In this document: positions 1-64,000 of the stretch, piece by piece
Layout: every line of letters begins with the position of its first letter
Position numbering within the stretch: position 1 is the first letter of the stretch
Source of the DNA: Gammaproteobacteria bacterium
GTDB lineage: Bacteria; Pseudomonadota; Gammaproteobacteria; Steroidobacterales; Foliamicaceae
Assembly: GCA_028821145.1 (NCBI GenBank)
Contig: JAPPHC010000042.1
Span: forward strand, 28,057 to 92,056
DNA: 64,000 nucleotides
Reading direction: 5' to 3'
The notes under the pieces: model-generated
Told to the model about the DNA's origin: nothing
Database searches by the model: none
Seen by the model: the letters and a program-made list of their open reading frames with translations, nothing else
Translations under genes and position numbers: made by a program

Positions 1-3
1 GCC

Positions 4-1059
4 ATGATCCTGCAGTTGCTGATGCCGCTTCTGATCATCTTTCTCGGGTTTACGGCATTTTCGGGAGAGCGCGAGAGCGGCACGCTGCGCCAGGTCCTCA
101 GCATGGGGGTCAGCAACCGGCAGTTGCTTTGGGGCAAGGCGCTCGGGATCGGCGGCGTGGTCCTTCTGATTGTCGGCCTGTGCGTGGTGGCGGGAGGCTT
201 GGCGTTGTCGCTCACCGGCCCGTCAACGGAAAGCGAGTCGCTAGGCGCGCGGGTAACGCTGATGGCGCTCTCCTACGTGCTCTATGGGGGCATCTTCCTG
301 TTTCTCACGTTGGCCGTATCGGCCTGGGCAAGGAACGCGCGCACCGCGCTCATGGTCCTGATCGGGTTCTGGGCGTTTGCAGGGTTCCTGGCGCCCAAGG
401 CCGCGGTTGAAATCTCCAAGGCGATTCATCCCACTCCGGCTTTCGGAAAATGGATGGCGGACATGCGCTCGCACCAGATGCGCGGATTCGATGGCGTGCC
501 ACCGTTTGTACGGTTCGAGCAGGAATCCAGGGAAATATTCGCCGAGTACGGCGCGGAGTCCATTGCCGAACTTCCGGTTTACGTGGGGGCGCTGCGCCTG
601 CAGAAATTCGAGGAATACGATTTCCCCGTATTTGAACAACATTACGGCCAATTGCGGGATTCGTACACCAACCAGCGGCGCTTGCAGGATCGGATCGGAA
701 TCGTGGCGCCCACGCTGCCGCTACGCTCGCTCTCCATGGCGCTGGCGGGCACCGACCTTATCCGTCATGTCAATTTTGCGGATGCCGCGGAAGCGTACCG
801 CCGGGACATGGTGCTCAAGGTAAACAACTACCTGGGCGAAGCCGCAGCCAGCCTGAATACCGGTTACGGCGGCGGCAACGTCCTGATTGCGGATGAAGCG
901 ATATTCGCCATGGTGCCCCCGTTCAGGTTTGATTCGCGGGGGCTTCAGGCGACGCTGGCCGAGCACGCCGGCAATTTCATTGCGCTCATGCTTTGGCTGG
1001 CGGCAGCGCTCGGACTGGCGCTTTGGTCCGTGCAGCGCCTCAAGGTGGAGGAAGACTGA
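4..1059 (+). CDS. ABC-2 type transporter permease subunit, DUF3526-like (5' truncated by window edge)
   Basis: Hydrophobic ORF with 'LLMPLLIIFLGFTAFSGERESGTLRQVLSMGVSNRQLLWGK', typical of the ABC-2/DUF3526 family; the N-terminal part expected for the family is missing at the window start. Confidence 0.75.
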   Translation: MILQLLMPLLIIFLGFTAFSGERESGTLRQVLSMGVSNRQLLWGKALGIGGVVLLIVGLCVVAGGLALSLTGPSTESESLGARVTLMALSYVLYGGIFLFLTLAVSAWARNARTALMVLIGFWAFAGFLAPKAAVEISKAIHPTPAFGKWMADMRSHQMRGFDGVPPFVRFEQESREIFAEYGAESIAELPVYVGALRLQKFEEYDFPVFEQHYGQLRDSYTNQRRLQDRIGIVAPTLPLRSLSMALAGTDLIRHVNFADAAEAYRRDMVLKVNNYLGEAAASLNTGYGGGNVLIADEAIFAMVPPFRFDSRGLQATLAEHAGNFIALMLWLAAALGLALWSVQRLKVEED

Positions 1060-2537
1060 TGAAACGCATCATCATTTCACACGAGGCAAGGCAACTCTTT
1101 CGATCCGGCGCCTTCCGCGCATTGCTGCTGATGGTGGCGGGGGCGGTTGCGTTCGCCGCCTGGTCGGGACAGCGCTCCATCGATCGCCAGGTCGAAGGCG
1201 CGAATGCGGCCATCGCCTTTGAGGACGGACGCCGGGGCAAGATGCGTGCGGATACCGAGCAATATCAGGCGCAAGTGGCGGCGGAAGGCGGTGAATACCA
1301 GTTCGCTTCGGCGCAGCATGCCCCGGGTGCGGGCCCTCCGCAGGGCACCAATGCCGGTGTTGTCGGGTCCACGACCGCGAAGTACCTGAGAATGCCACCG
1401 ACCGGGCTGGCGCCCTTTTCCATCGGTCAGAGCGACATTCAACTCAGTTACGTTCCGGTGTCGATGAACCCCACGATGTACATCACCAAGGACAACGAAC
1501 TTGAGAACCCGGTCAATCTCATGACGGGCTCGTTCGATATCGCGTTTGTCGTTATTTTCCTGCTGCCGATATTCATTCTTGCTATCAGCTACGACCTGCT
1601 TTCCAGCGAGAAGGAAAGGGGCACGCTGGCGATGATCCTGGCCCATCCGATATCCCTCAGGGAACTGATGGCCTCGAAGATCATTGCACGCGCCGGAGTT
1701 CTGCTTGCAGGCGTTCTGGTGCTGGGCATTGTCGCGCTGCTTGCGGTCGGAACGAACCTGAACCTGGCGGATACCTGGGCCCGCTTCAGTCTGTGGATGG
1801 CGGCGACGCTGCTGTATGCGCTTTTCTGGTTCGCCATGTCGGTCCTGGTCAACGTATACGGCAAGAACTCGGCCGCAAACGGCATTGCGCTTGCCGGCAC
1901 CTGGCTGGCGCTCGTCGTGGTCGTGCCCACGCTGGTCAGCCTGCTCGCGACCACCCTGTATCCGGCGCCGTCGCGCATGGAACTGACCACCGCCGCGCGG
2001 CAAGCGCAGACGGAAGCCGAGAGTACCTACATGGCCCGGCTCAGCGAGTACTACTACGACCATCTCGAGTTCGTGCCCGAAGGCGACGAGAGGGCGATGG
2101 ATTTCCTGACCGTGGCGATGGCCAACCGCAACGCGATAGAGAAAGCCGTTCGGCCCCTGTACGACGGATTCCAGTCGCAACTGAACCTCCAGGAGAGCCT
2201 GGTGCAACGGTTCCAGTTCATATCGCCCGCGATCATGATGCAGCTTGCGTTGAACGAGATCTCCGGCACCAGTGCGGACCGCTACGAGCACTTTCTCAAC
2301 CAGGCCTACGATTTTCGCGTGGAATGGAGCGAGTTCTTCACGGTGAAATTTCTTCAGCGCGCCCCGCTGAGGCCGCAGGACTACGACCAGCTCCCGGCCT
2401 TCGAGTACCGCGAAGAACCGTTTGCCACGGTGCTGATGCGCCTCGTTCCGTCTTTGTTGGGAATGCTGGTATTGCTTACCGGCGCGATCCTGATTCCCTT
2501 CCTGAGGCTACGCCGCTACCAGGTCGCCACCTCCTGA
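1059..2537 (+). CDS. ABC-2 type transporter permease subunit, DUF3526-like
   Basis: Overlaps the previous stop (TGATG); 'YDLLSSEKERGTLAMILAHPISLRELMASKI' and multiple TM segments; paralog of the upstream gene. Confidence 0.8.
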   Translation: MKRIIISHEARQLFRSGAFRALLLMVAGAVAFAAWSGQRSIDRQVEGANAAIAFEDGRRGKMRADTEQYQAQVAAEGGEYQFASAQHAPGAGPPQGTNAGVVGSTTAKYLRMPPTGLAPFSIGQSDIQLSYVPVSMNPTMYITKDNELENPVNLMTGSFDIAFVVIFLLPIFILAISYDLLSSEKERGTLAMILAHPISLRELMASKIIARAGVLLAGVLVLGIVALLAVGTNLNLADTWARFSLWMAATLLYALFWFAMSVLVNVYGKNSAANGIALAGTWLALVVVVPTLVSLLATTLYPAPSRMELTTAARQAQTEAESTYMARLSEYYYDHLEFVPEGDERAMDFLTVAMANRNAIEKAVRPLYDGFQSQLNLQESLVQRFQFISPAIMMQLALNEISGTSADRYEHFLNQAYDFRVEWSEFFTVKFLQRAPLRPQDYDQLPAFEYREEPFATVLMRLVPSLLGMLVLLTGAILIPFLRLRRYQVATS

Positions 2538-2544
2538 CCGATTA

Positions 2545-4902
2545 TCAGAACCGGTAAGTGCCCCTGACGCCGAAGGCGCGCTTGTGCGGCAGCGCCGACA
2601 CGAAGGCGCGCGTGAATGTGTCCAGATCGGTGTTGAGCGCCACGTAGAGGTAGGCATCGTCGTCCAACAGGTTGGTGACATAGGCCTCCACCCGGTAGCT
2701 CTCGGCCTCCACCCCGAGGCGCAGGTTCACGAGGTTCCGGTCGCCGGTCTCGAACACGTTCGCTTCGGTAGCGTACTTGGTGGATTCATACACATACTCG
2801 CCGCGCACGAACCCGTCCATGCGGCCCCCGAACACCGGCCGCGTGTAGGTGGCCGTGGCCGAACCGCTGAACTCCGGCGTCTGTTGCGTCTGGTTGCCCA
2901 GGTGGTCCGTGTTGTTCGCCGTGGCGCCATTGCTGACGCACGGGTTGCAGATGCCTTTCACAAACTCGGTGCTGTTGCGGGCGAAGGCGCCGGTAAGCAG
3001 CCAATGCTCCGTGAGTTGAAAGCGGGCCTCAATCTCCATGCCGTTCATGTCGAGCAGGCCGACGTTGGAGAGAATCCCGACACCTGACAGAAGCCCGGTC
3101 TCGTCGTCGGTAAAGAAGCCTACCTGCTGGACCTGCTGGTCTTTGATCTCTCCCCAATAGCCGATCAGCGATCCCTGCAGCCGTCCGTCCAGCAGCGTGC
3201 CCTTCACGCCCACCTCGAACTGGTCCAGCGTTTCCGGTTCGACATCGAGTTGCGCACCGGAGTTCCGCTGCAGGCTGGCCGCTTCGGTGGGGGAGAGCGT
3301 GACGACGATGGAGTTGAACGTGCCGGGGCGGAACCCGCGCGCAAAGTTGGCGAAAACCATGAGATCGTCGGCGGTCCGGTATTCCACCGTCACCCGGCCG
3401 CCCACATCATTGAATTCCGCCTCAAGCCCCCCGGACTCCACCTTCACCTCATCGCTCTGATACCGCGTTTCGGCGCTGACCGTCAATTTGTCGGTGACGT
3501 CGTAGTAAACGCCTCCGAAGGCGCCCGTCGTCGAACTCTCAAGTATGGGCCGGCAGGTAAACCCGCGTGGGGTAAAGAAAAACCCGGCCACGCAGGAAGA
3601 CACGTCTTCACTGTTGACGTAGTTGGCGCCGGCAGTCCAGCGCAAGCGCCCCTCGCCCGGAGAGGAAATCCGCGCCTCGTGCGAGGAGTTCTTCGACCAC
3701 CGCTCCACCAGGAAGGTGTCGGCGATCGGAGAGAAGGGCGCCCTGGGAAGCGTGTTCTCGTCGCTGACGATCATGGACTTCGTCTCATTGAAGCCGCTGA
3801 TCCAGTCAAGGCTCATACCGCCGGGCAAATCCGCGGCGGCCGAGAAAGTCGCGCCCGAAACGCGCTTGGCCAGCCCCATCTTCTCGATGAACACGCCCTC
3901 GCCGTCGATCTGCCTCGGCGAGGAATCGGAATACAGCGAATAGGCCGCGACCACGTCCTGAATGTAATCGCCGCGAGCCAGGTAGCCGGGAGCGAACGCA
4001 TCGTTGTGGCCCACCATGGCCTCGGCGACACTCACATCCGGCGGCAGCCCGCAACGATAGGTCATGGATCCGTTACCGTCCGGATCGCAGTTCGCGAAAC
4101 TGCTCGGAAAACGGAACGAGGGCTGGGGGCCGTCGTCGATCTCGATATCTTCGAGGCGCAGCTTGAAGCGAAGCGTGTCGGTGGGCGTGGCCAGGATGGT
4201 TGCGACCAGCGACCGGGTTTCCTCGTCGCCGATTTCGCGCGCGCCGTTACGGTTGTTCTTGTAGTGACCGCCCTTCTTGTTGTTCCTGACGCTGAGGCGA
4301 GCACTCAAGCGGTCCGCAATAATGGGCCCTTCAACGGAGAATTGCAGGTCCGCAGAGCCGAAACGATCGAGATCCAGCCCCACCGAGCCGCCGAATTCCT
4401 CGCCGGGGTCCTTGGTCACCAGGTTGACGGCGCCCGAAAACGTGTTGCGTCCGAAGTAGGCCGTCTGGGGACCCCGCAGCACTTCCACGCGAATGACGTC
4501 CACGAAGCTGCCAACCTCACCGCCTAGCACGGGCGCGCCGTCGACAAAAAACAGCGCCGCAACCGACGAACCCGAGAACGCATTGATGTTCAGCCCTCGG
4601 ATGACGATGTTCGGCACGCCCCGGTCCGCGCGGTTGGCGGTGGCCTGTTGGTATGTCAGGCCTGGAGTGAACAGCTGCACGTCGACGAAGTTCTTGAGGT
4701 TGGCCGCGTTCAGCTCCTCCTCGGAAAACGCCGATACCGCAAACGGAATGTCCGTCAGGGCCTCCTCGCGTTTTCGCGCCGTGACCACGATCTCCTCAAG
4801 GGCCACGCCCTGAGCGAGGACCCTGGATTCAGGCACGAGCAGGCTCCCGGTTATAACTGCGCATAGCGCGAATAGCCCAATGCGATTCAGTGTCCTGAAC
4901 AT
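2545..4902 (-). CDS. TonB-dependent receptor
   Basis: Signal peptide, TonB box/plug 'ALEEIVVTARKREEALTDIPFAVSAFS', 'VEVLRGPQTAYFGRNTFSGAVNLVTKDP', C-terminal 'RAFGVRGTYRF'. Confidence 0.93.
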   Translation of the reverse strand: MFRTLNRIGLFALCAVITGSLLVPESRVLAQGVALEEIVVTARKREEALTDIPFAVSAFSEEELNAANLKNFVDVQLFTPGLTYQQATANRADRGVPNIVIRGLNINAFSGSSVAALFFVDGAPVLGGEVGSFVDVIRVEVLRGPQTAYFGRNTFSGAVNLVTKDPGEEFGGSVGLDLDRFGSADLQFSVEGPIIADRLSARLSVRNNKKGGHYKNNRNGAREIGDEETRSLVATILATPTDTLRFKLRLEDIEIDDGPQPSFRFPSSFANCDPDGNGSMTYRCGLPPDVSVAEAMVGHNDAFAPGYLARGDYIQDVVAAYSLYSDSSPRQIDGEGVFIEKMGLAKRVSGATFSAAADLPGGMSLDWISGFNETKSMIVSDENTLPRAPFSPIADTFLVERWSKNSSHEARISSPGEGRLRWTAGANYVNSEDVSSCVAGFFFTPRGFTCRPILESSTTGAFGGVYYDVTDKLTVSAETRYQSDEVKVESGGLEAEFNDVGGRVTVEYRTADDLMVFANFARGFRPGTFNSIVVTLSPTEAASLQRNSGAQLDVEPETLDQFEVGVKGTLLDGRLQGSLIGYWGEIKDQQVQQVGFFTDDETGLLSGVGILSNVGLLDMNGMEIEARFQLTEHWLLTGAFARNSTEFVKGICNPCVSNGATANNTDHLGNQTQQTPEFSGSATATYTRPVFGGRMDGFVRGEYVYESTKYATEANVFETGDRNLVNLRLGVEAESYRVEAYVTNLLDDDAYLYVALNTDLDTFTRAFVSALPHKRAFGVRGTYRF

Positions 4903-4994
4903 GGCGACCTCCTTCCGGTATTCCCACCCATGCTTCCCAGTATTGCACGTCTTCGGCCAAATTCCGCCGTGAAAGGGATCAATGTTTGGCAAAA

Positions 4995-5010
4995 ATTCCA
5001 ATTTTGGAAT
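4995..5010. promoter_or_regulatory. palindromic operator candidate ATTCCAA-TT-TTGGAAT upstream of TonB receptor (2545-4902)
   Basis: Perfect 7-2-7 inverted repeat followed by CAC; identical 19-mer at 12033-12051. Confidence 0.6.
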
Positions 5011-5060
5011 CACTGATCGATCCGAACACGCCCGACGACGTTACCCTTTTCGCCAGTCGC

Positions 5061-6143
5061 CTATGCGAGTCCGAACAGCGTCCGTGCGTTGTCGCTCAAT
5101 ATCCGCTTTTTCTGTTCGTCGGCTACGTCCTGTCGTGCGAGGAATTTCCGCTGTACGAAAATCGATTCGTCGACGTCGCCCGGGTGTCCGTAGTCGCTTC
5201 CAAGGACGAGATTGGCGTCACCGGCGTACTGAAGGATCAGCGGCAATTCTTCGTGTTCCTCGCAGGTGACATACAGGTTGCGTTCCCGCATGACCGACTG
5301 GGTGAAAGCCCTGCGGTCACGATGGTCGCGGACCTTGTGCGCCTGCACGACGAGGTAGGTCAGCCATGATGAACCGATCTCGAAGAAACCGAACCTGAGC
5401 TTCGGAAACATGGTCGATATCTCGCTCGTCGCGATTGCGGTGAACGACATCAGGGTCGGCACGGACATGTGAAACCGGGACGGGCGATCCTCGGTGTTGC
5501 GTCTGATCTGCCGGAACGCGGGGCTGGCATTGCCGATGTGAACGCAGATTGGAAGGTCGAGATCTTCAGCAACGCGGTAGATGGGATAAAAGTCCGGATG
5601 GTCGACGGGCCGGTTGCCTTCGAGTCCGCGCAGATGTATGCCGACCGCACCGCGATCCTTGCACCAGGCGATCGCCTTCATAGTCTCGTTCATGCTCTTC
5701 AGCGAAGGCTGCATCACCCAGCGCAGCCGCCCGTTGCTCCCGCTGCAGCGATCGGCGAGAAAGCGGTTGTAGGCGCGGGAGAGCGCCAGTTCCACGGCGG
5801 GCGACTCGGGCGCAAGCGCCAGGAACAGGCTCGGGAAGATGACGTGCATGTCCACGCCCTGCAGGTCCATGGCCTTGAGACGTTCAACGGGATCCGTCAT
5901 GCCGAGGGCTCCGGGCTTGACATCTCCGCCGGAGAATTCCTCGATCATCTCCAGATTGGTGCGGGCGTACAACTGCCCGTCGATGACCCAGACCGAGGTC
6001 ATGGGCGCCTGTATCGGCGGCACCATGATCCCCTCGTCCAGTTCGATAGCCTGCGGGCGATGAACCCGCTCTTTTTCGGTCAAGTGCTCCCAGATCGCGG
6101 CGGTCTCGATCAGGTGCGTGTCGGCGTCGATAATTCTTGGCAC
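5061..6143 (-). CDS. amidohydrolase family (amidohydrolase_2-like) protein
   Basis: 'IIDADTHLIE' N-terminus, 'LPICVHIGNASP', 'NLVLGSDYGHPGDVDE' near the C-terminus. Confidence 0.88.
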   Translation of the reverse strand: MPRIIDADTHLIETAAIWEHLTEKERVHRPQAIELDEGIMVPPIQAPMTSVWVIDGQLYARTNLEMIEEFSGGDVKPGALGMTDPVERLKAMDLQGVDMHVIFPSLFLALAPESPAVELALSRAYNRFLADRCSGSNGRLRWVMQPSLKSMNETMKAIAWCKDRGAVGIHLRGLEGNRPVDHPDFYPIYRVAEDLDLPICVHIGNASPAFRQIRRNTEDRPSRFHMSVPTLMSFTAIATSEISTMFPKLRFGFFEIGSSWLTYLVVQAHKVRDHRDRRAFTQSVMRERNLYVTCEEHEELPLILQYAGDANLVLGSDYGHPGDVDESIFVQRKFLARQDVADEQKKRILSDNARTLFGLA

Positions 6144-6147
6144 GGCG

Positions 6148-7110
6148 CTAGTCCAGTGAGTCGAGAAACTTCTCGAGATCGGAGGTAAACAGGTCCGGGT
6201 CCTCCCACATTGGAAAGTGCCCGAACTGGGGATAGCTGATGACCGTCAATGGCGCTTGACTGAATCTTTCAATAGTAGCCTCAAGAGACTGATAAATAAC
6301 GGTATCCTGCTCGCACCATTGCAACAGCACGGGTACCGTCACCTTCTCCGCGTGCGCTCCCATGTCGGTGGTGCGGAACAGTTCGACATTGGATGCGATG
6401 TATTCCCTCTGCCGCTGCGCTGCCCCCGGCAAATTGTTGGCGTCGTAAATCATGTCGACCATTTCGTCAGGAGGCGAGAAGCCCGGCGGCGTTGTGTCCT
6501 CCAGGACCAGGCGCCACCAATACTTCGAGCGGTAATCCGGCAGGAAGCGACTGTGAAACCAACCCAGGGCGCGGATGCGCCAGTCCACTTTGCGGGTCTG
6601 GCTCGGCCGCTCGAGCGGCAGGACCGACAGCGCCATGGCCCGAACCCGGTCGGGGTAACGCGCGTAATAGTCCAGCGCAACGTTGACGCCGTTTGAGGTT
6701 GCAAGAATCGTAAAGGGCTCCAGGTCGAGGTGCGCAACCAGCCCGGCAACAATGTCGGCGGCCCGCGCCGTCGTCAGGATTCCCTTGGGGTCGGGTTCGG
6801 TGAAGCCGTACGGAGGCCAGTCCAGCCGGACGACCCGGAATCGGCCCTTCAGCCGGTCCGCCACCGGGCTCCATTCGTGCATATTCAGGATGCTGCCGTG
6901 GAGCATCAGGACGACCGGCCCGCGGCCTTCGATTCGAGCATGGACGTTGACGCCGTCGATATTCACGAAGGTTGAGGGCAGCGCCGCCCAGCGTGCCTTG
7001 ACGGTCTCGTAATCCGTGTCCCACCAGCCGATGCGCATGGACCCTACAAGCGCAACCAATAAGATTGCGATCGCGACAACGACGGAGATTTTGCGCTTGA
7101 ACAGGCTCAT
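6148..7110 (-). CDS. alpha/beta hydrolase (canonical Ser nucleophile)
   Basis: 'GPVVLMLHGSILNMHEWSPV', nucleophile elbow 'ATSNG', C-terminal 'FGHFPMWEDP'; N-terminal membrane segment. Confidence 0.88.
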   Translation of the reverse strand: MSLFKRKISVVVAIAILLVALVGSMRIGWWDTDYETVKARWAALPSTFVNIDGVNVHARIEGRGPVVLMLHGSILNMHEWSPVADRLKGRFRVVRLDWPPYGFTEPDPKGILTTARAADIVAGLVAHLDLEPFTILATSNGVNVALDYYARYPDRVRAMALSVLPLERPSQTRKVDWRIRALGWFHSRFLPDYRSKYWWRLVLEDTTPPGFSPPDEMVDMIYDANNLPGAAQRQREYIASNVELFRTTDMGAHAEKVTVPVLLQWCEQDTVIYQSLEATIERFSQAPLTVISYPQFGHFPMWEDPDLFTSDLEKFLDSLD

Positions 7111-8465
7111 ACCGTGATCACCGGATCGCCGATATCATGCAGCGGCGCCGCGCCCTCGGTCGTTATCAGCATCAGGTCCTCAATGTGCGCGGAACCGCCG
7201 ACACCCGTGTTCATGACCGGGCAATCGACGCTGAGGATCATGCTTTCCCGCAATGTCAGGTCCAGCTTCCCGTAGAAGCCCCCGGCGTCGCGGCCCGGCT
7301 CATCCGTGTGCATCAGCCCAACACTGTGCGGACCGATTCCGACAGCGACATCGAAGCCCCCTTTACGCACCGCTTCCTGCCCCAGGGCGACAATGTCGCT
7401 GTAGCGCATTCCGGGCCGCAATCGTTCGCGGATCGACTGCCACGCATGCGCAACCGCCTGCGCCGCCTTGCGCGCAGCGTGTACCGGTTCGCCGACAAAC
7501 ACGGTACGCGCATAGTCGCCGTGGTAGTGATGCGAGTGGCTTACACCGTCGATGAAGAATGCCTGCCCGTCCGAGATCACGCCGTCCGACAACTCGGAGG
7601 AGACCCGATCGACGTTCAGGAAGAGCGCGCGATTGCCGAGCCGGGCTGCCTCCACTTCGAACAGATGCTGCAGTTCGGCGTGACTGGCCCCTGCGCGTAC
7701 CGCGTGACCGACCGCGGTGACCGCATCGACGTTTGCGATCGCGGCGCGCCGCATCAACCGGATTTCCAGCGGAGACTTGACCAGCCGGATCCAGCGCAGG
7801 ATGTTATCGCCCGGCAAGACGTCGCCGGGATGGCCATGGCGTTCGCAGACCGCCTCGGTGACGACGTGATCGCAGGCGATGCGGCCTTGCCAGAGTCCCA
7901 TCTCCTTCATCGCGCGTACGAGGGCTGCTCCGGTGTCGGCGCTGGTCCCGCTTGCTGCCGTAACCGCATTGAGCGCCTGGCGGCGCCGCAGCTCGACAGA
8001 TGACAACGGCGCCTGTTTGCGGTCCGGAAATTCAGGCCCCAGCATGTCCGGCGGCAGCAGGGCTTCGCTTTGGGTATTGTCGTCCGCCTCCTGGTACAGG
8101 TAGACCTGAACGTCGTTCGCGAAGCCGCCGTCCACGTAGGTGTAATAGTAGATAAAGCGGGAGGCCACGAGGCCCGGTTTCTGCCGCGCGTCCCGTGACA
8201 ACAAGGCAAAAGTGGTCGGTGGTTGCCCCATACGCGTATTGCCCAATTGAGGCCAATATCCCAGCACGTGGAACACATTGACCGGCTCCCCGAGCACGAG
8301 GCCCTTCAGGTCGAATTCGTCCATGACCTCGAAGGCACGCTCCAGGTTCATCGGCCCCTGCTCGCGGAGCAGGCGCGTGAGCTCTGCGTCCTCGCGGAGG
8401 AGTTCGTCCCGGGCGGCTGTCTCTGATCCAGTCACTATTTCCCGCTTGCTAGACGCCTCTGGCAT
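7107..8465 (-). CDS. M24 family (Xaa-Pro aminopeptidase/creatinase fold) protein
   Basis: 'FFIDGVSHSHHYHGDYARTVFVGEPV', 'GIGPHSVGLMHTDEPGRD', 'HIEDLMLIT'; start set at MPEASSKREI. Confidence 0.85.
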   Translation of the reverse strand: MPEASSKREIVTGSETAARDELLREDAELTRLLREQGPMNLERAFEVMDEFDLKGLVLGEPVNVFHVLGYWPQLGNTRMGQPPTTFALLSRDARQKPGLVASRFIYYYTYVDGGFANDVQVYLYQEADDNTQSEALLPPDMLGPEFPDRKQAPLSSVELRRRQALNAVTAASGTSADTGAALVRAMKEMGLWQGRIACDHVVTEAVCERHGHPGDVLPGDNILRWIRLVKSPLEIRLMRRAAIANVDAVTAVGHAVRAGASHAELQHLFEVEAARLGNRALFLNVDRVSSELSDGVISDGQAFFIDGVSHSHHYHGDYARTVFVGEPVHAARKAAQAVAHAWQSIRERLRPGMRYSDIVALGQEAVRKGGFDVAVGIGPHSVGLMHTDEPGRDAGGFYGKLDLTLRESMILSVDCPVMNTGVGGSAHIEDLMLITTEGAAPLHDIGDPVITV

Positions 8466-8497
8466 ATTATGACGACGCTCCGAAGCGCGGAGACCAT

Positions 8498-9364
8498 GTG
8501 AACGACATTGAACGCCAGTTTGTCGCACTGCGCGAGGGGCAGTTGCATCTGCGGCGCCTTGAGGCGCAGGCCGAGGGTGCAAATCCGGCCGTGCCGGCCG
8601 TTTTGCTGCTACACCCGTCTCCGGCATCGTCGTGGTTCATGCAGGGCCTGATGGCCGAATTGCGAAAGGCCGGCTGCGACGCAACGCTTATCGCGCCCGA
8701 CACGCTCGGCAATGGCGACTCGGCGCCACCCGGCGTCGATCACCCGGACATCGCGTATTTCGCCGACAGCATGCGCCGCATGATCGACGAACTTGCGCTC
8801 GAACGCGTGGATCTGTACGGCTCCCACACCGGTGCGCGGATCGCCTGCGAGTTTGCCGCGGCCTACCCGGACCGGGTTCGACGGGTCGTGCTCGACGGCA
8901 TCATCGAGTATGACGACGACATGCGTAACGCCATCATCGAGAACTACGCGCCGCGCATCGAGCCGGATGAGTTCGGACGGCATTTCGTCTGGGCGTTCAA
9001 CTTCGTTCGCGACCAGGCGCTGCACTTTCCGTGGTTCATGCGCGACCCGGAGCACCGGCTCGCCGGCCCGGTGCCCCCGGCTGCGGTTCTCCACCGGGCC
9101 GCGCTCGACGTGCTGAAGGCGCTCGACACCTACGCGGACCCGTACATCGCGGCCTTCGAATACCGGGCCTATGAGCGCATGCCGCAGATCGAGGCGCCCG
9201 TGCTGCTCCTGAAGCCCGACAGCGAATTGCCGGTCCTTCAAGCCGCTGTCGCGAAGGCAGCGAGTCTGTTGCGTGATGGGCGTATCGCTACGGTACCCGG
9301 CGGTGACACGTCCAAAGCCGGGGCTATCGCTGACTTTCTGGCTGCCGTGCTGCGGAACGAATGA
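8498..9364 (+). CDS. alpha/beta hydrolase-fold protein with GSHTG nucleophile elbow
   Basis: 'PAVLLLHPSPASSWFMQGL', 'LYGSHTGARIACEFAAAYPDRV'; GTG start. Confidence 0.85.
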   Translation: MNDIERQFVALREGQLHLRRLEAQAEGANPAVPAVLLLHPSPASSWFMQGLMAELRKAGCDATLIAPDTLGNGDSAPPGVDHPDIAYFADSMRRMIDELALERVDLYGSHTGARIACEFAAAYPDRVRRVVLDGIIEYDDDMRNAIIENYAPRIEPDEFGRHFVWAFNFVRDQALHFPWFMRDPEHRLAGPVPPAAVLHRAALDVLKALDTYADPYIAAFEYRAYERMPQIEAPVLLLKPDSELPVLQAAVAKAASLLRDGRIATVPGGDTSKAGAIADFLAAVLRNE

Positions 9365-9447
9365 GTCAGTAATACGAGTACAGGACCGCAGCCCTCGTCA
9401 CGATAGTTGACGATCAGGCCGGCCGCTTCGAGGCGTGGGCCTGGCAC
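9365..9447 (-). pseudogene. possible N-terminal remnant of an alpha/beta hydrolase gene
   Basis: Minus-strand translation 'LEAAGLIVNYRDEGCGPVLVLL' resembles the first beta-strand region of alpha/beta hydrolases and stops at the 3' end of the convergent hydrolase gene. Confidence 0.4.
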
Positions 9448-9488
9448 CGTCCTCTACTGCAATGCGTCAAAGCAGTCCGATCGCAATC

Positions 9489-11879
9489 TCAGAAGTTGTA
9501 CACCGCACGCACGCCGAAGGTCCGCTTTCTTGCCAGCGAATAGCGGATTTCATTGGATCTCGCCACGGTGATCAGATCGTTGCCGATCACGGCGCTCGGC
9601 GGGCTGTCTTCCTCGAACAGGTTGGTGCCGAACGCTTCCACCGTCAGGGCGTCGGAACGAAGGCCCAGCCTCAGGTTGAAGATGTCCTGCGGCGCCACCC
9701 AGGCTTCATTGGTGTAATCGACGAAATACTTGCCCAGGTGGGCGTAATCGACCCGGGCGAACCAGTTGTAGCTGTCCGTGAGCGCGTCTTCGTAATCGGC
9801 GGACAGTGTCCACGTCCACTTCGAAGCCGACGGCAACCGGCTTCCGTCGCAGTTGTTGTCGCCTCGCACGTTCACGCCGTCGCCGCACACGAAATTCTTC
9901 ACCTCGGAATCCGCCAGACCCAGTGAACCGGACAGCGTCAGGTTCTCGGTTGGCGCGGCATCGAATTCGAACTCGAAGCCCTGCAGGTCCGCTTCGCCCG
10001 TGTTGACGAACACGGACGCCAGGTTGAGCGTCCCGTCCGGATTGGTGAACGGAATGGTGATCTGGTTCTGGCCATTGCGGTAGGGATCGAAATACACGGC
10101 CAGGCGCGATTGCAGACGGCCGCCCAGCCAGGTCGACTTCAGGCCTGCTTCGAAGTTGTCCAGTCGTTCCTCCTCGTAGGCAACCGAGGCCCCGAATTGC
10201 GCAAACTGGTCGAGGACTACCTGCGGCGAGCCCTGGAGGATTGCGTTGAAGCCGCCCGGGCGGTAACCGCGGGAGAACAGGACATAAACCATCGAACCCT
10301 CCGCGTACTGGTAATCCAGCGATACGCGCGGAGCGAAGCTCGTGAACTCGGCCTCCAGTGGCTCGCCTCCCGGGGGCTCCGGCGGGTTGCCCGTGGAATT
10401 GATCAACAACTGGCGCAGCAGTTCGTCCCTTTGATAGCGGGCGTCGACGCTCAGCGTCAGCTTCTCGTTGATGTCGTACTCGAGCCCGCCGAATATGGCC
10501 GGTGTGGTCGTTTCCGCCTTGGTGATACCGGCTGCAAACAGCGAGCCGAACACCGAAAGGCCATAAACCGATCCGCCCGGAGAGTAGGAGTCCAGGTAAC
10601 TGCCCCCCAGGGTCCAGCGCAGCCGCCGGTCCTGCGGCGAGCTCACGCGCAATTCCTGGCTCCAGTCGCGGAACCGGCTCTGCACGGCAAGCTGCCACCG
10701 ATTGAACGGCGGCGCGCCGGGAATGACGAAGGACAGCGGGTTGGGCACGTTGCGCCGGTCCCGGAAGTTCAGATCGATGATCGTCATGTCCTTGTCGGTG
10801 TGATAGGCGGTCAGCGCGCTGAACACGTATCCCGACTCGGTGTCGTAGTCGATGCGCAGCGATGCGTTTTCGGCCTCGCGGCCCAGACCCGGCTTGGGCC
10901 GGAAACTGGGGTCGAAAATGGTGGCCTGATCCACCGCGTCCACAAGGACGGCCCTCGCCTGCTCGTCCAGTGTGTAGTGGCCGGAAATATGACTGGCGGG
11001 AAGATCACCCGTATCCGGCAATTCGCCGCAGTAATAGCCATGCATCCGCCCGCCCAGATCGCAATTGAAATCGCCGGTTGAGCCCTTCAAGGCAGCCTGC
11101 GCCGGGGGGCCGTCATCGTGTTCCATGTACTGGAAGAACGCCTTCGCGGACAATCTTTCGTTTGGCCGAAACTGTGCCTGCACAACGAAGGATTCCGTCA
11201 GTTCGCCGCCCAGTTCAACGTCGGGATTGGCGAAATTCTTGTACTGGCCGCCCTTCTCATCGCGACTGGCGCTGACCCGCACCGCCAGACCATCCATGAT
11301 CGGTCCTTCCAGGGCGACCTGCACCAGGGAGGAATCAAAGCTGGCGGCCGACGCGGTAAGCCGGCCCTGGAACTCTTCGTCGTTGAGGCTCCGCGATACG
11401 TAATTGATGGCGCCGGACAGCACCGAACGGCCGAAGTAGGCCGATTGCGGGCCCTTCAATACCTCCACCCGTTCCATGTCCACCATGGCCGGAGCCTGAC
11501 CTCCCAGCAGGGGCGAACCGTCAAGAAACACCAGGCCCCCGGCCTGCTGCTCCCGATTCAAGGTGCCCAGGTAGAGGCCGCGGAAAACCAGGGAGCTGGC
11601 GGAGCGGTCATTGCGCCCGGACCCGCCGCCGACCTGCTTGACGTAGTGGAAGCCGGGAGTAAAGGACGCGATTTCGCCCATTTCCGTGAGGTTCATTTTC
11701 TCCAGCGTTGCCGCCGACATGGCGGAAATCGCCAACGGAGCCTCCATCAGGTTTTCCTCGACCTTGCGGGCTGTAACCACGATTTCCTCAAGCGCGGGTT
11801 CCTGTGCCGTAGATATTTGCGCAAACGCCGCAAAGGCCATGGCGCCGGCTGCGGCAGCCAGCCTGATTGACATTTTCAT
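9489..11879 (-). CDS. TonB-dependent receptor
   Basis: Signal peptide, 'ALEEIVVTARKVEENLMEAPLAISAMS', 'VEVLKGPQSAYFGRSVLSGAINYVSR', C-terminal 'RTFGVRAVYNF'. Confidence 0.93.
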   Translation of the reverse strand: MKMSIRLAAAAGAMAFAAFAQISTAQEPALEEIVVTARKVEENLMEAPLAISAMSAATLEKMNLTEMGEIASFTPGFHYVKQVGGGSGRNDRSASSLVFRGLYLGTLNREQQAGGLVFLDGSPLLGGQAPAMVDMERVEVLKGPQSAYFGRSVLSGAINYVSRSLNDEEFQGRLTASAASFDSSLVQVALEGPIMDGLAVRVSASRDEKGGQYKNFANPDVELGGELTESFVVQAQFRPNERLSAKAFFQYMEHDDGPPAQAALKGSTGDFNCDLGGRMHGYYCGELPDTGDLPASHISGHYTLDEQARAVLVDAVDQATIFDPSFRPKPGLGREAENASLRIDYDTESGYVFSALTAYHTDKDMTIIDLNFRDRRNVPNPLSFVIPGAPPFNRWQLAVQSRFRDWSQELRVSSPQDRRLRWTLGGSYLDSYSPGGSVYGLSVFGSLFAAGITKAETTTPAIFGGLEYDINEKLTLSVDARYQRDELLRQLLINSTGNPPEPPGGEPLEAEFTSFAPRVSLDYQYAEGSMVYVLFSRGYRPGGFNAILQGSPQVVLDQFAQFGASVAYEEERLDNFEAGLKSTWLGGRLQSRLAVYFDPYRNGQNQITIPFTNPDGTLNLASVFVNTGEADLQGFEFEFDAAPTENLTLSGSLGLADSEVKNFVCGDGVNVRGDNNCDGSRLPSASKWTWTLSADYEDALTDSYNWFARVDYAHLGKYFVDYTNEAWVAPQDIFNLRLGLRSDALTVEAFGTNLFEEDSPPSAVIGNDLITVARSNEIRYSLARKRTFGVRAVYNF

Positions 11880-12032
11880 CAATGTGTTCCCTCGTCGTGC
11901 TTCGATATCCGGCAGTCCGCTGCCGCAGGGTAGGGCGAGGCGCTCAAATCTTGAGACCACCTCGCGCGCGGCGTTCAATATAGACTGTTTTGAGCGCCCG
12001 GTGCGCCGGAAAGAACGAGAAGTATGGCTAGT

Positions 12033-12048
12033 ATTCCAATTTTGGAAT
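12033..12048. promoter_or_regulatory. palindromic operator candidate ATTCCAA-TT-TTGGAAT upstream of TonB receptor (9489-11879)
   Basis: Identical ATTCCAATTTTGGAATCAC 19-mer; overlaps the PhyH stop codon. Confidence 0.6.
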
Positions 12049-12878
12049 CACGACGCTGGTTCGACATCGCTCCGCCGCCAGATCACGGGGAAGAATTTCC
12101 CCGATGGCGGCTCGCCTTCCGGCAGGGCGTCCACCCCGGGAATGGAGGCCTTGTAGGCGGCGGGATACCAGCGCACGTCGTCGCCGAAGACCCGCACCGC
12201 CAATCCCGTGCGCGGTCTGGCGCTCGAATGGTTCCCCTGTGAGTAATGAGGTGTGGACGGGTGGAAAACCACCGCGTCGCCCGGTTCCATGTCGAACGAG
12301 ACGAACCGGAACGGAAAGTCCGGTTTGTTCCTGTCCTTCTCGAAGTCGGGACAGAGCCCGTCGGCCTGATCGGGAGCGAACCCGAAATGCAGGTTGTTTT
12401 CCACGCAGTGCCGATGAAACCCGGCGACATATTCCACGCGTCCGTTCTCACGGTCCACCGGGGTCAGCGCGACCCAGATGTTGGGGGCCATCTCGCCCCT
12501 CACCGGCCATGCGGTTTCATCGCAGTGCCAAACCATCACCTTGCCGGAACCGGGCGGTTTGTGGAACAGGTGATCGTGATAGGCGCGTATGGTGTCCGCT
12601 CCGATGACACGACCAACAACCTCCCCGACAGGAGAATTCAGGACGAAATCCCGGAACACGCCCGGCCGGCGCCACATGAAGCACACGGAAGCCATCGATG
12701 CGCCGTGCGAGGGTCCGGGAACACCATGGTTTTCCGGATCCTTCAACAGCCGGTCCACGCCATCCCTTAGCCGCTCGATCCATTGCCGATCGAACATCTG
12801 TCGAAGGTGAACCACGCCGTCGCGCCGGTATCTGTTCCGGTGTTCCGCAGTAATCGTGTTGAGGGGACGCTTATTCAT
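12048..12878 (-). CDS. phytanoyl-CoA dioxygenase (PhyH)-family Fe(II)/2OG oxygenase
   Basis: 'YRRDGVVHLRQMFD', 'WHCDETAWPV' (HxD), 'GDAVVFHPSTPHYSQGN'. Confidence 0.88.
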   Translation of the reverse strand: MNKRPLNTITAEHRNRYRRDGVVHLRQMFDRQWIERLRDGVDRLLKDPENHGVPGPSHGASMASVCFMWRRPGVFRDFVLNSPVGEVVGRVIGADTIRAYHDHLFHKPPGSGKVMVWHCDETAWPVRGEMAPNIWVALTPVDRENGRVEYVAGFHRHCVENNLHFGFAPDQADGLCPDFEKDRNKPDFPFRFVSFDMEPGDAVVFHPSTPHYSQGNHSSARPRTGLAVRVFGDDVRWYPAAYKASIPGVDALPEGEPPSGKFFPVIWRRSDVEPAS

Positions 12879-14296
12879 TTGGTTTCAGCTCTTGCGATAG
12901 AGCGTAACCTCTCAAGCTCATGCTCGCTCAAGTTGTATCGGGAGATCGCAGCGATGCTGATCGCCTGCAGGACAAGGGGCAGAACCGCTATGCACAGATA
13001 GAGCCCGAGCAGCGCGCTTTCGGCCTGCTCGACCCGTTGGCCTTCCGTCGCTTCAACATAGCCCATGGCGCCCAGGAATACGCCAAGAAAGGCGACCCCA
13101 AGAGCGCCGGAAATTTTCTCCACGAGAACATAGAGCCCCGTGAATGCTCCCTCACGACGCAGGCCTGTCTTCAGGTAGTCGAATTCCAGTGCGTCGGGCA
13201 GCATCGCCTGGGTCAGCAGGAAGGTTCCGCCACCCGCAACGCCGATGAGGACCGACCTCAGGATAATCAGGCTGACAGGCTCGCCGGGCCCGGCAAACCA
13301 CCAGGAAAAATGGGCGACGCCGTAGAGCGCCGCTGCGATCATGTATCCATTCCGTTTCCCCATGCGGCGCGCGACGAAAAGCCAGGCGGGTTGAGAAAGG
13401 ATAAGGGCAACGCTCATGACACCCAGGTACAGGCCGAGCACGTCGTCGGTAACCTCGAGTACGTGTTTCGTAAAGTAGGCCGTGGTGGAAACGGCGATCG
13501 CCAGCACCAGAAAGTACACCAGCTTGGACGTCATGAGCCAAAGGAAGGGCACGTTCCCGAGGGCCGACTTCAGTTGGTCCTTCAGAGGCGGCTGTTGCAG
13601 TCGCTGAACGGTCTGGGGGGCGTGGCGAAGCGACCATACGCACACCACCACCGCCACGGCTGCGATGCCCGCCAGTACCCAGGCCATCCGGGCGTGACCT
13701 GCCCGGGTCGCGCCCCACCAGGCCAGCAGGGCGGGGCCCAGGCTCAAGCCGATCAACGAGCCGAACGAGGAAAACACGACCCGGAACGACATGAGCTGGG
13801 TGCGCTCGTGATAGCTGGGCGTAAGTTCCACCGCCATGGCGATGTAAGGGATATTGAACATCGTGTAGGAGGTGGCGAACAACAGCAGAAAGGCCGACAT
13901 GTAGATCAGCAGGGGCGTCCCGCTCACATCGGGAGCCGTGTAGAGGGCCGCAACGGAGGCGGCGCACAACAGGCCGCCTGTCGCCAACCACGGCAGCCGC
14001 CGGCCCCACCGCGTGGAAATACGGTCCGAGAATGCGCCCATCAGCGGGTCGCTGATCGCATCCCAGACCTTCGCGCCGGCAAAGATGAACGCCGCGGTGG
14101 CCGCGGCAACGCCCAGCGAATCGGTCATGAAACGCAGCAACAGGACGTTCGACGACAGGTTCAGAATGGTGATCGGCATCGAACCAAGCCCCCACCCGAG
14201 CCGTGTTTGCAGCGGGAGCGTAGCTTCGCCCGGTCCTGCCGCGACCCCGTCGACGCTTGTCCTGGTCCCCGGCATTCCTGCCCGTGCCACGATCAA
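12875..14296 (-). CDS. MFS transporter, GPH (glycoside-pentoside-hexuronide)/MelB-like
   Basis: About 12 TM segments; 'DAISDPLMGAFSDRISTRWGRRLPWL' and 'MLPDALEFDYLKTGLRREGAFTGLY'; overlaps both neighbours by 4 nt. Confidence 0.88.
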   Translation of the reverse strand: MIVARAGMPGTRTSVDGVAAGPGEATLPLQTRLGWGLGSMPITILNLSSNVLLLRFMTDSLGVAAATAAFIFAGAKVWDAISDPLMGAFSDRISTRWGRRLPWLATGGLLCAASVAALYTAPDVSGTPLLIYMSAFLLLFATSYTMFNIPYIAMAVELTPSYHERTQLMSFRVVFSSFGSLIGLSLGPALLAWWGATRAGHARMAWVLAGIAAVAVVVCVWSLRHAPQTVQRLQQPPLKDQLKSALGNVPFLWLMTSKLVYFLVLAIAVSTTAYFTKHVLEVTDDVLGLYLGVMSVALILSQPAWLFVARRMGKRNGYMIAAALYGVAHFSWWFAGPGEPVSLIILRSVLIGVAGGGTFLLTQAMLPDALEFDYLKTGLRREGAFTGLYVLVEKISGALGVAFLGVFLGAMGYVEATEGQRVEQAESALLGLYLCIAVLPLVLQAISIAAISRYNLSEHELERLRSIARAETK

Positions 14297-14817
14297 CCGG
14301 GCAGCAGCCGATCCAGGATGGACTCGCCCGGCGCCGGGCTCAGGGACTTGTCGAGTTGCACCGACACGCCGAACTGACCTTCAGGCCCCGCACCCGACCT
14401 GTGGCCGCTGCCGGCACAGTCCTCGGCGAAAAGAATGTCTCCGTGACCGAACTCGTAACGGCTTCCGTCCCGCAGTTCAACCACGAGAGTTCCGAATATC
14501 GGAATCAGAATGTTGGGTTGGTTGGCCACATGCCAGTCATACATGAAACCGGACGTGATGGATCCCACGGTCACACGCGCAGCGGGATGTCGGATCAGCA
14601 GATGAGGAGGCTGCAGGCCTGGACCCGTCACCGGCACTTCCCGCATTTCAGCTACTCCCTCGGCGTTGGCGAACAGGTTGAAGTATCGCTTCACCCATGG
14701 CGGCCCACCGGCGGCAAGTGCCGCTTCCGCACCAACGCCAACGCCGGCGAGCGCGAGCGCCGCGCTCGTGCCCGCAGTGGATATGAAGGCCCTTCTTGTC
14801 GAACTCGATTCGCTCAT
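14293..14817 (-). CDS. cupin-like protein with Tat-type leader
   Basis: 'STRRAFISTAGTSAALALAG' leader; 'GTLVVELRDGSRYEFGHGDILFAEDCAGSGHRSG' cupin-like segment. Confidence 0.6.
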   Translation of the reverse strand: MSESSSTRRAFISTAGTSAALALAGVGVGAEAALAAGGPPWVKRYFNLFANAEGVAEMREVPVTGPGLQPPHLLIRHPAARVTVGSITSGFMYDWHVANQPNILIPIFGTLVVELRDGSRYEFGHGDILFAEDCAGSGHRSGAGPEGQFGVSVQLDKSLSPAPGESILDRLLPG

Positions 14818-14997
14818 GACTCCCCCTTTGGCGTCCACACGTCGGATTCTCCCGCCTTTGATGTTGCCTGTCCAATCCATCGCAAGAAGCAAATCGCACG
14901 AAAAGAACGGTTCTGTTCCTGGCGCTACCCGCACTTACCGTCGTCAAAACGGGAGCGGTCGGAGAGGTGTGTGAACCGGCGGAAACCGGCTGGAGCG

Positions 14998-16827
14998 CTA
15001 CGGCGAAGTGACCGCCGTCAACCCGAAGGCCTGGATGCGATCGGTGCCTACGAACACTTTGCCGCCGGTAACAAGCGGCTCGTTGTACTTCCCGCTGGGA
15101 TAAAGCTGTCCGGGGGCGCTGCGCCACAAGAGTTCCATCGAAATGGCATCGATCGCGTAGAGCACGGGGCTGGGAGGGTCTTCGCCGAACAGCGAGACTG
15201 AGCGTAGCGCGTTCATGTCGAGCACCCACACCACTGCGTTTCTGTGATTGAAGCTGGTGACGACCGGCGATCCGGGATTTTTCAGGACGAGTTTCGACTG
15301 AATGGCGTCGAGGCGAAGAAACGGCGGTTCGTCCGGATTCACTACGATTTCAAGCCGTGCGAGCCCCGGCGGGACACTTTCGCTTGACTCTTCGGCGGCC
15401 TTCGCGCTACCCGTCAGATAAACAAGATGGCGGCCGTCGGCAGCATTCAGGTACGCCGGTGTGGTGCGGCTCTTGGCGTAATCGCCCATGCCGACGCGAT
15501 CGCTGTACGGCCCGAAGACGTTTAACGGCCCCCGGGTTCCAAAAGCCGGCTGTATGTCCGGGGACATCAACGACGTATCCGCTCCGGCGCCCTTGATCGG
15601 GTCCGCGGCACAGGCCTGTCGCCTGACGAGGCTTCCGGGCATGTTCTTTCTGTCCAAAAGATAGGCGTTGCCCTGCTTGCTGCCGCCATGCACGAGCAGT
15701 GCCGTGTTCAGCGAAACGCCCGGGGGCAGGTCCACAAGAACAGGTGTTCCGCTGCCCAGGTCGATATCGGCGCCGCCAGCCTGACAGTAGTTGAATGGGG
15801 TATAGGTGCCCGCCAGACGAAATCCGCCGGTGGCGTCCACGGCCAGATGCAGTATGGACTGGCTCCAGTTACCGGCGCTGTCGGGATACAAGGCCTCGTT
15901 TCCCATTCCCGCCAGTGCGTTGATGTAGCTGCTGCCGGAGGCGATGTACAGGTCGCCATCGGAATCGATTGCGGGACCACCGGAAGCCCACAGGCCACCC
16001 ACGCCTTCCTCCGTGCGGGCCGTAACCGAGAAGGCGCCGGCGACACGCCGTTGAATCGTATCAATCGACAACAGCCAGCCACTGCTCGGCTCGCCGCCGA
16101 AAGCCACGAACAGCCACCGGCCATTGGCGCTCAGATTCAGCGCGCCCCGCTGCAATATGGCAATCTCCGACGGGAAGCGGCTGTCGCCGTTTGCATTCAC
16201 GCCGGGCCTGTTGATGGCCTCCGCCGACAGGTCGATCGGCCAACCATGCACGCTAGCGCCGCTCGCCAGGTCGAGAGCATGGACCTGCCAGGCCCAGGAT
16301 TTGTCGCAGCCGACGATGTAGATTCGGCCCAGCCGCCGGTCGATGACCGGCGTACTGAGAATGCCCCGCGTACCGTTAGCGCACGGACGGCTGAGCAGGC
16401 GTCGCTTCCAGAGTGTCGCGCCGGCCGGCAGAGGCCCCGCCGGGGTCGCGTTTATGGCGGCGGCGAAGCCCGTAGCGCTGGCCGCGAAAATCACGTCCAG
16501 GCTGCGTGGACGGCCAGCCTCGCCGGGCACTTCGAGACCGGAGACGTACAAGGGCGATGCGAACAGACGCGGCGGCGTCGTTCCCGCGTATCCCAGCGAT
16601 TCGGACTCCCAGAGGAGCCCGAAGCTACCTGTTCTGACGGCTGCCGGCGTCAGCGTTCCTTCGTTGTCGTACCAGCCGGTCCGTTGCGGTGTGCCGTGAT
16701 AGGTGAGATTGTCCGAACCCAGGCGCGCGTTTGATGCGATCGTGGGTTCGGCGGCGGCGGTCAGAGTAATCAGCAGGCAGCAGCATAGACTGCCGCGCAA
16801 TATCAGATGGGCGGGGTGAAAGCGCAT
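14998..16827 (-). CDS. secreted PQQ-like beta-propeller repeat protein
   Basis: N-terminal signal; 'GLLWESESLGYAGTTPPRLFASPLYVSGLE', 'VLYAIDAISMELLWRS...GGKVFVGT' repeats. Confidence 0.7.
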   Translation of the reverse strand: MRFHPAHLILRGSLCCCLLITLTAAAEPTIASNARLGSDNLTYHGTPQRTGWYDNEGTLTPAAVRTGSFGLLWESESLGYAGTTPPRLFASPLYVSGLEVPGEAGRPRSLDVIFAASATGFAAAINATPAGPLPAGATLWKRRLLSRPCANGTRGILSTPVIDRRLGRIYIVGCDKSWAWQVHALDLASGASVHGWPIDLSAEAINRPGVNANGDSRFPSEIAILQRGALNLSANGRWLFVAFGGEPSSGWLLSIDTIQRRVAGAFSVTARTEEGVGGLWASGGPAIDSDGDLYIASGSSYINALAGMGNEALYPDSAGNWSQSILHLAVDATGGFRLAGTYTPFNYCQAGGADIDLGSGTPVLVDLPPGVSLNTALLVHGGSKQGNAYLLDRKNMPGSLVRRQACAADPIKGAGADTSLMSPDIQPAFGTRGPLNVFGPYSDRVGMGDYAKSRTTPAYLNAADGRHLVYLTGSAKAAEESSESVPPGLARLEIVVNPDEPPFLRLDAIQSKLVLKNPGSPVVTSFNHRNAVVWVLDMNALRSVSLFGEDPPSPVLYAIDAISMELLWRSAPGQLYPSGKYNEPLVTGGKVFVGTDRIQAFGLTAVTSP

Positions 16828-16852
16828 CTGAGGATGCCGCGGGTAGCGGTCG

Positions 16853-17821
16853 TCAGGGGGCATGGGTGGGCGTGGCAGCCTCAAGGTATGCGGCGACGAT
16901 CCTGGCAAACCTTACCGGCGACTCCAGGGGAGGGTAGTGGCCCACGTCCGGCATGAACACGGTCGAGACCTGCGTATTCTCAAGATAGCGGGCCAGCGTA
17001 CCCGCCGCCGCGGGGATCAGCAGCGCGTCGCGGCCACCCCAGATCAGGAGCGCCGGCGCACGCACGCTGGCCATCGCCTTTCGGGTCTTCTCATGATCGG
17101 CAACGAGTCCGATCATTGCGATCGGGTTGGGTTCCTTCACCCGCCGGTTGAAGTCGTAGTACTCACTTCGTGTCTGCTCCGAAATCCGCCGCGGGTCCCC
17201 GCTGTAGAAATCAAGGAACAGATTGATGAAGTTCTCCGACTCGAAGCCCGTTTCGACGAACTCGTCCAGCGCCGCCTTGAATGCAGGGGGATGGTTGACG
17301 TGATCGGTCGTGACCGGATCCGACGGGGAATTCGACATGATCAGCCGGTTCACGCGATCCGGGTAGGTGGCCGCGAGGTACATGCAGGTCGTGCCTCCGC
17401 TGGAGACTCCGACGCAGGTCACCTGGTTGACTCCCACGTGATCCAGGAGTCCCGCAGCCAGGTCCGCCGGTTCCATGCGAGCCACGGCTTCGTCGGACAC
17501 CGGGCCGGACAGGCCGTTGGGCGGCAGGTCGTACCGGATCACCCGGTAGCGATCGAGAAATTCCGGCGCCACGCGGTCCCAGGTGCGCAGCGAGCTGCGA
17601 GAACCGTGGATCATCAGGATGGCCGGGCCCTCGCCCTGGTCTTTGTAGTACACCTCCACGCCGCCTATTTCCGCGATCCGCCCATCCGGATCGCCATACT
17701 TCTGGCGCAGTGATTCAAGGGTAAGACGCTGATCGGCGAATTCGTCCGCCAGGCCGGGACTGAAGACTGACGGTACAACCAGCACCAGCGGCAGTATGGC
17801 GAGAAAGATGTTCCGTTTCAT
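16853..17821 (-). CDS. alpha/beta hydrolase (secreted, canonical Ser)
   Basis: 'GPAILMIHGSRSSLRTWDRV', 'GVSSGG' elbow, 'DVGHYPPLESP'. Confidence 0.9.
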   Translation of the reverse strand: MKRNIFLAILPLVLVVPSVFSPGLADEFADQRLTLESLRQKYGDPDGRIAEIGGVEVYYKDQGEGPAILMIHGSRSSLRTWDRVAPEFLDRYRVIRYDLPPNGLSGPVSDEAVARMEPADLAAGLLDHVGVNQVTCVGVSSGGTTCMYLAATYPDRVNRLIMSNSPSDPVTTDHVNHPPAFKAALDEFVETGFESENFINLFLDFYSGDPRRISEQTRSEYYDFNRRVKEPNPIAMIGLVADHEKTRKAMASVRAPALLIWGGRDALLIPAAAGTLARYLENTQVSTVFMPDVGHYPPLESPVRFARIVAAYLEAATPTHAP

Positions 17822-18777
17822 TGCGGTGCAGCGGCCTCCAGGAATGCAGCGACGATCTGCGCGAATCTTACGGGAGATTCAAGGGGAGGGTAATGGCCCA
17901 CGTCCGGCATGAACACGGTCGAGACCAGAGTCCCCTCAAGGTAACTGGCCAGTGTTCCCGCCGCGGCCGGCGGCAACAGCGCGTCGCGACCTCCCCAGAT
18001 CAGCAGCACCGGCGCGCTCACGCTGGCCATGGCCTTTCTGGTTTTTGCGTGGTCGCCGACGAGCCCGGTCAGCGCCAGCCTGTTCGCCTCCTTCGCCCGG
18101 CGGTTGAAATCGAAGTACTCGCGCCGTGTCTGATCCGAAATCCTCCGAGGGTCTCCACTGAAGAAATCCAGGTACAGGTCCATGAAGTTTTCCGTTTCGA
18201 ATCCAGTCTCCTCCAATATCCTGATAGCTTCCTCGAATTCCGGCGGTTCGTTGACATGATCGGTCGTTACCGGATCCGACGGGGAGTTCGACAGAACCAG
18301 CCGGTGCACCCGGTCCGGGTAGGCGGCCGCAAGATACATGCAAGTCGTCCCCCCATTGGACACTCCGACGCAGGTCACCTGTTCTACACCCAGGTGATCC
18401 AGCAGACCGGCGGCAAAGCTCGCCGGTTCAAGGCGATCCGCGGCTTCGTCGGACACCGGGCCGGACAGGCCGTTGGGCGGCAGGTCGTAACGAATCACCC
18501 GGTAGCGATCAAGAAGCTCCGGCGCCACGCGATTCCACGTACGCAGCGTGCTCCGTGAGCCGTGGATCATCAGGATGGCCGGGCCCTCGCCCTGGTCCTT
18601 GTAGTAAACCTCCACGCCGCCGATTTCCACCAACTGCCCGTTTGGATCGGCATACTTTTGCCGCAGCGCTTCAAGCGTGAGTCTCTGCGCCAGCGTATCG
18701 TCCGCGAGGGCGGGAAAGTAAAAGGACGGAACCACGAGTGCAAACAGCACTTTGACCAGGCAGAGGTGTCGGTTCAT
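17818..18777 (-). CDS. alpha/beta hydrolase (secreted, canonical Ser); tandem paralog of 16853-17821
   Basis: Near-identical segments to the neighbour: 'GPAILMIHGSRSTLRTWNRVAPELLDRYRVIRYDLPPNGLSGPVSDEA', 'GVSNGG', 'DVGHYPPLESP'. Confidence 0.9.
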   Translation of the reverse strand: MNRHLCLVKVLFALVVPSFYFPALADDTLAQRLTLEALRQKYADPNGQLVEIGGVEVYYKDQGEGPAILMIHGSRSTLRTWNRVAPELLDRYRVIRYDLPPNGLSGPVSDEAADRLEPASFAAGLLDHLGVEQVTCVGVSNGGTTCMYLAAAYPDRVHRLVLSNSPSDPVTTDHVNEPPEFEEAIRILEETGFETENFMDLYLDFFSGDPRRISDQTRREYFDFNRRAKEANRLALTGLVGDHAKTRKAMASVSAPVLLIWGGRDALLPPAAAGTLASYLEGTLVSTVFMPDVGHYPPLESPVRFAQIVAAFLEAAAPQ

Positions 18778-18818
18778 TGCGAAGACTGTCTGAATGGGCG
18801 TTTGGATTCTATGCCACA

Positions 18819-19856
18819 ATGCAAATTCAGCGATATTCGGGCGACATCAGCCGTGAATTCCCTTTTTACGACATGAACGACTTCGCCAATGCGCGGGTTT
18901 CGCACTCGGTGCTGCACCCGGACTGGATTGCAGCAGAAGCAGCGCGGCGCTACCCACTGAGCGGCGCGGTCAAGGCCTACCTCCTGTACAGGGGCATGAA
19001 CGATGTCTATCTGATCAAGGATCGGGAGACCCGCTATGCGATGCGCGTCTGGAGGCGAGGCTGGCGCGATGTCGATGTCGTGCAAATCGAACTGGACTTC
19101 CTGGAATACCTGCGCCGGCGAGACTTCCCGGCGTCAACGCCATTGCGCACATGCAGCGGCGAGCTTTATTTCAAGGTGGGCTCCCTGGAGGGAGCGCGCG
19201 CTGTCGCAATGTATACCTGGGCTCCGGGAGAGAAGTTCGGCGAGGCTCTGGACGAGCGTACCGCCGAGCGCATCGGCGCCTTGTTCGCGGAAATGCATTT
19301 ACTGGGCCTGGAGTACCTGGGCAACCGGCAGCCGTCAATCGACGATGCGGTGAGTTTTACGGTCAGCCTGCCGCCGCTGCTCGAATTTCTTCACGACCGG
19401 CCTGGGGATGCCGGCTATTACGAGAAGCTGGCCCCACGGATCGTCGAGCGCCTGAAGCAGGTGCCGCAGGAGGCCGTCCCGCTTGGTTTGTGTCATCGGG
19501 ACCTTCATGCCGCAAACGTTCACGTTGACGAGAGCGGCCGGATCACGTTTCTGGATTTTGACGGCACCGGGCAGGATTTCCTCATGCAGGACGTGAAGAA
19601 TTTCACCTTCGGCAACCTGTTCTTCGATTTCCCGCCCGTGTACGGTGAGGCTTTCGAGCGGGGATACGCATCGGTACGTCCCTTCACGGCAGCGGAGCTG
19701 GAGCATTCGGAGCTGTTTCTCCTGGCGAAGGCTTTTCGGCTCATCGTGGGCATGGCGCACGCGTCCGTGTCCGTCGGACGGGGAGCGCTGCGGTTCCGCA
19801 ATCTGGACTGGTTCAGCGCTTATATTCGGGCCCGGGCCCGTAACGTGGGACTCTAG
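18819..19856 (+). CDS. phosphotransferase enzyme family (APH/RdoA-like kinase fold)
   Basis: 'GLCHRDLHAANVHVDESGRITFLDFDGTGQDF' (Brenner motif and DFD). Confidence 0.85.
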   Translation: MQIQRYSGDISREFPFYDMNDFANARVSHSVLHPDWIAAEAARRYPLSGAVKAYLLYRGMNDVYLIKDRETRYAMRVWRRGWRDVDVVQIELDFLEYLRRRDFPASTPLRTCSGELYFKVGSLEGARAVAMYTWAPGEKFGEALDERTAERIGALFAEMHLLGLEYLGNRQPSIDDAVSFTVSLPPLLEFLHDRPGDAGYYEKLAPRIVERLKQVPQEAVPLGLCHRDLHAANVHVDESGRITFLDFDGTGQDFLMQDVKNFTFGNLFFDFPPVYGEAFERGYASVRPFTAAELEHSELFLLAKAFRLIVGMAHASVSVGRGALRFRNLDWFSAYIRARARNVGL

Positions 19857-19890
19857 GACCGACTTCACAGCACAAAATGGGAGAACTGGC

Positions 19891-21321
19891 GTGAGCAACA
19901 ATTTGCAATCCGGCCAATGGGACATGATCGTCGTGGGCGCCGGAACGACGGGGCTACCGGCGGCGACCTTTGCCGCGAAGCGAGGCGGGCGCGTACTGCT
20001 TGTCGAGGCGGCGGACAGGATAGGTGGGACACTGCACCTGAGTTCCGGGCAAGTAAGCGCCGCGGGCACACGCCTGCAGGCGGAGAAGGGCATCGAGGAT
20101 TCGCCGGAACAGCACTTGGAGGAAGTCATTCGCATCAGTCGCGGCACGATCAATACGGAGCTTGCCAGACTGGTCATCTTCAACGCCGCGGAAGCCTTTG
20201 ACTGGATGATGGAACTTGGCTTCGATGTGCAGGACCAATGCCCGTCGATCGAAAGCGCCCATGAACGTTACGAAGTGGCACGCTACTACTGGGGAAACGA
20301 CTTCGGCCTGTCCGTTCTGGACGTGCTGGAGACCGCGATGCGGGAACACGAAGCCCGTGGACAAATCAAGGTGCTCACCGGCACAAGGGTGATCGGGCTG
20401 CTGCAGGATCGCGAGGGCGTTGTATCGGGTGTGGAACTCGTCGATGGAGAAGGCGTGGAATCCTCGGTTGCGGGGAAGAACGTATTGCTGGCAAGCGGCG
20501 GATACGCGGCCAATCCTGCGATGTTCAGGCGTTTATGCGGTTACAGGCTGTACGTGAATGGGTCCTATGAGTTCGCCCAGGGCGATGGTTACGATCTCGC
20601 GGTTGCGGCGGGCGGATACCTGCGCGGGCGCGAAAACTACCTCTCCAACTTCGGCTGGCTGCTGGAAGACGGCCCGTACCCCAAGGAGATTCTTGGCCGG
20701 CTCAATACCTTTCCGGAATCGCGGCCACCCTGGGAAATCTATGTGAACATGCACGGACACCGATTCGTGCGGGAAGATGAGCCGAGCGTAGATGCCCGCG
20801 AACACGCGCTGCTGGAACAGCCGGAATTGCGCTACTGGGTCGTTTTCGACGATCACATCTTTCATAACGCGCCGCCGATCGTCTATGACTGGTCGCGTGA
20901 GCAGATGGCGGAGTCGTTCAACACTCGCGAGGCTTTCCGCAAGGCCGACAGCCTGGAATCGCTCGCCCGGAGCATCGGAGTGTCTGGGGATGCCCTCGCG
21001 AATACGGTCGCGGAATTCAATGCTTCAGTCGCGGAAGGCAGTGATGGGCTGGGCCGGCGCCATTTGCCCGCACAGATCGCCAAGCCGCCGTTTTACGCCA
21101 TCCGCCAGCAAGGCGGATCGCTATCCTCGACCGTGGGCGTCGCGGTCAACGAGAAGCTGCAGGTCATGCGCCCGGACGGCGCCCCGATCCCGGGACTCTA
21201 CGCCGCGGGGGAAATCCTGGGTTCCGGGCAGCTCCAGGGCAACGCATTCGTCGGGGGAATGATGGTCATGCCCTGCATCGTCTTCGGCCGTTTGCTGGGG
21301 CAGAGTCTGGTGGAATTCTGA
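19891..21321 (+). CDS. FAD-dependent oxidoreductase, fumarate reductase/ketosteroid dehydrogenase-like flavoprotein
   Basis: GTG start; 'DMIVVGAGTTGLPAATFAAKRGGRVLLVEAADRIGGT' Rossmann motif; 'GLYAAGEILGSGQLQGNAFVGGMMVMPCIVFGRLLG'. Confidence 0.88.
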   Translation: MSNNLQSGQWDMIVVGAGTTGLPAATFAAKRGGRVLLVEAADRIGGTLHLSSGQVSAAGTRLQAEKGIEDSPEQHLEEVIRISRGTINTELARLVIFNAAEAFDWMMELGFDVQDQCPSIESAHERYEVARYYWGNDFGLSVLDVLETAMREHEARGQIKVLTGTRVIGLLQDREGVVSGVELVDGEGVESSVAGKNVLLASGGYAANPAMFRRLCGYRLYVNGSYEFAQGDGYDLAVAAGGYLRGRENYLSNFGWLLEDGPYPKEILGRLNTFPESRPPWEIYVNMHGHRFVREDEPSVDAREHALLEQPELRYWVVFDDHIFHNAPPIVYDWSREQMAESFNTREAFRKADSLESLARSIGVSGDALANTVAEFNASVAEGSDGLGRRHLPAQIAKPPFYAIRQQGGSLSSTVGVAVNEKLQVMRPDGAPIPGLYAAGEILGSGQLQGNAFVGGMMVMPCIVFGRLLGQSLVEF

Positions 21322-22283
21322 TGCGGCGCAGAACGGTCATCGGAGGCCTGGTCGGCGGCGCATTGCTCAGTCGCGGCAGGCTCATGAGCGCCGCAATGGC
21401 GGAGGGAGAAGATACGGTGAATACCGACAAGACCCGTTACGCGGGCGTGGGAGAGGAATGGAAGGGCGCAGCGGCCCTGGCGGGCGGCAAGGGGTATGCG
21501 CAGTGCCGCCTTGGAGCCTTGCATTACCGGTATTTGGCTGCGCAGTCCGGAGACGGACTCAAGCCGACAATCCTGTTGCTGCACCAGACACCTTTCGGCC
21601 TGGCGGAATGGGTCGACATACAGCCCATGCTGACGGAAATGGGCCATGGCACGATCGCGCCGGACAATCCGGGTTACGGGATGTCGGACCCACCGCCGGA
21701 CTCCGTAACGATCGCCGATCTTGCAGACAACCTGGTCGATCTCCTGGACCACCTGGGGGTGAAGCAGGTTGCGGTGGCCGGCCATCACACCGGCGCCGCC
21801 ATCGCCGCCTCGTTCGCGGCCCGCCACCCGGAGCGCACGGCGTGCGCCGTGCTGCATGGCTGTCCGGTTTACGACGAGGCCGGGCGGGCGTCCCGGCTTG
21901 CGCAGGCTGCACCCGAGATCCATCTTCGCGGGGACGGATCGCACCTGGCGGAAATTTTCTCGGCCATACACTCGCGCGCGCCGTTTCCGCGCGGGCTATC
22001 GACAGCCACCTGGGGAACGCTGGGCGCCTGGTGGGCCGGATTCGACACACCCACATACCGCGCCGTCTTCGCCAACGACATGGCGGCGGACCTGGACAGG
22101 ATTCGCGCGCCCGTCCGGATCCTCACGGACCGCGGCGACAGCCTTCACGAGCAGGACAAACAGGTCGCCGCCCGGCACTCCGGCTTCAGCCTGGAGGTCT
22201 TTTCCGACGGCGGCTCCTTCTCTTTGATGCTGGATCCGCGGAGATGGGCCGAACGGGTCTCGGCCTTTGCCGCTATTGCCTGA
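21321..22283 (+). CDS. alpha/beta hydrolase-fold protein with GHHTG elbow, twin-Arg-like leader
   Basis: 'PTILLLHQTPFGLAEWVDIQPML', 'APDNPGYGMSDPPP', 'VAGHHTGAAIAASFAARHPER'. Confidence 0.85.
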   Translation: MRRRTVIGGLVGGALLSRGRLMSAAMAEGEDTVNTDKTRYAGVGEEWKGAAALAGGKGYAQCRLGALHYRYLAAQSGDGLKPTILLLHQTPFGLAEWVDIQPMLTEMGHGTIAPDNPGYGMSDPPPDSVTIADLADNLVDLLDHLGVKQVAVAGHHTGAAIAASFAARHPERTACAVLHGCPVYDEAGRASRLAQAAPEIHLRGDGSHLAEIFSAIHSRAPFPRGLSTATWGTLGAWWAGFDTPTYRAVFANDMAADLDRIRAPVRILTDRGDSLHEQDKQVAARHSGFSLEVFSDGGSFSLMLDPRRWAERVSAFAAIA

Positions 22284-23088
22284 GGAAGCGCTCGATCTCC
22301 TCGACGAGATAGTCACGCCGAAGAGTAAGAACGCCATGGGAGAAGCCCGGAATGTCCAGACGCCGTCCGTTCCTGAACAGATGAGAGGTCTGGTGGGTCA
22401 CGGCCCAAAGGTCGTCTTCGGGATTGATGACAAGCACCTGCTGGCCGACTTCAGCCATGGCGCCCAGGAAATCATAGCGATAGACAGCGACATATCCCCA
22501 CGGTAGCCGCGATCCCAGGCGCAGGGCGTCTGCCATACCGACATGAAGGTCTTCGGCCGGTATTCCGGGGTCCGCCAGCTCGCCAATGAGCGACCAGAGT
22601 TTCTCGACATGACCCAGTGTTCGGTCGGGCGGCGGAAACCGCTCGCTCAGTCGGTCGAGCCTCTCGGCGCGAATGTCCTCCGGATACGCCGCCAGGCCAA
22701 ACAAAACGCAGCGTCGAACCCGCTGCCCGTCCCGGCGCGCCATCTCCGTGGCGGTGATCGAGCCCGTGTGATAGCCCATCACGTCGAAAGGGCCGTGTGC
22801 AATGATCCCCTGACCTGCGAGGTGCTCCATAAAGTCGAACATCGCATTGGCGTAGTCTCCGATTTCAACGGGTTCGGGCGGCGGATCGCTCATGCCGTAA
22901 CCCGGCGTGTCGGGGGCAACGACCACCCTGTCATTCGCCAGGTACGGCTGAATGGGTTCCCACTGGCGGCTATTGCTGGGTGTCTGGTGCAGGCATAGCA
23001 ACGGCGGCTGCGAAGCCGCTTCGGGAGTCACGATTCGATAGTGCAGTTGGCCGTAACGGCCGGGTGCATAGGCTTTGGTCGGACGCAT
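22273..23088 (-). CDS. alpha/beta hydrolase-fold protein with GYHTG elbow
   Basis: 'PPLLCLHQTPSNSRQWEPIQPYL', 'APDTPGYGMSDPPP', 'DVMGYHTGSITATEMARR'. Confidence 0.85.
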   Translation of the reverse strand: MRPTKAYAPGRYGQLHYRIVTPEAASQPPLLCLHQTPSNSRQWEPIQPYLANDRVVVAPDTPGYGMSDPPPEPVEIGDYANAMFDFMEHLAGQGIIAHGPFDVMGYHTGSITATEMARRDGQRVRRCVLFGLAAYPEDIRAERLDRLSERFPPPDRTLGHVEKLWSLIGELADPGIPAEDLHVGMADALRLGSRLPWGYVAVYRYDFLGAMAEVGQQVLVINPEDDLWAVTHQTSHLFRNGRRLDIPGFSHGVLTLRRDYLVEEIERFLRQ

Positions 23089-23113
23089 CAGGCGATATTC
23101 TCCATGCTTCGGT

Positions 23114-24466
23114 TCAATAGGCGGGCGCTGCGGCGCTGTCCGCAGTTTCAGGTCGGCGGTCGGTCCAGGCGCGCAGATTCCCGGCGGCGATGAGGGCAAA
23201 CAGGGCGCAGGCCGCGAACGCGAGGGTTCCGACGATTGCGATCGACAGGCCGACGGCCTCGTCGGCCCCGAAGATCCGCTCCGTAACGTAGGCGACGAGC
23301 AAGGGCCCGCTTGATGCGCCGATCAATGTCATGAAGAACGCGTACAGGGCAGTCGCCAGTCCACGTGTCCTTTGGGGAGCAACTTCCGCCACTACCGACA
23401 GCATGGCGGACCCGAATATGGCCGAGGCGAACGTCACACCCGACAACAGCACGACCGCAGCCGTACCGTTGCCGGCAAAGACGGCAAGGGTCGTCGGTAT
23501 GCCGAGCAGCGATACGACCGCGGAGACGCCGATCAGGCCCACCGGTCCCTTGCGGCGGGCGACAAGGTCGGTAATAACGCCGGCCGCGACCGCGCCCACC
23601 ACGGCCCACGCTATGTGCCCCAGGCCAAGCATCTTGCTGACCTGGTCGACCGGGTAATCGAATACCCTCGCCAGGAGTACCGGGCCCCAATAGAAAACAA
23701 CCGAGATCCCCACACCGAACAGGGCCAGCGCCAGATAAAAGGGCAGATAAATCTGCAGGTTTCCCAACATCGCGCCGATCGAGTCGCGAAGGCTGTTTGA
23801 ACCGCCTTGCATGACCTTTGCCTCGACCCGTACGGGCTCTTTCACGGGCACGAATCCCGCCGCCAGCACCAGGCCAAAACCGCCGGCAAGGATAAAGGCT
23901 ATTCGCCAGGGGGCCCGGCCTTCCAGAAACCCGATGCCGTCAAAGACACCCTGGGGTGCGGCCTCCAGAATAAAGCCCGTGATTACGGAGCCGATGCCAA
24001 AAGCGATCATTGAGCCGAAGACATACAGCGCCATGGGTTTGCCTCGGCGGCTGACGGGAAAAAGGTCCGCGATCATCGTGACGGCGCACGGGGCAAGGAC
24101 CGCCTCGCCGATGCCGATAAACAGTCTGGCCGCAAAAAGATGACCAAAAGATTCAGCCAGACCGCTGGCGAGCGTTGCCGCGCTCCAGACCGCAATGCCC
24201 GCCATCAGCAAGCGTTTGCGATTCACTACATCGGCGACGAGGCCCATTGCGATCCCCGCGATCACGTAGAGGAAGGAAAATGCGAACCCCTGCAGTATCG
24301 CGATCTGAAGGTCCGTGATACCCAAGTCCCGGCGCACGGGATCGACGACCAGCGCCAGCATTCCGCGATCGATGGTGGAGACGACCTGCGCGATGCACAG
24401 CATCAGGACGGTGAACCAGGCCGAAATCGCCCCGGGGCGGGTACCGGGAGCGGTCGTCTCGTTCAC
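23114..24466 (-). CDS. MFS transporter
   Basis: 'GLVADVVNRKRLLMAGIAVWSAATLASGLAESFGHLFAARLFIGIGEA' and about 12 TM segments; GTG start chosen, start uncertain. Confidence 0.85.
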   Translation of the reverse strand: MNETTAPGTRPGAISAWFTVLMLCIAQVVSTIDRGMLALVVDPVRRDLGITDLQIAILQGFAFSFLYVIAGIAMGLVADVVNRKRLLMAGIAVWSAATLASGLAESFGHLFAARLFIGIGEAVLAPCAVTMIADLFPVSRRGKPMALYVFGSMIAFGIGSVITGFILEAAPQGVFDGIGFLEGRAPWRIAFILAGGFGLVLAAGFVPVKEPVRVEAKVMQGGSNSLRDSIGAMLGNLQIYLPFYLALALFGVGISVVFYWGPVLLARVFDYPVDQVSKMLGLGHIAWAVVGAVAAGVITDLVARRKGPVGLIGVSAVVSLLGIPTTLAVFAGNGTAAVVLLSGVTFASAIFGSAMLSVVAEVAPQRTRGLATALYAFFMTLIGASSGPLLVAYVTERIFGADEAVGLSIAIVGTLAFAACALFALIAAGNLRAWTDRRPETADSAAAPAY

Positions 24467-24554
24467 TGATCGACTTGAAGGACCTGAAGGCAGAATAGCT
24501 CCACTGAGACTCGCGTGGCATGGTACACGGAGCAAACCGGATGGGAGTTCGCGC

Positions 24555-25907
24555 ATGAAACTGCTGGCGTTCATTATGCAGACGGGCGGGCACATTGCGG
24601 GATGGCGCCACCCGCTCGCGACCGACAGCGCGCTTTGTAATGTCGACTATTTCGTTTCGTGCGCGCAAACGGCAGAGCGCGGCAAGTTTGACGCCGTCTT
24701 CTTTGCGGATTCCCTGGGGTACCCGGGTTCCCGCTCCGCGGAGACTTTCGAGGGCCAGGAAACTCCGAAACTCGATCCGCTGCCGTTGCTGTCGGCCGTC
24801 GCGCCCATGACTCAGCGGGTCGGCTTGATCGGGACCACATCGACCACCTACAACGAGCCGTACCCGACCGCACGGCGCTTCGCGACCCTGGACCACATCA
24901 GTCGGGGCCGGGTGGGCTGGAACATCGTGACTTCAACCATGGAGAACGAGGCGCACAACCATGGTTTTGAACGCCATATGGGACACGCGGAACGCTATCA
25001 ACGCGCAGCCGAGTTTGTCGACGCGGCGCGCAAACTCTGGGACAGTTGGCAATCCGGCGCGCTCCTGGCCGACCGGGCCAGCGGCCGCTACACCGACGCC
25101 GCAAGAATCAGCGCGGTGAATCACTCCGGAAAGCACTTCAGAATCGCCGGCCCGCTCAATCTGCCCCGTTCGCCGCAGGGACACCCGGTCCTGGTCCAGG
25201 CCGGCGCATCCGCCGACGGCAAGGCGTTCGCCGCCCGCTACGCTGAAGTCATTTTTACGTCCCATCCGGCCATCGACAGCGCAATCGGTTTTCGCAAGGA
25301 GATGCAGGACCGGGCCTCGTCGTTCGATCGTCCAAGGGACGCCATCAAGGTGTTGCCTGCGATTACGCCGTATATCGGCCGGACCCGGGAAGAGGCGCTG
25401 GCATTCAAACAGGAACTGGATGAACTGATTCCGCTGCCCATTGCCCTGGAAAAGCTGGAGACGCTCCTCGGCGGATTCGATCTCTCGGATCAAGATCTGG
25501 ATGGTCCATTGCCTGCGCTGCCGCCGGAGTATCTCGAGGTGCAGAGTTCGACGCGGGAGCGGGTGCTGGAGGCGGCCGGGCATGATGGCGCCACGGTGCG
25601 CAAGCTGGCCTACCAGGTCGCAGGGGGCCGAACGAGCAGCGCGGCGATCGGCACGGCGGAAGACGTCGCCGACATGCTCTCCGAGTGGTACGAGGCCGGC
25701 GCCGCGGATGGATTCATCATCTCTCCCCCGGTCCTAGCGTCGGGCCTGGAGATCTTTGTGGACCAGGTGGTGCCGATCCTGCAGGCGCGCGGCCTGTTTC
25801 GCGAGGACTATGAGGGTGAGACGCTACGCGACCATTTGGGCCTTGCGGTACCAGCAAACCAATACGAGAAGAACCCCCAACTGCGCATAAGGCCGGAGAT
25901 CTGGTAG
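24555..25907 (+). CDS. LLM-class flavin-dependent monooxygenase (NtaA/SnaA/DszA/DmoA type)
   Basis: 'TSTTYNEPYPTARRFATLDHISRGRVGWNIVTS', 'PRSPQGHPVLVQAGASADGKAFAARYAEVIFT', 'VPILQARGLFREDYEGETLRDHLGL'. Confidence 0.92.
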   Translation: MKLLAFIMQTGGHIAGWRHPLATDSALCNVDYFVSCAQTAERGKFDAVFFADSLGYPGSRSAETFEGQETPKLDPLPLLSAVAPMTQRVGLIGTTSTTYNEPYPTARRFATLDHISRGRVGWNIVTSTMENEAHNHGFERHMGHAERYQRAAEFVDAARKLWDSWQSGALLADRASGRYTDAARISAVNHSGKHFRIAGPLNLPRSPQGHPVLVQAGASADGKAFAARYAEVIFTSHPAIDSAIGFRKEMQDRASSFDRPRDAIKVLPAITPYIGRTREEALAFKQELDELIPLPIALEKLETLLGGFDLSDQDLDGPLPALPPEYLEVQSSTRERVLEAAGHDGATVRKLAYQVAGGRTSSAAIGTAEDVADMLSEWYEAGAADGFIISPPVLASGLEIFVDQVVPILQARGLFREDYEGETLRDHLGLAVPANQYEKNPQLRIRPEIW

Positions 25908-25921
25908 CGAAAGGACACTAG

Positions 25922-26845
25922 TCAATCGATGAAATCGCTCAGCATTCGCGCCAGTGCGGCGGGTTCTTCCTGCATGGCGAATGCACCGGAATTCGCGATT
26001 TCCGTGAAAATTGCGCCTGGCAACGCAGCTTCGGCGCCGGCGCGGTATTTCCCATAGGCCCGATCCTTCTCCCCGTAAGCGATTAGAGTCGGAGCCCTGA
26101 CCCGGGCGAGCGTTCCGACGATATCGGTAATGGCGACGCCCCTTTCCGACGGTTGGATCCAGCGCCCGGCCGCTTTTCGGCTGGCGAGGCTTTCGACGTA
26201 GATATCGTGCGTATCGACGATGCCGAATGTTTCGCTCAGCAGGCTCTCCCGGAATATGATCGGCAGACCGTTCTCGTCGAACATGTCAGCTTGCGCGTCG
26301 TCAATAAGGGCGCGGATCTGATCGAGAGACCGGCGCGGCGCCAACGCTGACGATACGATCGCCAGCCTGTTGATCCGTTCCGGCCAGAACGCCGCAAGGA
26401 TCACGCTGACGCATCCGCCCAGCGACGTGCCAATGAGATCGACCTTGTCGATTTCAAGTTCATCGAACGCCCCGACCAGCAGGGAGGCCGACTCGCCCAG
26501 GGTCTGGACGTATGGGGGGCTCCCTTGCCACTGCGATCCGCCATGACCGGGAAGGTCGAACGCGATAATGCGTCGCTCCCGGCCCAGAATGGCCGCCACG
26601 TGTCGCCAATCGGACAACCAGCCGCCCAGCCGGTGCAACAGGACCACCGGCGGCTTGCCCGTATTGTCCGGTCCCGTTGTCGCGTAATGAAGGACGCCGC
26701 CGGCGCGGCGCAATTCATTCCAGGAATCCCAGGGGCCCTCCGGCGGGGTCACGTCCACCCCGGCTTGCGCTGCACCGGGGGTGGGGCCCGCAACGCCCAG
26801 AGCGCTCATGCCGGCCGCCAGGACGAAGTCACGTCGATTGATCAT
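25922..26845 (-). CDS. alpha/beta hydrolase (Tat-like leader; Ser elbow present, usual catalytic His absent)
   Basis: 'MINRRDFVLAAGMSALGVAG', 'PPVVLLHRLGGWLSDWRHV', 'LIGTSLGG', C-terminal 'ANSGAFAMQEEP'. Confidence 0.85.
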   Translation of the reverse strand: MINRRDFVLAAGMSALGVAGPTPGAAQAGVDVTPPEGPWDSWNELRRAGGVLHYATTGPDNTGKPPVVLLHRLGGWLSDWRHVAAILGRERRIIAFDLPGHGGSQWQGSPPYVQTLGESASLLVGAFDELEIDKVDLIGTSLGGCVSVILAAFWPERINRLAIVSSALAPRRSLDQIRALIDDAQADMFDENGLPIIFRESLLSETFGIVDTHDIYVESLASRKAAGRWIQPSERGVAITDIVGTLARVRAPTLIAYGEKDRAYGKYRAGAEAALPGAIFTEIANSGAFAMQEEPAALARMLSDFID

Positions 26846-26994
26846 CAGCTGTTCCGGCCTCCTAATTTTGCCGATCACCGTAATACATGTTACGCGCGCA
26901 AGCACCCTGCCCGGACTCCCTCCCGCGTACCCGCAAAAGGCGACAAACGACACGCACTTCGATATATTGATCCGCCGCACAACGGAATCCACCC

Positions 26995-28173
26995 ATGCTG
27001 CTGAACCGGGACCGCGCCGACGAGATCATGGATCGTGAGCAGGTCGAGGCGCTGGTCGTCTCGACCCCGATCAATACGTATTACATCAGCAGCTGGGCTA
27101 CCGATCCGAGCTGGGGCTTCGGCGATCTCGCGCTCGCAATCCTGCCGCGCGATCACAACAAGGAAGGCGCCGTTCTGACCATCGAGATTGACGCTGGTCA
27201 GCCGCAGCAGCGCGACGGCACGTGGATGCAGATTGTCCGTGGCTACGCGCGCAAACCGGGGACGGGTCCCGGCGGCATCCTGACCGACTTGCAGATCCGC
27301 AACGATCTGCCCCGGAACCACCAGGAAGCGGTGGCGTCTTACCTGACCGAACTGGGGCTCGAGCAGTCCCGCGTCGCGTTCGAGGACCGCGGCCTGGCCA
27401 TCGACGTCAAGGCCATTCTCGGCGAGGGGTTCAGCTTTGTCGGCGCAAGGGACCTGATGCGTGAAATCCGCATGGTCAAGACCGCCGAGGAACTCGCTCA
27501 CATACGCTCGGCATCCCGCAAGACCGAACTGGCCCTCCAGATCAGCGCGGAAGCGATTGCCGCCGGTGCGACTTGCGCCGAAGCCGAGCGTTGCTTCTGG
27601 TCGGCCGCGACGCTGGCCGGTGGCAGACCAGTATTCCTGCTCATCACGCCCTATCGGCCCGGTCACGGTATCCTCCCGAAGGATTCAGCGCTGGTGACCG
27701 ACGACATGGTCACGTTCGATGCGACCGCCGAATTCGCGCACTACACCAGCGACATCGGGCGCACCGCCATCATCGGAGAACCCAATGCCGAGCAGCTCCG
27801 GCGCTACAACGCGACCCGGCGGGGCTGGACGAATGCCCTGGATGAATTCCGCCCCGGCAGGATGTCGCTCGACGTGGAGCAAGCCGTCGCCCAGTCGATC
27901 CGCGATGCGGGAAACCCCGACTTCAAGGCCTGCGGGGTCCACTCGGTCGGCCTGGAGCATACCGACCATCCGCACCCGGGCGGCGGGATCCACGATTTCG
28001 AACTGGTCGACGGGATGGTGATCAGTTGCGACCTGCCCTGGTTCCAGCCTGAAATAGGCAAATTCCACTTCGAGGACCTGATCTACATGAAGGAGGGGGT
28101 GGTGGAAGTCGTGAACGGCGCCGACGGGCGCCTGTTCTCATGTGTCGGCGGCCGGACCTACCGCGTTGAATAG
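26995..28173 (+). CDS. M24 family (Xaa-Pro peptidase fold) protein
   Basis: 'VTFDATAEFAHYTSDIGRTAIIGEP', 'GVHSVGLEHTDHPHPGGG', 'FHFEDLIYM'. Confidence 0.85.
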   Translation: MLLNRDRADEIMDREQVEALVVSTPINTYYISSWATDPSWGFGDLALAILPRDHNKEGAVLTIEIDAGQPQQRDGTWMQIVRGYARKPGTGPGGILTDLQIRNDLPRNHQEAVASYLTELGLEQSRVAFEDRGLAIDVKAILGEGFSFVGARDLMREIRMVKTAEELAHIRSASRKTELALQISAEAIAAGATCAEAERCFWSAATLAGGRPVFLLITPYRPGHGILPKDSALVTDDMVTFDATAEFAHYTSDIGRTAIIGEPNAEQLRRYNATRRGWTNALDEFRPGRMSLDVEQAVAQSIRDAGNPDFKACGVHSVGLEHTDHPHPGGGIHDFELVDGMVISCDLPWFQPEIGKFHFEDLIYMKEGVVEVVNGADGRLFSCVGGRTYRVE

Positions 28174-28214
28174 GCGTTTCTGTCCAGGAATCTGCCAAGG
28201 CTGAAGGAGACTGC

Positions 28215-29582
28215 ATGTCGGACCAACGGCAGATCATCCTGGCAGTATTCATTCACAACAGCGGCTCGCATCCCGGCGGCTGGCGCTATCCCAGGGGAGG
28301 TCCGCTTGATCAGCATGATTTCGGCAATTTCGCACGGCTCGCGCAAAAGGCCGAACGGGGGAAGCTGCATATCTATTTCTCGGGCGATTCGATGGGCTAC
28401 CCCAATATCAAGGGCAAGGAAGCTTTCGCGGCCACCGACTATGCCGGCAAGCTGGAGCCCAGCACGCTGCTTGGAGCGCTTGCGGCAGTAACCGAACATA
28501 TCGGCCTGGTGGCGACGATGTCCACCACCTTCAACGAACCCTATGCGGTCGCCCGCCGTTTCGCGTCTCTCGACCACATCTCGGGTGGCCGCGCGGGCTG
28601 GAACGTCGTCACGTCAACGAGTTCGATCGAGGCGCGAAACTTCGGTTTCGACAGGATCATGGACCATGACCGGCGCTATGAGCGCGCCGAGGAGTTCGTC
28701 GATGTCGTCTGCAGGTTGTGGGACAGTTGGGAAGACGACGCCATCATCCGGGATGCGAAAGCGGGGCAGTACTTTTCGCCCGACAAGGTCCATCAACTGG
28801 ACCATGAAGGAGAGTTCTTTCGAGTCGCCGGTCCATTGAATATCGGCCGGCCGCCCCAGGGCCACCCCGTCATCGTCCAGGCGGGCGGCTCACCGCCGGG
28901 GAGGGCGCTGGCAGCGAGGACCGCCGACCTGATATTCACCGCGCAGAACAACCTGGATGACGCGCGGGCCTTCTACGAGGACATGAAGAAGCGCGCCGCC
29001 GGTTTCGGCCGGGACCCCGCAAAGCTCAAGGTGATCCCCTCGGTCCAGTTCATCGTAGGGGGGACGGAACAGGATGCCAAACACAAACAGCAGGAACTGA
29101 TCGAGCTGATACCGGACGCGCTCGCCATACAGACGCTGCAATTGCAGATCGGCGCGGACCTGTCGCATTGCTCCCCGGAGGACCCCTTGCCCGAAATCGA
29201 GAAAACCGAGGGCGGGCAATGGGTCCAGGAACAGATCGTCAAGATGGCGCGCGAAGACAAACTCTCGATACGCGAGCTTGCGAGGCGTGTCGTCGTCTCC
29301 CGCGCGAGCCTGGTGCGGGCCGGATCGCCGGAGCAGATCGCGGATTTCTGCGAAGAGTGGTTTCGCGCCGGCGCCGCGGACGGCTTCTCGGTTACGCCCA
29401 ATTACCTGCCGGAAAACCTCGACGAATTCGTCGATGAAGTTGTGCCGATTCTGCAGGCGCGTGGGCTCTTCCGTACCGACTATGAAGGCGCCACGCTGCG
29501 CGAGAACCTCGGCCTCGAACGACCCGCCAACAGCTTTTCGCTGGACCCGTCTCTCGGCACGGAACCGAAAATCTGGTCTTGA
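28215..29582 (+). CDS. LLM-class flavin-dependent monooxygenase (NtaA/DmoA type), paralog of 24555-25907
   Basis: 'MSTTFNEPYAVARRFASLDHISGGRAGWNVVTS', 'PPQGHPVIVQAGGSPPGRALAARTADLIFTAQ', 'VPILQARGLFRTDYEGATLRENLGL'. Confidence 0.92.
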   Translation: MSDQRQIILAVFIHNSGSHPGGWRYPRGGPLDQHDFGNFARLAQKAERGKLHIYFSGDSMGYPNIKGKEAFAATDYAGKLEPSTLLGALAAVTEHIGLVATMSTTFNEPYAVARRFASLDHISGGRAGWNVVTSTSSIEARNFGFDRIMDHDRRYERAEEFVDVVCRLWDSWEDDAIIRDAKAGQYFSPDKVHQLDHEGEFFRVAGPLNIGRPPQGHPVIVQAGGSPPGRALAARTADLIFTAQNNLDDARAFYEDMKKRAAGFGRDPAKLKVIPSVQFIVGGTEQDAKHKQQELIELIPDALAIQTLQLQIGADLSHCSPEDPLPEIEKTEGGQWVQEQIVKMAREDKLSIRELARRVVVSRASLVRAGSPEQIADFCEEWFRAGAADGFSVTPNYLPENLDEFVDEVVPILQARGLFRTDYEGATLRENLGLERPANSFSLDPSLGTEPKIWS

Positions 29583-29593
29583 GCGGCGCCGCA

Positions 29594-30517
29594 CTACATG
29601 ATCGACGGCTCGTCCACGTGCTCCTGCAGACAACCCCTGAAGGCCTCGTCCGGAGGCAGTTCCACGTCCCAGAAGCGCGCGATCACTCTTTCCCCGGTCA
29701 TACCGTTGGTTGCGTCCGTGCATAGCCATACCGCCGGCGGCACGATGATGTCACCGGGCAGCAGGCGGCCGCCGCTGCGCTGACCGACAACGCCGGGCAC
29801 CATCGCCGGCGTGATCAACTCGGTGTCCGACGGCCCGCCGGGCAACAGGATATTCACGTCGATGCCGGTGCCTTTCAGTTCGCCCGCCCAGCACCGGTGC
29901 GCCGTTTCGAGCGCCGCCTTCGAGGACCCGTAGACGGAATTTCCGGGCCGGACCATGTTGAGCAGGCTGGTGGAGATGGAAATGACCTTGCCGAATTTCC
30001 GCTTCAGCATGTGCGGCATCGCGGCCTGGGTCATGAAGAAGACGCCGAACAGGTTGGTTTCGACAATGGCTCGTAATTGCAGTTCCGTGACGTCGTAGAA
30101 CGGCGTGATCTTCGCAAGTCTGTCGCCAAATTCTCCGTATGACCGTCCGGCGTTGTTGATCAGAACGTCGATACGGCCGAATTCGCGAAGCGTTTCTTCC
30201 ACGGTGCGGGCGCAATCCTCGGGGCGGGTAACGTCACCGGCAACGGCAATGCACCGGCCGGCCCCTGCGATGCGCTGCGCTTTGCCCAGCGCGCTCGCCA
30301 GCGTGTCGCTGCTGCGCCCGGTCAGCGTCAATCGCGCGCCGGCGCGCAGCAGTTCCTTCGCCATGAACCAGCCGAAGCCCCGGCTGCCGCCGGTGACGAT
30401 GACGACGCGGTCCTTCAGCGACGGATGGTGCAAAGCCCTCAAGGCGCTCTCGGACCACGTTCCGGCCGACCCGACATCCGCCGGCTCGCTACTTCGATTC
30501 ATATTGTCATTGCTCAT
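29594..30517 (-). CDS. short-chain dehydrogenase/reductase (SDR)
   Basis: 'VIVTGGSRGFGWFMAKELL', 'DVLINNAGRSYGEF', 'YGSSKAA'. Confidence 0.92.
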   Translation of the reverse strand: MSNDNMNRSSEPADVGSAGTWSESALRALHHPSLKDRVVIVTGGSRGFGWFMAKELLRAGARLTLTGRSSDTLASALGKAQRIAGAGRCIAVAGDVTRPEDCARTVEETLREFGRIDVLINNAGRSYGEFGDRLAKITPFYDVTELQLRAIVETNLFGVFFMTQAAMPHMLKRKFGKVISISTSLLNMVRPGNSVYGSSKAALETAHRCWAGELKGTGIDVNILLPGGPSDTELITPAMVPGVVGQRSGGRLLPGDIIVPPAVWLCTDATNGMTGERVIARFWDVELPPDEAFRGCLQEHVDEPSIM

Positions 30518-30564
30518 GGCGCTATTATTCCCCGTTCATTCTTGACTATCGTCAGGTTCCAAGG

Positions 30565-31818
30565 ATGCCCCAGAACAATGCTCCGGCGTCAACAGACTCC
30601 GCGATACCGACGCCGGCCGAGCTGGCAGCGGCCGCCGAATCGCTCGCTCCGCTCGTTCGCGCGAATGCCGTCCTGGCGGAGGAGTTGCGCGACCCGGTCC
30701 CCGAGGTGGTGGACGCGCTGAGAAAGGCGGGGCTGCACAAACTGTACAGACCGCGACGCTTTGGAGGCTACGGTCTTGACTGGGGACCTCATTTCACGGT
30801 GAGTGAGCGGCTCGCGCGCGAGTGTGGATCGACCGGCTGGCTGGTGTCGCTGGTCTTTTCCCACGTGATGTACCTGGGCCGGTTTCCGCTGGAAGCCCAG
30901 GAGGAGTTCTTTGCCAGCGCCGGCGACGACGCCGTGCTGGCGAGCGGCTCCGCGGGTGGAGGCGCCATCCGCCGCGACGGCTCCGACTGGCAGTTGAAGG
31001 GTCGTTGGGCATTCGTAAGTGGCGTGAACGTGGCAAGCGGCGTGATGGTCACCGCCCGCGAAGACTCCGGGGGGCCGATTTCCCACTTCGCGATACTGCT
31101 TCCGGGAGAGTATCAGGTCCTGGACACCTGGCATGTCGAGGGGCTTCGCGGTACCGGAAGCCATGACGTCGTGGTCGATCAGGTACTCGTGCCGGCACGG
31201 CGCGTGCTGACCATCGAAGAGTTTGCCAGCATGAATCCGCCGGGCGCCGCGATTGCGGAAAGTTACGTACACCGGGTTCGCACCTGGCCCTATCAGACAA
31301 GCTGGCTCGTAGGGCCGCTGCTCGGCACGGCGCGGGGAGCCTTGGAGTCCTATTGCGAGCAAACCCGAGGGCGTACGGGAAGGCTGTTCGGAGAATCGAT
31401 CGTGTCGCAGGTGCCGGTTCAGGTCCGCGTAGGCGAATCGTGCGCACGGCTCGACGCCGCGGAGTTGCTGTTTGAGGAAGTAATCAGGGTGCTTCATGCC
31501 GCGGGCGCGGCAGGCGAGGAAATCGCCGGCGAGCGTCTGCTGCGCCTGCGGCGGCTGATGACCTTCGGATCGCGGCTATGCACGTCCACGACCGACTCCC
31601 TGGCGGCCATGATGGGCGTCACGGGGCAAAAGGCGTCCAATCCCGTGCAGCGGCTGTACCGCGATTGCCGCGCCATATCCACGCATATCGAGCTCAACTG
31701 GGATCAGTCCATGGCGCCGACAGGCAAGGTTCGGCTGGGCGTGCCGACCGGAGACCCGCTGATCGACGGCGGCACGACCTCGGCCGACGCTTCGCCAGTC
31801 CTCGGCAAACAGATCTGA
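30565..31818 (+). CDS. acyl-CoA dehydrogenase-fold flavin-dependent monooxygenase (DszC/HsaA-like)
   Basis: 'LYRPRRFGGYGLDW', 'ARECGSTGWLVSLVFSHVMYLGRFP', 'GLRGTGSHDVVVDQVLVPARR'. Confidence 0.82.
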   Translation: MPQNNAPASTDSAIPTPAELAAAAESLAPLVRANAVLAEELRDPVPEVVDALRKAGLHKLYRPRRFGGYGLDWGPHFTVSERLARECGSTGWLVSLVFSHVMYLGRFPLEAQEEFFASAGDDAVLASGSAGGGAIRRDGSDWQLKGRWAFVSGVNVASGVMVTAREDSGGPISHFAILLPGEYQVLDTWHVEGLRGTGSHDVVVDQVLVPARRVLTIEEFASMNPPGAAIAESYVHRVRTWPYQTSWLVGPLLGTARGALESYCEQTRGRTGRLFGESIVSQVPVQVRVGESCARLDAAELLFEEVIRVLHAAGAAGEEIAGERLLRLRRLMTFGSRLCTSTTDSLAAMMGVTGQKASNPVQRLYRDCRAISTHIELNWDQSMAPTGKVRLGVPTGDPLIDGGTTSADASPVLGKQI

Positions 31819-32810
31819 TGGTTTTCTCCCTGCCGCGCGTTGCGCTCGGCTGCATGGGTTTCGGGTCCAGCCGCTGGCGGCCTTGGGTACTCGACGAGCG
31901 GGAGTCCATGGAGATACTCGCCCGGGCGCTCGAGATCGGCATCACCTTTTTCGACACCGCCAACGTGTACTCCACCGGACGCAGCGAGCGGGTGCTTGGA
32001 CGCATGTTGCGCAAGGCCGCAGCGCGCGGGCGCGCCATGATCGCAACCAAGGTCTATTTCCCGGTTGGTGAAGGCGAAATGGGCCTTTCCGCCAGCAACG
32101 TGATTGCGTCATGCGAAGCCTCGCTGCGGCGGTTGGATGTCGAGACCATCGATCTGCTGCAGATACACCTCTACGACGAAGAAACCCCCGTGGAAGAAAC
32201 GATGGAAGCACTCGGCCAGCTTGTACGGGAAGGCAAGGTGCGCCACCTGGGGGCGAGCAATCTTCGCGCCTGGCAGCTGGCCAAGATGAACTTTACGGCG
32301 AGGGCCAACGGCTGGCCCGAGTTCGAGACCGTGCAGGCGCACTACAACCTGCTGTATCGCGAGGAAGAACGCGATCTCCTGCCGTTCTGCATGGATCAGG
32401 GCATCGCCGTCCTGCCCTGGAGTCCGCTCGCCCGCGGACGGCTGGCGCGCCCGCGCGCGCCCCTGTCTACGCCCCGGGCGAAGACGGACGATGTTGCAGA
32501 CCAGATGTATGGCGCGCCCCGCGACGAGGTGCTCGACGTGCTGGCGGAGGTGTCGGACGAATATGGGATCAAGCCAGCCTGCGCGGCCCTGGCCTGGCTG
32601 TGGACCCGGCCGGCCGTGACGACCCCGGTGGTCGGCGCGACCCGTCTCGAACACATCGAGGATGCGCTGGCCGCGGCAGAGATGTCGCTTCCCGACGCGC
32701 TGCTGAGCCGGCTGAATGAAGCCTACAGCACTCGTCCGTACATGGAGCTTCCGGAAACGGCCAGTAACCAGACCGTCCTGGAAACAATAGACTCATGCCA
32801 ATCGACGTAA
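31818..32810 (+). CDS. aldo/keto reductase
   Basis: 'ITFFDTANVYSTGRSERVLGRML', 'DLLQIHLYDEETPVEETMEALGQLVREGKVRHLGASN', 'TTPVVGATRLEHIEDAL'. Confidence 0.92.
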   Translation: MVFSLPRVALGCMGFGSSRWRPWVLDERESMEILARALEIGITFFDTANVYSTGRSERVLGRMLRKAAARGRAMIATKVYFPVGEGEMGLSASNVIASCEASLRRLDVETIDLLQIHLYDEETPVEETMEALGQLVREGKVRHLGASNLRAWQLAKMNFTARANGWPEFETVQAHYNLLYREEERDLLPFCMDQGIAVLPWSPLARGRLARPRAPLSTPRAKTDDVADQMYGAPRDEVLDVLAEVSDEYGIKPACAALAWLWTRPAVTTPVVGATRLEHIEDALAAAEMSLPDALLSRLNEAYSTRPYMELPETASNQTVLETIDSCQST

Positions 32811-32835
32811 TCCTCACTTCCATCAGGAGAAACAG

Positions 32836-33552
32836 ATGAGCAATACCTGGTTGATCACCGGCGCCAATCGCGGCATCGGCCTTGGCTACGCAACACAACT
32901 TCTCGCCATAGGAGAAAAAGTGATTGCCGGAGTCCGTGACCCGGACAATGCGGAATCGCTAATCGATTTGGGCAGGCAATACAAACCCTTACTCAACATC
33001 AGTCGACTGGACATGAACGACTGGGACTCCATCGATTCCTTTGCAGGGAATCTGGAAGAGGAGCGAGTCGATTATTTGATCAACAACGCCGGCTTGTATG
33101 GCGGCAGCTGGACCGAGGACTCTCACAGGCAGAGCATCGACAGCATGGACTACGAGCTTTGGGAAGAGATCATGCGCGTCAATGTGATCGCTCAGTTTCG
33201 ACTGACCCGGGCATTGGAAGCGTCCCTGATGCGGAGCGACAATGCGCTGGTGGTCATGATGTCGTCAGACATGGGGTCCATCGGCAACAATGACCATGGT
33301 CAGAGTTACGCGTACCGGACAAGCAAGGCCGCGCTGAACATGATCGCCAGGAGTCTTGCGGTGGACCTCAGGGAACGCGGGATTCGGGTCATTTCCATGG
33401 CGCCGGGCTGGACACAAACAGCATTGGGCGGTTGGACCGCCACGTGGAGCGTCGAAGACACCGTGGCGAAACAAATCAAGGTCGTCACGGCCCTGGGGCC
33501 GGAGGACACCGGCAGGTTCCTGAACCTGCATGGCGAGTCCGTGCCCTGGTGA
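32836..33552 (+). CDS. SDR family oxidoreductase (C-factor-like)
   Basis: 'TWLITGANRGIGLGYATQLL', 'DYLINNAGLYGGS', 'YAYRTSKAALNMIARSLAVDL'. Confidence 0.9.
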   Translation: MSNTWLITGANRGIGLGYATQLLAIGEKVIAGVRDPDNAESLIDLGRQYKPLLNISRLDMNDWDSIDSFAGNLEEERVDYLINNAGLYGGSWTEDSHRQSIDSMDYELWEEIMRVNVIAQFRLTRALEASLMRSDNALVVMMSSDMGSIGNNDHGQSYAYRTSKAALNMIARSLAVDLRERGIRVISMAPGWTQTALGGWTATWSVEDTVAKQIKVVTALGPEDTGRFLNLHGESVPW

Positions 33553-33555
33553 CTT

Positions 33556-34221
33556 ATGCCGGTTGACGTACTCCTCGTTGTCCATATCGCCGTGCTCGGG
33601 TACTGGCTGGGGGCCGAGTTCGTCATCAACAGCGAATTCCGCTTTGTCTGCCGCGCGCCGTCCATGCCATTCGAGGAGCGCAAGCGCCTGATGGAGCACG
33701 TCATGGACGCGGACCAGCACGTTCGCTATGCACTCGTGCTCCAGGCCGGCCTGGGAACCGCCCTTTCGGCCCTGCTCGGCTATTTCCCCGGGGGCGCAAC
33801 AGTGGCGTGGGCAGCCGGCTTCGCAACACTGCTGTGGCTCGCGTTCGTCGAGATCGTCCACCGCCTGAGGCACCGCGCATCCGGAAGAAAACTGGCGTTG
33901 CTGGATCGCCTGATCCGATACGTGCTGCTGGCAGCGCTGGTGCCGGGCGGCCTCGCCGCGGTCTTCGGCGCATTGGCGCTTCAGAGCTGGCTGGCATGGA
34001 AGCTCGTTCTCTTCGGCGCCGTCATCGCCTGCGGTATCGGCATCCGCTACTACATCATCCAGTTCTTCGGCATCTGGCGACAAATCGAAGCGCAAGGCTC
34101 CAACCCGTCGCGCGAGCGCGCTATCCGCAAGAACTACGCCGCCGGCACCTCAATACTCGGCCTCCTCTGGCTCTGCATAGCCGCCATCACCGCCCTCTCC
34201 ATCCTCAAACCCGGCGCCTAA
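33556..34221 (+). CDS. hypothetical multi-pass membrane protein
   Basis: 'VDVLLVVHIAVLGYWLGAEFVINSEFRF' with several TM segments; resembles 50507-51259. Confidence 0.65.
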   Translation: MPVDVLLVVHIAVLGYWLGAEFVINSEFRFVCRAPSMPFEERKRLMEHVMDADQHVRYALVLQAGLGTALSALLGYFPGGATVAWAAGFATLLWLAFVEIVHRLRHRASGRKLALLDRLIRYVLLAALVPGGLAAVFGALALQSWLAWKLVLFGAVIACGIGIRYYIIQFFGIWRQIEAQGSNPSRERAIRKNYAAGTSILGLLWLCIAAITALSILKPGA

Positions 34222-34232
34222 GCAAAACTTAA

Positions 34233-34331
34233 AGCCTTTTCGCTTCTCCCCCTGTGGAGAGCGTTGGAGCCATGGATGGCGGAACCGACCCAGGATGGCG
34301 CCTCTCAACAGGGGGAGGAGAGAAAAGGCGC
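34233..34331. repeat. long imperfect inverted repeat between convergent genes (REP/MITE-like element or bidirectional terminator)
   Basis: Arm AGCCTTTTCGCTTCTCCCCCTGTGGAGAG (34233-34261) pairs with CTCTCAACAGGGGGAGGAGAGAAAAGGCG (34302 onward), about 25/29 positions; the loop contains GCCATGGATGGC. Confidence 0.7.
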
Positions 34332-34349
34332 GGGTTGGCACTACACAGG

Positions 34350-35393
34350 CTAGCGATGGTGCAGTTCGAGGATGTCGCCGTCGTGAATGAGGTGCTTCGG
34401 ACTCACCTGTTGCCCGTCATAGACCTTCTCCCCCCAGATCCGCGCAAACCGCAGGCTCCCCGCAATGTCCTTGTGCACCAGCGACGCCAGCTCGCTGACC
34501 GTGGCGCCATGCCGCAGGGTGAACGGCCGTCCCAGATCGGGCGGTTTGCCCGGCGTCTTGGTGTAGGCGCGCACGACGCCCAGGCCCCTGAACAGGAACT
34601 CGGGTATCGCATCCAGGTTCTCCCCGGTCTCGGCGGATACGGCAATCGCAGGAAAGCCAAGCTTCCCGCTTAGGGCGTCCAGCCGGTCCCGATAGTCGCC
34701 CAGGTCGGTCTTGTTGGCCACCAGCAGGGCAGGCAGGCGGATCCGGAACAGATCCTCGAAAGTCTCCTCCTTGCGCGTCCGGCGCTTCCTGCGGCGGCGC
34801 CTGCGCGGGTCCGGCAGTCCCGGCCACTCGGCAACGAAGGTAACGCGCTTCTCGGCCATCTTTTCGAGCACGACGTCGATCTCGGCGGCACAGTCCGACG
34901 AAGCGATATCCACGACCAGCAGCGCACCGTCGGCCGGCTGCAGGGCGGTCGCCAGCCAGGGCTGCGTGCGCTCGATCGCTACCGGGGGCAGGTCCACCAG
35001 TTGGAAATGGATGTCGTTATAGGGGGCCATCCCCGGTATCGGCGTCTCGGTGGTATGCGGCCAGGCGCCCACGGTGGACTGCGACCCCGTGAGCGCCGAA
35101 TGCAATTGCGACTTGCCGGCGTTGGGTGCGCCCAGCAGCGCCACCTGGGCCGCCCCCTCGCGGCGCACGGCGTGAGCAGGGCCGGAGCGCGCGCCACCCT
35201 TGCGCGGACGGGACAGTTCGGTGGTCAGCTGCTTGATCCGGGTCTTGATGTCCGCCTGGACGTGCTCGGTGCCCTTGTGCTTCGGGATGAGCCGCAGCAT
35301 CTCGCGCAGGCAGCGCAGGCGGTCTTGCGGTTCCCTGGCCTCGCGAAACGCCTGCTCGGCCTTCTTGTATTCCTGCGTGACGTTGGTGGGCAT
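34350..35393 (-). CDS. DRG/Obg-type GTPase with C-terminal TGS domain
   Basis: 'QVALLGAPNAGKSQLHSALTG' (G1), 'LLVANKTDLGDY' (NKxD), 'GRPFTLRHGATVSELASLVHKDI...GQQVSPKHLIHDGDILELH' TGS. Confidence 0.85.
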   Translation of the reverse strand: MPTNVTQEYKKAEQAFREAREPQDRLRCLREMLRLIPKHKGTEHVQADIKTRIKQLTTELSRPRKGGARSGPAHAVRREGAAQVALLGAPNAGKSQLHSALTGSQSTVGAWPHTTETPIPGMAPYNDIHFQLVDLPPVAIERTQPWLATALQPADGALLVVDIASSDCAAEIDVVLEKMAEKRVTFVAEWPGLPDPRRRRRRKRRTRKEETFEDLFRIRLPALLVANKTDLGDYRDRLDALSGKLGFPAIAVSAETGENLDAIPEFLFRGLGVVRAYTKTPGKPPDLGRPFTLRHGATVSELASLVHKDIAGSLRFARIWGEKVYDGQQVSPKHLIHDGDILELHHR

Positions 35394-35465
35394 GGCGGCG
35401 AAAAGTTTACCCTTCGCGGCGCATTGCGCGACACCAGAGCGCCATTCAACGATAATGGCGGCGGA

Positions 35466-36452
35466 ATGGGGAGTAGCGGGTTGTTTCACGTTATCGATAC
35501 CCGGCAGTTCGACCGGCCGATGCTCGACCGTCTGTGCCGACTGGCGACCCACGTCCGGACCCTGGCCAAATCGCGGGCCGGCGCGCAAAACCTGCAGTCG
35601 CTGGCGCCCAACCGGCGCGCGATGCTCTATTTCACGCAGCCTTCCACCCGGACCTTCCTCTCGTTCAACAGCGCCTGCCATATCCTCGGCATGCAGACCA
35701 GCGAAATCCGCAATCCGTCCATTTCCTCGGAGGTGAAGGGCGAGACCTTCGAAGACAGCATCCGCACCTTCAGTTCCTATGCGGACGTCATCATCATGCG
35801 CACCCCGGAAGGCGGAAAAGCCGCGCGGGCGGCCGAGCTCATGGACTCCATTCCGCGCCCGGTCCCGGTCATCAACGCCGGGAGCGGCCCCGACCAGCAC
35901 CCCACCCAGGCCCTGCTGGACATCTACACGCTGGAGCGAAGCTTCGAGAAGCGCGGCGGTATCGACGGCAGGACCATCGCCATGATGGGCGACCTGCGCC
36001 GCGGCAGGACCGTCCGTTCGCTCAGCTACCTGATGAAGAACTACAAGGACGTTCGCCTGCGTTTCGTCGCGCCGCCGGGGTTCGAGATCAAGCAGGACAT
36101 CCTCGATCATCTCGATGAGCACGGTGTGGAGTACGCAGCGACGAGCCGGCTGGATGACGTGCTGAACGACCTGGACGCTTTGTACGTGACGCGGCTGCAG
36201 GAAGAATACGACGAGCAGAACGAATCGGAGAGCGCCGATTACGCCGCCTACGCGATCGGCCCTGAACAGTTGCGGCGGTTTCCCTCCGACGCGATCATCA
36301 TGCATCCGCTGCCGCGCGGGCCGGAACTCGACCCCGGAATCGACAACGATCCGCGCGTCATGTACTGGCGCCAGGAACGAAACGGCATGTGGATGCGGGT
36401 CGCGCTTCTGGCGGCAATCTTCGACCTGGACGGCGACATAAATGTGAACTGA
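35466..36452 (+). CDS. pyrB: aspartate carbamoyltransferase-like, catalytic subunit
   Basis: 'MLYFTQPSTRTFLSF' carbamoyl-phosphate motif, 'ISSEVKGETFEDS', 'GSGPDQHPTQALLDIYTL', 'MMGDLRRGRTVRSLSYL', 'MHPLPRGPELDPGID'. Confidence 0.85.
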   Translation: MGSSGLFHVIDTRQFDRPMLDRLCRLATHVRTLAKSRAGAQNLQSLAPNRRAMLYFTQPSTRTFLSFNSACHILGMQTSEIRNPSISSEVKGETFEDSIRTFSSYADVIIMRTPEGGKAARAAELMDSIPRPVPVINAGSGPDQHPTQALLDIYTLERSFEKRGGIDGRTIAMMGDLRRGRTVRSLSYLMKNYKDVRLRFVAPPGFEIKQDILDHLDEHGVEYAATSRLDDVLNDLDALYVTRLQEEYDEQNESESADYAAYAIGPEQLRRFPSDAIIMHPLPRGPELDPGIDNDPRVMYWRQERNGMWMRVALLAAIFDLDGDINVN

Positions 36453-36454
36453 AA

Positions 36455-38848
36455 GTGATAAAGAAATTAACTATTTCATTTATCACTCTGATATCAATAT
36501 CTATTCTGATATCTTTCATCGCTTTTTTGGTGTTGCGCACCGGCAACATTCCGACCCGCGCGGGAACCGTTGACAAGTCGATTCCGCTGGGCGTGCTCGA
36601 TGCGCCCGTTACGGTCAAGCGGGACCGCTACGGGGTCCCGTACATCTACGCGCAGTCGCTGGCGGACGCGATCCGTGCGCAGGGATTCGTTACCGCGCAG
36701 GACCGGCTGACCCAGATGCTTCTGACCCGCGAAGCGGTCAATGGACGCCTGGCCGAGTGGGTCGGTCCTCCGGGAGAAGGCAACGACATCAGTGTGCGCG
36801 TGCTCGGAATCAGGCAACTGGCCCACCGGTTTGCGACCGGCCTCAAGTCGCCCAGCCGGGAAATGCACGAGTGGTATCTCGAGGGCGTCAACGCCTATAT
36901 CGGTACGCAGGAGCATGAGTTTCCGCTCGCAATGCGCATTTCCGGGACGTCGCCGGCGCCCTATACGCTTGAGGACATCTGCGCGCATTACCTCCTCCAG
37001 GCGTACGACCTTACCGAGAACTGGCGCTCCGAGTGGCTGGCCCAGCGTCTTGTGGATCAACTGGGCCGCGAAAAGGCCGCACAGATCTCCCTGGTCAGCG
37101 TAAATCCGGACGACGGCAGCCGATGGGCGTCGGATTACGCGCTCGCGCCGCGGGAACCGCTGTTGTCGATGCGCGAACCGCCGCAAATCGAGGCCGCTCC
37201 GGTAGGCGGCTCCAACAGTTGGGCGACGTCCGGGCGACGGTCGCTGCGGGGAGCGCCGATACTGGCCAACGATCCGCACCTCGACGCCCGCAGGCTTCCC
37301 GGCATCTGGTATCCGCTGGGCCTGATTACGCCCGAATGGCGAGCCGTGGGCGTGGCCGCGGCGGGATGGCCCGGCCTGGCCGTGGGGCGGTCCGATTCCA
37401 TCGCCTGGGGCGTCACCAACTCCGCCGCCGACACGGCGGACCTGTTCATCGAGCGGGACGATCCCGAAAAAGATGGCCATTACCTGGAAGGCGAACTGTC
37501 CTTGCCCTACGAGGTGGTCAGCGAGACGGTGCGTGTACGGGACCCGGGTTCTCTCGACGGCATTCGCGAACGCACGTTCGACGTCCGACGCAGCCGGCGC
37601 GGGCCGGTGGTATCCGACACGCTGATCGAGGATGGGCACGGCCGCTCCCTGTCGCTGCGCTGGAGCGTGGCCGAGAACGTCGGCGGCCAGGTGGGCGTCG
37701 ATCGATTGATGCTGGCGAAGAATGTCACCGAAGCCGGCGAGGCGATCCGCGACATCGTGAGCGCCCTCAACTACAACGTGGCCGACACCGGGGGAAATAT
37801 CGCCCACTTCACCTCGGGGTATATTCCCGTCCGGCTGAGGGGAGACGGCGCAATCCCGCTGCCGGTCACGGGCGGGGAGGACAACTGGACCGGGTTCGTT
37901 CCCTTTGAAAAAGCGCCCTCGTCGATGAATCCGCAAAGAGGCTGGGTGGGCAACGCCAATCACCGCACAGTCAGCGGGCGCTTCGACGGCATCTGGAGCA
38001 GCTACTCGGCCCCTTCCTGGCGTTACCGCCGCATACTGGAACTGTTGGACAACGAACGCGTGTTCTCCGCCGAAGATCACTGGTCGGCGATCACCGATAC
38101 CCGGAACACGCTGGCCCGCGACCTGGTGCCGCTGTTCCTGCCGGCCCTGGAGGCCGCTCCCGAAACGCGGGAGGCCGCGGAAATGCTCGGCAACTGGGAT
38201 TATCGCGACGACGCCGGGAAAGCCGCACCTGCGCTGTTCCAATTGATGATCCGCGCGCTCGTAACCCGCATCTTCTCCGACGAATTGGACATGCTGGTCC
38301 ACAGCTACCAGGGTTCTCCATATTTCTGGCAGGAACGCGTTCATTCGATGCTGAACTCCGGCAAATCGGACTGGTTCGACGACATCAATACTCCGCATAC
38401 GGAGGGAATGGACGACCTGATCCGGAGCGCGGCGCTGGATGCCTGGCGGCAACTTGAAATGACTCTGGGCGGAAATCCGCGCGACTGGCGCTGGGGCGAA
38501 ATCAGCCGGCTCAGGATTTCCAGCCCGGTCCCGACAGGAAACCGGCTCCTGAATCGTTTCCTCGGCGGGGGAGATTTTCCGCGCACCGGGTCGCCGGAGA
38601 CCCTGTGGGGGTCGTACGGCAGCCCGTCCTACGGCGCCTGGGGGATCGATTCCCTGCGCTTCGTCGCCGATCTCGGCGACCCGGACAAGGTGCTGGCAGT
38701 CATTCCCGGCGGCGTGAGCGGGCGCCTGTTCGATCCGCACCTCAATGACCAGCTGCCGTTGTGGCTGTCCGGCGAAATCAACTACTGGTGGTTCTCCGAC
38801 GAGGCCATCAACGCCAATGCGCGCAAGAAAGTCACGCTCTCGCCGTGA
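36455..38848 (+). CDS. penicillin acylase family protein (Ntn hydrolase)
   Basis: N-terminal anchor; 'VTVKRDRYGVPYIYAQSLADAIRAQGFVTAQDRL'; predicted autoprocessing at 'GG|SNSWATSGRRS'; 'GAPILANDPHL'; GTG start. Confidence 0.92.
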   Translation: MIKKLTISFITLISISILISFIAFLVLRTGNIPTRAGTVDKSIPLGVLDAPVTVKRDRYGVPYIYAQSLADAIRAQGFVTAQDRLTQMLLTREAVNGRLAEWVGPPGEGNDISVRVLGIRQLAHRFATGLKSPSREMHEWYLEGVNAYIGTQEHEFPLAMRISGTSPAPYTLEDICAHYLLQAYDLTENWRSEWLAQRLVDQLGREKAAQISLVSVNPDDGSRWASDYALAPREPLLSMREPPQIEAAPVGGSNSWATSGRRSLRGAPILANDPHLDARRLPGIWYPLGLITPEWRAVGVAAAGWPGLAVGRSDSIAWGVTNSAADTADLFIERDDPEKDGHYLEGELSLPYEVVSETVRVRDPGSLDGIRERTFDVRRSRRGPVVSDTLIEDGHGRSLSLRWSVAENVGGQVGVDRLMLAKNVTEAGEAIRDIVSALNYNVADTGGNIAHFTSGYIPVRLRGDGAIPLPVTGGEDNWTGFVPFEKAPSSMNPQRGWVGNANHRTVSGRFDGIWSSYSAPSWRYRRILELLDNERVFSAEDHWSAITDTRNTLARDLVPLFLPALEAAPETREAAEMLGNWDYRDDAGKAAPALFQLMIRALVTRIFSDELDMLVHSYQGSPYFWQERVHSMLNSGKSDWFDDINTPHTEGMDDLIRSAALDAWRQLEMTLGGNPRDWRWGEISRLRISSPVPTGNRLLNRFLGGGDFPRTGSPETLWGSYGSPSYGAWGIDSLRFVADLGDPDKVLAVIPGGVSGRLFDPHLNDQLPLWLSGEINYWWFSDEAINANARKKVTLSP

Positions 38849-38871
38849 AACTGACCCCAGGGAGTTCTTGA

Positions 38872-41271
38872 ATGCTGAAAAAAATCGGAATCGCGCTCAT
38901 CGCCCTGCTGCTGGTGATCTTCCTGGCCACCGTCGCCGGCATCGCCTGGCTCAGCGAGAGCAACATCCCGGACCGTGACCGGGACATCGGCGACGCGGCG
39001 GTCCTTGCGATGCTGAACGACGAAGTGCGCGTGAAGAGGGACCGGCAGGGTGTCCCCTATATCTATGCGCAGACGCTGGCCGACGCGTTGCGCGTGCAGG
39101 GTTTCGTCACGGCCCAGGACCGACTGTCGCAGATGCTGCTGACCCGCGAGCTGATTCACGGACGGCTGTCCGAGCAGATCGGGGAGGCCGGGCTGCGCAG
39201 CGATACGCTGGTCCGGATCATGGGCTTAAGCCGCATGGGATCCGTATGGGCGGCGCAACTCGAATCGCCCAGCCGCGAACTGCACGAATGGTTCCTCGAG
39301 GGGGTTAACGCCTACATCGCGACGCAGGCCGATGAATTTCCGCTGGCCGTGCGGATTTCCGGGGAACCGCCGGCGCCATTTACCCTAGACGACTTTACGA
39401 CGCAGTATCTGTTCCTGGCGTTCAACAGCACGGGAAACTGGCGAACGGAGGTGCTGAGCCAGGCGCTGGTCGACCACCTGGGCGCCGGAAAGGCCGCGGA
39501 AATCTCCATGCTGACGGTCAATCCCGACGACGAGAGCGAGTGGGCTTCGGACTACAGCCTGGCGGAAAACCGTATGCCGGAGAGCGATCCCGCCAGTTTC
39601 CCCGAGCTACCCGAGCCGTCGGACGGCTCCAACAGTTGGGCCACGTCTGCCCGGCGTTCGGCGGGCGGCGCACCGATCGTGGCCAACGACCCGCACATCG
39701 ACGTGCGCCGCCTGCCCAGCATCTGGCATCCGGTGGCTCTGATCACGCCCGAATGGCGGGCAGTGGGCACCGCCGGCGCGGGCCTGCCGGGAATGGGTGT
39801 AGGGCGCTCCAGCGATGTTGCCTGGGGCATAACCAACGCCTTTTCCGATGTCGCCGACCTGTTCATCGAACGGGATGATCCCGACCGGCCGGGTCACTAC
39901 CTGGAAGGCGAACAGTCGGTTCCGTACCGGATCGTGGAGGAGACCATCCGCATACGCGACCGCAACGCCCCGGGCGGCTACCGCGAGCATCCCTTGACGG
40001 TTCGCCATACACGGCGCGGACCGGTCATATCCGATCACGGCCTGACCGGAGGCTACGGCCGCGTATATTCGCTGCGCTGGAGCATGGCCGAGAATATCGG
40101 AACGCAGGTGGGAATCGAACGCGTCATGCTGGCGCGCGATACGTTTGAAGCAGGCGAAATCATCGGCTTGATCAACGCCCCGTACAACTACACGGTAGGC
40201 GACACGAAGGGGAACATTGCGCACTACACGGCCGGCCGCGTGCCGGCGCGGCGCCGGGGCGACGGAGCGCTGCCCCTTCCCGTCGTGGACACCGAGGACG
40301 ACTGGCCGGCTTTCGTGCCCTTTGCCCGGGCGCCCACGTACATAAACCCGCCGAAGGGATGGGTCGGCAACGCCAACCACCGCACCGTGAGCGGCGATTT
40401 TGACGGACACTGGACCAGCTACGTGGCCTCCTCCTGGCGCTACCGGCGGATGCAGGAACTATTCGACGGCGACGGCACGCTATCGGATGCCGACCACTGG
40501 TCGGCGATCAACGACACGCTCAACCCCATGGCCCGGGGCCTCGTCCCGGTCATGGTCCGGGTATTGGAAGCACAGCCCGAAACGCGGGCGGCCGCCGCGA
40601 TGCTGGCCGACTGGAATTTCCACGACGAACCGGAGCTGGCGGCGCCGGCCCTTTTCCAGGCGATGATGGCCAGCCTGGTGCGGCGCATTTTCGAGGACGA
40701 ACTGGGCGAGGTGTTGGCGCGGCAATACGCGCGCGACATCTACTACTGGCAGGAGCGCGTGTACCGGATGCTGCTGGCGGGCGAGTGGGAATGGTTCGAC
40801 GATACGCGCACGGAGGCGGTGGAAAGTCGCGACGACCTGCTGCGCGCCGCGGCGCTCGACGCCTGGACTGAATTGCAGGCGCGCCTCGGACCCGACCCGA
40901 CCGCCTGGCGCTGGGGAGACCTGAGCCGGTTCCGGTTCAGCAACCCATGGGTGCCCGGAGAACTGGCCGATCGACTACTGGGCGGCGGGGACTATCCCGG
41001 CCGCGGGTCCGGAGAAACGCTGGGGCGGGCGCGCTTTCCGGGATTTGGAAACTACGATCCGCGGATAATCGATTCACTGCGTTTCGTGGCCGACCTCGGC
41101 GATCCAGACAAGGTTCTGGCGGTCATACCCGGCGGCGTCAGCGGGCGGCTGTTCGATCCGCATATGAACGACCAACTTCCCGCATGGGTGGCCGGCGATA
41201 TCGGCTACTGGTGGTTTTCCGACGCCGCCATCGCCGCCGACACGCAACAGGAAATGACATTCAGGCCGTGA
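38872..41271 (+). CDS. penicillin acylase family protein (Ntn hydrolase), paralog of 36455-38848
   Basis: 'VRVKRDRQGVPYIYAQTLADALRVQGFVTAQDRLSQ', 'DG|SNSWATSARRSAGGAPIVANDPHI'. Confidence 0.92.
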   Translation: MLKKIGIALIALLLVIFLATVAGIAWLSESNIPDRDRDIGDAAVLAMLNDEVRVKRDRQGVPYIYAQTLADALRVQGFVTAQDRLSQMLLTRELIHGRLSEQIGEAGLRSDTLVRIMGLSRMGSVWAAQLESPSRELHEWFLEGVNAYIATQADEFPLAVRISGEPPAPFTLDDFTTQYLFLAFNSTGNWRTEVLSQALVDHLGAGKAAEISMLTVNPDDESEWASDYSLAENRMPESDPASFPELPEPSDGSNSWATSARRSAGGAPIVANDPHIDVRRLPSIWHPVALITPEWRAVGTAGAGLPGMGVGRSSDVAWGITNAFSDVADLFIERDDPDRPGHYLEGEQSVPYRIVEETIRIRDRNAPGGYREHPLTVRHTRRGPVISDHGLTGGYGRVYSLRWSMAENIGTQVGIERVMLARDTFEAGEIIGLINAPYNYTVGDTKGNIAHYTAGRVPARRRGDGALPLPVVDTEDDWPAFVPFARAPTYINPPKGWVGNANHRTVSGDFDGHWTSYVASSWRYRRMQELFDGDGTLSDADHWSAINDTLNPMARGLVPVMVRVLEAQPETRAAAAMLADWNFHDEPELAAPALFQAMMASLVRRIFEDELGEVLARQYARDIYYWQERVYRMLLAGEWEWFDDTRTEAVESRDDLLRAAALDAWTELQARLGPDPTAWRWGDLSRFRFSNPWVPGELADRLLGGGDYPGRGSGETLGRARFPGFGNYDPRIIDSLRFVADLGDPDKVLAVIPGGVSGRLFDPHMNDQLPAWVAGDIGYWWFSDAAIAADTQQEMTFRP

Positions 41272-43910
41272 GGCGTTTTCCGGCACTTGCCGCCAGCGTC
41301 GCCTGCCTGTTGGCCGCGGCCTCGCTCGCGACTGCGCAGGATGCCGCCGGCGAACTGCCCTGCGACACCGGCCTGTACGAAATCAGCGCCGACCATGAAG
41401 GCGCGCGCGCCAACTCCTGCCGGGTCTTCAATCCGCGCGGGGTGATCCTGACCATCGACCCGGAGGACCCGCCGCCGATCAATCCCAGCCCCTGGTTCGG
41501 GTTCCACGTACGCGCGAAGAACGCGAACGAGCAGGGGACCGTGGTCGTCACGTTGCGTTACTCCACCAGCCGGCACCGCTACGCGCCCAGGACCAGCATT
41601 GACGGCCGCGAGTGGACGCCGCTGCCGGAGCGTCAATGGCTGGCCCACGAGGACGGCCGCGCGACCATGGAGCTCAAACCCGGCACGGACGGGCTGTTCG
41701 TTTCGGCGCAGGAGAACCTCGGACTCGGCTTCTACTCAGAATGGCGCCGCAGCATGGCCGAGCGCTTCGACGGGCTTCAGTGGCGAAGCATCGGCGAATC
41801 CAGGGGCGGGCGCACGATATTCGCGGCCGAGACCGCTCCCGGCGCGCCCAACTACCTGCTCTTCATCGGCCGTCAGCACCCGCCCGAGATCCCGGGCGCC
41901 CTGATGTTCAAGGCCTTCGCCGAACGGCTGCTTGAGGACCGCTCAGGAGCCTGCGACGACCCGTCCTCAGCGAAGTGCGCCTTCTATTCCGGGCACAGCC
42001 TTGTTTTCATACCCAACCTCAATCCCGACGGCGTCGCCCTGGGTCATTGGCGGCACAACCTCGACGGGACCGACCTGAACCGCGACTGGGGGACTTTCGC
42101 GCAGCCCGAAACGCAGGCCGTCCGGCGCCTGACTGACTCGCTGGAAGAAGGCGGAAGTGCAATCGCAGTCATGCTGGATTTCCACTCGACCTGGCGAAAC
42201 GTGTTCTACGTCCCGACCCTCAAGGACGCGACACGCCCGCCCGCGTTCGCCACCCGCTGGCTCCGGCTGGCGCGCGCGAGCGGTTCCGCCTACGCGTTCG
42301 AACGGGCGCCGCGGTCCTCGCAGGACACGACGATCGCCAAGAACTACTTCTATCGCCGCTTCGGCGTCCCGGCGATCACGGTCGAGACGGGCGACGACAC
42401 GCCCCGGGGCGAGATCGCGTCCACCGCCCGCGTCCTGGCGGACGCGCTGGTTGCGGTCATGGGCGGCCGGAACGGCCCGTCGGGACGCCGCCGCGGCGCG
42501 CTGTGCCCGGATTTCTTCTGCTACATGGCGGAGGCGAACAGGGCCTCGCTGGTGATGCTGAGCGAGGAAGGGCTGGTAAACCACCGGCAGGCGCAGGCAA
42601 TAGCCGCGGCCATGATGCAGGTGAGAGCCGAACAGGAAGCCGAAGGCGCGGAGCGGACGGCCAACTACCTGCCGTACGAGGAGCGCCTGGTCGAACTGGC
42701 CGGCGAAGAAGCGGCCGACCTTCACCTGGGCCGGTCCCGCCAGGACCTTCACGGCATAGTGCGCCGCATGCTCATACGCGACCAGTGGCTTGCGCTGGCC
42801 GCCGGCGCCCTCAAGGCCCGGTCCGCCTTGCTGGACCTCGCGGAGCAGGAAGCTTCCACGCCCATACCCGCATATACGCACGGCGTACAGGCGCAGCCCA
42901 CCACGCTGGGCCACTACCTGCTGGCGTTCTCGGCCAACCTACAGCGCGACCTTGAGCGCTACCGGGAAGGCTACGCCCGGATGAATTCAAGCCCGCTGGG
43001 CGCGGCCGCGCTCGGAACCTCCGGATTCGCATTGAACCGCGAACGGCTTGCGCGATTGCTGGGGTTCGCCGCGCCGGTGGACAACAGTTACGACGCCAAC
43101 TTCGTTTCTTCCGGCGACCTGCGCAGGGAACTCGCCAACATTCTCGAGTTGTCCGCCATTCCCATCGGCCAACTGGCGGAAAACCTCCACACGCAGTACC
43201 ACAACCCCAGGCCGTGGATCCTGCTCGATCAGTCCGCCGTGAGCATCAGCACGATCATGCCGCAGAAGCGCAACCCGCGCCCGCTGGATCGCGTGCGCAG
43301 CCAGGCAAGCAAGGTGCTCGGCGGCGCGCAAACTCAAATGCTGCTGGCGCACAACACCAACACCGGCATGCACGACTACCGCGACATCGCGCCGATCATG
43401 GCACTGGCGGAGGATGCGCGGCTGATGTACCGGCGCTACGAGCGGCTGATCGGACTGCTTCGCGTAGACCGCGAGCATGCCCTGGACGAGTTGCAGCGGG
43501 GCTTTTCGACCATGACGGAGGTGGCCGACATGCTGGTCCGGGAGGCCGGCCTGCCGTTCCGCACCGCGCACCGCTTTGCCTCGGCCCTCACCGACTACGG
43601 GCGCGCGAACCGACTTCGGCCGGAATCGCTGAGCGAGGACGAATTGAAGGCGATCTACCGCGAGACGGTGGGCGGGCGCCTGCCCGTATCCATCGAAGAT
43701 CTCCGTCGGGCGATGGACCCGGTGGCGATGCTGGGGGACCGCAAAGGCCTGGGGGGACCGCAAGCCGGAGAAGTCCGGCGAATGCTGAATACCCACCGCG
43801 AATCGCTCGAACAGAACCGGGCCTGGCTGGGCCGCGCCAACGCAGATCTGCTGGCGGCATCGCTGGAATTGCATCAGGGGTTCGCCGCACTGGCGCCACC
43901 CAACGAGTGA
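41268..43910 (+). CDS. secreted fusion protein: M14 zinc carboxypeptidase domain plus argininosuccinate lyase/fumarase-superfamily lyase domain
   Basis: GTG start overlapping the previous stop (GTGA); signal peptide 'MRRFPALAASVACLLAAASLATAQ'; M14: 'IGRQHPPEIPG' (HxxE), 'LNRDWGTF', 'MLDFHSTW', 'AITVETGDDTP'; lyase: 'LGTSGFALNRERLA', 'VSISTIMPQKRNPRPLDRVRSQASKVLG'; continuous ORF through both domains. Confidence 0.88.
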   Translation: MRRFPALAASVACLLAAASLATAQDAAGELPCDTGLYEISADHEGARANSCRVFNPRGVILTIDPEDPPPINPSPWFGFHVRAKNANEQGTVVVTLRYSTSRHRYAPRTSIDGREWTPLPERQWLAHEDGRATMELKPGTDGLFVSAQENLGLGFYSEWRRSMAERFDGLQWRSIGESRGGRTIFAAETAPGAPNYLLFIGRQHPPEIPGALMFKAFAERLLEDRSGACDDPSSAKCAFYSGHSLVFIPNLNPDGVALGHWRHNLDGTDLNRDWGTFAQPETQAVRRLTDSLEEGGSAIAVMLDFHSTWRNVFYVPTLKDATRPPAFATRWLRLARASGSAYAFERAPRSSQDTTIAKNYFYRRFGVPAITVETGDDTPRGEIASTARVLADALVAVMGGRNGPSGRRRGALCPDFFCYMAEANRASLVMLSEEGLVNHRQAQAIAAAMMQVRAEQEAEGAERTANYLPYEERLVELAGEEAADLHLGRSRQDLHGIVRRMLIRDQWLALAAGALKARSALLDLAEQEASTPIPAYTHGVQAQPTTLGHYLLAFSANLQRDLERYREGYARMNSSPLGAAALGTSGFALNRERLARLLGFAAPVDNSYDANFVSSGDLRRELANILELSAIPIGQLAENLHTQYHNPRPWILLDQSAVSISTIMPQKRNPRPLDRVRSQASKVLGGAQTQMLLAHNTNTGMHDYRDIAPIMALAEDARLMYRRYERLIGLLRVDREHALDELQRGFSTMTEVADMLVREAGLPFRTAHRFASALTDYGRANRLRPESLSEDELKAIYRETVGGRLPVSIEDLRRAMDPVAMLGDRKGLGGPQAGEVRRMLNTHRESLEQNRAWLGRANADLLAASLELHQGFAALAPPNE

Positions 43911-43934
43911 TTTGGCCGGGAATCGGCAAACGGC

Positions 43935-43940
43935 TAGAAT
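43935..43940 (+). promoter_or_regulatory. putative -10 box (TAGAAT) upstream of TonB receptor
   Basis: TAGAATTCGCCG; the same 12-mer precedes etfB at about 51344, and TAGAAT precedes the peroxiredoxin gene. Confidence 0.3.
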
Positions 43941-43968
43941 TCGCCGGTCTTTGTGAGGAGTGGGGCTG

Positions 43969-46959
43969 ATGCGGAAACGCAATTACTTCGCCGTCGCGGC
44001 GGCATTTCCAGTGTTCTTTGCCGGCAGCATCGCCGGATGGGCCCAGGACGCCGGGGAAGGCCAGGCCGAAGAACAGGAAATTGAAGAAATCGTCGTAACC
44101 GGCAGCCACATCAAGGGCGCCAACATCACGGGCGCATTGCCCGTATCCGTGATCAGTTCGGAGGAGATCGAGGCCATGGGCGTCGATTCGGGCGACGAAT
44201 TGCTGCAGTTCATACCCGAGCAGGGACAGAACTTCTTCAGCGAAGCCGAGAACATCAGCGGCGGCGTGAACTCCGCCCGCGGAGATATCGGAGCCTTCAA
44301 CCTGCGCAGCCTGGGCACGGGCAACACCCTGGTGCTGCTCAACGGGCGGCGGATGGTCAACGCCGCAAGCTACCAGACCGAGGAGGTCGGCGGCAGCTTC
44401 GTGCCCGTCAATACGGTCAACTCCAATACCCTGCCGGTGTACGGCGTCGACCGCGTCGAGATCCTCAAGGACGGCGCGTCGGCCCTGTACGGCGCCGACG
44501 CCGTGGCCGGCGTCGTCAATCACGTGCTCAGGACCGACCGGGAAGGCATACGGGTCTATGCCCGTTACGGCTGGTACGACGAATTGAGCCGCAAGACCAA
44601 CCGACTTTCTTTGGAATGGGGCGATTTCTTCAACCAGGGCCGCACGCACATCGGTATAACCGCGGATTACTACCTGCGCGACCGCGTCAGCGCCCACGAA
44701 GACGAGCGCTGGGCGGACGCCGATTTCCGCCGACGCATTCCGGCGGACTCCCCGTGGGCGGGCGACACCCGTTTCCGCAATACCAGCGCCAATTCTCTTT
44801 ATGGGCAGTTCGACGTGCGCGTGAGCGCCAGCAGCGTGGGTTTACGCAACACGCTGACCGACAGCGCCGGAGAATTCGAGACTTTTCCGGCCGGCCACGA
44901 GGACTGCGACTGGGACCTGGGCTACGGCACCTGCGGGGCCATCGACGGCAACGGCACCTACCGCTACAACTTTAACGCGACCCGCGATCTTTCCTCCGAC
45001 CTCAAGCGCGGCAACGTGTTCGTGTTCGTCAATCACGATTTCGGCAACGGCCTGGAGAGCTTCTCGGAACTGCACTACTACGCCTCCGACACCCACATGT
45101 TCCGCCATGCCTCGGCGCCGTTCAGCTCGGTCAAGCTGAGGGTGGGGCCGCAGAACTACTACAACCCCTTCGGCCCCTGCGGCTCGCCCAACCGCCTCCC
45201 TGAATCCGTGATTCCGCGCGTTCCCTGCGAGGGCCTGGAACTGGAGATCGACAACTACCGGTTCGCCCAGGTGCCGCGGATCGTCGAGAACGACGGCAGC
45301 GTCGTGCGCGTGCTCCAGGGCCTGCGGGGCCAGGCCGGCCGCTGGGACTGGGAAGGCGCGCTGCTCTGGTCGCGCGCGGAGCGGGAGGACCTGACCCGCA
45401 ACCGCGTTTCCAATCTGCTGATCGCGGAGGCCCTGTTCGATCCGACTCCCAACGCGTACAACCCGTTTAGCGGCGGCGTGGACAGCAACATCGAACGCGC
45501 GCTGGTAGATGTCTACAGAAACAACGAGATGACGCTGCTCCTTTCGGACTTCAAGGTCTCCACGAACGAGCTGTTCCGGCTTCCCTGGGGATCGGCGGGC
45601 GGTCTTGCCGGCGTGGAATTCCGCCGCGAGACCTTTGAAGACGATCGCGACCCGAGGCTGGACGGCACCATCGTGTTTACCGACTACCAGGGCGATACCT
45701 ATCCCTACGTCTCCGACGTGGTCAATTCCAGCCCCACGCCCGACGGTTCGGGCGACCGGAACGTAACTTCACTGTTTACCGAACTGCAATTGCCGCTGAT
45801 GAACAACATCGACGTGCAGCTTGCCGCGCGTTACGAGAATTTCTCCGATGTCGGAAGCACGGTGGTGGGCAAAGTTGCCGCAGGCTGGCAGATTTCGCCG
45901 ACGCTTCTCCTGCGCGCGTCCTGGTCGGAAGCATTCCGGGCCCCCAACCTGGTAACGATCAACGAGGAAATCGTTGCGCGGCAGAACACCCGCAACGACT
46001 ATGCCTGCATCTATGCGGCCGAGAATGGCGGCGATCCCGAACAGGACACACTGGATTGCCGCAACAGCACCCAGCGGATCGCGCAGGGAAGCTCGCTGCT
46101 GGAACCCGAGCGCTCCGATAACTATTCGATCGGCATCGCAGTCCAGCCCATGGACACGCTGACGCTCACGCTGGACATGTGGTCCATCAAGAAGGAAGAC
46201 ACGATCGGCCTGCTGGGCGAAGAGAACCACACCGTGCTCGACCTGCTGATGCGCCTGAGAAACGGACCCGGCAACTGCGGCGGCGAATTCAACCCGGCCG
46301 TGGTGCGCGAAACGGAAGTCGCCGATGACGAGGCGGCGATCTACCGGGCGGCGGGCATCTGTCCTGGCGGCCTGATCCGCTACATCGACGACAAGTACGT
46401 CAACCTGGATACGCGCACGCTCCGCGGCTGGGACGTAAGCCTCCGCTATGCGCTCGAAACGCGGGTGGGCGATTTCAACCTGACCTACCTGGCTTCTTTC
46501 CTGACCAAGTTCGACCAGGTGCCGGGCGGCCAGGCCGCCGAACTCGTTGCCGCCAAGGAAGAAGGCCTGATTCCGGCGAGCATTCCCGTAGCCGGCTTCG
46601 CGGACCTGCTGCAGAAGGACGGCAACCAGAAGGCCCGCCACACGCTGTTTCTCAGTTGGCGGCGGGACCCGTTGCGCGTCGCCCTTTCAGGCCGCAATAT
46701 CGGGAACTTCTACCAGAACTCGCTGACCCTGAATGACGGGCAGTTGTACTGGATTCCGTCCGTCACAACCTGGAACGCCACCATCGACTACAACTGGGAG
46801 CTGGCCGACAGGGACTGGCGGCTGCGGCTGGGCGTCAACAACGTGTTCGACAAGCGGGCGCCGCTGGCGGACCGATTCTTCGGTTACTTCGCCGACGCGC
46901 ACCGCGACTTCGGCCGCAACTATTACCTGCAGCTGCGCGTAACGCAGGACAACGACTAG
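43969..46959 (+). CDS. TonB-dependent receptor
   Basis: 'EIEEIVVTGSHIKGANITGALPVSVISSEEIEAMG', 'LRSLGTGNTLVLLNGRRMVN', 'VDRVEILKDGASALYGADAVAGVVNHVLR'. Confidence 0.94.
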   Translation: MRKRNYFAVAAAFPVFFAGSIAGWAQDAGEGQAEEQEIEEIVVTGSHIKGANITGALPVSVISSEEIEAMGVDSGDELLQFIPEQGQNFFSEAENISGGVNSARGDIGAFNLRSLGTGNTLVLLNGRRMVNAASYQTEEVGGSFVPVNTVNSNTLPVYGVDRVEILKDGASALYGADAVAGVVNHVLRTDREGIRVYARYGWYDELSRKTNRLSLEWGDFFNQGRTHIGITADYYLRDRVSAHEDERWADADFRRRIPADSPWAGDTRFRNTSANSLYGQFDVRVSASSVGLRNTLTDSAGEFETFPAGHEDCDWDLGYGTCGAIDGNGTYRYNFNATRDLSSDLKRGNVFVFVNHDFGNGLESFSELHYYASDTHMFRHASAPFSSVKLRVGPQNYYNPFGPCGSPNRLPESVIPRVPCEGLELEIDNYRFAQVPRIVENDGSVVRVLQGLRGQAGRWDWEGALLWSRAEREDLTRNRVSNLLIAEALFDPTPNAYNPFSGGVDSNIERALVDVYRNNEMTLLLSDFKVSTNELFRLPWGSAGGLAGVEFRRETFEDDRDPRLDGTIVFTDYQGDTYPYVSDVVNSSPTPDGSGDRNVTSLFTELQLPLMNNIDVQLAARYENFSDVGSTVVGKVAAGWQISPTLLLRASWSEAFRAPNLVTINEEIVARQNTRNDYACIYAAENGGDPEQDTLDCRNSTQRIAQGSSLLEPERSDNYSIGIAVQPMDTLTLTLDMWSIKKEDTIGLLGEENHTVLDLLMRLRNGPGNCGGEFNPAVVRETEVADDEAAIYRAAGICPGGLIRYIDDKYVNLDTRTLRGWDVSLRYALETRVGDFNLTYLASFLTKFDQVPGGQAAELVAAKEEGLIPASIPVAGFADLLQKDGNQKARHTLFLSWRRDPLRVALSGRNIGNFYQNSLTLNDGQLYWIPSVTTWNATIDYNWELADRDWRLRLGVNNVFDKRAPLADRFFGYFADAHRDFGRNYYLQLRVTQDND

Positions 46960-47804
46960 GCGCCGGCGGCGCGGATAGCGCCCGCCACAAGGTCCACGAA
47001 GTCCGCTTCAGTGCGGACGTGCTGCACGTCCCGTGCGGGCACCGTGTAGCCGTGCTCACTGGCGATGGCGGCATACAGAGGCCGCCGGTGGGCGATCAGG
47101 CGCGGGAAGGCCCACAGCGTGAAATCGTCGGGCGAGGCCTTTTCGATCTCGTCGAGATTCCGTTCCTTCAGGAAATCAGGCAACGAACGCTCGAGAAACC
47201 CGGGCGAGTAATACATGGGCTTGGGCGCCTTGCGGGCCCGTTCCACCAGCTTTTCCTCATCCTCGGTCGATGCCTTGAGGTACAGAATCACGGTGTTGTC
47301 TACAAGAGTCTCAAGCGCTCCCGCGTCGTCCAGTTCGCAAATGCTGCCACCGGCGTCATTCACGAAGTGCATGTAGCCGTAGATACGCTCGGCCTTCTCG
47401 ATGAACGACGCCACGTCGCGCATCGCCCGGGCTTCCGCGTCACGGTGCAGCTCCTGGCGCCGCCGGAACTCCTTCAGCGGCAGCCCGCCGAGATCGGGAT
47501 TGCCCAGCTTGCCCAGGAAGGTGGAGATTGGCCTGAGGTTGTGTACGGTGATGTTGCTTTCGATGTATATGGAATCGCTGCGTAGCAGGTCGCGAAGAAA
47601 GGGCACTTCCATCGCGCGCAGCTTGATGTTGTCGAGTATCGGCTCGCGCAGATACTGGGTGCCGATGCGGTAGTCGCCGGAATAGATGAACCAGCGGGTC
47701 GCGGGCAGGCGGTTGGCGAGCACCGTCTTGCCCACGCCCGACATGCCCATCAGCGTGACGGACTTGCGCGGCGCGTTTCTGAACTCTTCGGCCGACATTC
47801 GCAT
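46956..47804 (-). CDS. P-loop ATPase/kinase-like protein
   Basis: 'KSVTLMGMSGVGKTVLANRLP' Walker A; no closer family recognised. Confidence 0.65.
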   Translation of the reverse strand: MRMSAEEFRNAPRKSVTLMGMSGVGKTVLANRLPATRWFIYSGDYRIGTQYLREPILDNIKLRAMEVPFLRDLLRSDSIYIESNITVHNLRPISTFLGKLGNPDLGGLPLKEFRRRQELHRDAEARAMRDVASFIEKAERIYGYMHFVNDAGGSICELDDAGALETLVDNTVILYLKASTEDEEKLVERARKAPKPMYYSPGFLERSLPDFLKERNLDEIEKASPDDFTLWAFPRLIAHRRPLYAAIASEHGYTVPARDVQHVRTEADFVDLVAGAIRAAGA

Positions 47805-47832
47805 GGCGCGATTGTATGCGCTGCCGCTCGAT

Positions 47833-47838
47833 TAGAAT
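47833..47838 (+). promoter_or_regulatory. putative -10 box (TAGAAT) upstream of peroxiredoxin gene
   Basis: ATTAGAATG about 33 bp upstream of the start codon. Confidence 0.3.
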
Positions 47839-47870
47839 GTTGCTTCTTTTTTGCTTCCGGGAGGACCAGC

Positions 47871-48353
47871 ATGAGTATCGAGAAAGGTCAGTCAATGCCC
47901 GAGGGCGGGTTTGGCGTCATGACCGACGGCAGCCCCGGCCGGATCACCACCGACGAATTATTCAAGGGCAGGAAAGTGGTTCTGTTTTCAGTGCCGGGCG
48001 CGTTTACGCCCACCTGCTCGAACGAGCACCTGCCGGGATATGTCAACAATGCCGGCGCCTTGCAGGCCAAGGGCGTGGACCAGATCGCCTGCATGGCCGT
48101 CAACGACGTATTCGTGATGGACGCCTGGGGCCGTTCCGCCGGCGCCGGCGATTCGGTACTGATGCTGGCCGACGGCAACGGAGACTACACCCGGGCGCTT
48201 GGCCTGGAGCTGGATGCTTCCGGATTCGGCATGGGAATGCGCGGCCAGCGTTTCTCCATCGTGGTCGACGACGGGGTCGTCACGGAACTCAACCTGGAAA
48301 ACGGCGGGGGGCTGAGCTGCTCTTCGGCCGAGACCGCGCTCGAACAGCTTTGA
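47871..48353 (+). CDS. peroxiredoxin (AhpC/TSA, Prx5-like)
   Basis: 'VVLFSVPGAFTPTCSNEHLPGYVNNA' peroxidatic Cys motif. Confidence 0.95.
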   Translation: MSIEKGQSMPEGGFGVMTDGSPGRITTDELFKGRKVVLFSVPGAFTPTCSNEHLPGYVNNAGALQAKGVDQIACMAVNDVFVMDAWGRSAGAGDSVLMLADGNGDYTRALGLELDASGFGMGMRGQRFSIVVDDGVVTELNLENGGGLSCSSAETALEQL

Positions 48354-49369
48354 GTCAGGACATCCCGGATACCCAGCGGCAGGTACTGCTGAGCCGCTAC
48401 CCCGAGGGCGTACCGGAGACGTCCGACTTCAGGCTTGCCGAAGGGCCGGTGCCGCGGCCCGGTGAAGGGGAATTCCTTTCCCGCACGCTTTACCTCTCGC
48501 TGGATCCCTATCTGCGCGGCGTGATTTCCGGCCGCCACCTGTACGCCGAGAGGGTGCAAACCGGCGACGTCATGCCCGGGCGAACGGTCGCGCAGGTGGT
48601 CGAATCCCGCCACCCGGACTTCGCTCCGGGCGACATCGCGGTCTGCTCCAACGGCTGGCAGGAATACGGGCTCAGCACCGGCGCCATCGACCTGCGCAAA
48701 CTGGACCCGGACGCCGCTCCCGTCAGCACGGGTATAGGAATACTGGGCATGCCGGGACTGACCGCCTGGGCCGGGCTCCTGCACCTGGGAGAGCCCATGC
48801 CGGGCGAGACCGTGCTGGTGTCGGCGGCATGCGGACCCGTGGGCTGCATGGTGGGCCAATTGGCGCGCATTGCCGGCTGCCGGGCGATCGGGATCGCCGG
48901 CGGCCCCGAGAAGTGCGCCATCGTGAAGGACGAGTTCGGCTTTGCCGAATGCGTCGACTACAAGACCGGCGAACTGGGCGATAAACTGAAGGCCGCCTGC
49001 CCGGACGGCATTGACGTGTATTTCGACAACGTCGGCGGCGAAGTGCTGACCGCGGCAATGGCCAATCTGGCCCAGGGCGCCCGGGTCGTCCTGTGCGGAA
49101 TGATGAGCGGCTACAACAACACGGGGCCACCGCCCCCGGGCCCCAGCCTGATCCCACTGGTCATGGCCCGCGCGACCGTCCGGGGACTGGTCGTCTATGA
49201 CCATGAGGACAAGCAGCAGGACTTTCTCCGCGCTTGCACCCGCTGGCTACAGGAAGGGCGAATTCGTTATCGCGAGGACATCGCCGACGGTATCGAGAAG
49301 GCGCCGGAAGCGTTCTGCCGGCTGATGCGCGGCAAGAACGTCGGCAAGGCGCTGGTGCAGTTCGCTTAG
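48350..49369 (+). CDS. NADP-dependent MDR-family oxidoreductase (2-alkenal/prostaglandin reductase-like)
   Basis: 'GMPGLTAWAGLLHLGEPMPGETVLVSAACGPVGCMVGQLARIAG', 'VYFDNVGGEVLTAAMANL'; putative TTG start overlapping the previous stop. Confidence 0.92.
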   Translation: MSQDIPDTQRQVLLSRYPEGVPETSDFRLAEGPVPRPGEGEFLSRTLYLSLDPYLRGVISGRHLYAERVQTGDVMPGRTVAQVVESRHPDFAPGDIAVCSNGWQEYGLSTGAIDLRKLDPDAAPVSTGIGILGMPGLTAWAGLLHLGEPMPGETVLVSAACGPVGCMVGQLARIAGCRAIGIAGGPEKCAIVKDEFGFAECVDYKTGELGDKLKAACPDGIDVYFDNVGGEVLTAAMANLAQGARVVLCGMMSGYNNTGPPPPGPSLIPLVMARATVRGLVVYDHEDKQQDFLRACTRWLQEGRIRYREDIADGIEKAPEAFCRLMRGKNVGKALVQFA

Positions 49370-49382
49370 GCCGGCGCCTGCC

Positions 49383-49949
49383 GTGAGCCGCAAGCCGGAC
49401 CTTAAGGAGGAACTGCTCAGGTTCTGGTTCGAGGAGTCCGGCCCCGAACTGTGGTTCGCGAAAAGCGACGAATTCGATCGCACCATACGCGAGCGTTTTC
49501 TCGCGGACTACGAGGCCGCCGCGCGCGGCGACTACGATGACTGGCAGAACAGCGGCGCCGGCGGCGTGGCTCTTTGCCTGCTGATGGATCAGTTCCCTCG
49601 CAACCTGTTTCGCGACGACGCGCGCGCGTTTGCAACCGACGCCAGGGCGCTGTCAGTAGCACGGCACGCGGTCGACGCGGGGCTCGACATGGAAGAGGGC
49701 ATGAGCAGGGACATGCGGAAGTTCCTCTACCTTCCATTCGAGCACAGCGAGGACCTCGACGACCAGCGGCTTTGCATGAAGCTCATGGCCGAACGCCTGG
49801 ATCCCGTCGGAGAGGATCTGGACTGGGCCCGCAAGCACTTCGTCATCATCGAACGCTTCGGCCGTTTCCCCCACCGCAACGAAGCGCTGGGTCGCGAATC
49901 CACCCCCGAAGAACTGGAGTTCCTTAAAAAACCCGACTCCAGCTTCTAG
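49383..49949 (+). CDS. DUF924 family protein
   Basis: 'LLRFWFEESGPELWFAKSDEFDRTIRERF', 'LLMDQFPRNLFRDDARAFATD', 'FGRFPHRNEALGRESTPEELEFL'. Confidence 0.92.
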   Translation: MSRKPDLKEELLRFWFEESGPELWFAKSDEFDRTIRERFLADYEAAARGDYDDWQNSGAGGVALCLLMDQFPRNLFRDDARAFATDARALSVARHAVDAGLDMEEGMSRDMRKFLYLPFEHSEDLDDQRLCMKLMAERLDPVGEDLDWARKHFVIIERFGRFPHRNEALGRESTPEELEFLKKPDSSF

Positions 49950-50503
49950 CCCGCGGGGAATGGGCAGGATTCTTCTTTTTCCACCAGGTCGAAGGTGAAC
50001 AGCATCTTGGCCATGCCGGTCAGCACCGCCATGACCATGCCCAGCTCCATGATTTCCGCCGGGCTGAAATGCCGCCTCAGGCGCTCATGCAGGGCCTCGT
50101 CGAGTGAGCCGCCGGGATTCGTGAGCACCATCTGGTCTGCCAGTGCGAGAGCGGCCCGCTCGCGCTCGGAGAACGGGCCGCTTTCGTATTCATCAAGCCG
50201 GTCAATCTGCTCCTGCTTAACCCCCGCCGCCAGCGCGTCCGGACGATTGCCCTGGTTGCAGAAACGGCAGCCGTGGGTGGTCGAAAGGCGCAGGCGGGCC
50301 AGTTCCTTGATGACCCGCTCCACGCGGCCGCCATTGAACAGCCGCTCGTAGAACTCGCCGTACCAGTCGTACAACTCCGGCGCGTGCGCCATGATCTCGA
50401 ACCAGGTGGCGTCGCCACGAAGCGCCATCGAGCGCTCCCATCCCTGCCGGATATGCTCCGGCATGTCCTCCGGAGCGATGCGCGGAAGCTGCGGCTGCGG
50501 CAT
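49946..50503 (-). CDS. carboxymuconolactone decarboxylase-like (AhpD-fold) protein
   Basis: 'RVIKELARLRLSTTHGCRFCNQGNRPDA' with CxxC-type region. Confidence 0.85.
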   Translation of the reverse strand: MPQPQLPRIAPEDMPEHIRQGWERSMALRGDATWFEIMAHAPELYDWYGEFYERLFNGGRVERVIKELARLRLSTTHGCRFCNQGNRPDALAAGVKQEQIDRLDEYESGPFSERERAALALADQMVLTNPGGSLDEALHERLRRHFSPAEIMELGMVMAVLTGMAKMLFTFDLVEKEESCPFPAG

Positions 50504-50506
50504 TCG

Positions 50507-51259
50507 CTACCCGAGCAGTGGAGCCACGAATGCGTGGGCGCTGTGGATCAGGTTACCCATGGTCGCCGCCGCTTCCGGCGCACCGGGTTTGAAGATGCCG
50601 AGGAAGGCTTCGATGATCAGACCGGCCCAGATCGCAAACACCCAGGGGCGCACGCGATAGATGCTGCGGCGCATGGCGTCGTCCTGCTCCTGGGTAATCG
50701 AACCCTGGCTCAGCGCGCGCACGCCGGCGATAAACCCGGGGAGGAAGATGCGGATCATTACGCCGCACAGAACCATGAACGCGAAGACGATCAGCTTGGG
50801 CGCAAGCCAGGGCGCCTCATCCAGCCGTCCGGTGGAGACGGACCACCACACGGAAACCACGATCGCGGCAATCAGGAACCAGCGGAACCAAAGGTCCAGC
50901 TTGGTGAGCAACGGCATGAAGCTGGCGTTGTGCCTGAAGTGCATGATCAGCAGCACGGTGAACCACACCGGGCCCAGCAATACGATCATCGCGTACTGCC
51001 AGGGGGGATGGGATACCCCTACGTATTCCGAGAGAATGCCCCCCACGGTAAGCATCATGCTCAGGCACAGACGCGGCAGGAGGTCGATCCACATCATGAT
51101 GCGCGACGCCATGAACCGTTGGTCCGGAGTGTTCGAGCGGTTGAGGATCATTCGGGTGGAATAAAACACGCCGATGTCGCCCCCCAGCCAGTACGCAAAC
51201 AGCACCAGGTGAAGAATCAGCCAGATGGTGTGGCCGAGATCGCCTTCAGCTCCAGTCAT
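50507..51259 (-). CDS. hypothetical multi-pass membrane protein
   Basis: 'HLVLFAYWLGGDIGVFYSTRMIL' and multiple TM segments; related to 33556-34221. Confidence 0.7.
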   Translation of the reverse strand: MTGAEGDLGHTIWLILHLVLFAYWLGGDIGVFYSTRMILNRSNTPDQRFMASRIMMWIDLLPRLCLSMMLTVGGILSEYVGVSHPPWQYAMIVLLGPVWFTVLLIMHFRHNASFMPLLTKLDLWFRWFLIAAIVVSVWWSVSTGRLDEAPWLAPKLIVFAFMVLCGVMIRIFLPGFIAGVRALSQGSITQEQDDAMRRSIYRVRPWVFAIWAGLIIEAFLGIFKPGAPEAAATMGNLIHSAHAFVAPLLG

Positions 51260-51343
51260 AAACATTCCCCTCCGTTAATCCGGCGCATAGTGTAGCGTCC
51301 AATTGGGCCAATGCCTACCTGTTTACCTGCGCCAAGAGCGGGG

Positions 51344-51349
51344 TAGAAT
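51344..51349 (+). promoter_or_regulatory. putative -10 box (TAGAAT) upstream of etfB
   Basis: GTAGAATTCGCCG about 40 bp upstream of the start codon; shared 12-mer with 43935. Confidence 0.3.
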
Positions 51350-51387
51350 TCGCCGTTCCGTAACGGCTGCAGGGTTTCCGCGGAAGA

Positions 51388-52140
51388 ATGCGCAAGATAC
51401 TGGTTACGCTCAAGCGCGTCGTGGACTACAACGTCCGCGTGCGGGTGAAGCCCGACGGCAGTGGCGTGGCGGTCGAGGGCCTGAAGATGAGCGTCAACCC
51501 GTTCGACGAGATCGCGCTTGAGGAGGCCCTGCGCATGCGCGAGCGCGGGGAGGCCGGCGAAATCCTGGCCGTGACGATCGGCGGCGACGAGTGCCAGCAA
51601 CAACTGCGCACCGGACTGGCCATGGGCGCGGACCGGGCCCTGCTGGTCAAATGCGAAGGCGAGGTCGAGCCACTGGCGGCGGCCGGCATACTGCTGGAAG
51701 TGATCCGGCGCGAGGAGCCGGACATCGTCATCATGGGCAAACAGGCCATTGATGATGACTGCAACCAGACCGGCCAGATGCTGGCCACGCTGTGGGGGCG
51801 GCCGCAGGCCACGTTCGCATCCGAGGTAAAGCTGAACGGCGACACGGCCCGGGTTACCCGTGAAGTGGACGCCGGACTGGAAACCCTGGAAGTCCGGTTG
51901 CCGGCGGTTATCACCACCGACCTGCGACTGAACGAGCCCCGCTACATCAAGCTGCCGGACATCATGAAGGCCCGGCGCAAGCCGCTTGAAACGCTGGAGG
52001 CCGACGACATGGGACTTACCGCGCCGCCGGCGCTGAAGGCACTTGCGTACGAGCCGCCGGAGCAGCGACAAAAGGGCGTTGTGGTTGAAGACGTGCCGGC
52101 GCTGATGGGCATGCTGCGCGAACGCGGATTTTTGAATTGA
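51388..52140 (+). CDS. etfB: electron transfer flavoprotein beta subunit
   Basis: 'MRKILVTLKRVVDYNVRVRVKPDGSGVAVEGLKMSVNPFDEIALEEALRMRE', 'KQAIDDDCNQTGQMLA'. Confidence 0.96.
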   Translation: MRKILVTLKRVVDYNVRVRVKPDGSGVAVEGLKMSVNPFDEIALEEALRMRERGEAGEILAVTIGGDECQQQLRTGLAMGADRALLVKCEGEVEPLAAAGILLEVIRREEPDIVIMGKQAIDDDCNQTGQMLATLWGRPQATFASEVKLNGDTARVTREVDAGLETLEVRLPAVITTDLRLNEPRYIKLPDIMKARRKPLETLEADDMGLTAPPALKALAYEPPEQRQKGVVVEDVPALMGMLRERGFLN

Positions 52141-52149
52141 GGTAGCGGT

Positions 52150-53100
52150 GTGAGCGCAGTACTCATAGTCGCCGAGCATGATGGGCAGACTCTGCACACC
52201 GGTGTCGCGAGAGTTGCAAGCTGCGGCCTGGCGATCGGCGCGGACCGCCTGGACGTGGCGGTGCTCGGCCGGGATTGCGGCGATGTGGCGCAGCAGGCCG
52301 CGCAAATTGAAGGTGTTTCCCGTGTCCTGTGCCTGGACCGGGGCGAAAACGCAAACCCGCTGGCCGCGGTCCAGGCGCCGCAGATTGCGGCGCTGGCCGG
52401 GATAGGCTACAGCCATGTGCTCGGGCCCTCCACGACCTTCGGCAAGGACCTGATGCCGCGCGTGGCGGCGCTGCTGGGCGTGCCGCAGGTCAGCGACATC
52501 ATGAGCGTGGAGGGCGAGCGCCGGTTCAAGCGCCCGATCTATGCGGGCAACGCCGTTCTTACCGTGGAGGCGCCCGCCGAACACATCGTGGTCGGGACCG
52601 CGCGCCTGGCTTCCTGGCCGGCCGCCGCGGAAGGCGGCGAGGCCGCCATCGAGGAGGCGCAAACGGACGCGGAACTGCCGGACCATACGAGCTGGCTGGA
52701 ACTGAAGTCGGCCGAATCCGAACGCCCCGACCTGCAAAGCGCCAGCGTGGTCGTTTCCGGCGGACGGGCGCTGGGCAGCTCCGAGAATTTCTCGCTGCTC
52801 TACGATCTTGCGGACCGCCTGGGGGCCGCGGTCGGCGCCTCGCGCGCGGCGGTGGACGCGGGCTACGTCTCCAACGACATGCAGGTGGGGCAGACGGGCA
52901 AGATCATCGCTCCGGATCTGTATTTCGCGATCGGCATTTCCGGCGCCATACAGCACCTGACCGGGATCAAGGACGCGGGCGTGATCGTGGCGATCAACAA
53001 GGACCCGGAGGCCCCGATCTTCGAGATCGCCGACATCGGCCTGGTGGGCGACCTGTTTGCGATCGTTCCGGAGATCCAGGCCGCAGTGGAGGGCTCCTGA
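52150..53100 (+). CDS. etfA: electron transfer flavoprotein alpha subunit
   Basis: C-terminal FAD domain '[39 protein letters not shown]...[59 protein letters not shown]'. Confidence 0.96.
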
Positions 53101-53967
53101 GTGGCCGCTCTGTTGCTGAATCCGGAAGAACTGTATTCCGCCATCGAGGCCGGCGAGGCCCGGGCGGTGGACTGCCGCTTCGACCTGATGAATCCGGACG
53201 GAGGCCGCGCACTTTGGGCCGATAGCCACATCCCCGGGGCGCCGTATGCGGACCTCGACCACGATCTCGCCGGACATGCGTCGGGGGAGGGCGGGCGCCA
53301 TCCGCTTCCCGAACCCGCGGAATTTGCGACCACGCTGGGTCGCTGGGGCATCAAACCCGATACATTGGTAGTGGCATACGACAACATGGGCTGTGCGATT
53401 GCCGGACGACTCTGGTGGATGATGAACTGGATGGGACACGAGCGCGCCGGGCTGCTGGATGGCGGAATCCAGGCCTGGAAAGAAGCGGACCTTCCGCTTG
53501 AGCGCGCCGAACCGATCATCGAGCCTGCGGACTATCCGGTCGGGGGCCACTGCCGACCGGTCGTGGGGCTTACCGAAGTGGAGCGCGCGGCGCTTGCCGG
53601 CGGCATGCGCATGCTGGACGCCCGCGACGGCGCCCGCTATCAGGGCCTCTCGGAACCGCTGGATTCACAGGCGGGCCACGTACCCGGCGCGATCAATGCC
53701 TTCTTCCGCGAGAACCTGGACGCCAGCGGGCGCTTCCGGTCCCCGGACGAGCTCCGCAAGCTTTACCTGGATCTCCTGGGCGGCGCCGATCCTTCCGCCG
53801 CCTGCGTCATGTGCGGTTCCGGCGTAACGGCCTGCCACGATCTGTTCGCGATGGAGTTGGCCGATCTCGGCGGCGCGGCGCTGTATCCCGGTTCCTGGAG
53901 CGAATGGTCGCAATCCGATGATCGTCCGATAGCGCGCGGCCCGGAACCCGGAGGACCCGCCTCATGA
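53101..53967 (+). CDS. sulfurtransferase (rhodanese / 3-mercaptopyruvate type, two domains)
   Basis: '[34 protein letters not shown]', '[17 protein letters not shown]' catalytic Cys loop. Confidence 0.92.
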
Positions 53968-54551
53968 CGCTTCGGCGTGCAACATCCCGATTGACACTGC
54001 CGGCCCTGGCCGCAATTGCGGCCACACTGCTGCTGACCTCCTGCGCCACGGCGGAGGGTGAAGGGGCCTCGGCCTCGCGCCAGGGCCGAATCGCCCGCTT
54101 CCCCCACAACATGGCGAGTGGCGATTGCTTCTTCCAGAACCGCATCGACAACTTCGAGGTGCTTAACGACTCCAACCTGCTGGTCTTCGACGGCCGCAGA
54201 CGCGTCTACCACGTGGAGATTTCGCCCCCGTCCATGGACCTTCGCCACGCCTACGGCATTCAGTTCCGTTCATCGACCGGCCGGGTCTGCGGCAATCCGG
54301 GCGAGCGCCTGCAGATCAGCGGCGGTTCCTTCGGCTCGTTTCCGCTTTCCGTAACCGGCGTCTACCGGCTGGACGCCGTCACGCAAACGGCCGTTCGGGC
54401 GCATTTCGGCCAGGCGGTCGCCCAGCCTCCGCTGCCTGAAGATGAAGACGCGGCCGCCATCGAGGAACTGGTGACCGACCTTGAGGAAGAGGAAAATCCG
54501 GCAGGAGAAGAACCCCAGACATCATCCCCGGGCGAGGATCAGGAGAACTGA
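53964..54551 (+). CDS. hypothetical lipoprotein (DUF6491-like)
   Basis: Lipobox-like 'ATLLLTSCATAEG'; overlaps the previous gene by 4 nt. Confidence 0.6.
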   Translation: MTLRRATSRLTLPALAAIAATLLLTSCATAEGEGASASRQGRIARFPHNMASGDCFFQNRIDNFEVLNDSNLLVFDGRRRVYHVEISPPSMDLRHAYGIQFRSSTGRVCGNPGERLQISGGSFGSFPLSVTGVYRLDAVTQTAVRAHFGQAVAQPPLPEDEDAAAIEELVTDLEEEENPAGEEPQTSSPGEDQEN

Positions 54552-54554
54552 GTA

Positions 54555-54863
54555 ATGGATAGCGTCATCGTGCTGTTTAACCTGAAGGAAGGCGCCGACC
54601 CGGCCGAGTACCAGGCCTGGGCGCGCAGCCGCGACCTGGTGGAAGTCAATCGGCTTCCGTCGGTGGAAAACTTCCGCGTCCTGCGCTGCGTGGGACTGCT
54701 GGGCGGGACGGATGCGCCGCCCTATCAGTACGCGGAGGTCATCGACCTCAACAGCATGGAGAAGTTCGGAGAGGACATCCAGTCGGACACGGTCGGCCAG
54801 CTGGCGGCCGAATTCGGCCAGTTCGCGGACAGTCCCATCTTCATCCACTGCCAGGACCTCTAA
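54555..54863 (+). CDS. REDY-like protein HapK family
   Basis: Small ORF 'VIVLFNLKEGADPAEYQAWARSRDLVEVNRLPSVENFRVLR'; family recalled by pattern. Confidence 0.6.
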   Translation: MDSVIVLFNLKEGADPAEYQAWARSRDLVEVNRLPSVENFRVLRCVGLLGGTDAPPYQYAEVIDLNSMEKFGEDIQSDTVGQLAAEFGQFADSPIFIHCQDL

Positions 54864-54871
54864 TCCTGCAG

Positions 54872-55375
54872 GTGGCCGAGGCAAGCCCCGAAAAGGGCCG
54901 CATCGTGCGGCGCGGCGGTGGACGGTACTACGAGGAGTTCCGCAAGGGGGACGTGTACGAGCATTCGCCGGCGCGCACGCTGACCGAGACCGACAATACC
55001 TGGTTCACGCTGCTCACGATGAACACGCACCCGCTGCACTTCGACAAGGAATACGCGGCGAAGACCGAGTTCGGCCGGCGGCTGATCGTCAGCACGCTGA
55101 CGCTGTCGGTGCTGGTGGGCATGAGCGTCTCCGACGTCAGCGAAAAGGCCATCGCCAACCTGGGCTGGGGCGACATCCGCCTGCCGAACCCCCTGTTTAT
55201 CGGCGATACGCTGTACGGATCGTCCGAGGTTATTCGCAAGCGGCCTTCCAAATCGCGTCCCAACGCCGGCGTCGTCACGGTGCGCACGACCGGCCGGAAC
55301 CAGCACGGCGACGCAGTCTGCGTATTCGACCGCACCGTGCTCGTGCCCAGGCGCGGCCACGGCGTTATGGATTAG
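54872..55375 (+). CDS. MaoC-like dehydratase
   Basis: GTG start; 'RTLTETDNTWFTLLTMNTHPLHFDKEYAAKTEFGRRLI' hot-dog motif. Confidence 0.92.
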   Translation: MAEASPEKGRIVRRGGGRYYEEFRKGDVYEHSPARTLTETDNTWFTLLTMNTHPLHFDKEYAAKTEFGRRLIVSTLTLSVLVGMSVSDVSEKAIANLGWGDIRLPNPLFIGDTLYGSSEVIRKRPSKSRPNAGVVTVRTTGRNQHGDAVCVFDRTVLVPRRGHGVMD

Positions 55376-55401
55376 CCAACCACACACCGGGAGGGGTCCC
55401 A

Positions 55402-56139
55402 ATGAGCGAAATTCTTCAGGTTGACCATGTGAACTATCACGGTCGCATTGCCTATCTCAGCAAGAAACCGGACCGCATGGACCAGGAACGCGGCCGTGAG
55501 CGGTTCACGATCACCGTCCACTCCGACGGCCACCGCACCTGCACGGCACAGAGCGAGATCGACGACCGGCCCAGCGTGATGCGCAACGTGGCGCTGACGC
55601 TGGACGAGAACTGGCATCCGCTGGATTGTTTCGTGCGCATTTCGGTGGGCGACCGGTTCATGGGCAGCGGCTGGTTCCGGTTTGGCGAGAACGAAGCCGA
55701 GTGCGAGACCTGGACGGCCGTGGAAGGCCGGGTTTCACAGAAAATGAGCCTGATCGAGCGCCCGCGGGCGTTTGTCGATCACGCCATCATCTGCGACTCC
55801 TGGGTCCTGAGTATGCTCGATCTCAGCAAGGGTCCGGGCGTGCAGAAATTCCCGCAGTTGCTGATGTCGTCACCCGACCACCGCGGCGCCACCGGGCCCA
55901 TGCTGCACAGCATCCCCACGGCGATCGAGTACGTCGGCGAAGACCGGATCACGGTGGGCGCGGGCGAGTTCGACGCCCTGCATTTCCGTTTCGGCGTAAA
56001 TGTCGGCCTGGCCAACGATCACCCGAGGTACGACGTCTGGTGCACCGCCGACGGCCACTACATCTTCCTTCGCGGCGCCGTCTACGGCTACATGATGACC
56101 TACTACGAACTCATGGACCTGGAGGTGGAACATGCGTAA
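55402..56139 (+). CDS. conserved hypothetical protein
   Basis: Good spacing after MaoC and overlap with the next ORF; long, non-low-complexity protein. Confidence 0.7.
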   Translation: MSEILQVDHVNYHGRIAYLSKKPDRMDQERGRERFTITVHSDGHRTCTAQSEIDDRPSVMRNVALTLDENWHPLDCFVRISVGDRFMGSGWFRFGENEAECETWTAVEGRVSQKMSLIERPRAFVDHAIICDSWVLSMLDLSKGPGVQKFPQLLMSSPDHRGATGPMLHSIPTAIEYVGEDRITVGAGEFDALHFRFGVNVGLANDHPRYDVWCTADGHYIFLRGAVYGYMMTYYELMDLEVEHA

Positions 56140-57085
56140 TCTCAAGTCGTTGCTTGCTGTTGCCTGCCTGGTGACGCTGTTGCCGGCAGCCCCGGTGTTC
56201 GCGCAGGGAGAGGATTCCACGCCAACGGAACGCGACGTGCTGGTGTTGGCCGAGCTGCTGACGCGCGTTTACGACAACTACAACCAGGTGTATTTCGACC
56301 GGCGCATCGGCTATCCGGAAAACGAACGCCATGACCGCATCGAGCTTCGCGTCGATCGCGTGGGCGGGCCGGATTCCATGCTGCTTGCGTTTCGGGAGTT
56401 CTCCGGCGGCGACTATTCCGCGCTCACTCGCGCCGGTGCGCTGGCGCTGTCGCCCGACAATGAGCGGGGCGCTTCGCGCATGGAGGTCTGGAACCGCCCG
56501 GTGGAAGGGCTGGATCCGATGGCTGAAGGCGCCGGCGTCTCCGAACGTCCGGAAGCGCCGCCGGACTGCGTCGTCTACTGGACCCGCGAGGCCGCGCAAT
56601 TCCGCGGCAAAGCGGAGGGCGAGTGCGCCGCATGGGCGGACAAGTCCTTGCTGGGCGAGCAGCAGATGTGGCTGGATGCGCCCGGCGGCCGTAATCACCC
56701 GGGCGGAACCTACAAGCTGCACGCGGCGCGAATGATGAGCTGCTACATCGACATCCCCGGCGTGAGCGGCGGACGCGACGAGGAATACAGGCGCTACGAC
56801 AATCTCCAGGTCCACGACCGGGGCGGTGGAGCGCGTATCACCCATACGGACGGCAGAGAGATCGGCCTCCGGCTATCGAACGTCGATTGGCCGCTCAACA
56901 ATTACAGCGACGTCTTCACCCGCGACGTCCTGGTCTTGTACGTGCTCGAATACCTCGAAGACGGAATCACCTCCCACGGCTACGTCTTCACCGAGCCCGA
57001 CACCGAGCGCATCGGCATCAACCTCTACTGGATGCTGTCCTACTGCTACATGGAGTCCAACAAGAACATCCGCCCGTTCATGTAA
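56132..57085 (+). CDS. secreted hypothetical protein
   Basis: Signal peptide 'LLAVACLVTLLPAAPVFAQ'; overlaps the upstream ORF by 8 nt. Confidence 0.7.
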   Translation: MRNLKSLLAVACLVTLLPAAPVFAQGEDSTPTERDVLVLAELLTRVYDNYNQVYFDRRIGYPENERHDRIELRVDRVGGPDSMLLAFREFSGGDYSALTRAGALALSPDNERGASRMEVWNRPVEGLDPMAEGAGVSERPEAPPDCVVYWTREAAQFRGKAEGECAAWADKSLLGEQQMWLDAPGGRNHPGGTYKLHAARMMSCYIDIPGVSGGRDEEYRRYDNLQVHDRGGGARITHTDGREIGLRLSNVDWPLNNYSDVFTRDVLVLYVLEYLEDGITSHGYVFTEPDTERIGINLYWMLSYCYMESNKNIRPFM

Positions 57086-57098
57086 AGGGAGCAAGTAA

Positions 57099-57539
57099 AT
57101 GGGCCTGACATACGTGGACGTAGTCATTCGCAACCCGGCAGATATGACGCGGGAGTGGCAAGGCAAGTTCCTGGTGGGTACGGGCGCCATCGAATCTCTT
57201 GTGCCACGGCCCATTCTCGAAGCGATCGGCCTGGAGCCGTTAACGCAACGCACCTACGAACTGGCTGACGGGACCGAGGTCAGGATGGATGTTGCGGGCG
57301 CCGCAATGGAATTGCTCGGCGAATTCACCGCCGGGCTGGTTATCTTCGGCGATGCCAACGCCGAGCCTGTGCTGGGCTCAACGGCAATGGATTCAGCCGG
57401 CATTGAGTTCGACCCGAAAAACCAACGCCTGAACAAACTGCCTTTCGTGCGCCTCAAGAAAACCTGGCCGAAAGCGATGCTGCCCGTCCATGCAGCGGGC
57501 CACGCCGGAGGCGTCACCGCAAGCAGCCGCTGCGCGTAA
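57099..57539 (+). CDS. retropepsin-like (clan AA) aspartic protease-fold protein, catalytic Asp position is Gly
   Basis: 'WQGKFLVGTGAIESLVPRPILEAIGL' in place of the V-D-T-G-A motif; 'EPVLGSTAMDSAGIEFDPKNQRL'. Confidence 0.75.
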   Translation: MGLTYVDVVIRNPADMTREWQGKFLVGTGAIESLVPRPILEAIGLEPLTQRTYELADGTEVRMDVAGAAMELLGEFTAGLVIFGDANAEPVLGSTAMDSAGIEFDPKNQRLNKLPFVRLKKTWPKAMLPVHAAGHAGGVTASSRCA

Positions 57540-57545
57540 TGATGG

Positions 57546-60284
57546 ATGAACGCGGTTGAGATCGAACAGGCTGTATCCGAGTTAGCGGGGCAGCCTTTCG
57601 ATCCCGTCGAATTTCCCTTTGCCTTTCTGGAGTCCTTCGGCAACAAGCTCACCACGATAAAGCGCCTCCGCTCCGGCGCCACCAATCAGTCGGATGTGGG
57701 CGGCGTGCTGCAACGCAACAATATCCACATAAAGGTGTGTCCGGAAGGCGAGGCCGCCGCTGCGCTGCGCGAACTCCAGAACAGCGCCGCCACCCCTCGC
57801 GCCAAGGCCAAATTCCTGCTGGCGACCGACGGCAGGGAGATTCAGGCGGAGGAGATTGCCAGCGGAGAAATCCTGGTATGCGATTACCCGGACATTCCCG
57901 ATCACTTCGGCTTTTTCCTGCCGCTGGCGGGGATCACCACCGTCCGACAAATCCGCGAAAACCCCGTTGATATCCGAGCCACCAGCCGTCTGAACCGGCT
58001 GTATGTGCAACTGCTCAAGGAAAACCCGGAGTGGGGCGCGTCCGACCGCCGCGAAGACATGAATCAGTTCATGGCGCGACTGATCTTCTGTTTCTTCGCC
58101 GAGGACACCGACATATTCCAGAGCGGCGACCTGTTTACGGGAACTATTGAAACGATGAGTTCCCGGGACAGTTCAAACACGCACGAGGTAATCAGCCAAC
58201 TTTTCCGGGCCATGAACATGAAGCTGGAAGCGCGCCAGGCTGCCCGCCTGCCCCGCTGGGCGGAGCCGTTCCCGTACGTGAATGGCGGCTTGTTCTACGG
58301 TTCCCTGGAGGCGCCGCGTTTCAGCCGGATTGCCCGATCCTACCTGCTGCACATCGGCAAGCTGGACTGGAAGAAAATCAACCCGGACATCTTCGGATCG
58401 ATGATTCAGGCAGTAGCGGACGACGAGGAACGCGGACAGTTGGGAATGCACTACACCAGTGTTCCCAACATCCTCAAAGTACTCAATCCGCTGTTTCTGA
58501 ATGACCTGCGGGACAAACTCGAAGAAGCCCGAGATAATTCCCGCAAGCTTCTTAATCTCCGCAACCGCATAGCCAGAATCCGCGTGTTCGATCCCGCCTG
58601 CGGCTCCGGCAACTTCCTGGTAATTGCCTATAAGCAGATGCGGGAAATCGAGGCCGAGATCAACGCCCGGCGTGGTGAAGTGGGCGAAAAGTCATCCATC
58701 CCGCTGACCAATTTCCGAGGCATCGAACTACGCGCATTCTCCGCCGAAATCGCCCGCCTCGCGCTCATCATCGCCGAATACCAGTGCGATGTGCTGTATC
58801 GCGGCCAGCAGGAAGCATTGGCCGGGTTTTTGCCGCTGGATTCCAAGAATTGGATCACCTGTGGCAATGCGCTGAGGATCGATTGGCTGAGCATCTGCCC
58901 ACCGACGGGAACCGGCGTAATTCACAAGGCGGACGACCTGTTTGAAACGCCGCTGGATCAGACACGCATCGACTTCGAGAACCAGGGCGGTGAGACCTAC
59001 ATCTGCGGCAACCCACCATATTCGGGAAAGGGAAAGAAAGATGGTGGCCAACTCAATGACATGAATCATGTCTTCGAGCGATATACGAATCGGTTCGGAT
59101 ACGTGGACTATGTGGGCTGTTGGTTTGTGCGGGCTGCCGAATACCTTCGCCAAACAAGAGCGTCAGCCGCATTCGTAGCAACAAACTCGATATGTCAGGG
59201 GCGACAACTGCCGCAGATTTGGCCTTTCGTTTTGAGGGAGGGCGTAGAAGTATTCTTTGCCCACCATTCATTCAAGTGGTCCAACAACGCGACGCGGAAC
59301 GCCGGCGTCACATGCGTTATCGTAGGCATAGCCCAAGAGGGAGACAGGCGGAAGACGCTCAACTACGGATCTCATTCGCGTCGTGTATCCAATATCACCG
59401 CATATCTCGTTGAAGGCAAGAATCTATACGTAAAGAGTTCTCGTAAGCCGTTGTCGGACATGCTGCCTCGAATGTTAACGGGCAGTGTCCCCAATGACGG
59501 CGGTAACCTGATTCTCTCCCAAGAGGAAGGGAATGAACTGATCAATAGGCACGCAACTGTTGCGGCCCTTCTTCATCCCTTTTTCGGTTCTAAGGACTTT
59601 TTACACGGCCACACTCGCAGCTGCCTGGTCATTCGTGATGATCAGGCGGACGCGGCCAAGGCTATTCCCGAGATCCGGTCTCGATTGGCTGAAGTTTCAA
59701 GATTGAGAGGCAAGAGCGAGAAGAGGGAAACGAGGGAAAACTTGGCAGGACTTCCTCACCGCTTTCAACACCGGGGAGACATACCGTCGAATCTGGCCAT
59801 CATTGTGCCGTCTGTCACTTCCGAGCGCAGAGAATGGTTTCCGGTCGGAGTGCTTCCCAAAGGGACAGTGATCTCCAATCTTGCCTTCATGATTGTGGAC
59901 GCTCCGGTCTGGAATATGGCTCTGATCGCATCAACTCTGCATCTGGTCTGGATCGGCACGGTCTGCGGCAAACTCGAAACGAGATATAGGTATTCCAACA
60001 CCCTTGGCTGGCACACGTTCCCGGTTCCCACGCTTACACGCCAGAACAAGGCTGATCTAACCCGCTGCGCAGAGGACATACTGCTGGCGCGCGAGGTCCA
60101 CTTTCCTGCAACCATCGCGGAACTCTATGACCCTGCACGAATGCCGGCAAATCTCAAGGCGGCACACGAACGCAATGACGAGGTTTTGGAGAGGATCTAC
60201 ATCGGGCGCCGGTTCAGGAATGACACCGAGCGGCTGGGAAATCTGTTCGAGATGTACGCAACAATGACGGAAGGCGGCAGTTGA
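57546..60284 (+). CDS. MmeI-like class I SAM-dependent DNA (adenine) methyltransferase
   Basis: 'FPFAFLESFGNKLTTIKRLRSG', motif I 'FDPACGSGNFLVIAY', motif IV 'NPPYSGKGKK'; 912 aa. Confidence 0.93.
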   Translation: MNAVEIEQAVSELAGQPFDPVEFPFAFLESFGNKLTTIKRLRSGATNQSDVGGVLQRNNIHIKVCPEGEAAAALRELQNSAATPRAKAKFLLATDGREIQAEEIASGEILVCDYPDIPDHFGFFLPLAGITTVRQIRENPVDIRATSRLNRLYVQLLKENPEWGASDRREDMNQFMARLIFCFFAEDTDIFQSGDLFTGTIETMSSRDSSNTHEVISQLFRAMNMKLEARQAARLPRWAEPFPYVNGGLFYGSLEAPRFSRIARSYLLHIGKLDWKKINPDIFGSMIQAVADDEERGQLGMHYTSVPNILKVLNPLFLNDLRDKLEEARDNSRKLLNLRNRIARIRVFDPACGSGNFLVIAYKQMREIEAEINARRGEVGEKSSIPLTNFRGIELRAFSAEIARLALIIAEYQCDVLYRGQQEALAGFLPLDSKNWITCGNALRIDWLSICPPTGTGVIHKADDLFETPLDQTRIDFENQGGETYICGNPPYSGKGKKDGGQLNDMNHVFERYTNRFGYVDYVGCWFVRAAEYLRQTRASAAFVATNSICQGRQLPQIWPFVLREGVEVFFAHHSFKWSNNATRNAGVTCVIVGIAQEGDRRKTLNYGSHSRRVSNITAYLVEGKNLYVKSSRKPLSDMLPRMLTGSVPNDGGNLILSQEEGNELINRHATVAALLHPFFGSKDFLHGHTRSCLVIRDDQADAAKAIPEIRSRLAEVSRLRGKSEKRETRENLAGLPHRFQHRGDIPSNLAIIVPSVTSERREWFPVGVLPKGTVISNLAFMIVDAPVWNMALIASTLHLVWIGTVCGKLETRYRYSNTLGWHTFPVPTLTRQNKADLTRCAEDILLAREVHFPATIAELYDPARMPANLKAAHERNDEVLERIYIGRRFRNDTERLGNLFEMYATMTEGGS

Positions 60285-60559
60285 CTTCCTTGGGACTGTC
60301 AATTTCGCCGGAGCCACATCAGAAAGCCTTACTTGGCCACTTTACATAAAGGAGCAGGCCCCGTGACGCTGCCGCTCGCCAAGGCAACTACCGGCTCACA
60401 TGATGTCCAATGATAGCGTTCGTTAATGCAAACAGCTAAAGTCCACAGACTCCGTAATATTCCGCTATATTGAGCCTCGTCCTAGAAGGGGCAGGGCGAG
60501 CATGCAAGGGCTAGCAGCGGGTAACGCCGGACGAATGCAACCGCCCGGCAAAGAGGCGC

Positions 60560-62617
60560 ATGAACAACAACAAAAGTATTCCTTCGGTTTCAGTTACCTA
60601 CGCTCGCACCGGCCGCTCCACGCAATCCAACGAACTGGGTATGCGGCCCATGCAGGAAAGGGCGTGGCAGAAGCGGGGAGAGCGGTATCTGCTGATCAAG
60701 TCACCGCCCGCCTCGGGAAAGAGCCGGGCGCTGATGTTCATTGCGCTTGATAAGCTTCAGAACCAAGGGCTTCGCCAGGCGGTCATCGTGGTGCCCGAAA
60801 AAACCATCGGCGCCAGCTTCAGCGACGTGCCCTTGAGTCAATTCGGATTCTTCAGCGACTGGGGCGTGGCGCCGCAATGGAACCTTTGCAATGCGCCCGG
60901 CACGGAGGGCGGCAAGGTCGAATCCGTCAGCAGGTTTCTCGAAAGCAGAGATTCGGTGCTGGTTTGCACCCACGCCACCTTCCGTTTCGCCGTCGATCGG
61001 TTCGGGGTTGAAGCCTTCGACGACCGCCTTATTGCGGTGGACGAGTTCCACCATGTCTCCGCCAATCCGGACAACAGGCTCGGATCGCATGTGGGCCAGT
61101 TGCTGGCCCGTGGCAAGACGCACATCGTGGCGATGACCGGATCGTACTTCCGGGGCGATGCCGAGGCTGTGCTGGCGCCCGAAGACGAGGCCAGGTTCGA
61201 GACGGTCACTTACACCTACTACGAACAGCTCAACGGCTATGAGCACCTGAAGCAACTCGACATCGGTTATTACTTCTACACCGGCAGCTACGTGAATGAA
61301 ATTCTCCAGGTCCTTGATCCGTCGGTAAAAACCATCGTGCACATTCCCAGCGTGAACTCGCGGGAGAGCACAACGGACAAGATCAAGGAGGTCGAGCACA
61401 TCCTCGGGGAATTGGGCGACTGGCAAGGCCGGGATGAGGAAACCGGCTTCCAGTTGGTCCGCTCGCCTGAAGGACGCCTGTTGAGAATTGCAGATCTGGT
61501 GGACGACACGCCCGGTACTCGCGAGCGTGTCGCCAGCGCGCTCAAGGACCCGGCCCGGAAGAACGACCGGGATCAAGTGGACATCATCATAGCGCTGGGC
61601 ATGGCCAAGGAGGGATTCGACTGGATCTGGTGCGAGCACGCTCTTACCGTTGGCTACCGCTCAAGCCTCACGGAGGTGGTGCAGATCATCGGCCGCGCCA
61701 CTCGCGATGCGCCCGGCAAGACACGCGCCCGCTTCACCAATTTGATCGCCGAACCGGATGCCTCCGAGCAAACCGTGACTGAAGCCGTGAACGACATGCT
61801 CAAGGCCATAGCCGCAAGCCTGTTGATGGAGCAGGTACTCGCGCCGCGCTTTGAATTCCGGCCCAAGGCGGCTGGCAGCGGTCCGATCGATGGATTTGAT
61901 TATGGCGAGAATGGCTACGACGCCGGGACTTGCAACGTTGGTCATAACGAACAAACCGGCCAGTGCCTGATTGAAATAAAGGGGCTTGCGGAACCTTCAA
62001 CGCGCGAGGGCCAGCGAATTTGCCGTGAGGACCTCAATGAACTGATTGCCACCTTCGCGCAAGAAAAGGCCGTTATCGAACGCGGCATATTCGATGCGGA
62101 GCTGGTGCCGGAAGAATTGACCCAGGTGCGAATGGGCAAGATCGTCAAGGACAAGTACCCGGATCTGGATGACGCCGATCAGGAAGCGATCCGACAGCAT
62201 GCGATTGCCGCTCTGAACCTGAACCAGGGCGCGAAGGAACTCGCGTTGGAAGACGCGGATTCAGAAGAAAAGCGGAACACCGCGCTTATTGAAGGCGTAC
62301 GCAAGTTTTGCATGGATGTTCGCGAGCTCGACATAGACCTAATTGATCGCATCAATCCTTTCGCTCAGGCCTACGCGATTCTCGGCAAATCGATGAATGA
62401 GGACAATCTACGGCAGATTGCAGCCGTCATTTCCGCGAGAAAATCGCCGCTCACGCTTGATGAGGCCCGTGAACTGGCCCAGCGGGCGTTAAAGTTCAAG
62501 CGTGAGCGCCACCGCCTGCCATCACTTGACGCAACCGATCCCTGGGAAAGGCGCATGGCCGAGGGAGTGAGCTTTCTGAGTCGAATGCAATCGCAACAGG
62601 CCGATGCCGCGAAGTAA
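60560..62617 (+). CDS. SF2 DEAD/DEAH-type helicase
   Basis: Walker A 'SPPASGKSRA', Walker B 'IAVDEFHH', motif III 'MTGSY', motif VI 'QIIGRATRD'. Confidence 0.9.
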   Translation: MNNNKSIPSVSVTYARTGRSTQSNELGMRPMQERAWQKRGERYLLIKSPPASGKSRALMFIALDKLQNQGLRQAVIVVPEKTIGASFSDVPLSQFGFFSDWGVAPQWNLCNAPGTEGGKVESVSRFLESRDSVLVCTHATFRFAVDRFGVEAFDDRLIAVDEFHHVSANPDNRLGSHVGQLLARGKTHIVAMTGSYFRGDAEAVLAPEDEARFETVTYTYYEQLNGYEHLKQLDIGYYFYTGSYVNEILQVLDPSVKTIVHIPSVNSRESTTDKIKEVEHILGELGDWQGRDEETGFQLVRSPEGRLLRIADLVDDTPGTRERVASALKDPARKNDRDQVDIIIALGMAKEGFDWIWCEHALTVGYRSSLTEVVQIIGRATRDAPGKTRARFTNLIAEPDASEQTVTEAVNDMLKAIAASLLMEQVLAPRFEFRPKAAGSGPIDGFDYGENGYDAGTCNVGHNEQTGQCLIEIKGLAEPSTREGQRICREDLNELIATFAQEKAVIERGIFDAELVPEELTQVRMGKIVKDKYPDLDDADQEAIRQHAIAALNLNQGAKELALEDADSEEKRNTALIEGVRKFCMDVRELDIDLIDRINPFAQAYAILGKSMNEDNLRQIAAVISARKSPLTLDEARELAQRALKFKRERHRLPSLDATDPWERRMAEGVSFLSRMQSQQADAAK

Positions 62618-63797
62618 GGAATTCACGCCGGAAGACGACGCGCTGCTTGCCGAGCTTGGGGTTGAAAAAACTCCCGCCACGAAAGCCAGCCGGACGCCGC
62701 GCGAACAGCGCATCATCGCCGGTTTCGAGGAAATTCAGCGCTTTGTAACGGAAAATGGCCGAACGCCTCAGCATGGTGAGGAGCGGGGCATATTTGAGCG
62801 CTTGTACGCGGAGCGGCTTAATCGGATTCGGCAGCAGGAGGAATCCCGGAATTTACTGGCTCCATTGGACAACCAGGGACTGCTCGCTGATTCAATCGAG
62901 GATGTTGAGGCGCCCATCGACCAATTGGACGATGATGCCCTGCTGGCCGAACTGGGCGTTACCGAAAGTTCGAGCGATATTGAACAACTCCAGTATGTGC
63001 GAACAGCGGCGGAGAAGCGCGCGGCGGAAGAAATTGCCAGCCGACAGACATGTCCAGATTTTGCGAAATTCCAACCACTTTTTGAACAGGTGCAGGATGA
63101 ACTCGACGGCGGCATTCGCGAAACACGTCCCTTTGAGCTGAAGGCGGAAATCGAGCCAGGGCGATACTTTATCGTAGGCGGCCATAAGGCCTATGTCGCC
63201 AGCAAAAGCGAAGTGTTCACCAACGCGCAAGGACGGCGAGACGCGCGCCTGCGCGTGGTATTCGACAACGGCACGGAAAGTAACATGCTGATGCGGTCAC
63301 TTCAGCGGGCGCTGCACAAGGACAAGACAAGCCGGCGAATCATGGAGGCCACCGATGGCCCGCTCTTCGCGGGAAGTACAGACAGGGGCGATGTCGCTAC
63401 CGGAACGATCTACGTGCTGCGAAGCAGATCCGAGGACCCCTATATTGCGCGAAACCGTGAAATCCTGCACAAGATCGGCGTCACCGACACCAGCGTCAAG
63501 CAGCGGATCGCGGGTGCCCGGCTACAGCCAACTTTCCTGATGGCCGATGTAGACGTTGTAGCGACCTACAAGCTCTACTACATCAACCGAATCAGGCTGG
63601 AAAGGCTGATCCACCGGGTGTTTGCTCCCGCGCGGCTGCATATGAAGATCATGGATCGTTTCGGCAATCCGGTGGCGCCGCGCGAATGGTTCCTGGTTCC
63701 TCTGCACGTGATTGACCTGGCGGTAGAAAAAATCAAGGACGGCACACTCGTTGATTATGTCTACGAACCAGAGAAAGCAGCCCTGACGCTGCGGTGA
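62604..63797 (+). CDS. GIY-YIG nuclease family protein (MUG113/T5orf172-like)
   Basis: C-terminal 'GTIYVLRSRSEDPYIARNREILHKIGVTDTSVKQRIAGAR' and 'LERLIHRVF'; overlaps the helicase stop by 14 nt. Confidence 0.85.
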   Translation: MPRSKEFTPEDDALLAELGVEKTPATKASRTPREQRIIAGFEEIQRFVTENGRTPQHGEERGIFERLYAERLNRIRQQEESRNLLAPLDNQGLLADSIEDVEAPIDQLDDDALLAELGVTESSSDIEQLQYVRTAAEKRAAEEIASRQTCPDFAKFQPLFEQVQDELDGGIRETRPFELKAEIEPGRYFIVGGHKAYVASKSEVFTNAQGRRDARLRVVFDNGTESNMLMRSLQRALHKDKTSRRIMEATDGPLFAGSTDRGDVATGTIYVLRSRSEDPYIARNREILHKIGVTDTSVKQRIAGARLQPTFLMADVDVVATYKLYYINRIRLERLIHRVFAPARLHMKIMDRFGNPVAPREWFLVPLHVIDLAVEKIKDGTLVDYVYEPEKAALTLR

Positions 63798-63954
63798 TAG
63801 AGCCCCCATTGAGTATCTACAATTCCATGATTGCCGTAGTTGCGTTAAGGAAATAAGTTCAGAGTTCAACCGAAAAGCAATTCAGTCGCATTACGTGATG
63901 AAACGCGTGGGATTATGCGTATGTCCGTGTCGCTCATTGGGATAGACTTGCGGC

Positions 63955-64000
63955 ATGGATTGGATGACGGCAGTTGCTCTGGCGACATTGATCGTGGGCC
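63955..64000 (+). CDS. possible start of a membrane protein, truncated by window end
   Basis: Open frame 'MDWMTAVALATLIVG' running off the edge; only 15 codons visible. Confidence 0.2.
   Translation, partial: MDWMTAVALATLIVG

Follow-up and report, generated by a model that had tools for sequence, protein, structure and literature searches.

An apparently exported M14 carboxypeptidase–argininosuccinate lyase superfamily fusion in one gammaproteobacterial genus, and the lyase clade to which it belongs

Introduction

Does a single gene in this gammaproteobacterial genome encode two enzymes in one exported protein, and if so, what might they do together outside the cytoplasm? The question is raised by one long open-reading frame in the window (the whole 64,000-nucleotide stretch of contig JAPPHC010000042.1 analysed here), in which a signal-like N-terminus, an M14 carboxypeptidase and a lyase of the argininosuccinate lyase (ASL) superfamily follow one another in frame.

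Results and discussion

A carboxypeptidase and a lyase in one open-reading frame

The gene (Table 1) starts with a GTG codon, ends with TGA and encodes 880 amino acids with no internal stop; this GTG and the stop codon of the upstream acylase gene share four bases (GTGA), an arrangement suggestive of translational coupling. The protein begins with VRRFPALAASVACLLAAASLATA followed by Q, where an RR n-region, a 12-residue h-region (KD hydropathy 2.34) and an A-x-A motif indicate apparent export by way of a Sec signal; here, as for the related lyases below, export was judged by eye and hydropathy only. Three Pfam domains matched above their gathering scores (hmmscan), Peptidase_M14 (PF00246, 3.3e-10) in the N-terminal part together with Lyase_1 (PF00206, 1.8e-28) and ASL_C2 (PF14698, 1.9e-11). 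The M14 motifs lie at 41877–41888 (HPPE), 42075–42092 (LNRDWG), 42177–42191 (DFHST) and 42381–42398 (VETGDD), the first recognisable lyase residues at 42504 and the lyase signature VSISTIMPQKRNPRPLD at 43239–43289. An AlphaFold model of the whole protein consisted of two bodies and a low-confidence linker (mean pLDDT 81, pTM 0.57), and the M14 half modelled alone reached a pLDDT of 91.6. Open-reading frame, Pfam matches and motifs, with the signal peptide judged from sequence features, agree with the sequence-only reading of this stretch, which had described an uninterrupted frame with a signal peptide, a complete M14 motif set and a lyase domain; that the lyase part might fail to match the superfamily by HMM, one of the findings it had named as refuting, is excluded by the Lyase_1 and ASL_C2 scores.

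Table 1 Features of the fusion gene and its neighbours (positions in the window).
Feature	Position	Strand	Evidence
Second penicillin acylase gene, 58% identical to the first	36389..38848	+	PF01804, 577 bits; synteny
First penicillin acylase (Ntn amide hydrolase) gene, overlaps fusion start by 4 bp	38872..41271	+	PF01804, 549 bits
Fusion gene, apparently exported M14 carboxypeptidase–ASL-superfamily lyase	41268..43910	+	880 codons; open-reading frame, translation, full-length homologues in six other genomes of the genus
Apparent Sec signal peptide, residues 1–23 (VRRFPALAASVACLLAAASLATA)	41268..41336	+	sequence features, hydropathy; signal-like N-termini in other fusions
N-terminal beta domain, CCP type, about residues 32–150	41361..41717	+	alignment to bacterial CCPs 4a37/3l2n/4b6z from near their N-termini; AlphaFold model
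M14 catalytic domain, residues 153–400	41724..42467	+	Pfam PF00246; homologue conservation; model pLDDT 91.6; CCP fold match
Linker, residues 401–412, low model confidence	42468..42503	+	pLDDT < 50 at 401–411
ASL-superfamily lyase domain, residues 413–876	42504..43895	+	Pfam PF00206/PF14698; alignment with E. coli ArgH and EDDS lyase; EDDS lyase fold match
TonB-dependent outer-membrane receptor gene, 49 bp downstream of fusion	43960..46959	+	PF00593/PF07715

Distribution and conservation of the fusion

Full-length fusions were found in seven of the nine genomes of the genus (the window genome, G001, G002, G003, G004, G006 and G007), the six others sharing 73–96% identity with the window protein. 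Both domains are under purifying selection, with dN/dS against the window sequence of 0.12–0.22 in the M14 part and 0.13–0.19 in the lyase part. Of the two remaining genomes, G005 encodes the M14 domain alone, with its own stop and a TonB gene directly after it, the lyase half being absent (locus L033, G005:C30, ~8934–10177), and neither M14 nor lyase was found in G008. Since the most distant member, G004, has the fusion, the simpler account is that G005 has lost the lyase, and the retention of M14 without it shows that the lyase is dispensable there. Synonymous divergence between the window gene and those of G002, G006 and G007 was unequal, ~0.35 in the M14 part and ~0.9 in the lyase part, as if the halves had different histories (recombination within the gene).

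Outside the genus no fusion was found among 396 genomes of the order, 369 of the class and 399 of the phylum (>1,100 in all, the samples overlapping slightly), a contig search with the fusion protein as single query returned matches in the genus only, and a plasmid collection yielded stand-alone exported lyase relatives and no fusion. We found no M14–ASL fusion described in the open literature, which is weak evidence as the coverage of journals is incomplete; open-literature searches, likewise incomplete in coverage, for a periplasmic ASL with a TonB receptor, iminodisuccinate lyase, an L-Arg-D-Asp dipeptidase or a DadA–M14 cluster returned nothing relevant. The bin names of relatives' metagenome-assembled genomes suggest that the window bacterium and its genus are probably sponge-associated.

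The carboxypeptidase half

The M14 metallocarboxypeptidase site is complete, with zinc ligands H204, E207 and H306, residues R262, N271 and R272 for the substrate carboxylate and catalytic E373, all invariant in 34 homologues. An N-terminal beta domain and a CCP fold, with a profile match over residues 20–350 to 4a37, 3l2n and 4b6z, place it in the M14D/CCP subfamily. It resembles the bacterial CCPs (PaCCP 4a37, BcCCP 4b6z, 3l2n) and CCP5, the last solved with glutamate-peptide transition-state analogues, in joining an N-terminal beta domain to an M14 domain with the full catalytic set (fold matches to 4b6z, E 5.6e-24, and CCP5, E 2.5e-20), but differs from them in being apparently exported and lyase-fused, in a lysine at a 255-like position, and in sharing only 15–21% identity. 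This lysine, K358, lies 15 residues before E373, is nearly invariant in the 34 homologues and stands at the spacing of CPA residue 255, an assignment made by sequence spacing and not by superposition; the aligned residue of P. aeruginosa CCP is Cys. In carboxypeptidase O, specificity for acidic C-termini accompanies a basic residue at the CPA-255 position (PMC9925722). Judged from fold and K358 only, the M14 half would probably cleave an acidic C-terminal residue.

The lyase half compared with EDDS lyase and ArgH

The Pfam domain, the fold and a signature containing S661, K667 and N669 together assign the second half to the ASL/fumarase superfamily (Lyase_1). Alignment with E. coli ArgH and EDDS lyase shows that the catalytic Ser (S661), the Lys and Asn of MPQKxN and the Thr-His pair are present, within the motifs GRSRQD (R491, Q492), YTH (T537, H538) and ISTIMPQKRNPR (S661, K667, N669, R671). 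The likeness to EDDS lyase guessed from the sequence alone held, the enzyme of Chelativorans sp. BNC1 (PDB 6g3d-6g3i) being the closest solved lyase both by sequence (9.7e-60) and by fold (6g3e/6g3d, TM 0.82–0.84 by target).

The reaction of EDDS lyase connects fumarate with N-substituted L-aspartates, and R112, N113, Q159, N288, D290 and Y320 lie 4–6 Å from its substrate (PMC12363623). The two lyases share about 30% identity and are alike at the Ser/Lys/Asn and R112 positions, but N113, Q159 and D290 are replaced by Gln, His and Arg in the fusion, which hence lacks the substrate-side set of EDDS lyase; the latter also has no M14 domain and falls outside the exported clade described below. The Arg in question, R671, occupies the position of Asp290 and of the corresponding ArgH Asp, a charge swap beside the substrate from which the leaving group seems more likely to be acidic than basic. 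ArgH (E. coli ArgH, delta-crystallin) shares the Lyase_1 and ASL_C2 domains and the YTH and MPQK motifs, but its GRSRND and NPDALE read GRSRQD and NPRPLD in the fusion lyase, from which the ArgH N-terminal segment (WGGRF..., D-I-x-G-S) is absent.

A clade of apparently exported lyases

In a maximum-likelihood tree a single branch, supported at 100/99, set 18 exported-clade sequences apart from ArgH, EDDS lyase and a cytosolic sister clade; the deep branches are long and the placement of the sister groups is unsure, which does not affect the unity of the 18-sequence set. Stand-alone lyases in other families of the order share 44–61% identity with the fusion lyase domain, and a signal-like N-terminus was read in ten of them, the start of one more (G243) being not settled. 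More distant relatives, at about 38% identity, occur in Cupriavidus metallidurans, Agrobacterium fabrum, Caballeronia and Paracoccus, and signal-like starts were also seen in the lyases with enough N-terminus (A. fabrum, C. metallidurans, G1130, G948, G990 and G855). Such N-termini are a feature of the fusions and the stand-alone clade lyases and are absent from ArgH and the cytosolic sister clade. The stand-alone members, often annotated 'argininosuccinate lyase', span gamma-, beta- and alphaproteobacteria. Those of A. fabrum (WP_173993825.1) and C. metallidurans CH34 share with the fusion lyase the clade, the signal-like N-terminus, the Q at the N113 position and MPQKRNP, but have no M14 domain, YTN in place of YTH and no evident catabolic cluster around them.

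By these sequence comparisons the fusion lyase is a member of an apparently exported ASL-superfamily clade, which does not include ArgH, and is not a relocated cytosolic ArgH; since the stand-alone lyases of the clade are apparently exported too, export would have preceded fusion. The sequence-only reading had taken lyases of this superfamily to be normally stand-alone and cytosolic, and would have given up its proposal had homologues always been split with a cytosolic lyase. Outside the genus the two domains are indeed split and the lyase stands alone, but the split lyase too has an apparent signal peptide, which leaves that refuter half true and the premise of a cytosolic lyase incomplete.

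Two individual relatives deserve mention. The G342 lyase (L080:9202–10719) has altered motifs (GRSTID, YTL) and is possibly a non-enzymatic descendant, and the closest stand-alone lyase, at 61%, from G023 (L032:13912–15335), is split over two frames by a frameshift in either the gene or the assembly. A separate cytosolic lyase clade (L081–L085), about 31–33% identical, is clustered with a PIG-L family protein and a sodium:solute symporter.

Gene neighbourhood

Two penicillin-acylase genes lie upstream of the fusion in six of the seven loci and a TonB receptor gene lies downstream, also in six of seven; the G003 locus (L035, G003:C15) has fusion and TonB receptor with both upstream acylase genes missing. 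A 282-residue protein with a weak AAA match (46956–47804, − strand) is kept near the TonB gene in the genus. Relatives have receptors of the same family as the window's TonB receptor next to their stand-alone M14 and lyase genes. In six relatives (L070–L075; G231, G068, G060, G197, G209 and G153), clusters with an exported lyase contain a DASS dicarboxylate symporter in all six cases (293 bits against a cut-off of 198.6 in the one protein tested), and ECF sigma/FecR (FecI/FecR-type) regulators, a TonB receptor, an amidohydrolase and M14 in five of six each, no M14 being seen in a further 9 kb at the sixth (G197, L114). As lyase, TonB receptor and secreted M14 were already clustered in relatives, the fusion joins genes that travelled together. 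The symporter is what would be expected if a dicarboxylate were released outside the inner membrane, although it is not specific to the lyase, being present in two M14 clusters with no nearby lyase (L124, L131). A homologue with 44% identity is present elsewhere in the genome in the fusion genus; none was found in the window genome, which is incomplete. The genus has its two penicillin-acylase-type enzymes in place of the relatives' amidohydrolase.

Stand-alone M14 genes lie directly beside a DadA-like D-amino-acid dehydrogenase in twelve loci (L040, L041, L042, L115, L116, L119–L123, L125 and L129), often with a LysR regulator, a TonB receptor related to that of the window and an Amidohydro_3 protein (best NCBIfam match, PRK09061). 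These loci of secreted CCP-type M14 and dehydrogenase appear to be an uncharacterised catabolic cluster for D-amino-acid compounds. At the G023 locus two gamma-glutamyltransferases precede the lyase, and a TonB receptor and an M19 dipeptidase are close by. Taken as a whole, the neighbourhood genes fit an extracytoplasmic scavenging route for amide-linked, acidic, partly D-configured amino-acid compounds.

Proposed function and alternative explanations

On balance we lean towards the fusion being a bifunctional enzyme for scavenging in the periplasm, which would cut an acidic residue from a C-terminus and release fumarate from an N-substituted aspartate whose leaving group is acidic; its export, its activity, the order of its steps and its substrate are all inferences. 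In such a route an amide- and acid-rich compound would pass the outer membrane by way of the TonB receptor and lose an N-acyl group to the two penicillin-acylase-type hydrolases, after which the CCP-type M14 domain would take off a C-terminal, probably acidic, residue, exposing an N-(1,2-dicarboxyethyl) unit. From this N-(1,2-dicarboxyethyl)amine (an N-substituted L-aspartate) the lyase domain would beta-eliminate fumarate, the leaving group probably being negatively charged, and fumarate and the amine or amino acid would then cross the inner membrane by uptake. By analogy with other enzymes of the superfamily the protein would be a homotetramer in which three subunits contribute to each active site and four M14 domains surround a lyase core. 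The change of RSRND to RSRQD in the fusion lyase and the absence of the lyase from G005 count against this proposal.

That the fusion is a sequencing or assembly artefact joining two genes has a negligible chance: the window genome is an incomplete draft (66%), but the same fusion stands in seven separately assembled genomes, among them the single-contig genome G004, under purifying selection visible at the codon level. Seven separate assemblies and a dN/dS of 0.12–0.22 in both domains mean that it is neither chance nor assembly error, and the frame open in all seven excludes the frameshift or stop between the domains that the sequence-only reading had considered fatal. It is also very improbable that the protein is the organism's argininosuccinate lyase joined by accident to a peptidase. 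The argH family TIGR00838 is its best NCBIfam match, but at 229.6 bits this is below the equivalog cut-off of 279.5, the fusion lyase has no ArgH N-terminal region and belongs to a well-supported clade apart from ArgH, and the genome carries a separate ArgH (G000:C68) with canonical GRSRND and GSS-MPQK. Argininosuccinate, one of the substrates suggested from the sequence alone, is unlikely, given that the fusion lyase lacks both the N-terminal region and the substrate-side residues of ArgH and that a separate ArgH is encoded in the genome.

Two further explanations keep the protein as it is and alter its chemistry. The lyase might be active with another leaving group, ammonia from Asp released by the M14 half (aspartase-like) or a thiol from a 2-succinyl-thiol, periplasmic fumarate being still the product; we consider this unlikely, if worth keeping in view. 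An acid-specific M14 could pass Asp straight to the lyase, and with the XcbC and XcbD families also among the NCBIfam matches, the chemistry in this part of the superfamily goes beyond that of ArgH. Gamma-glutamyltransferase and dipeptidase, as beside the G023 lyase, are the usual set for dismantling glutathione-type conjugates. But gamma-glutamyltransferase occurs at two loci only (L032, L127), DASS and amidohydrolase at more, and in sequence and fold the lyase is nearest to C-N lyases for N-substituted aspartates and far from aspartase. Less probable again is a non-catalytic lyase domain, an exported tetramerisation or ligand-binding module for the carboxypeptidase. The delta-crystallins are non-enzymatic recruits of the superfamily, G005 does without the lyase, G342 has clearly altered sites, and the Gln and Arg at N113 and Asp290 of EDDS lyase would suit such a role; against it, the catalytic Ser, Lys, Asn and Thr-His are found in every fusion and most of the stand-alone clade, the lyase part is itself constrained at the codon level, and stand-alone exported lyases have no M14 partner to tetramerise.

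Returning to the bifunctional scavenging enzyme, a wider version is more tentative, and we hold it as possible but doubtful: that a widespread, unrecognised extracytoplasmic ASL branch in Proteobacteria splits fumarate from natural aminopolycarboxylates or N-succinyl-type D-amino-acid conjugates, and that in one sponge-associated genus it was joined to a CCP-type carboxypeptidase, so that one periplasmic protein would take apart some class of marine compounds.

Novelty and implications

Both domains come from known superfamilies, so the enzyme is not of a new kind; we found neither the M14–ASL pairing nor the exported clade described in the open literature. The fusion implies that peptidase and lyase act on one compound, gives a single protein in which their joint action could be assayed, and suggests extracytoplasmic removal of fumarate-type acids from scavenged molecules in some bacteria. 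A periplasmic step that releases fumarate, linked to a TonB receptor, a dicarboxylate symporter, a D-amino-acid dehydrogenase and amidohydrolases, points to a so far unrecorded way in which N-substituted acidic amino acids could be used. C-N lyases of the ASL superfamily are sought as biocatalysts for N-substituted aspartates (PMC12363623).

This apparently exported clade cannot supply the arginine enzyme, so current annotation is wrong for those of its genes that carry the argininosuccinate lyase label. The lyases of A. fabrum plasmid pAt2788a (L143:5920–7419, WP_173993825.1), Caballeronia (L145:5953–7422) and C. metallidurans CH34 (L144, about 6001–7500), exported-clade loci with GRSSQD and YTN, are annotated 'argininosuccinate lyase' or are unannotated, and wide misannotation is probable.
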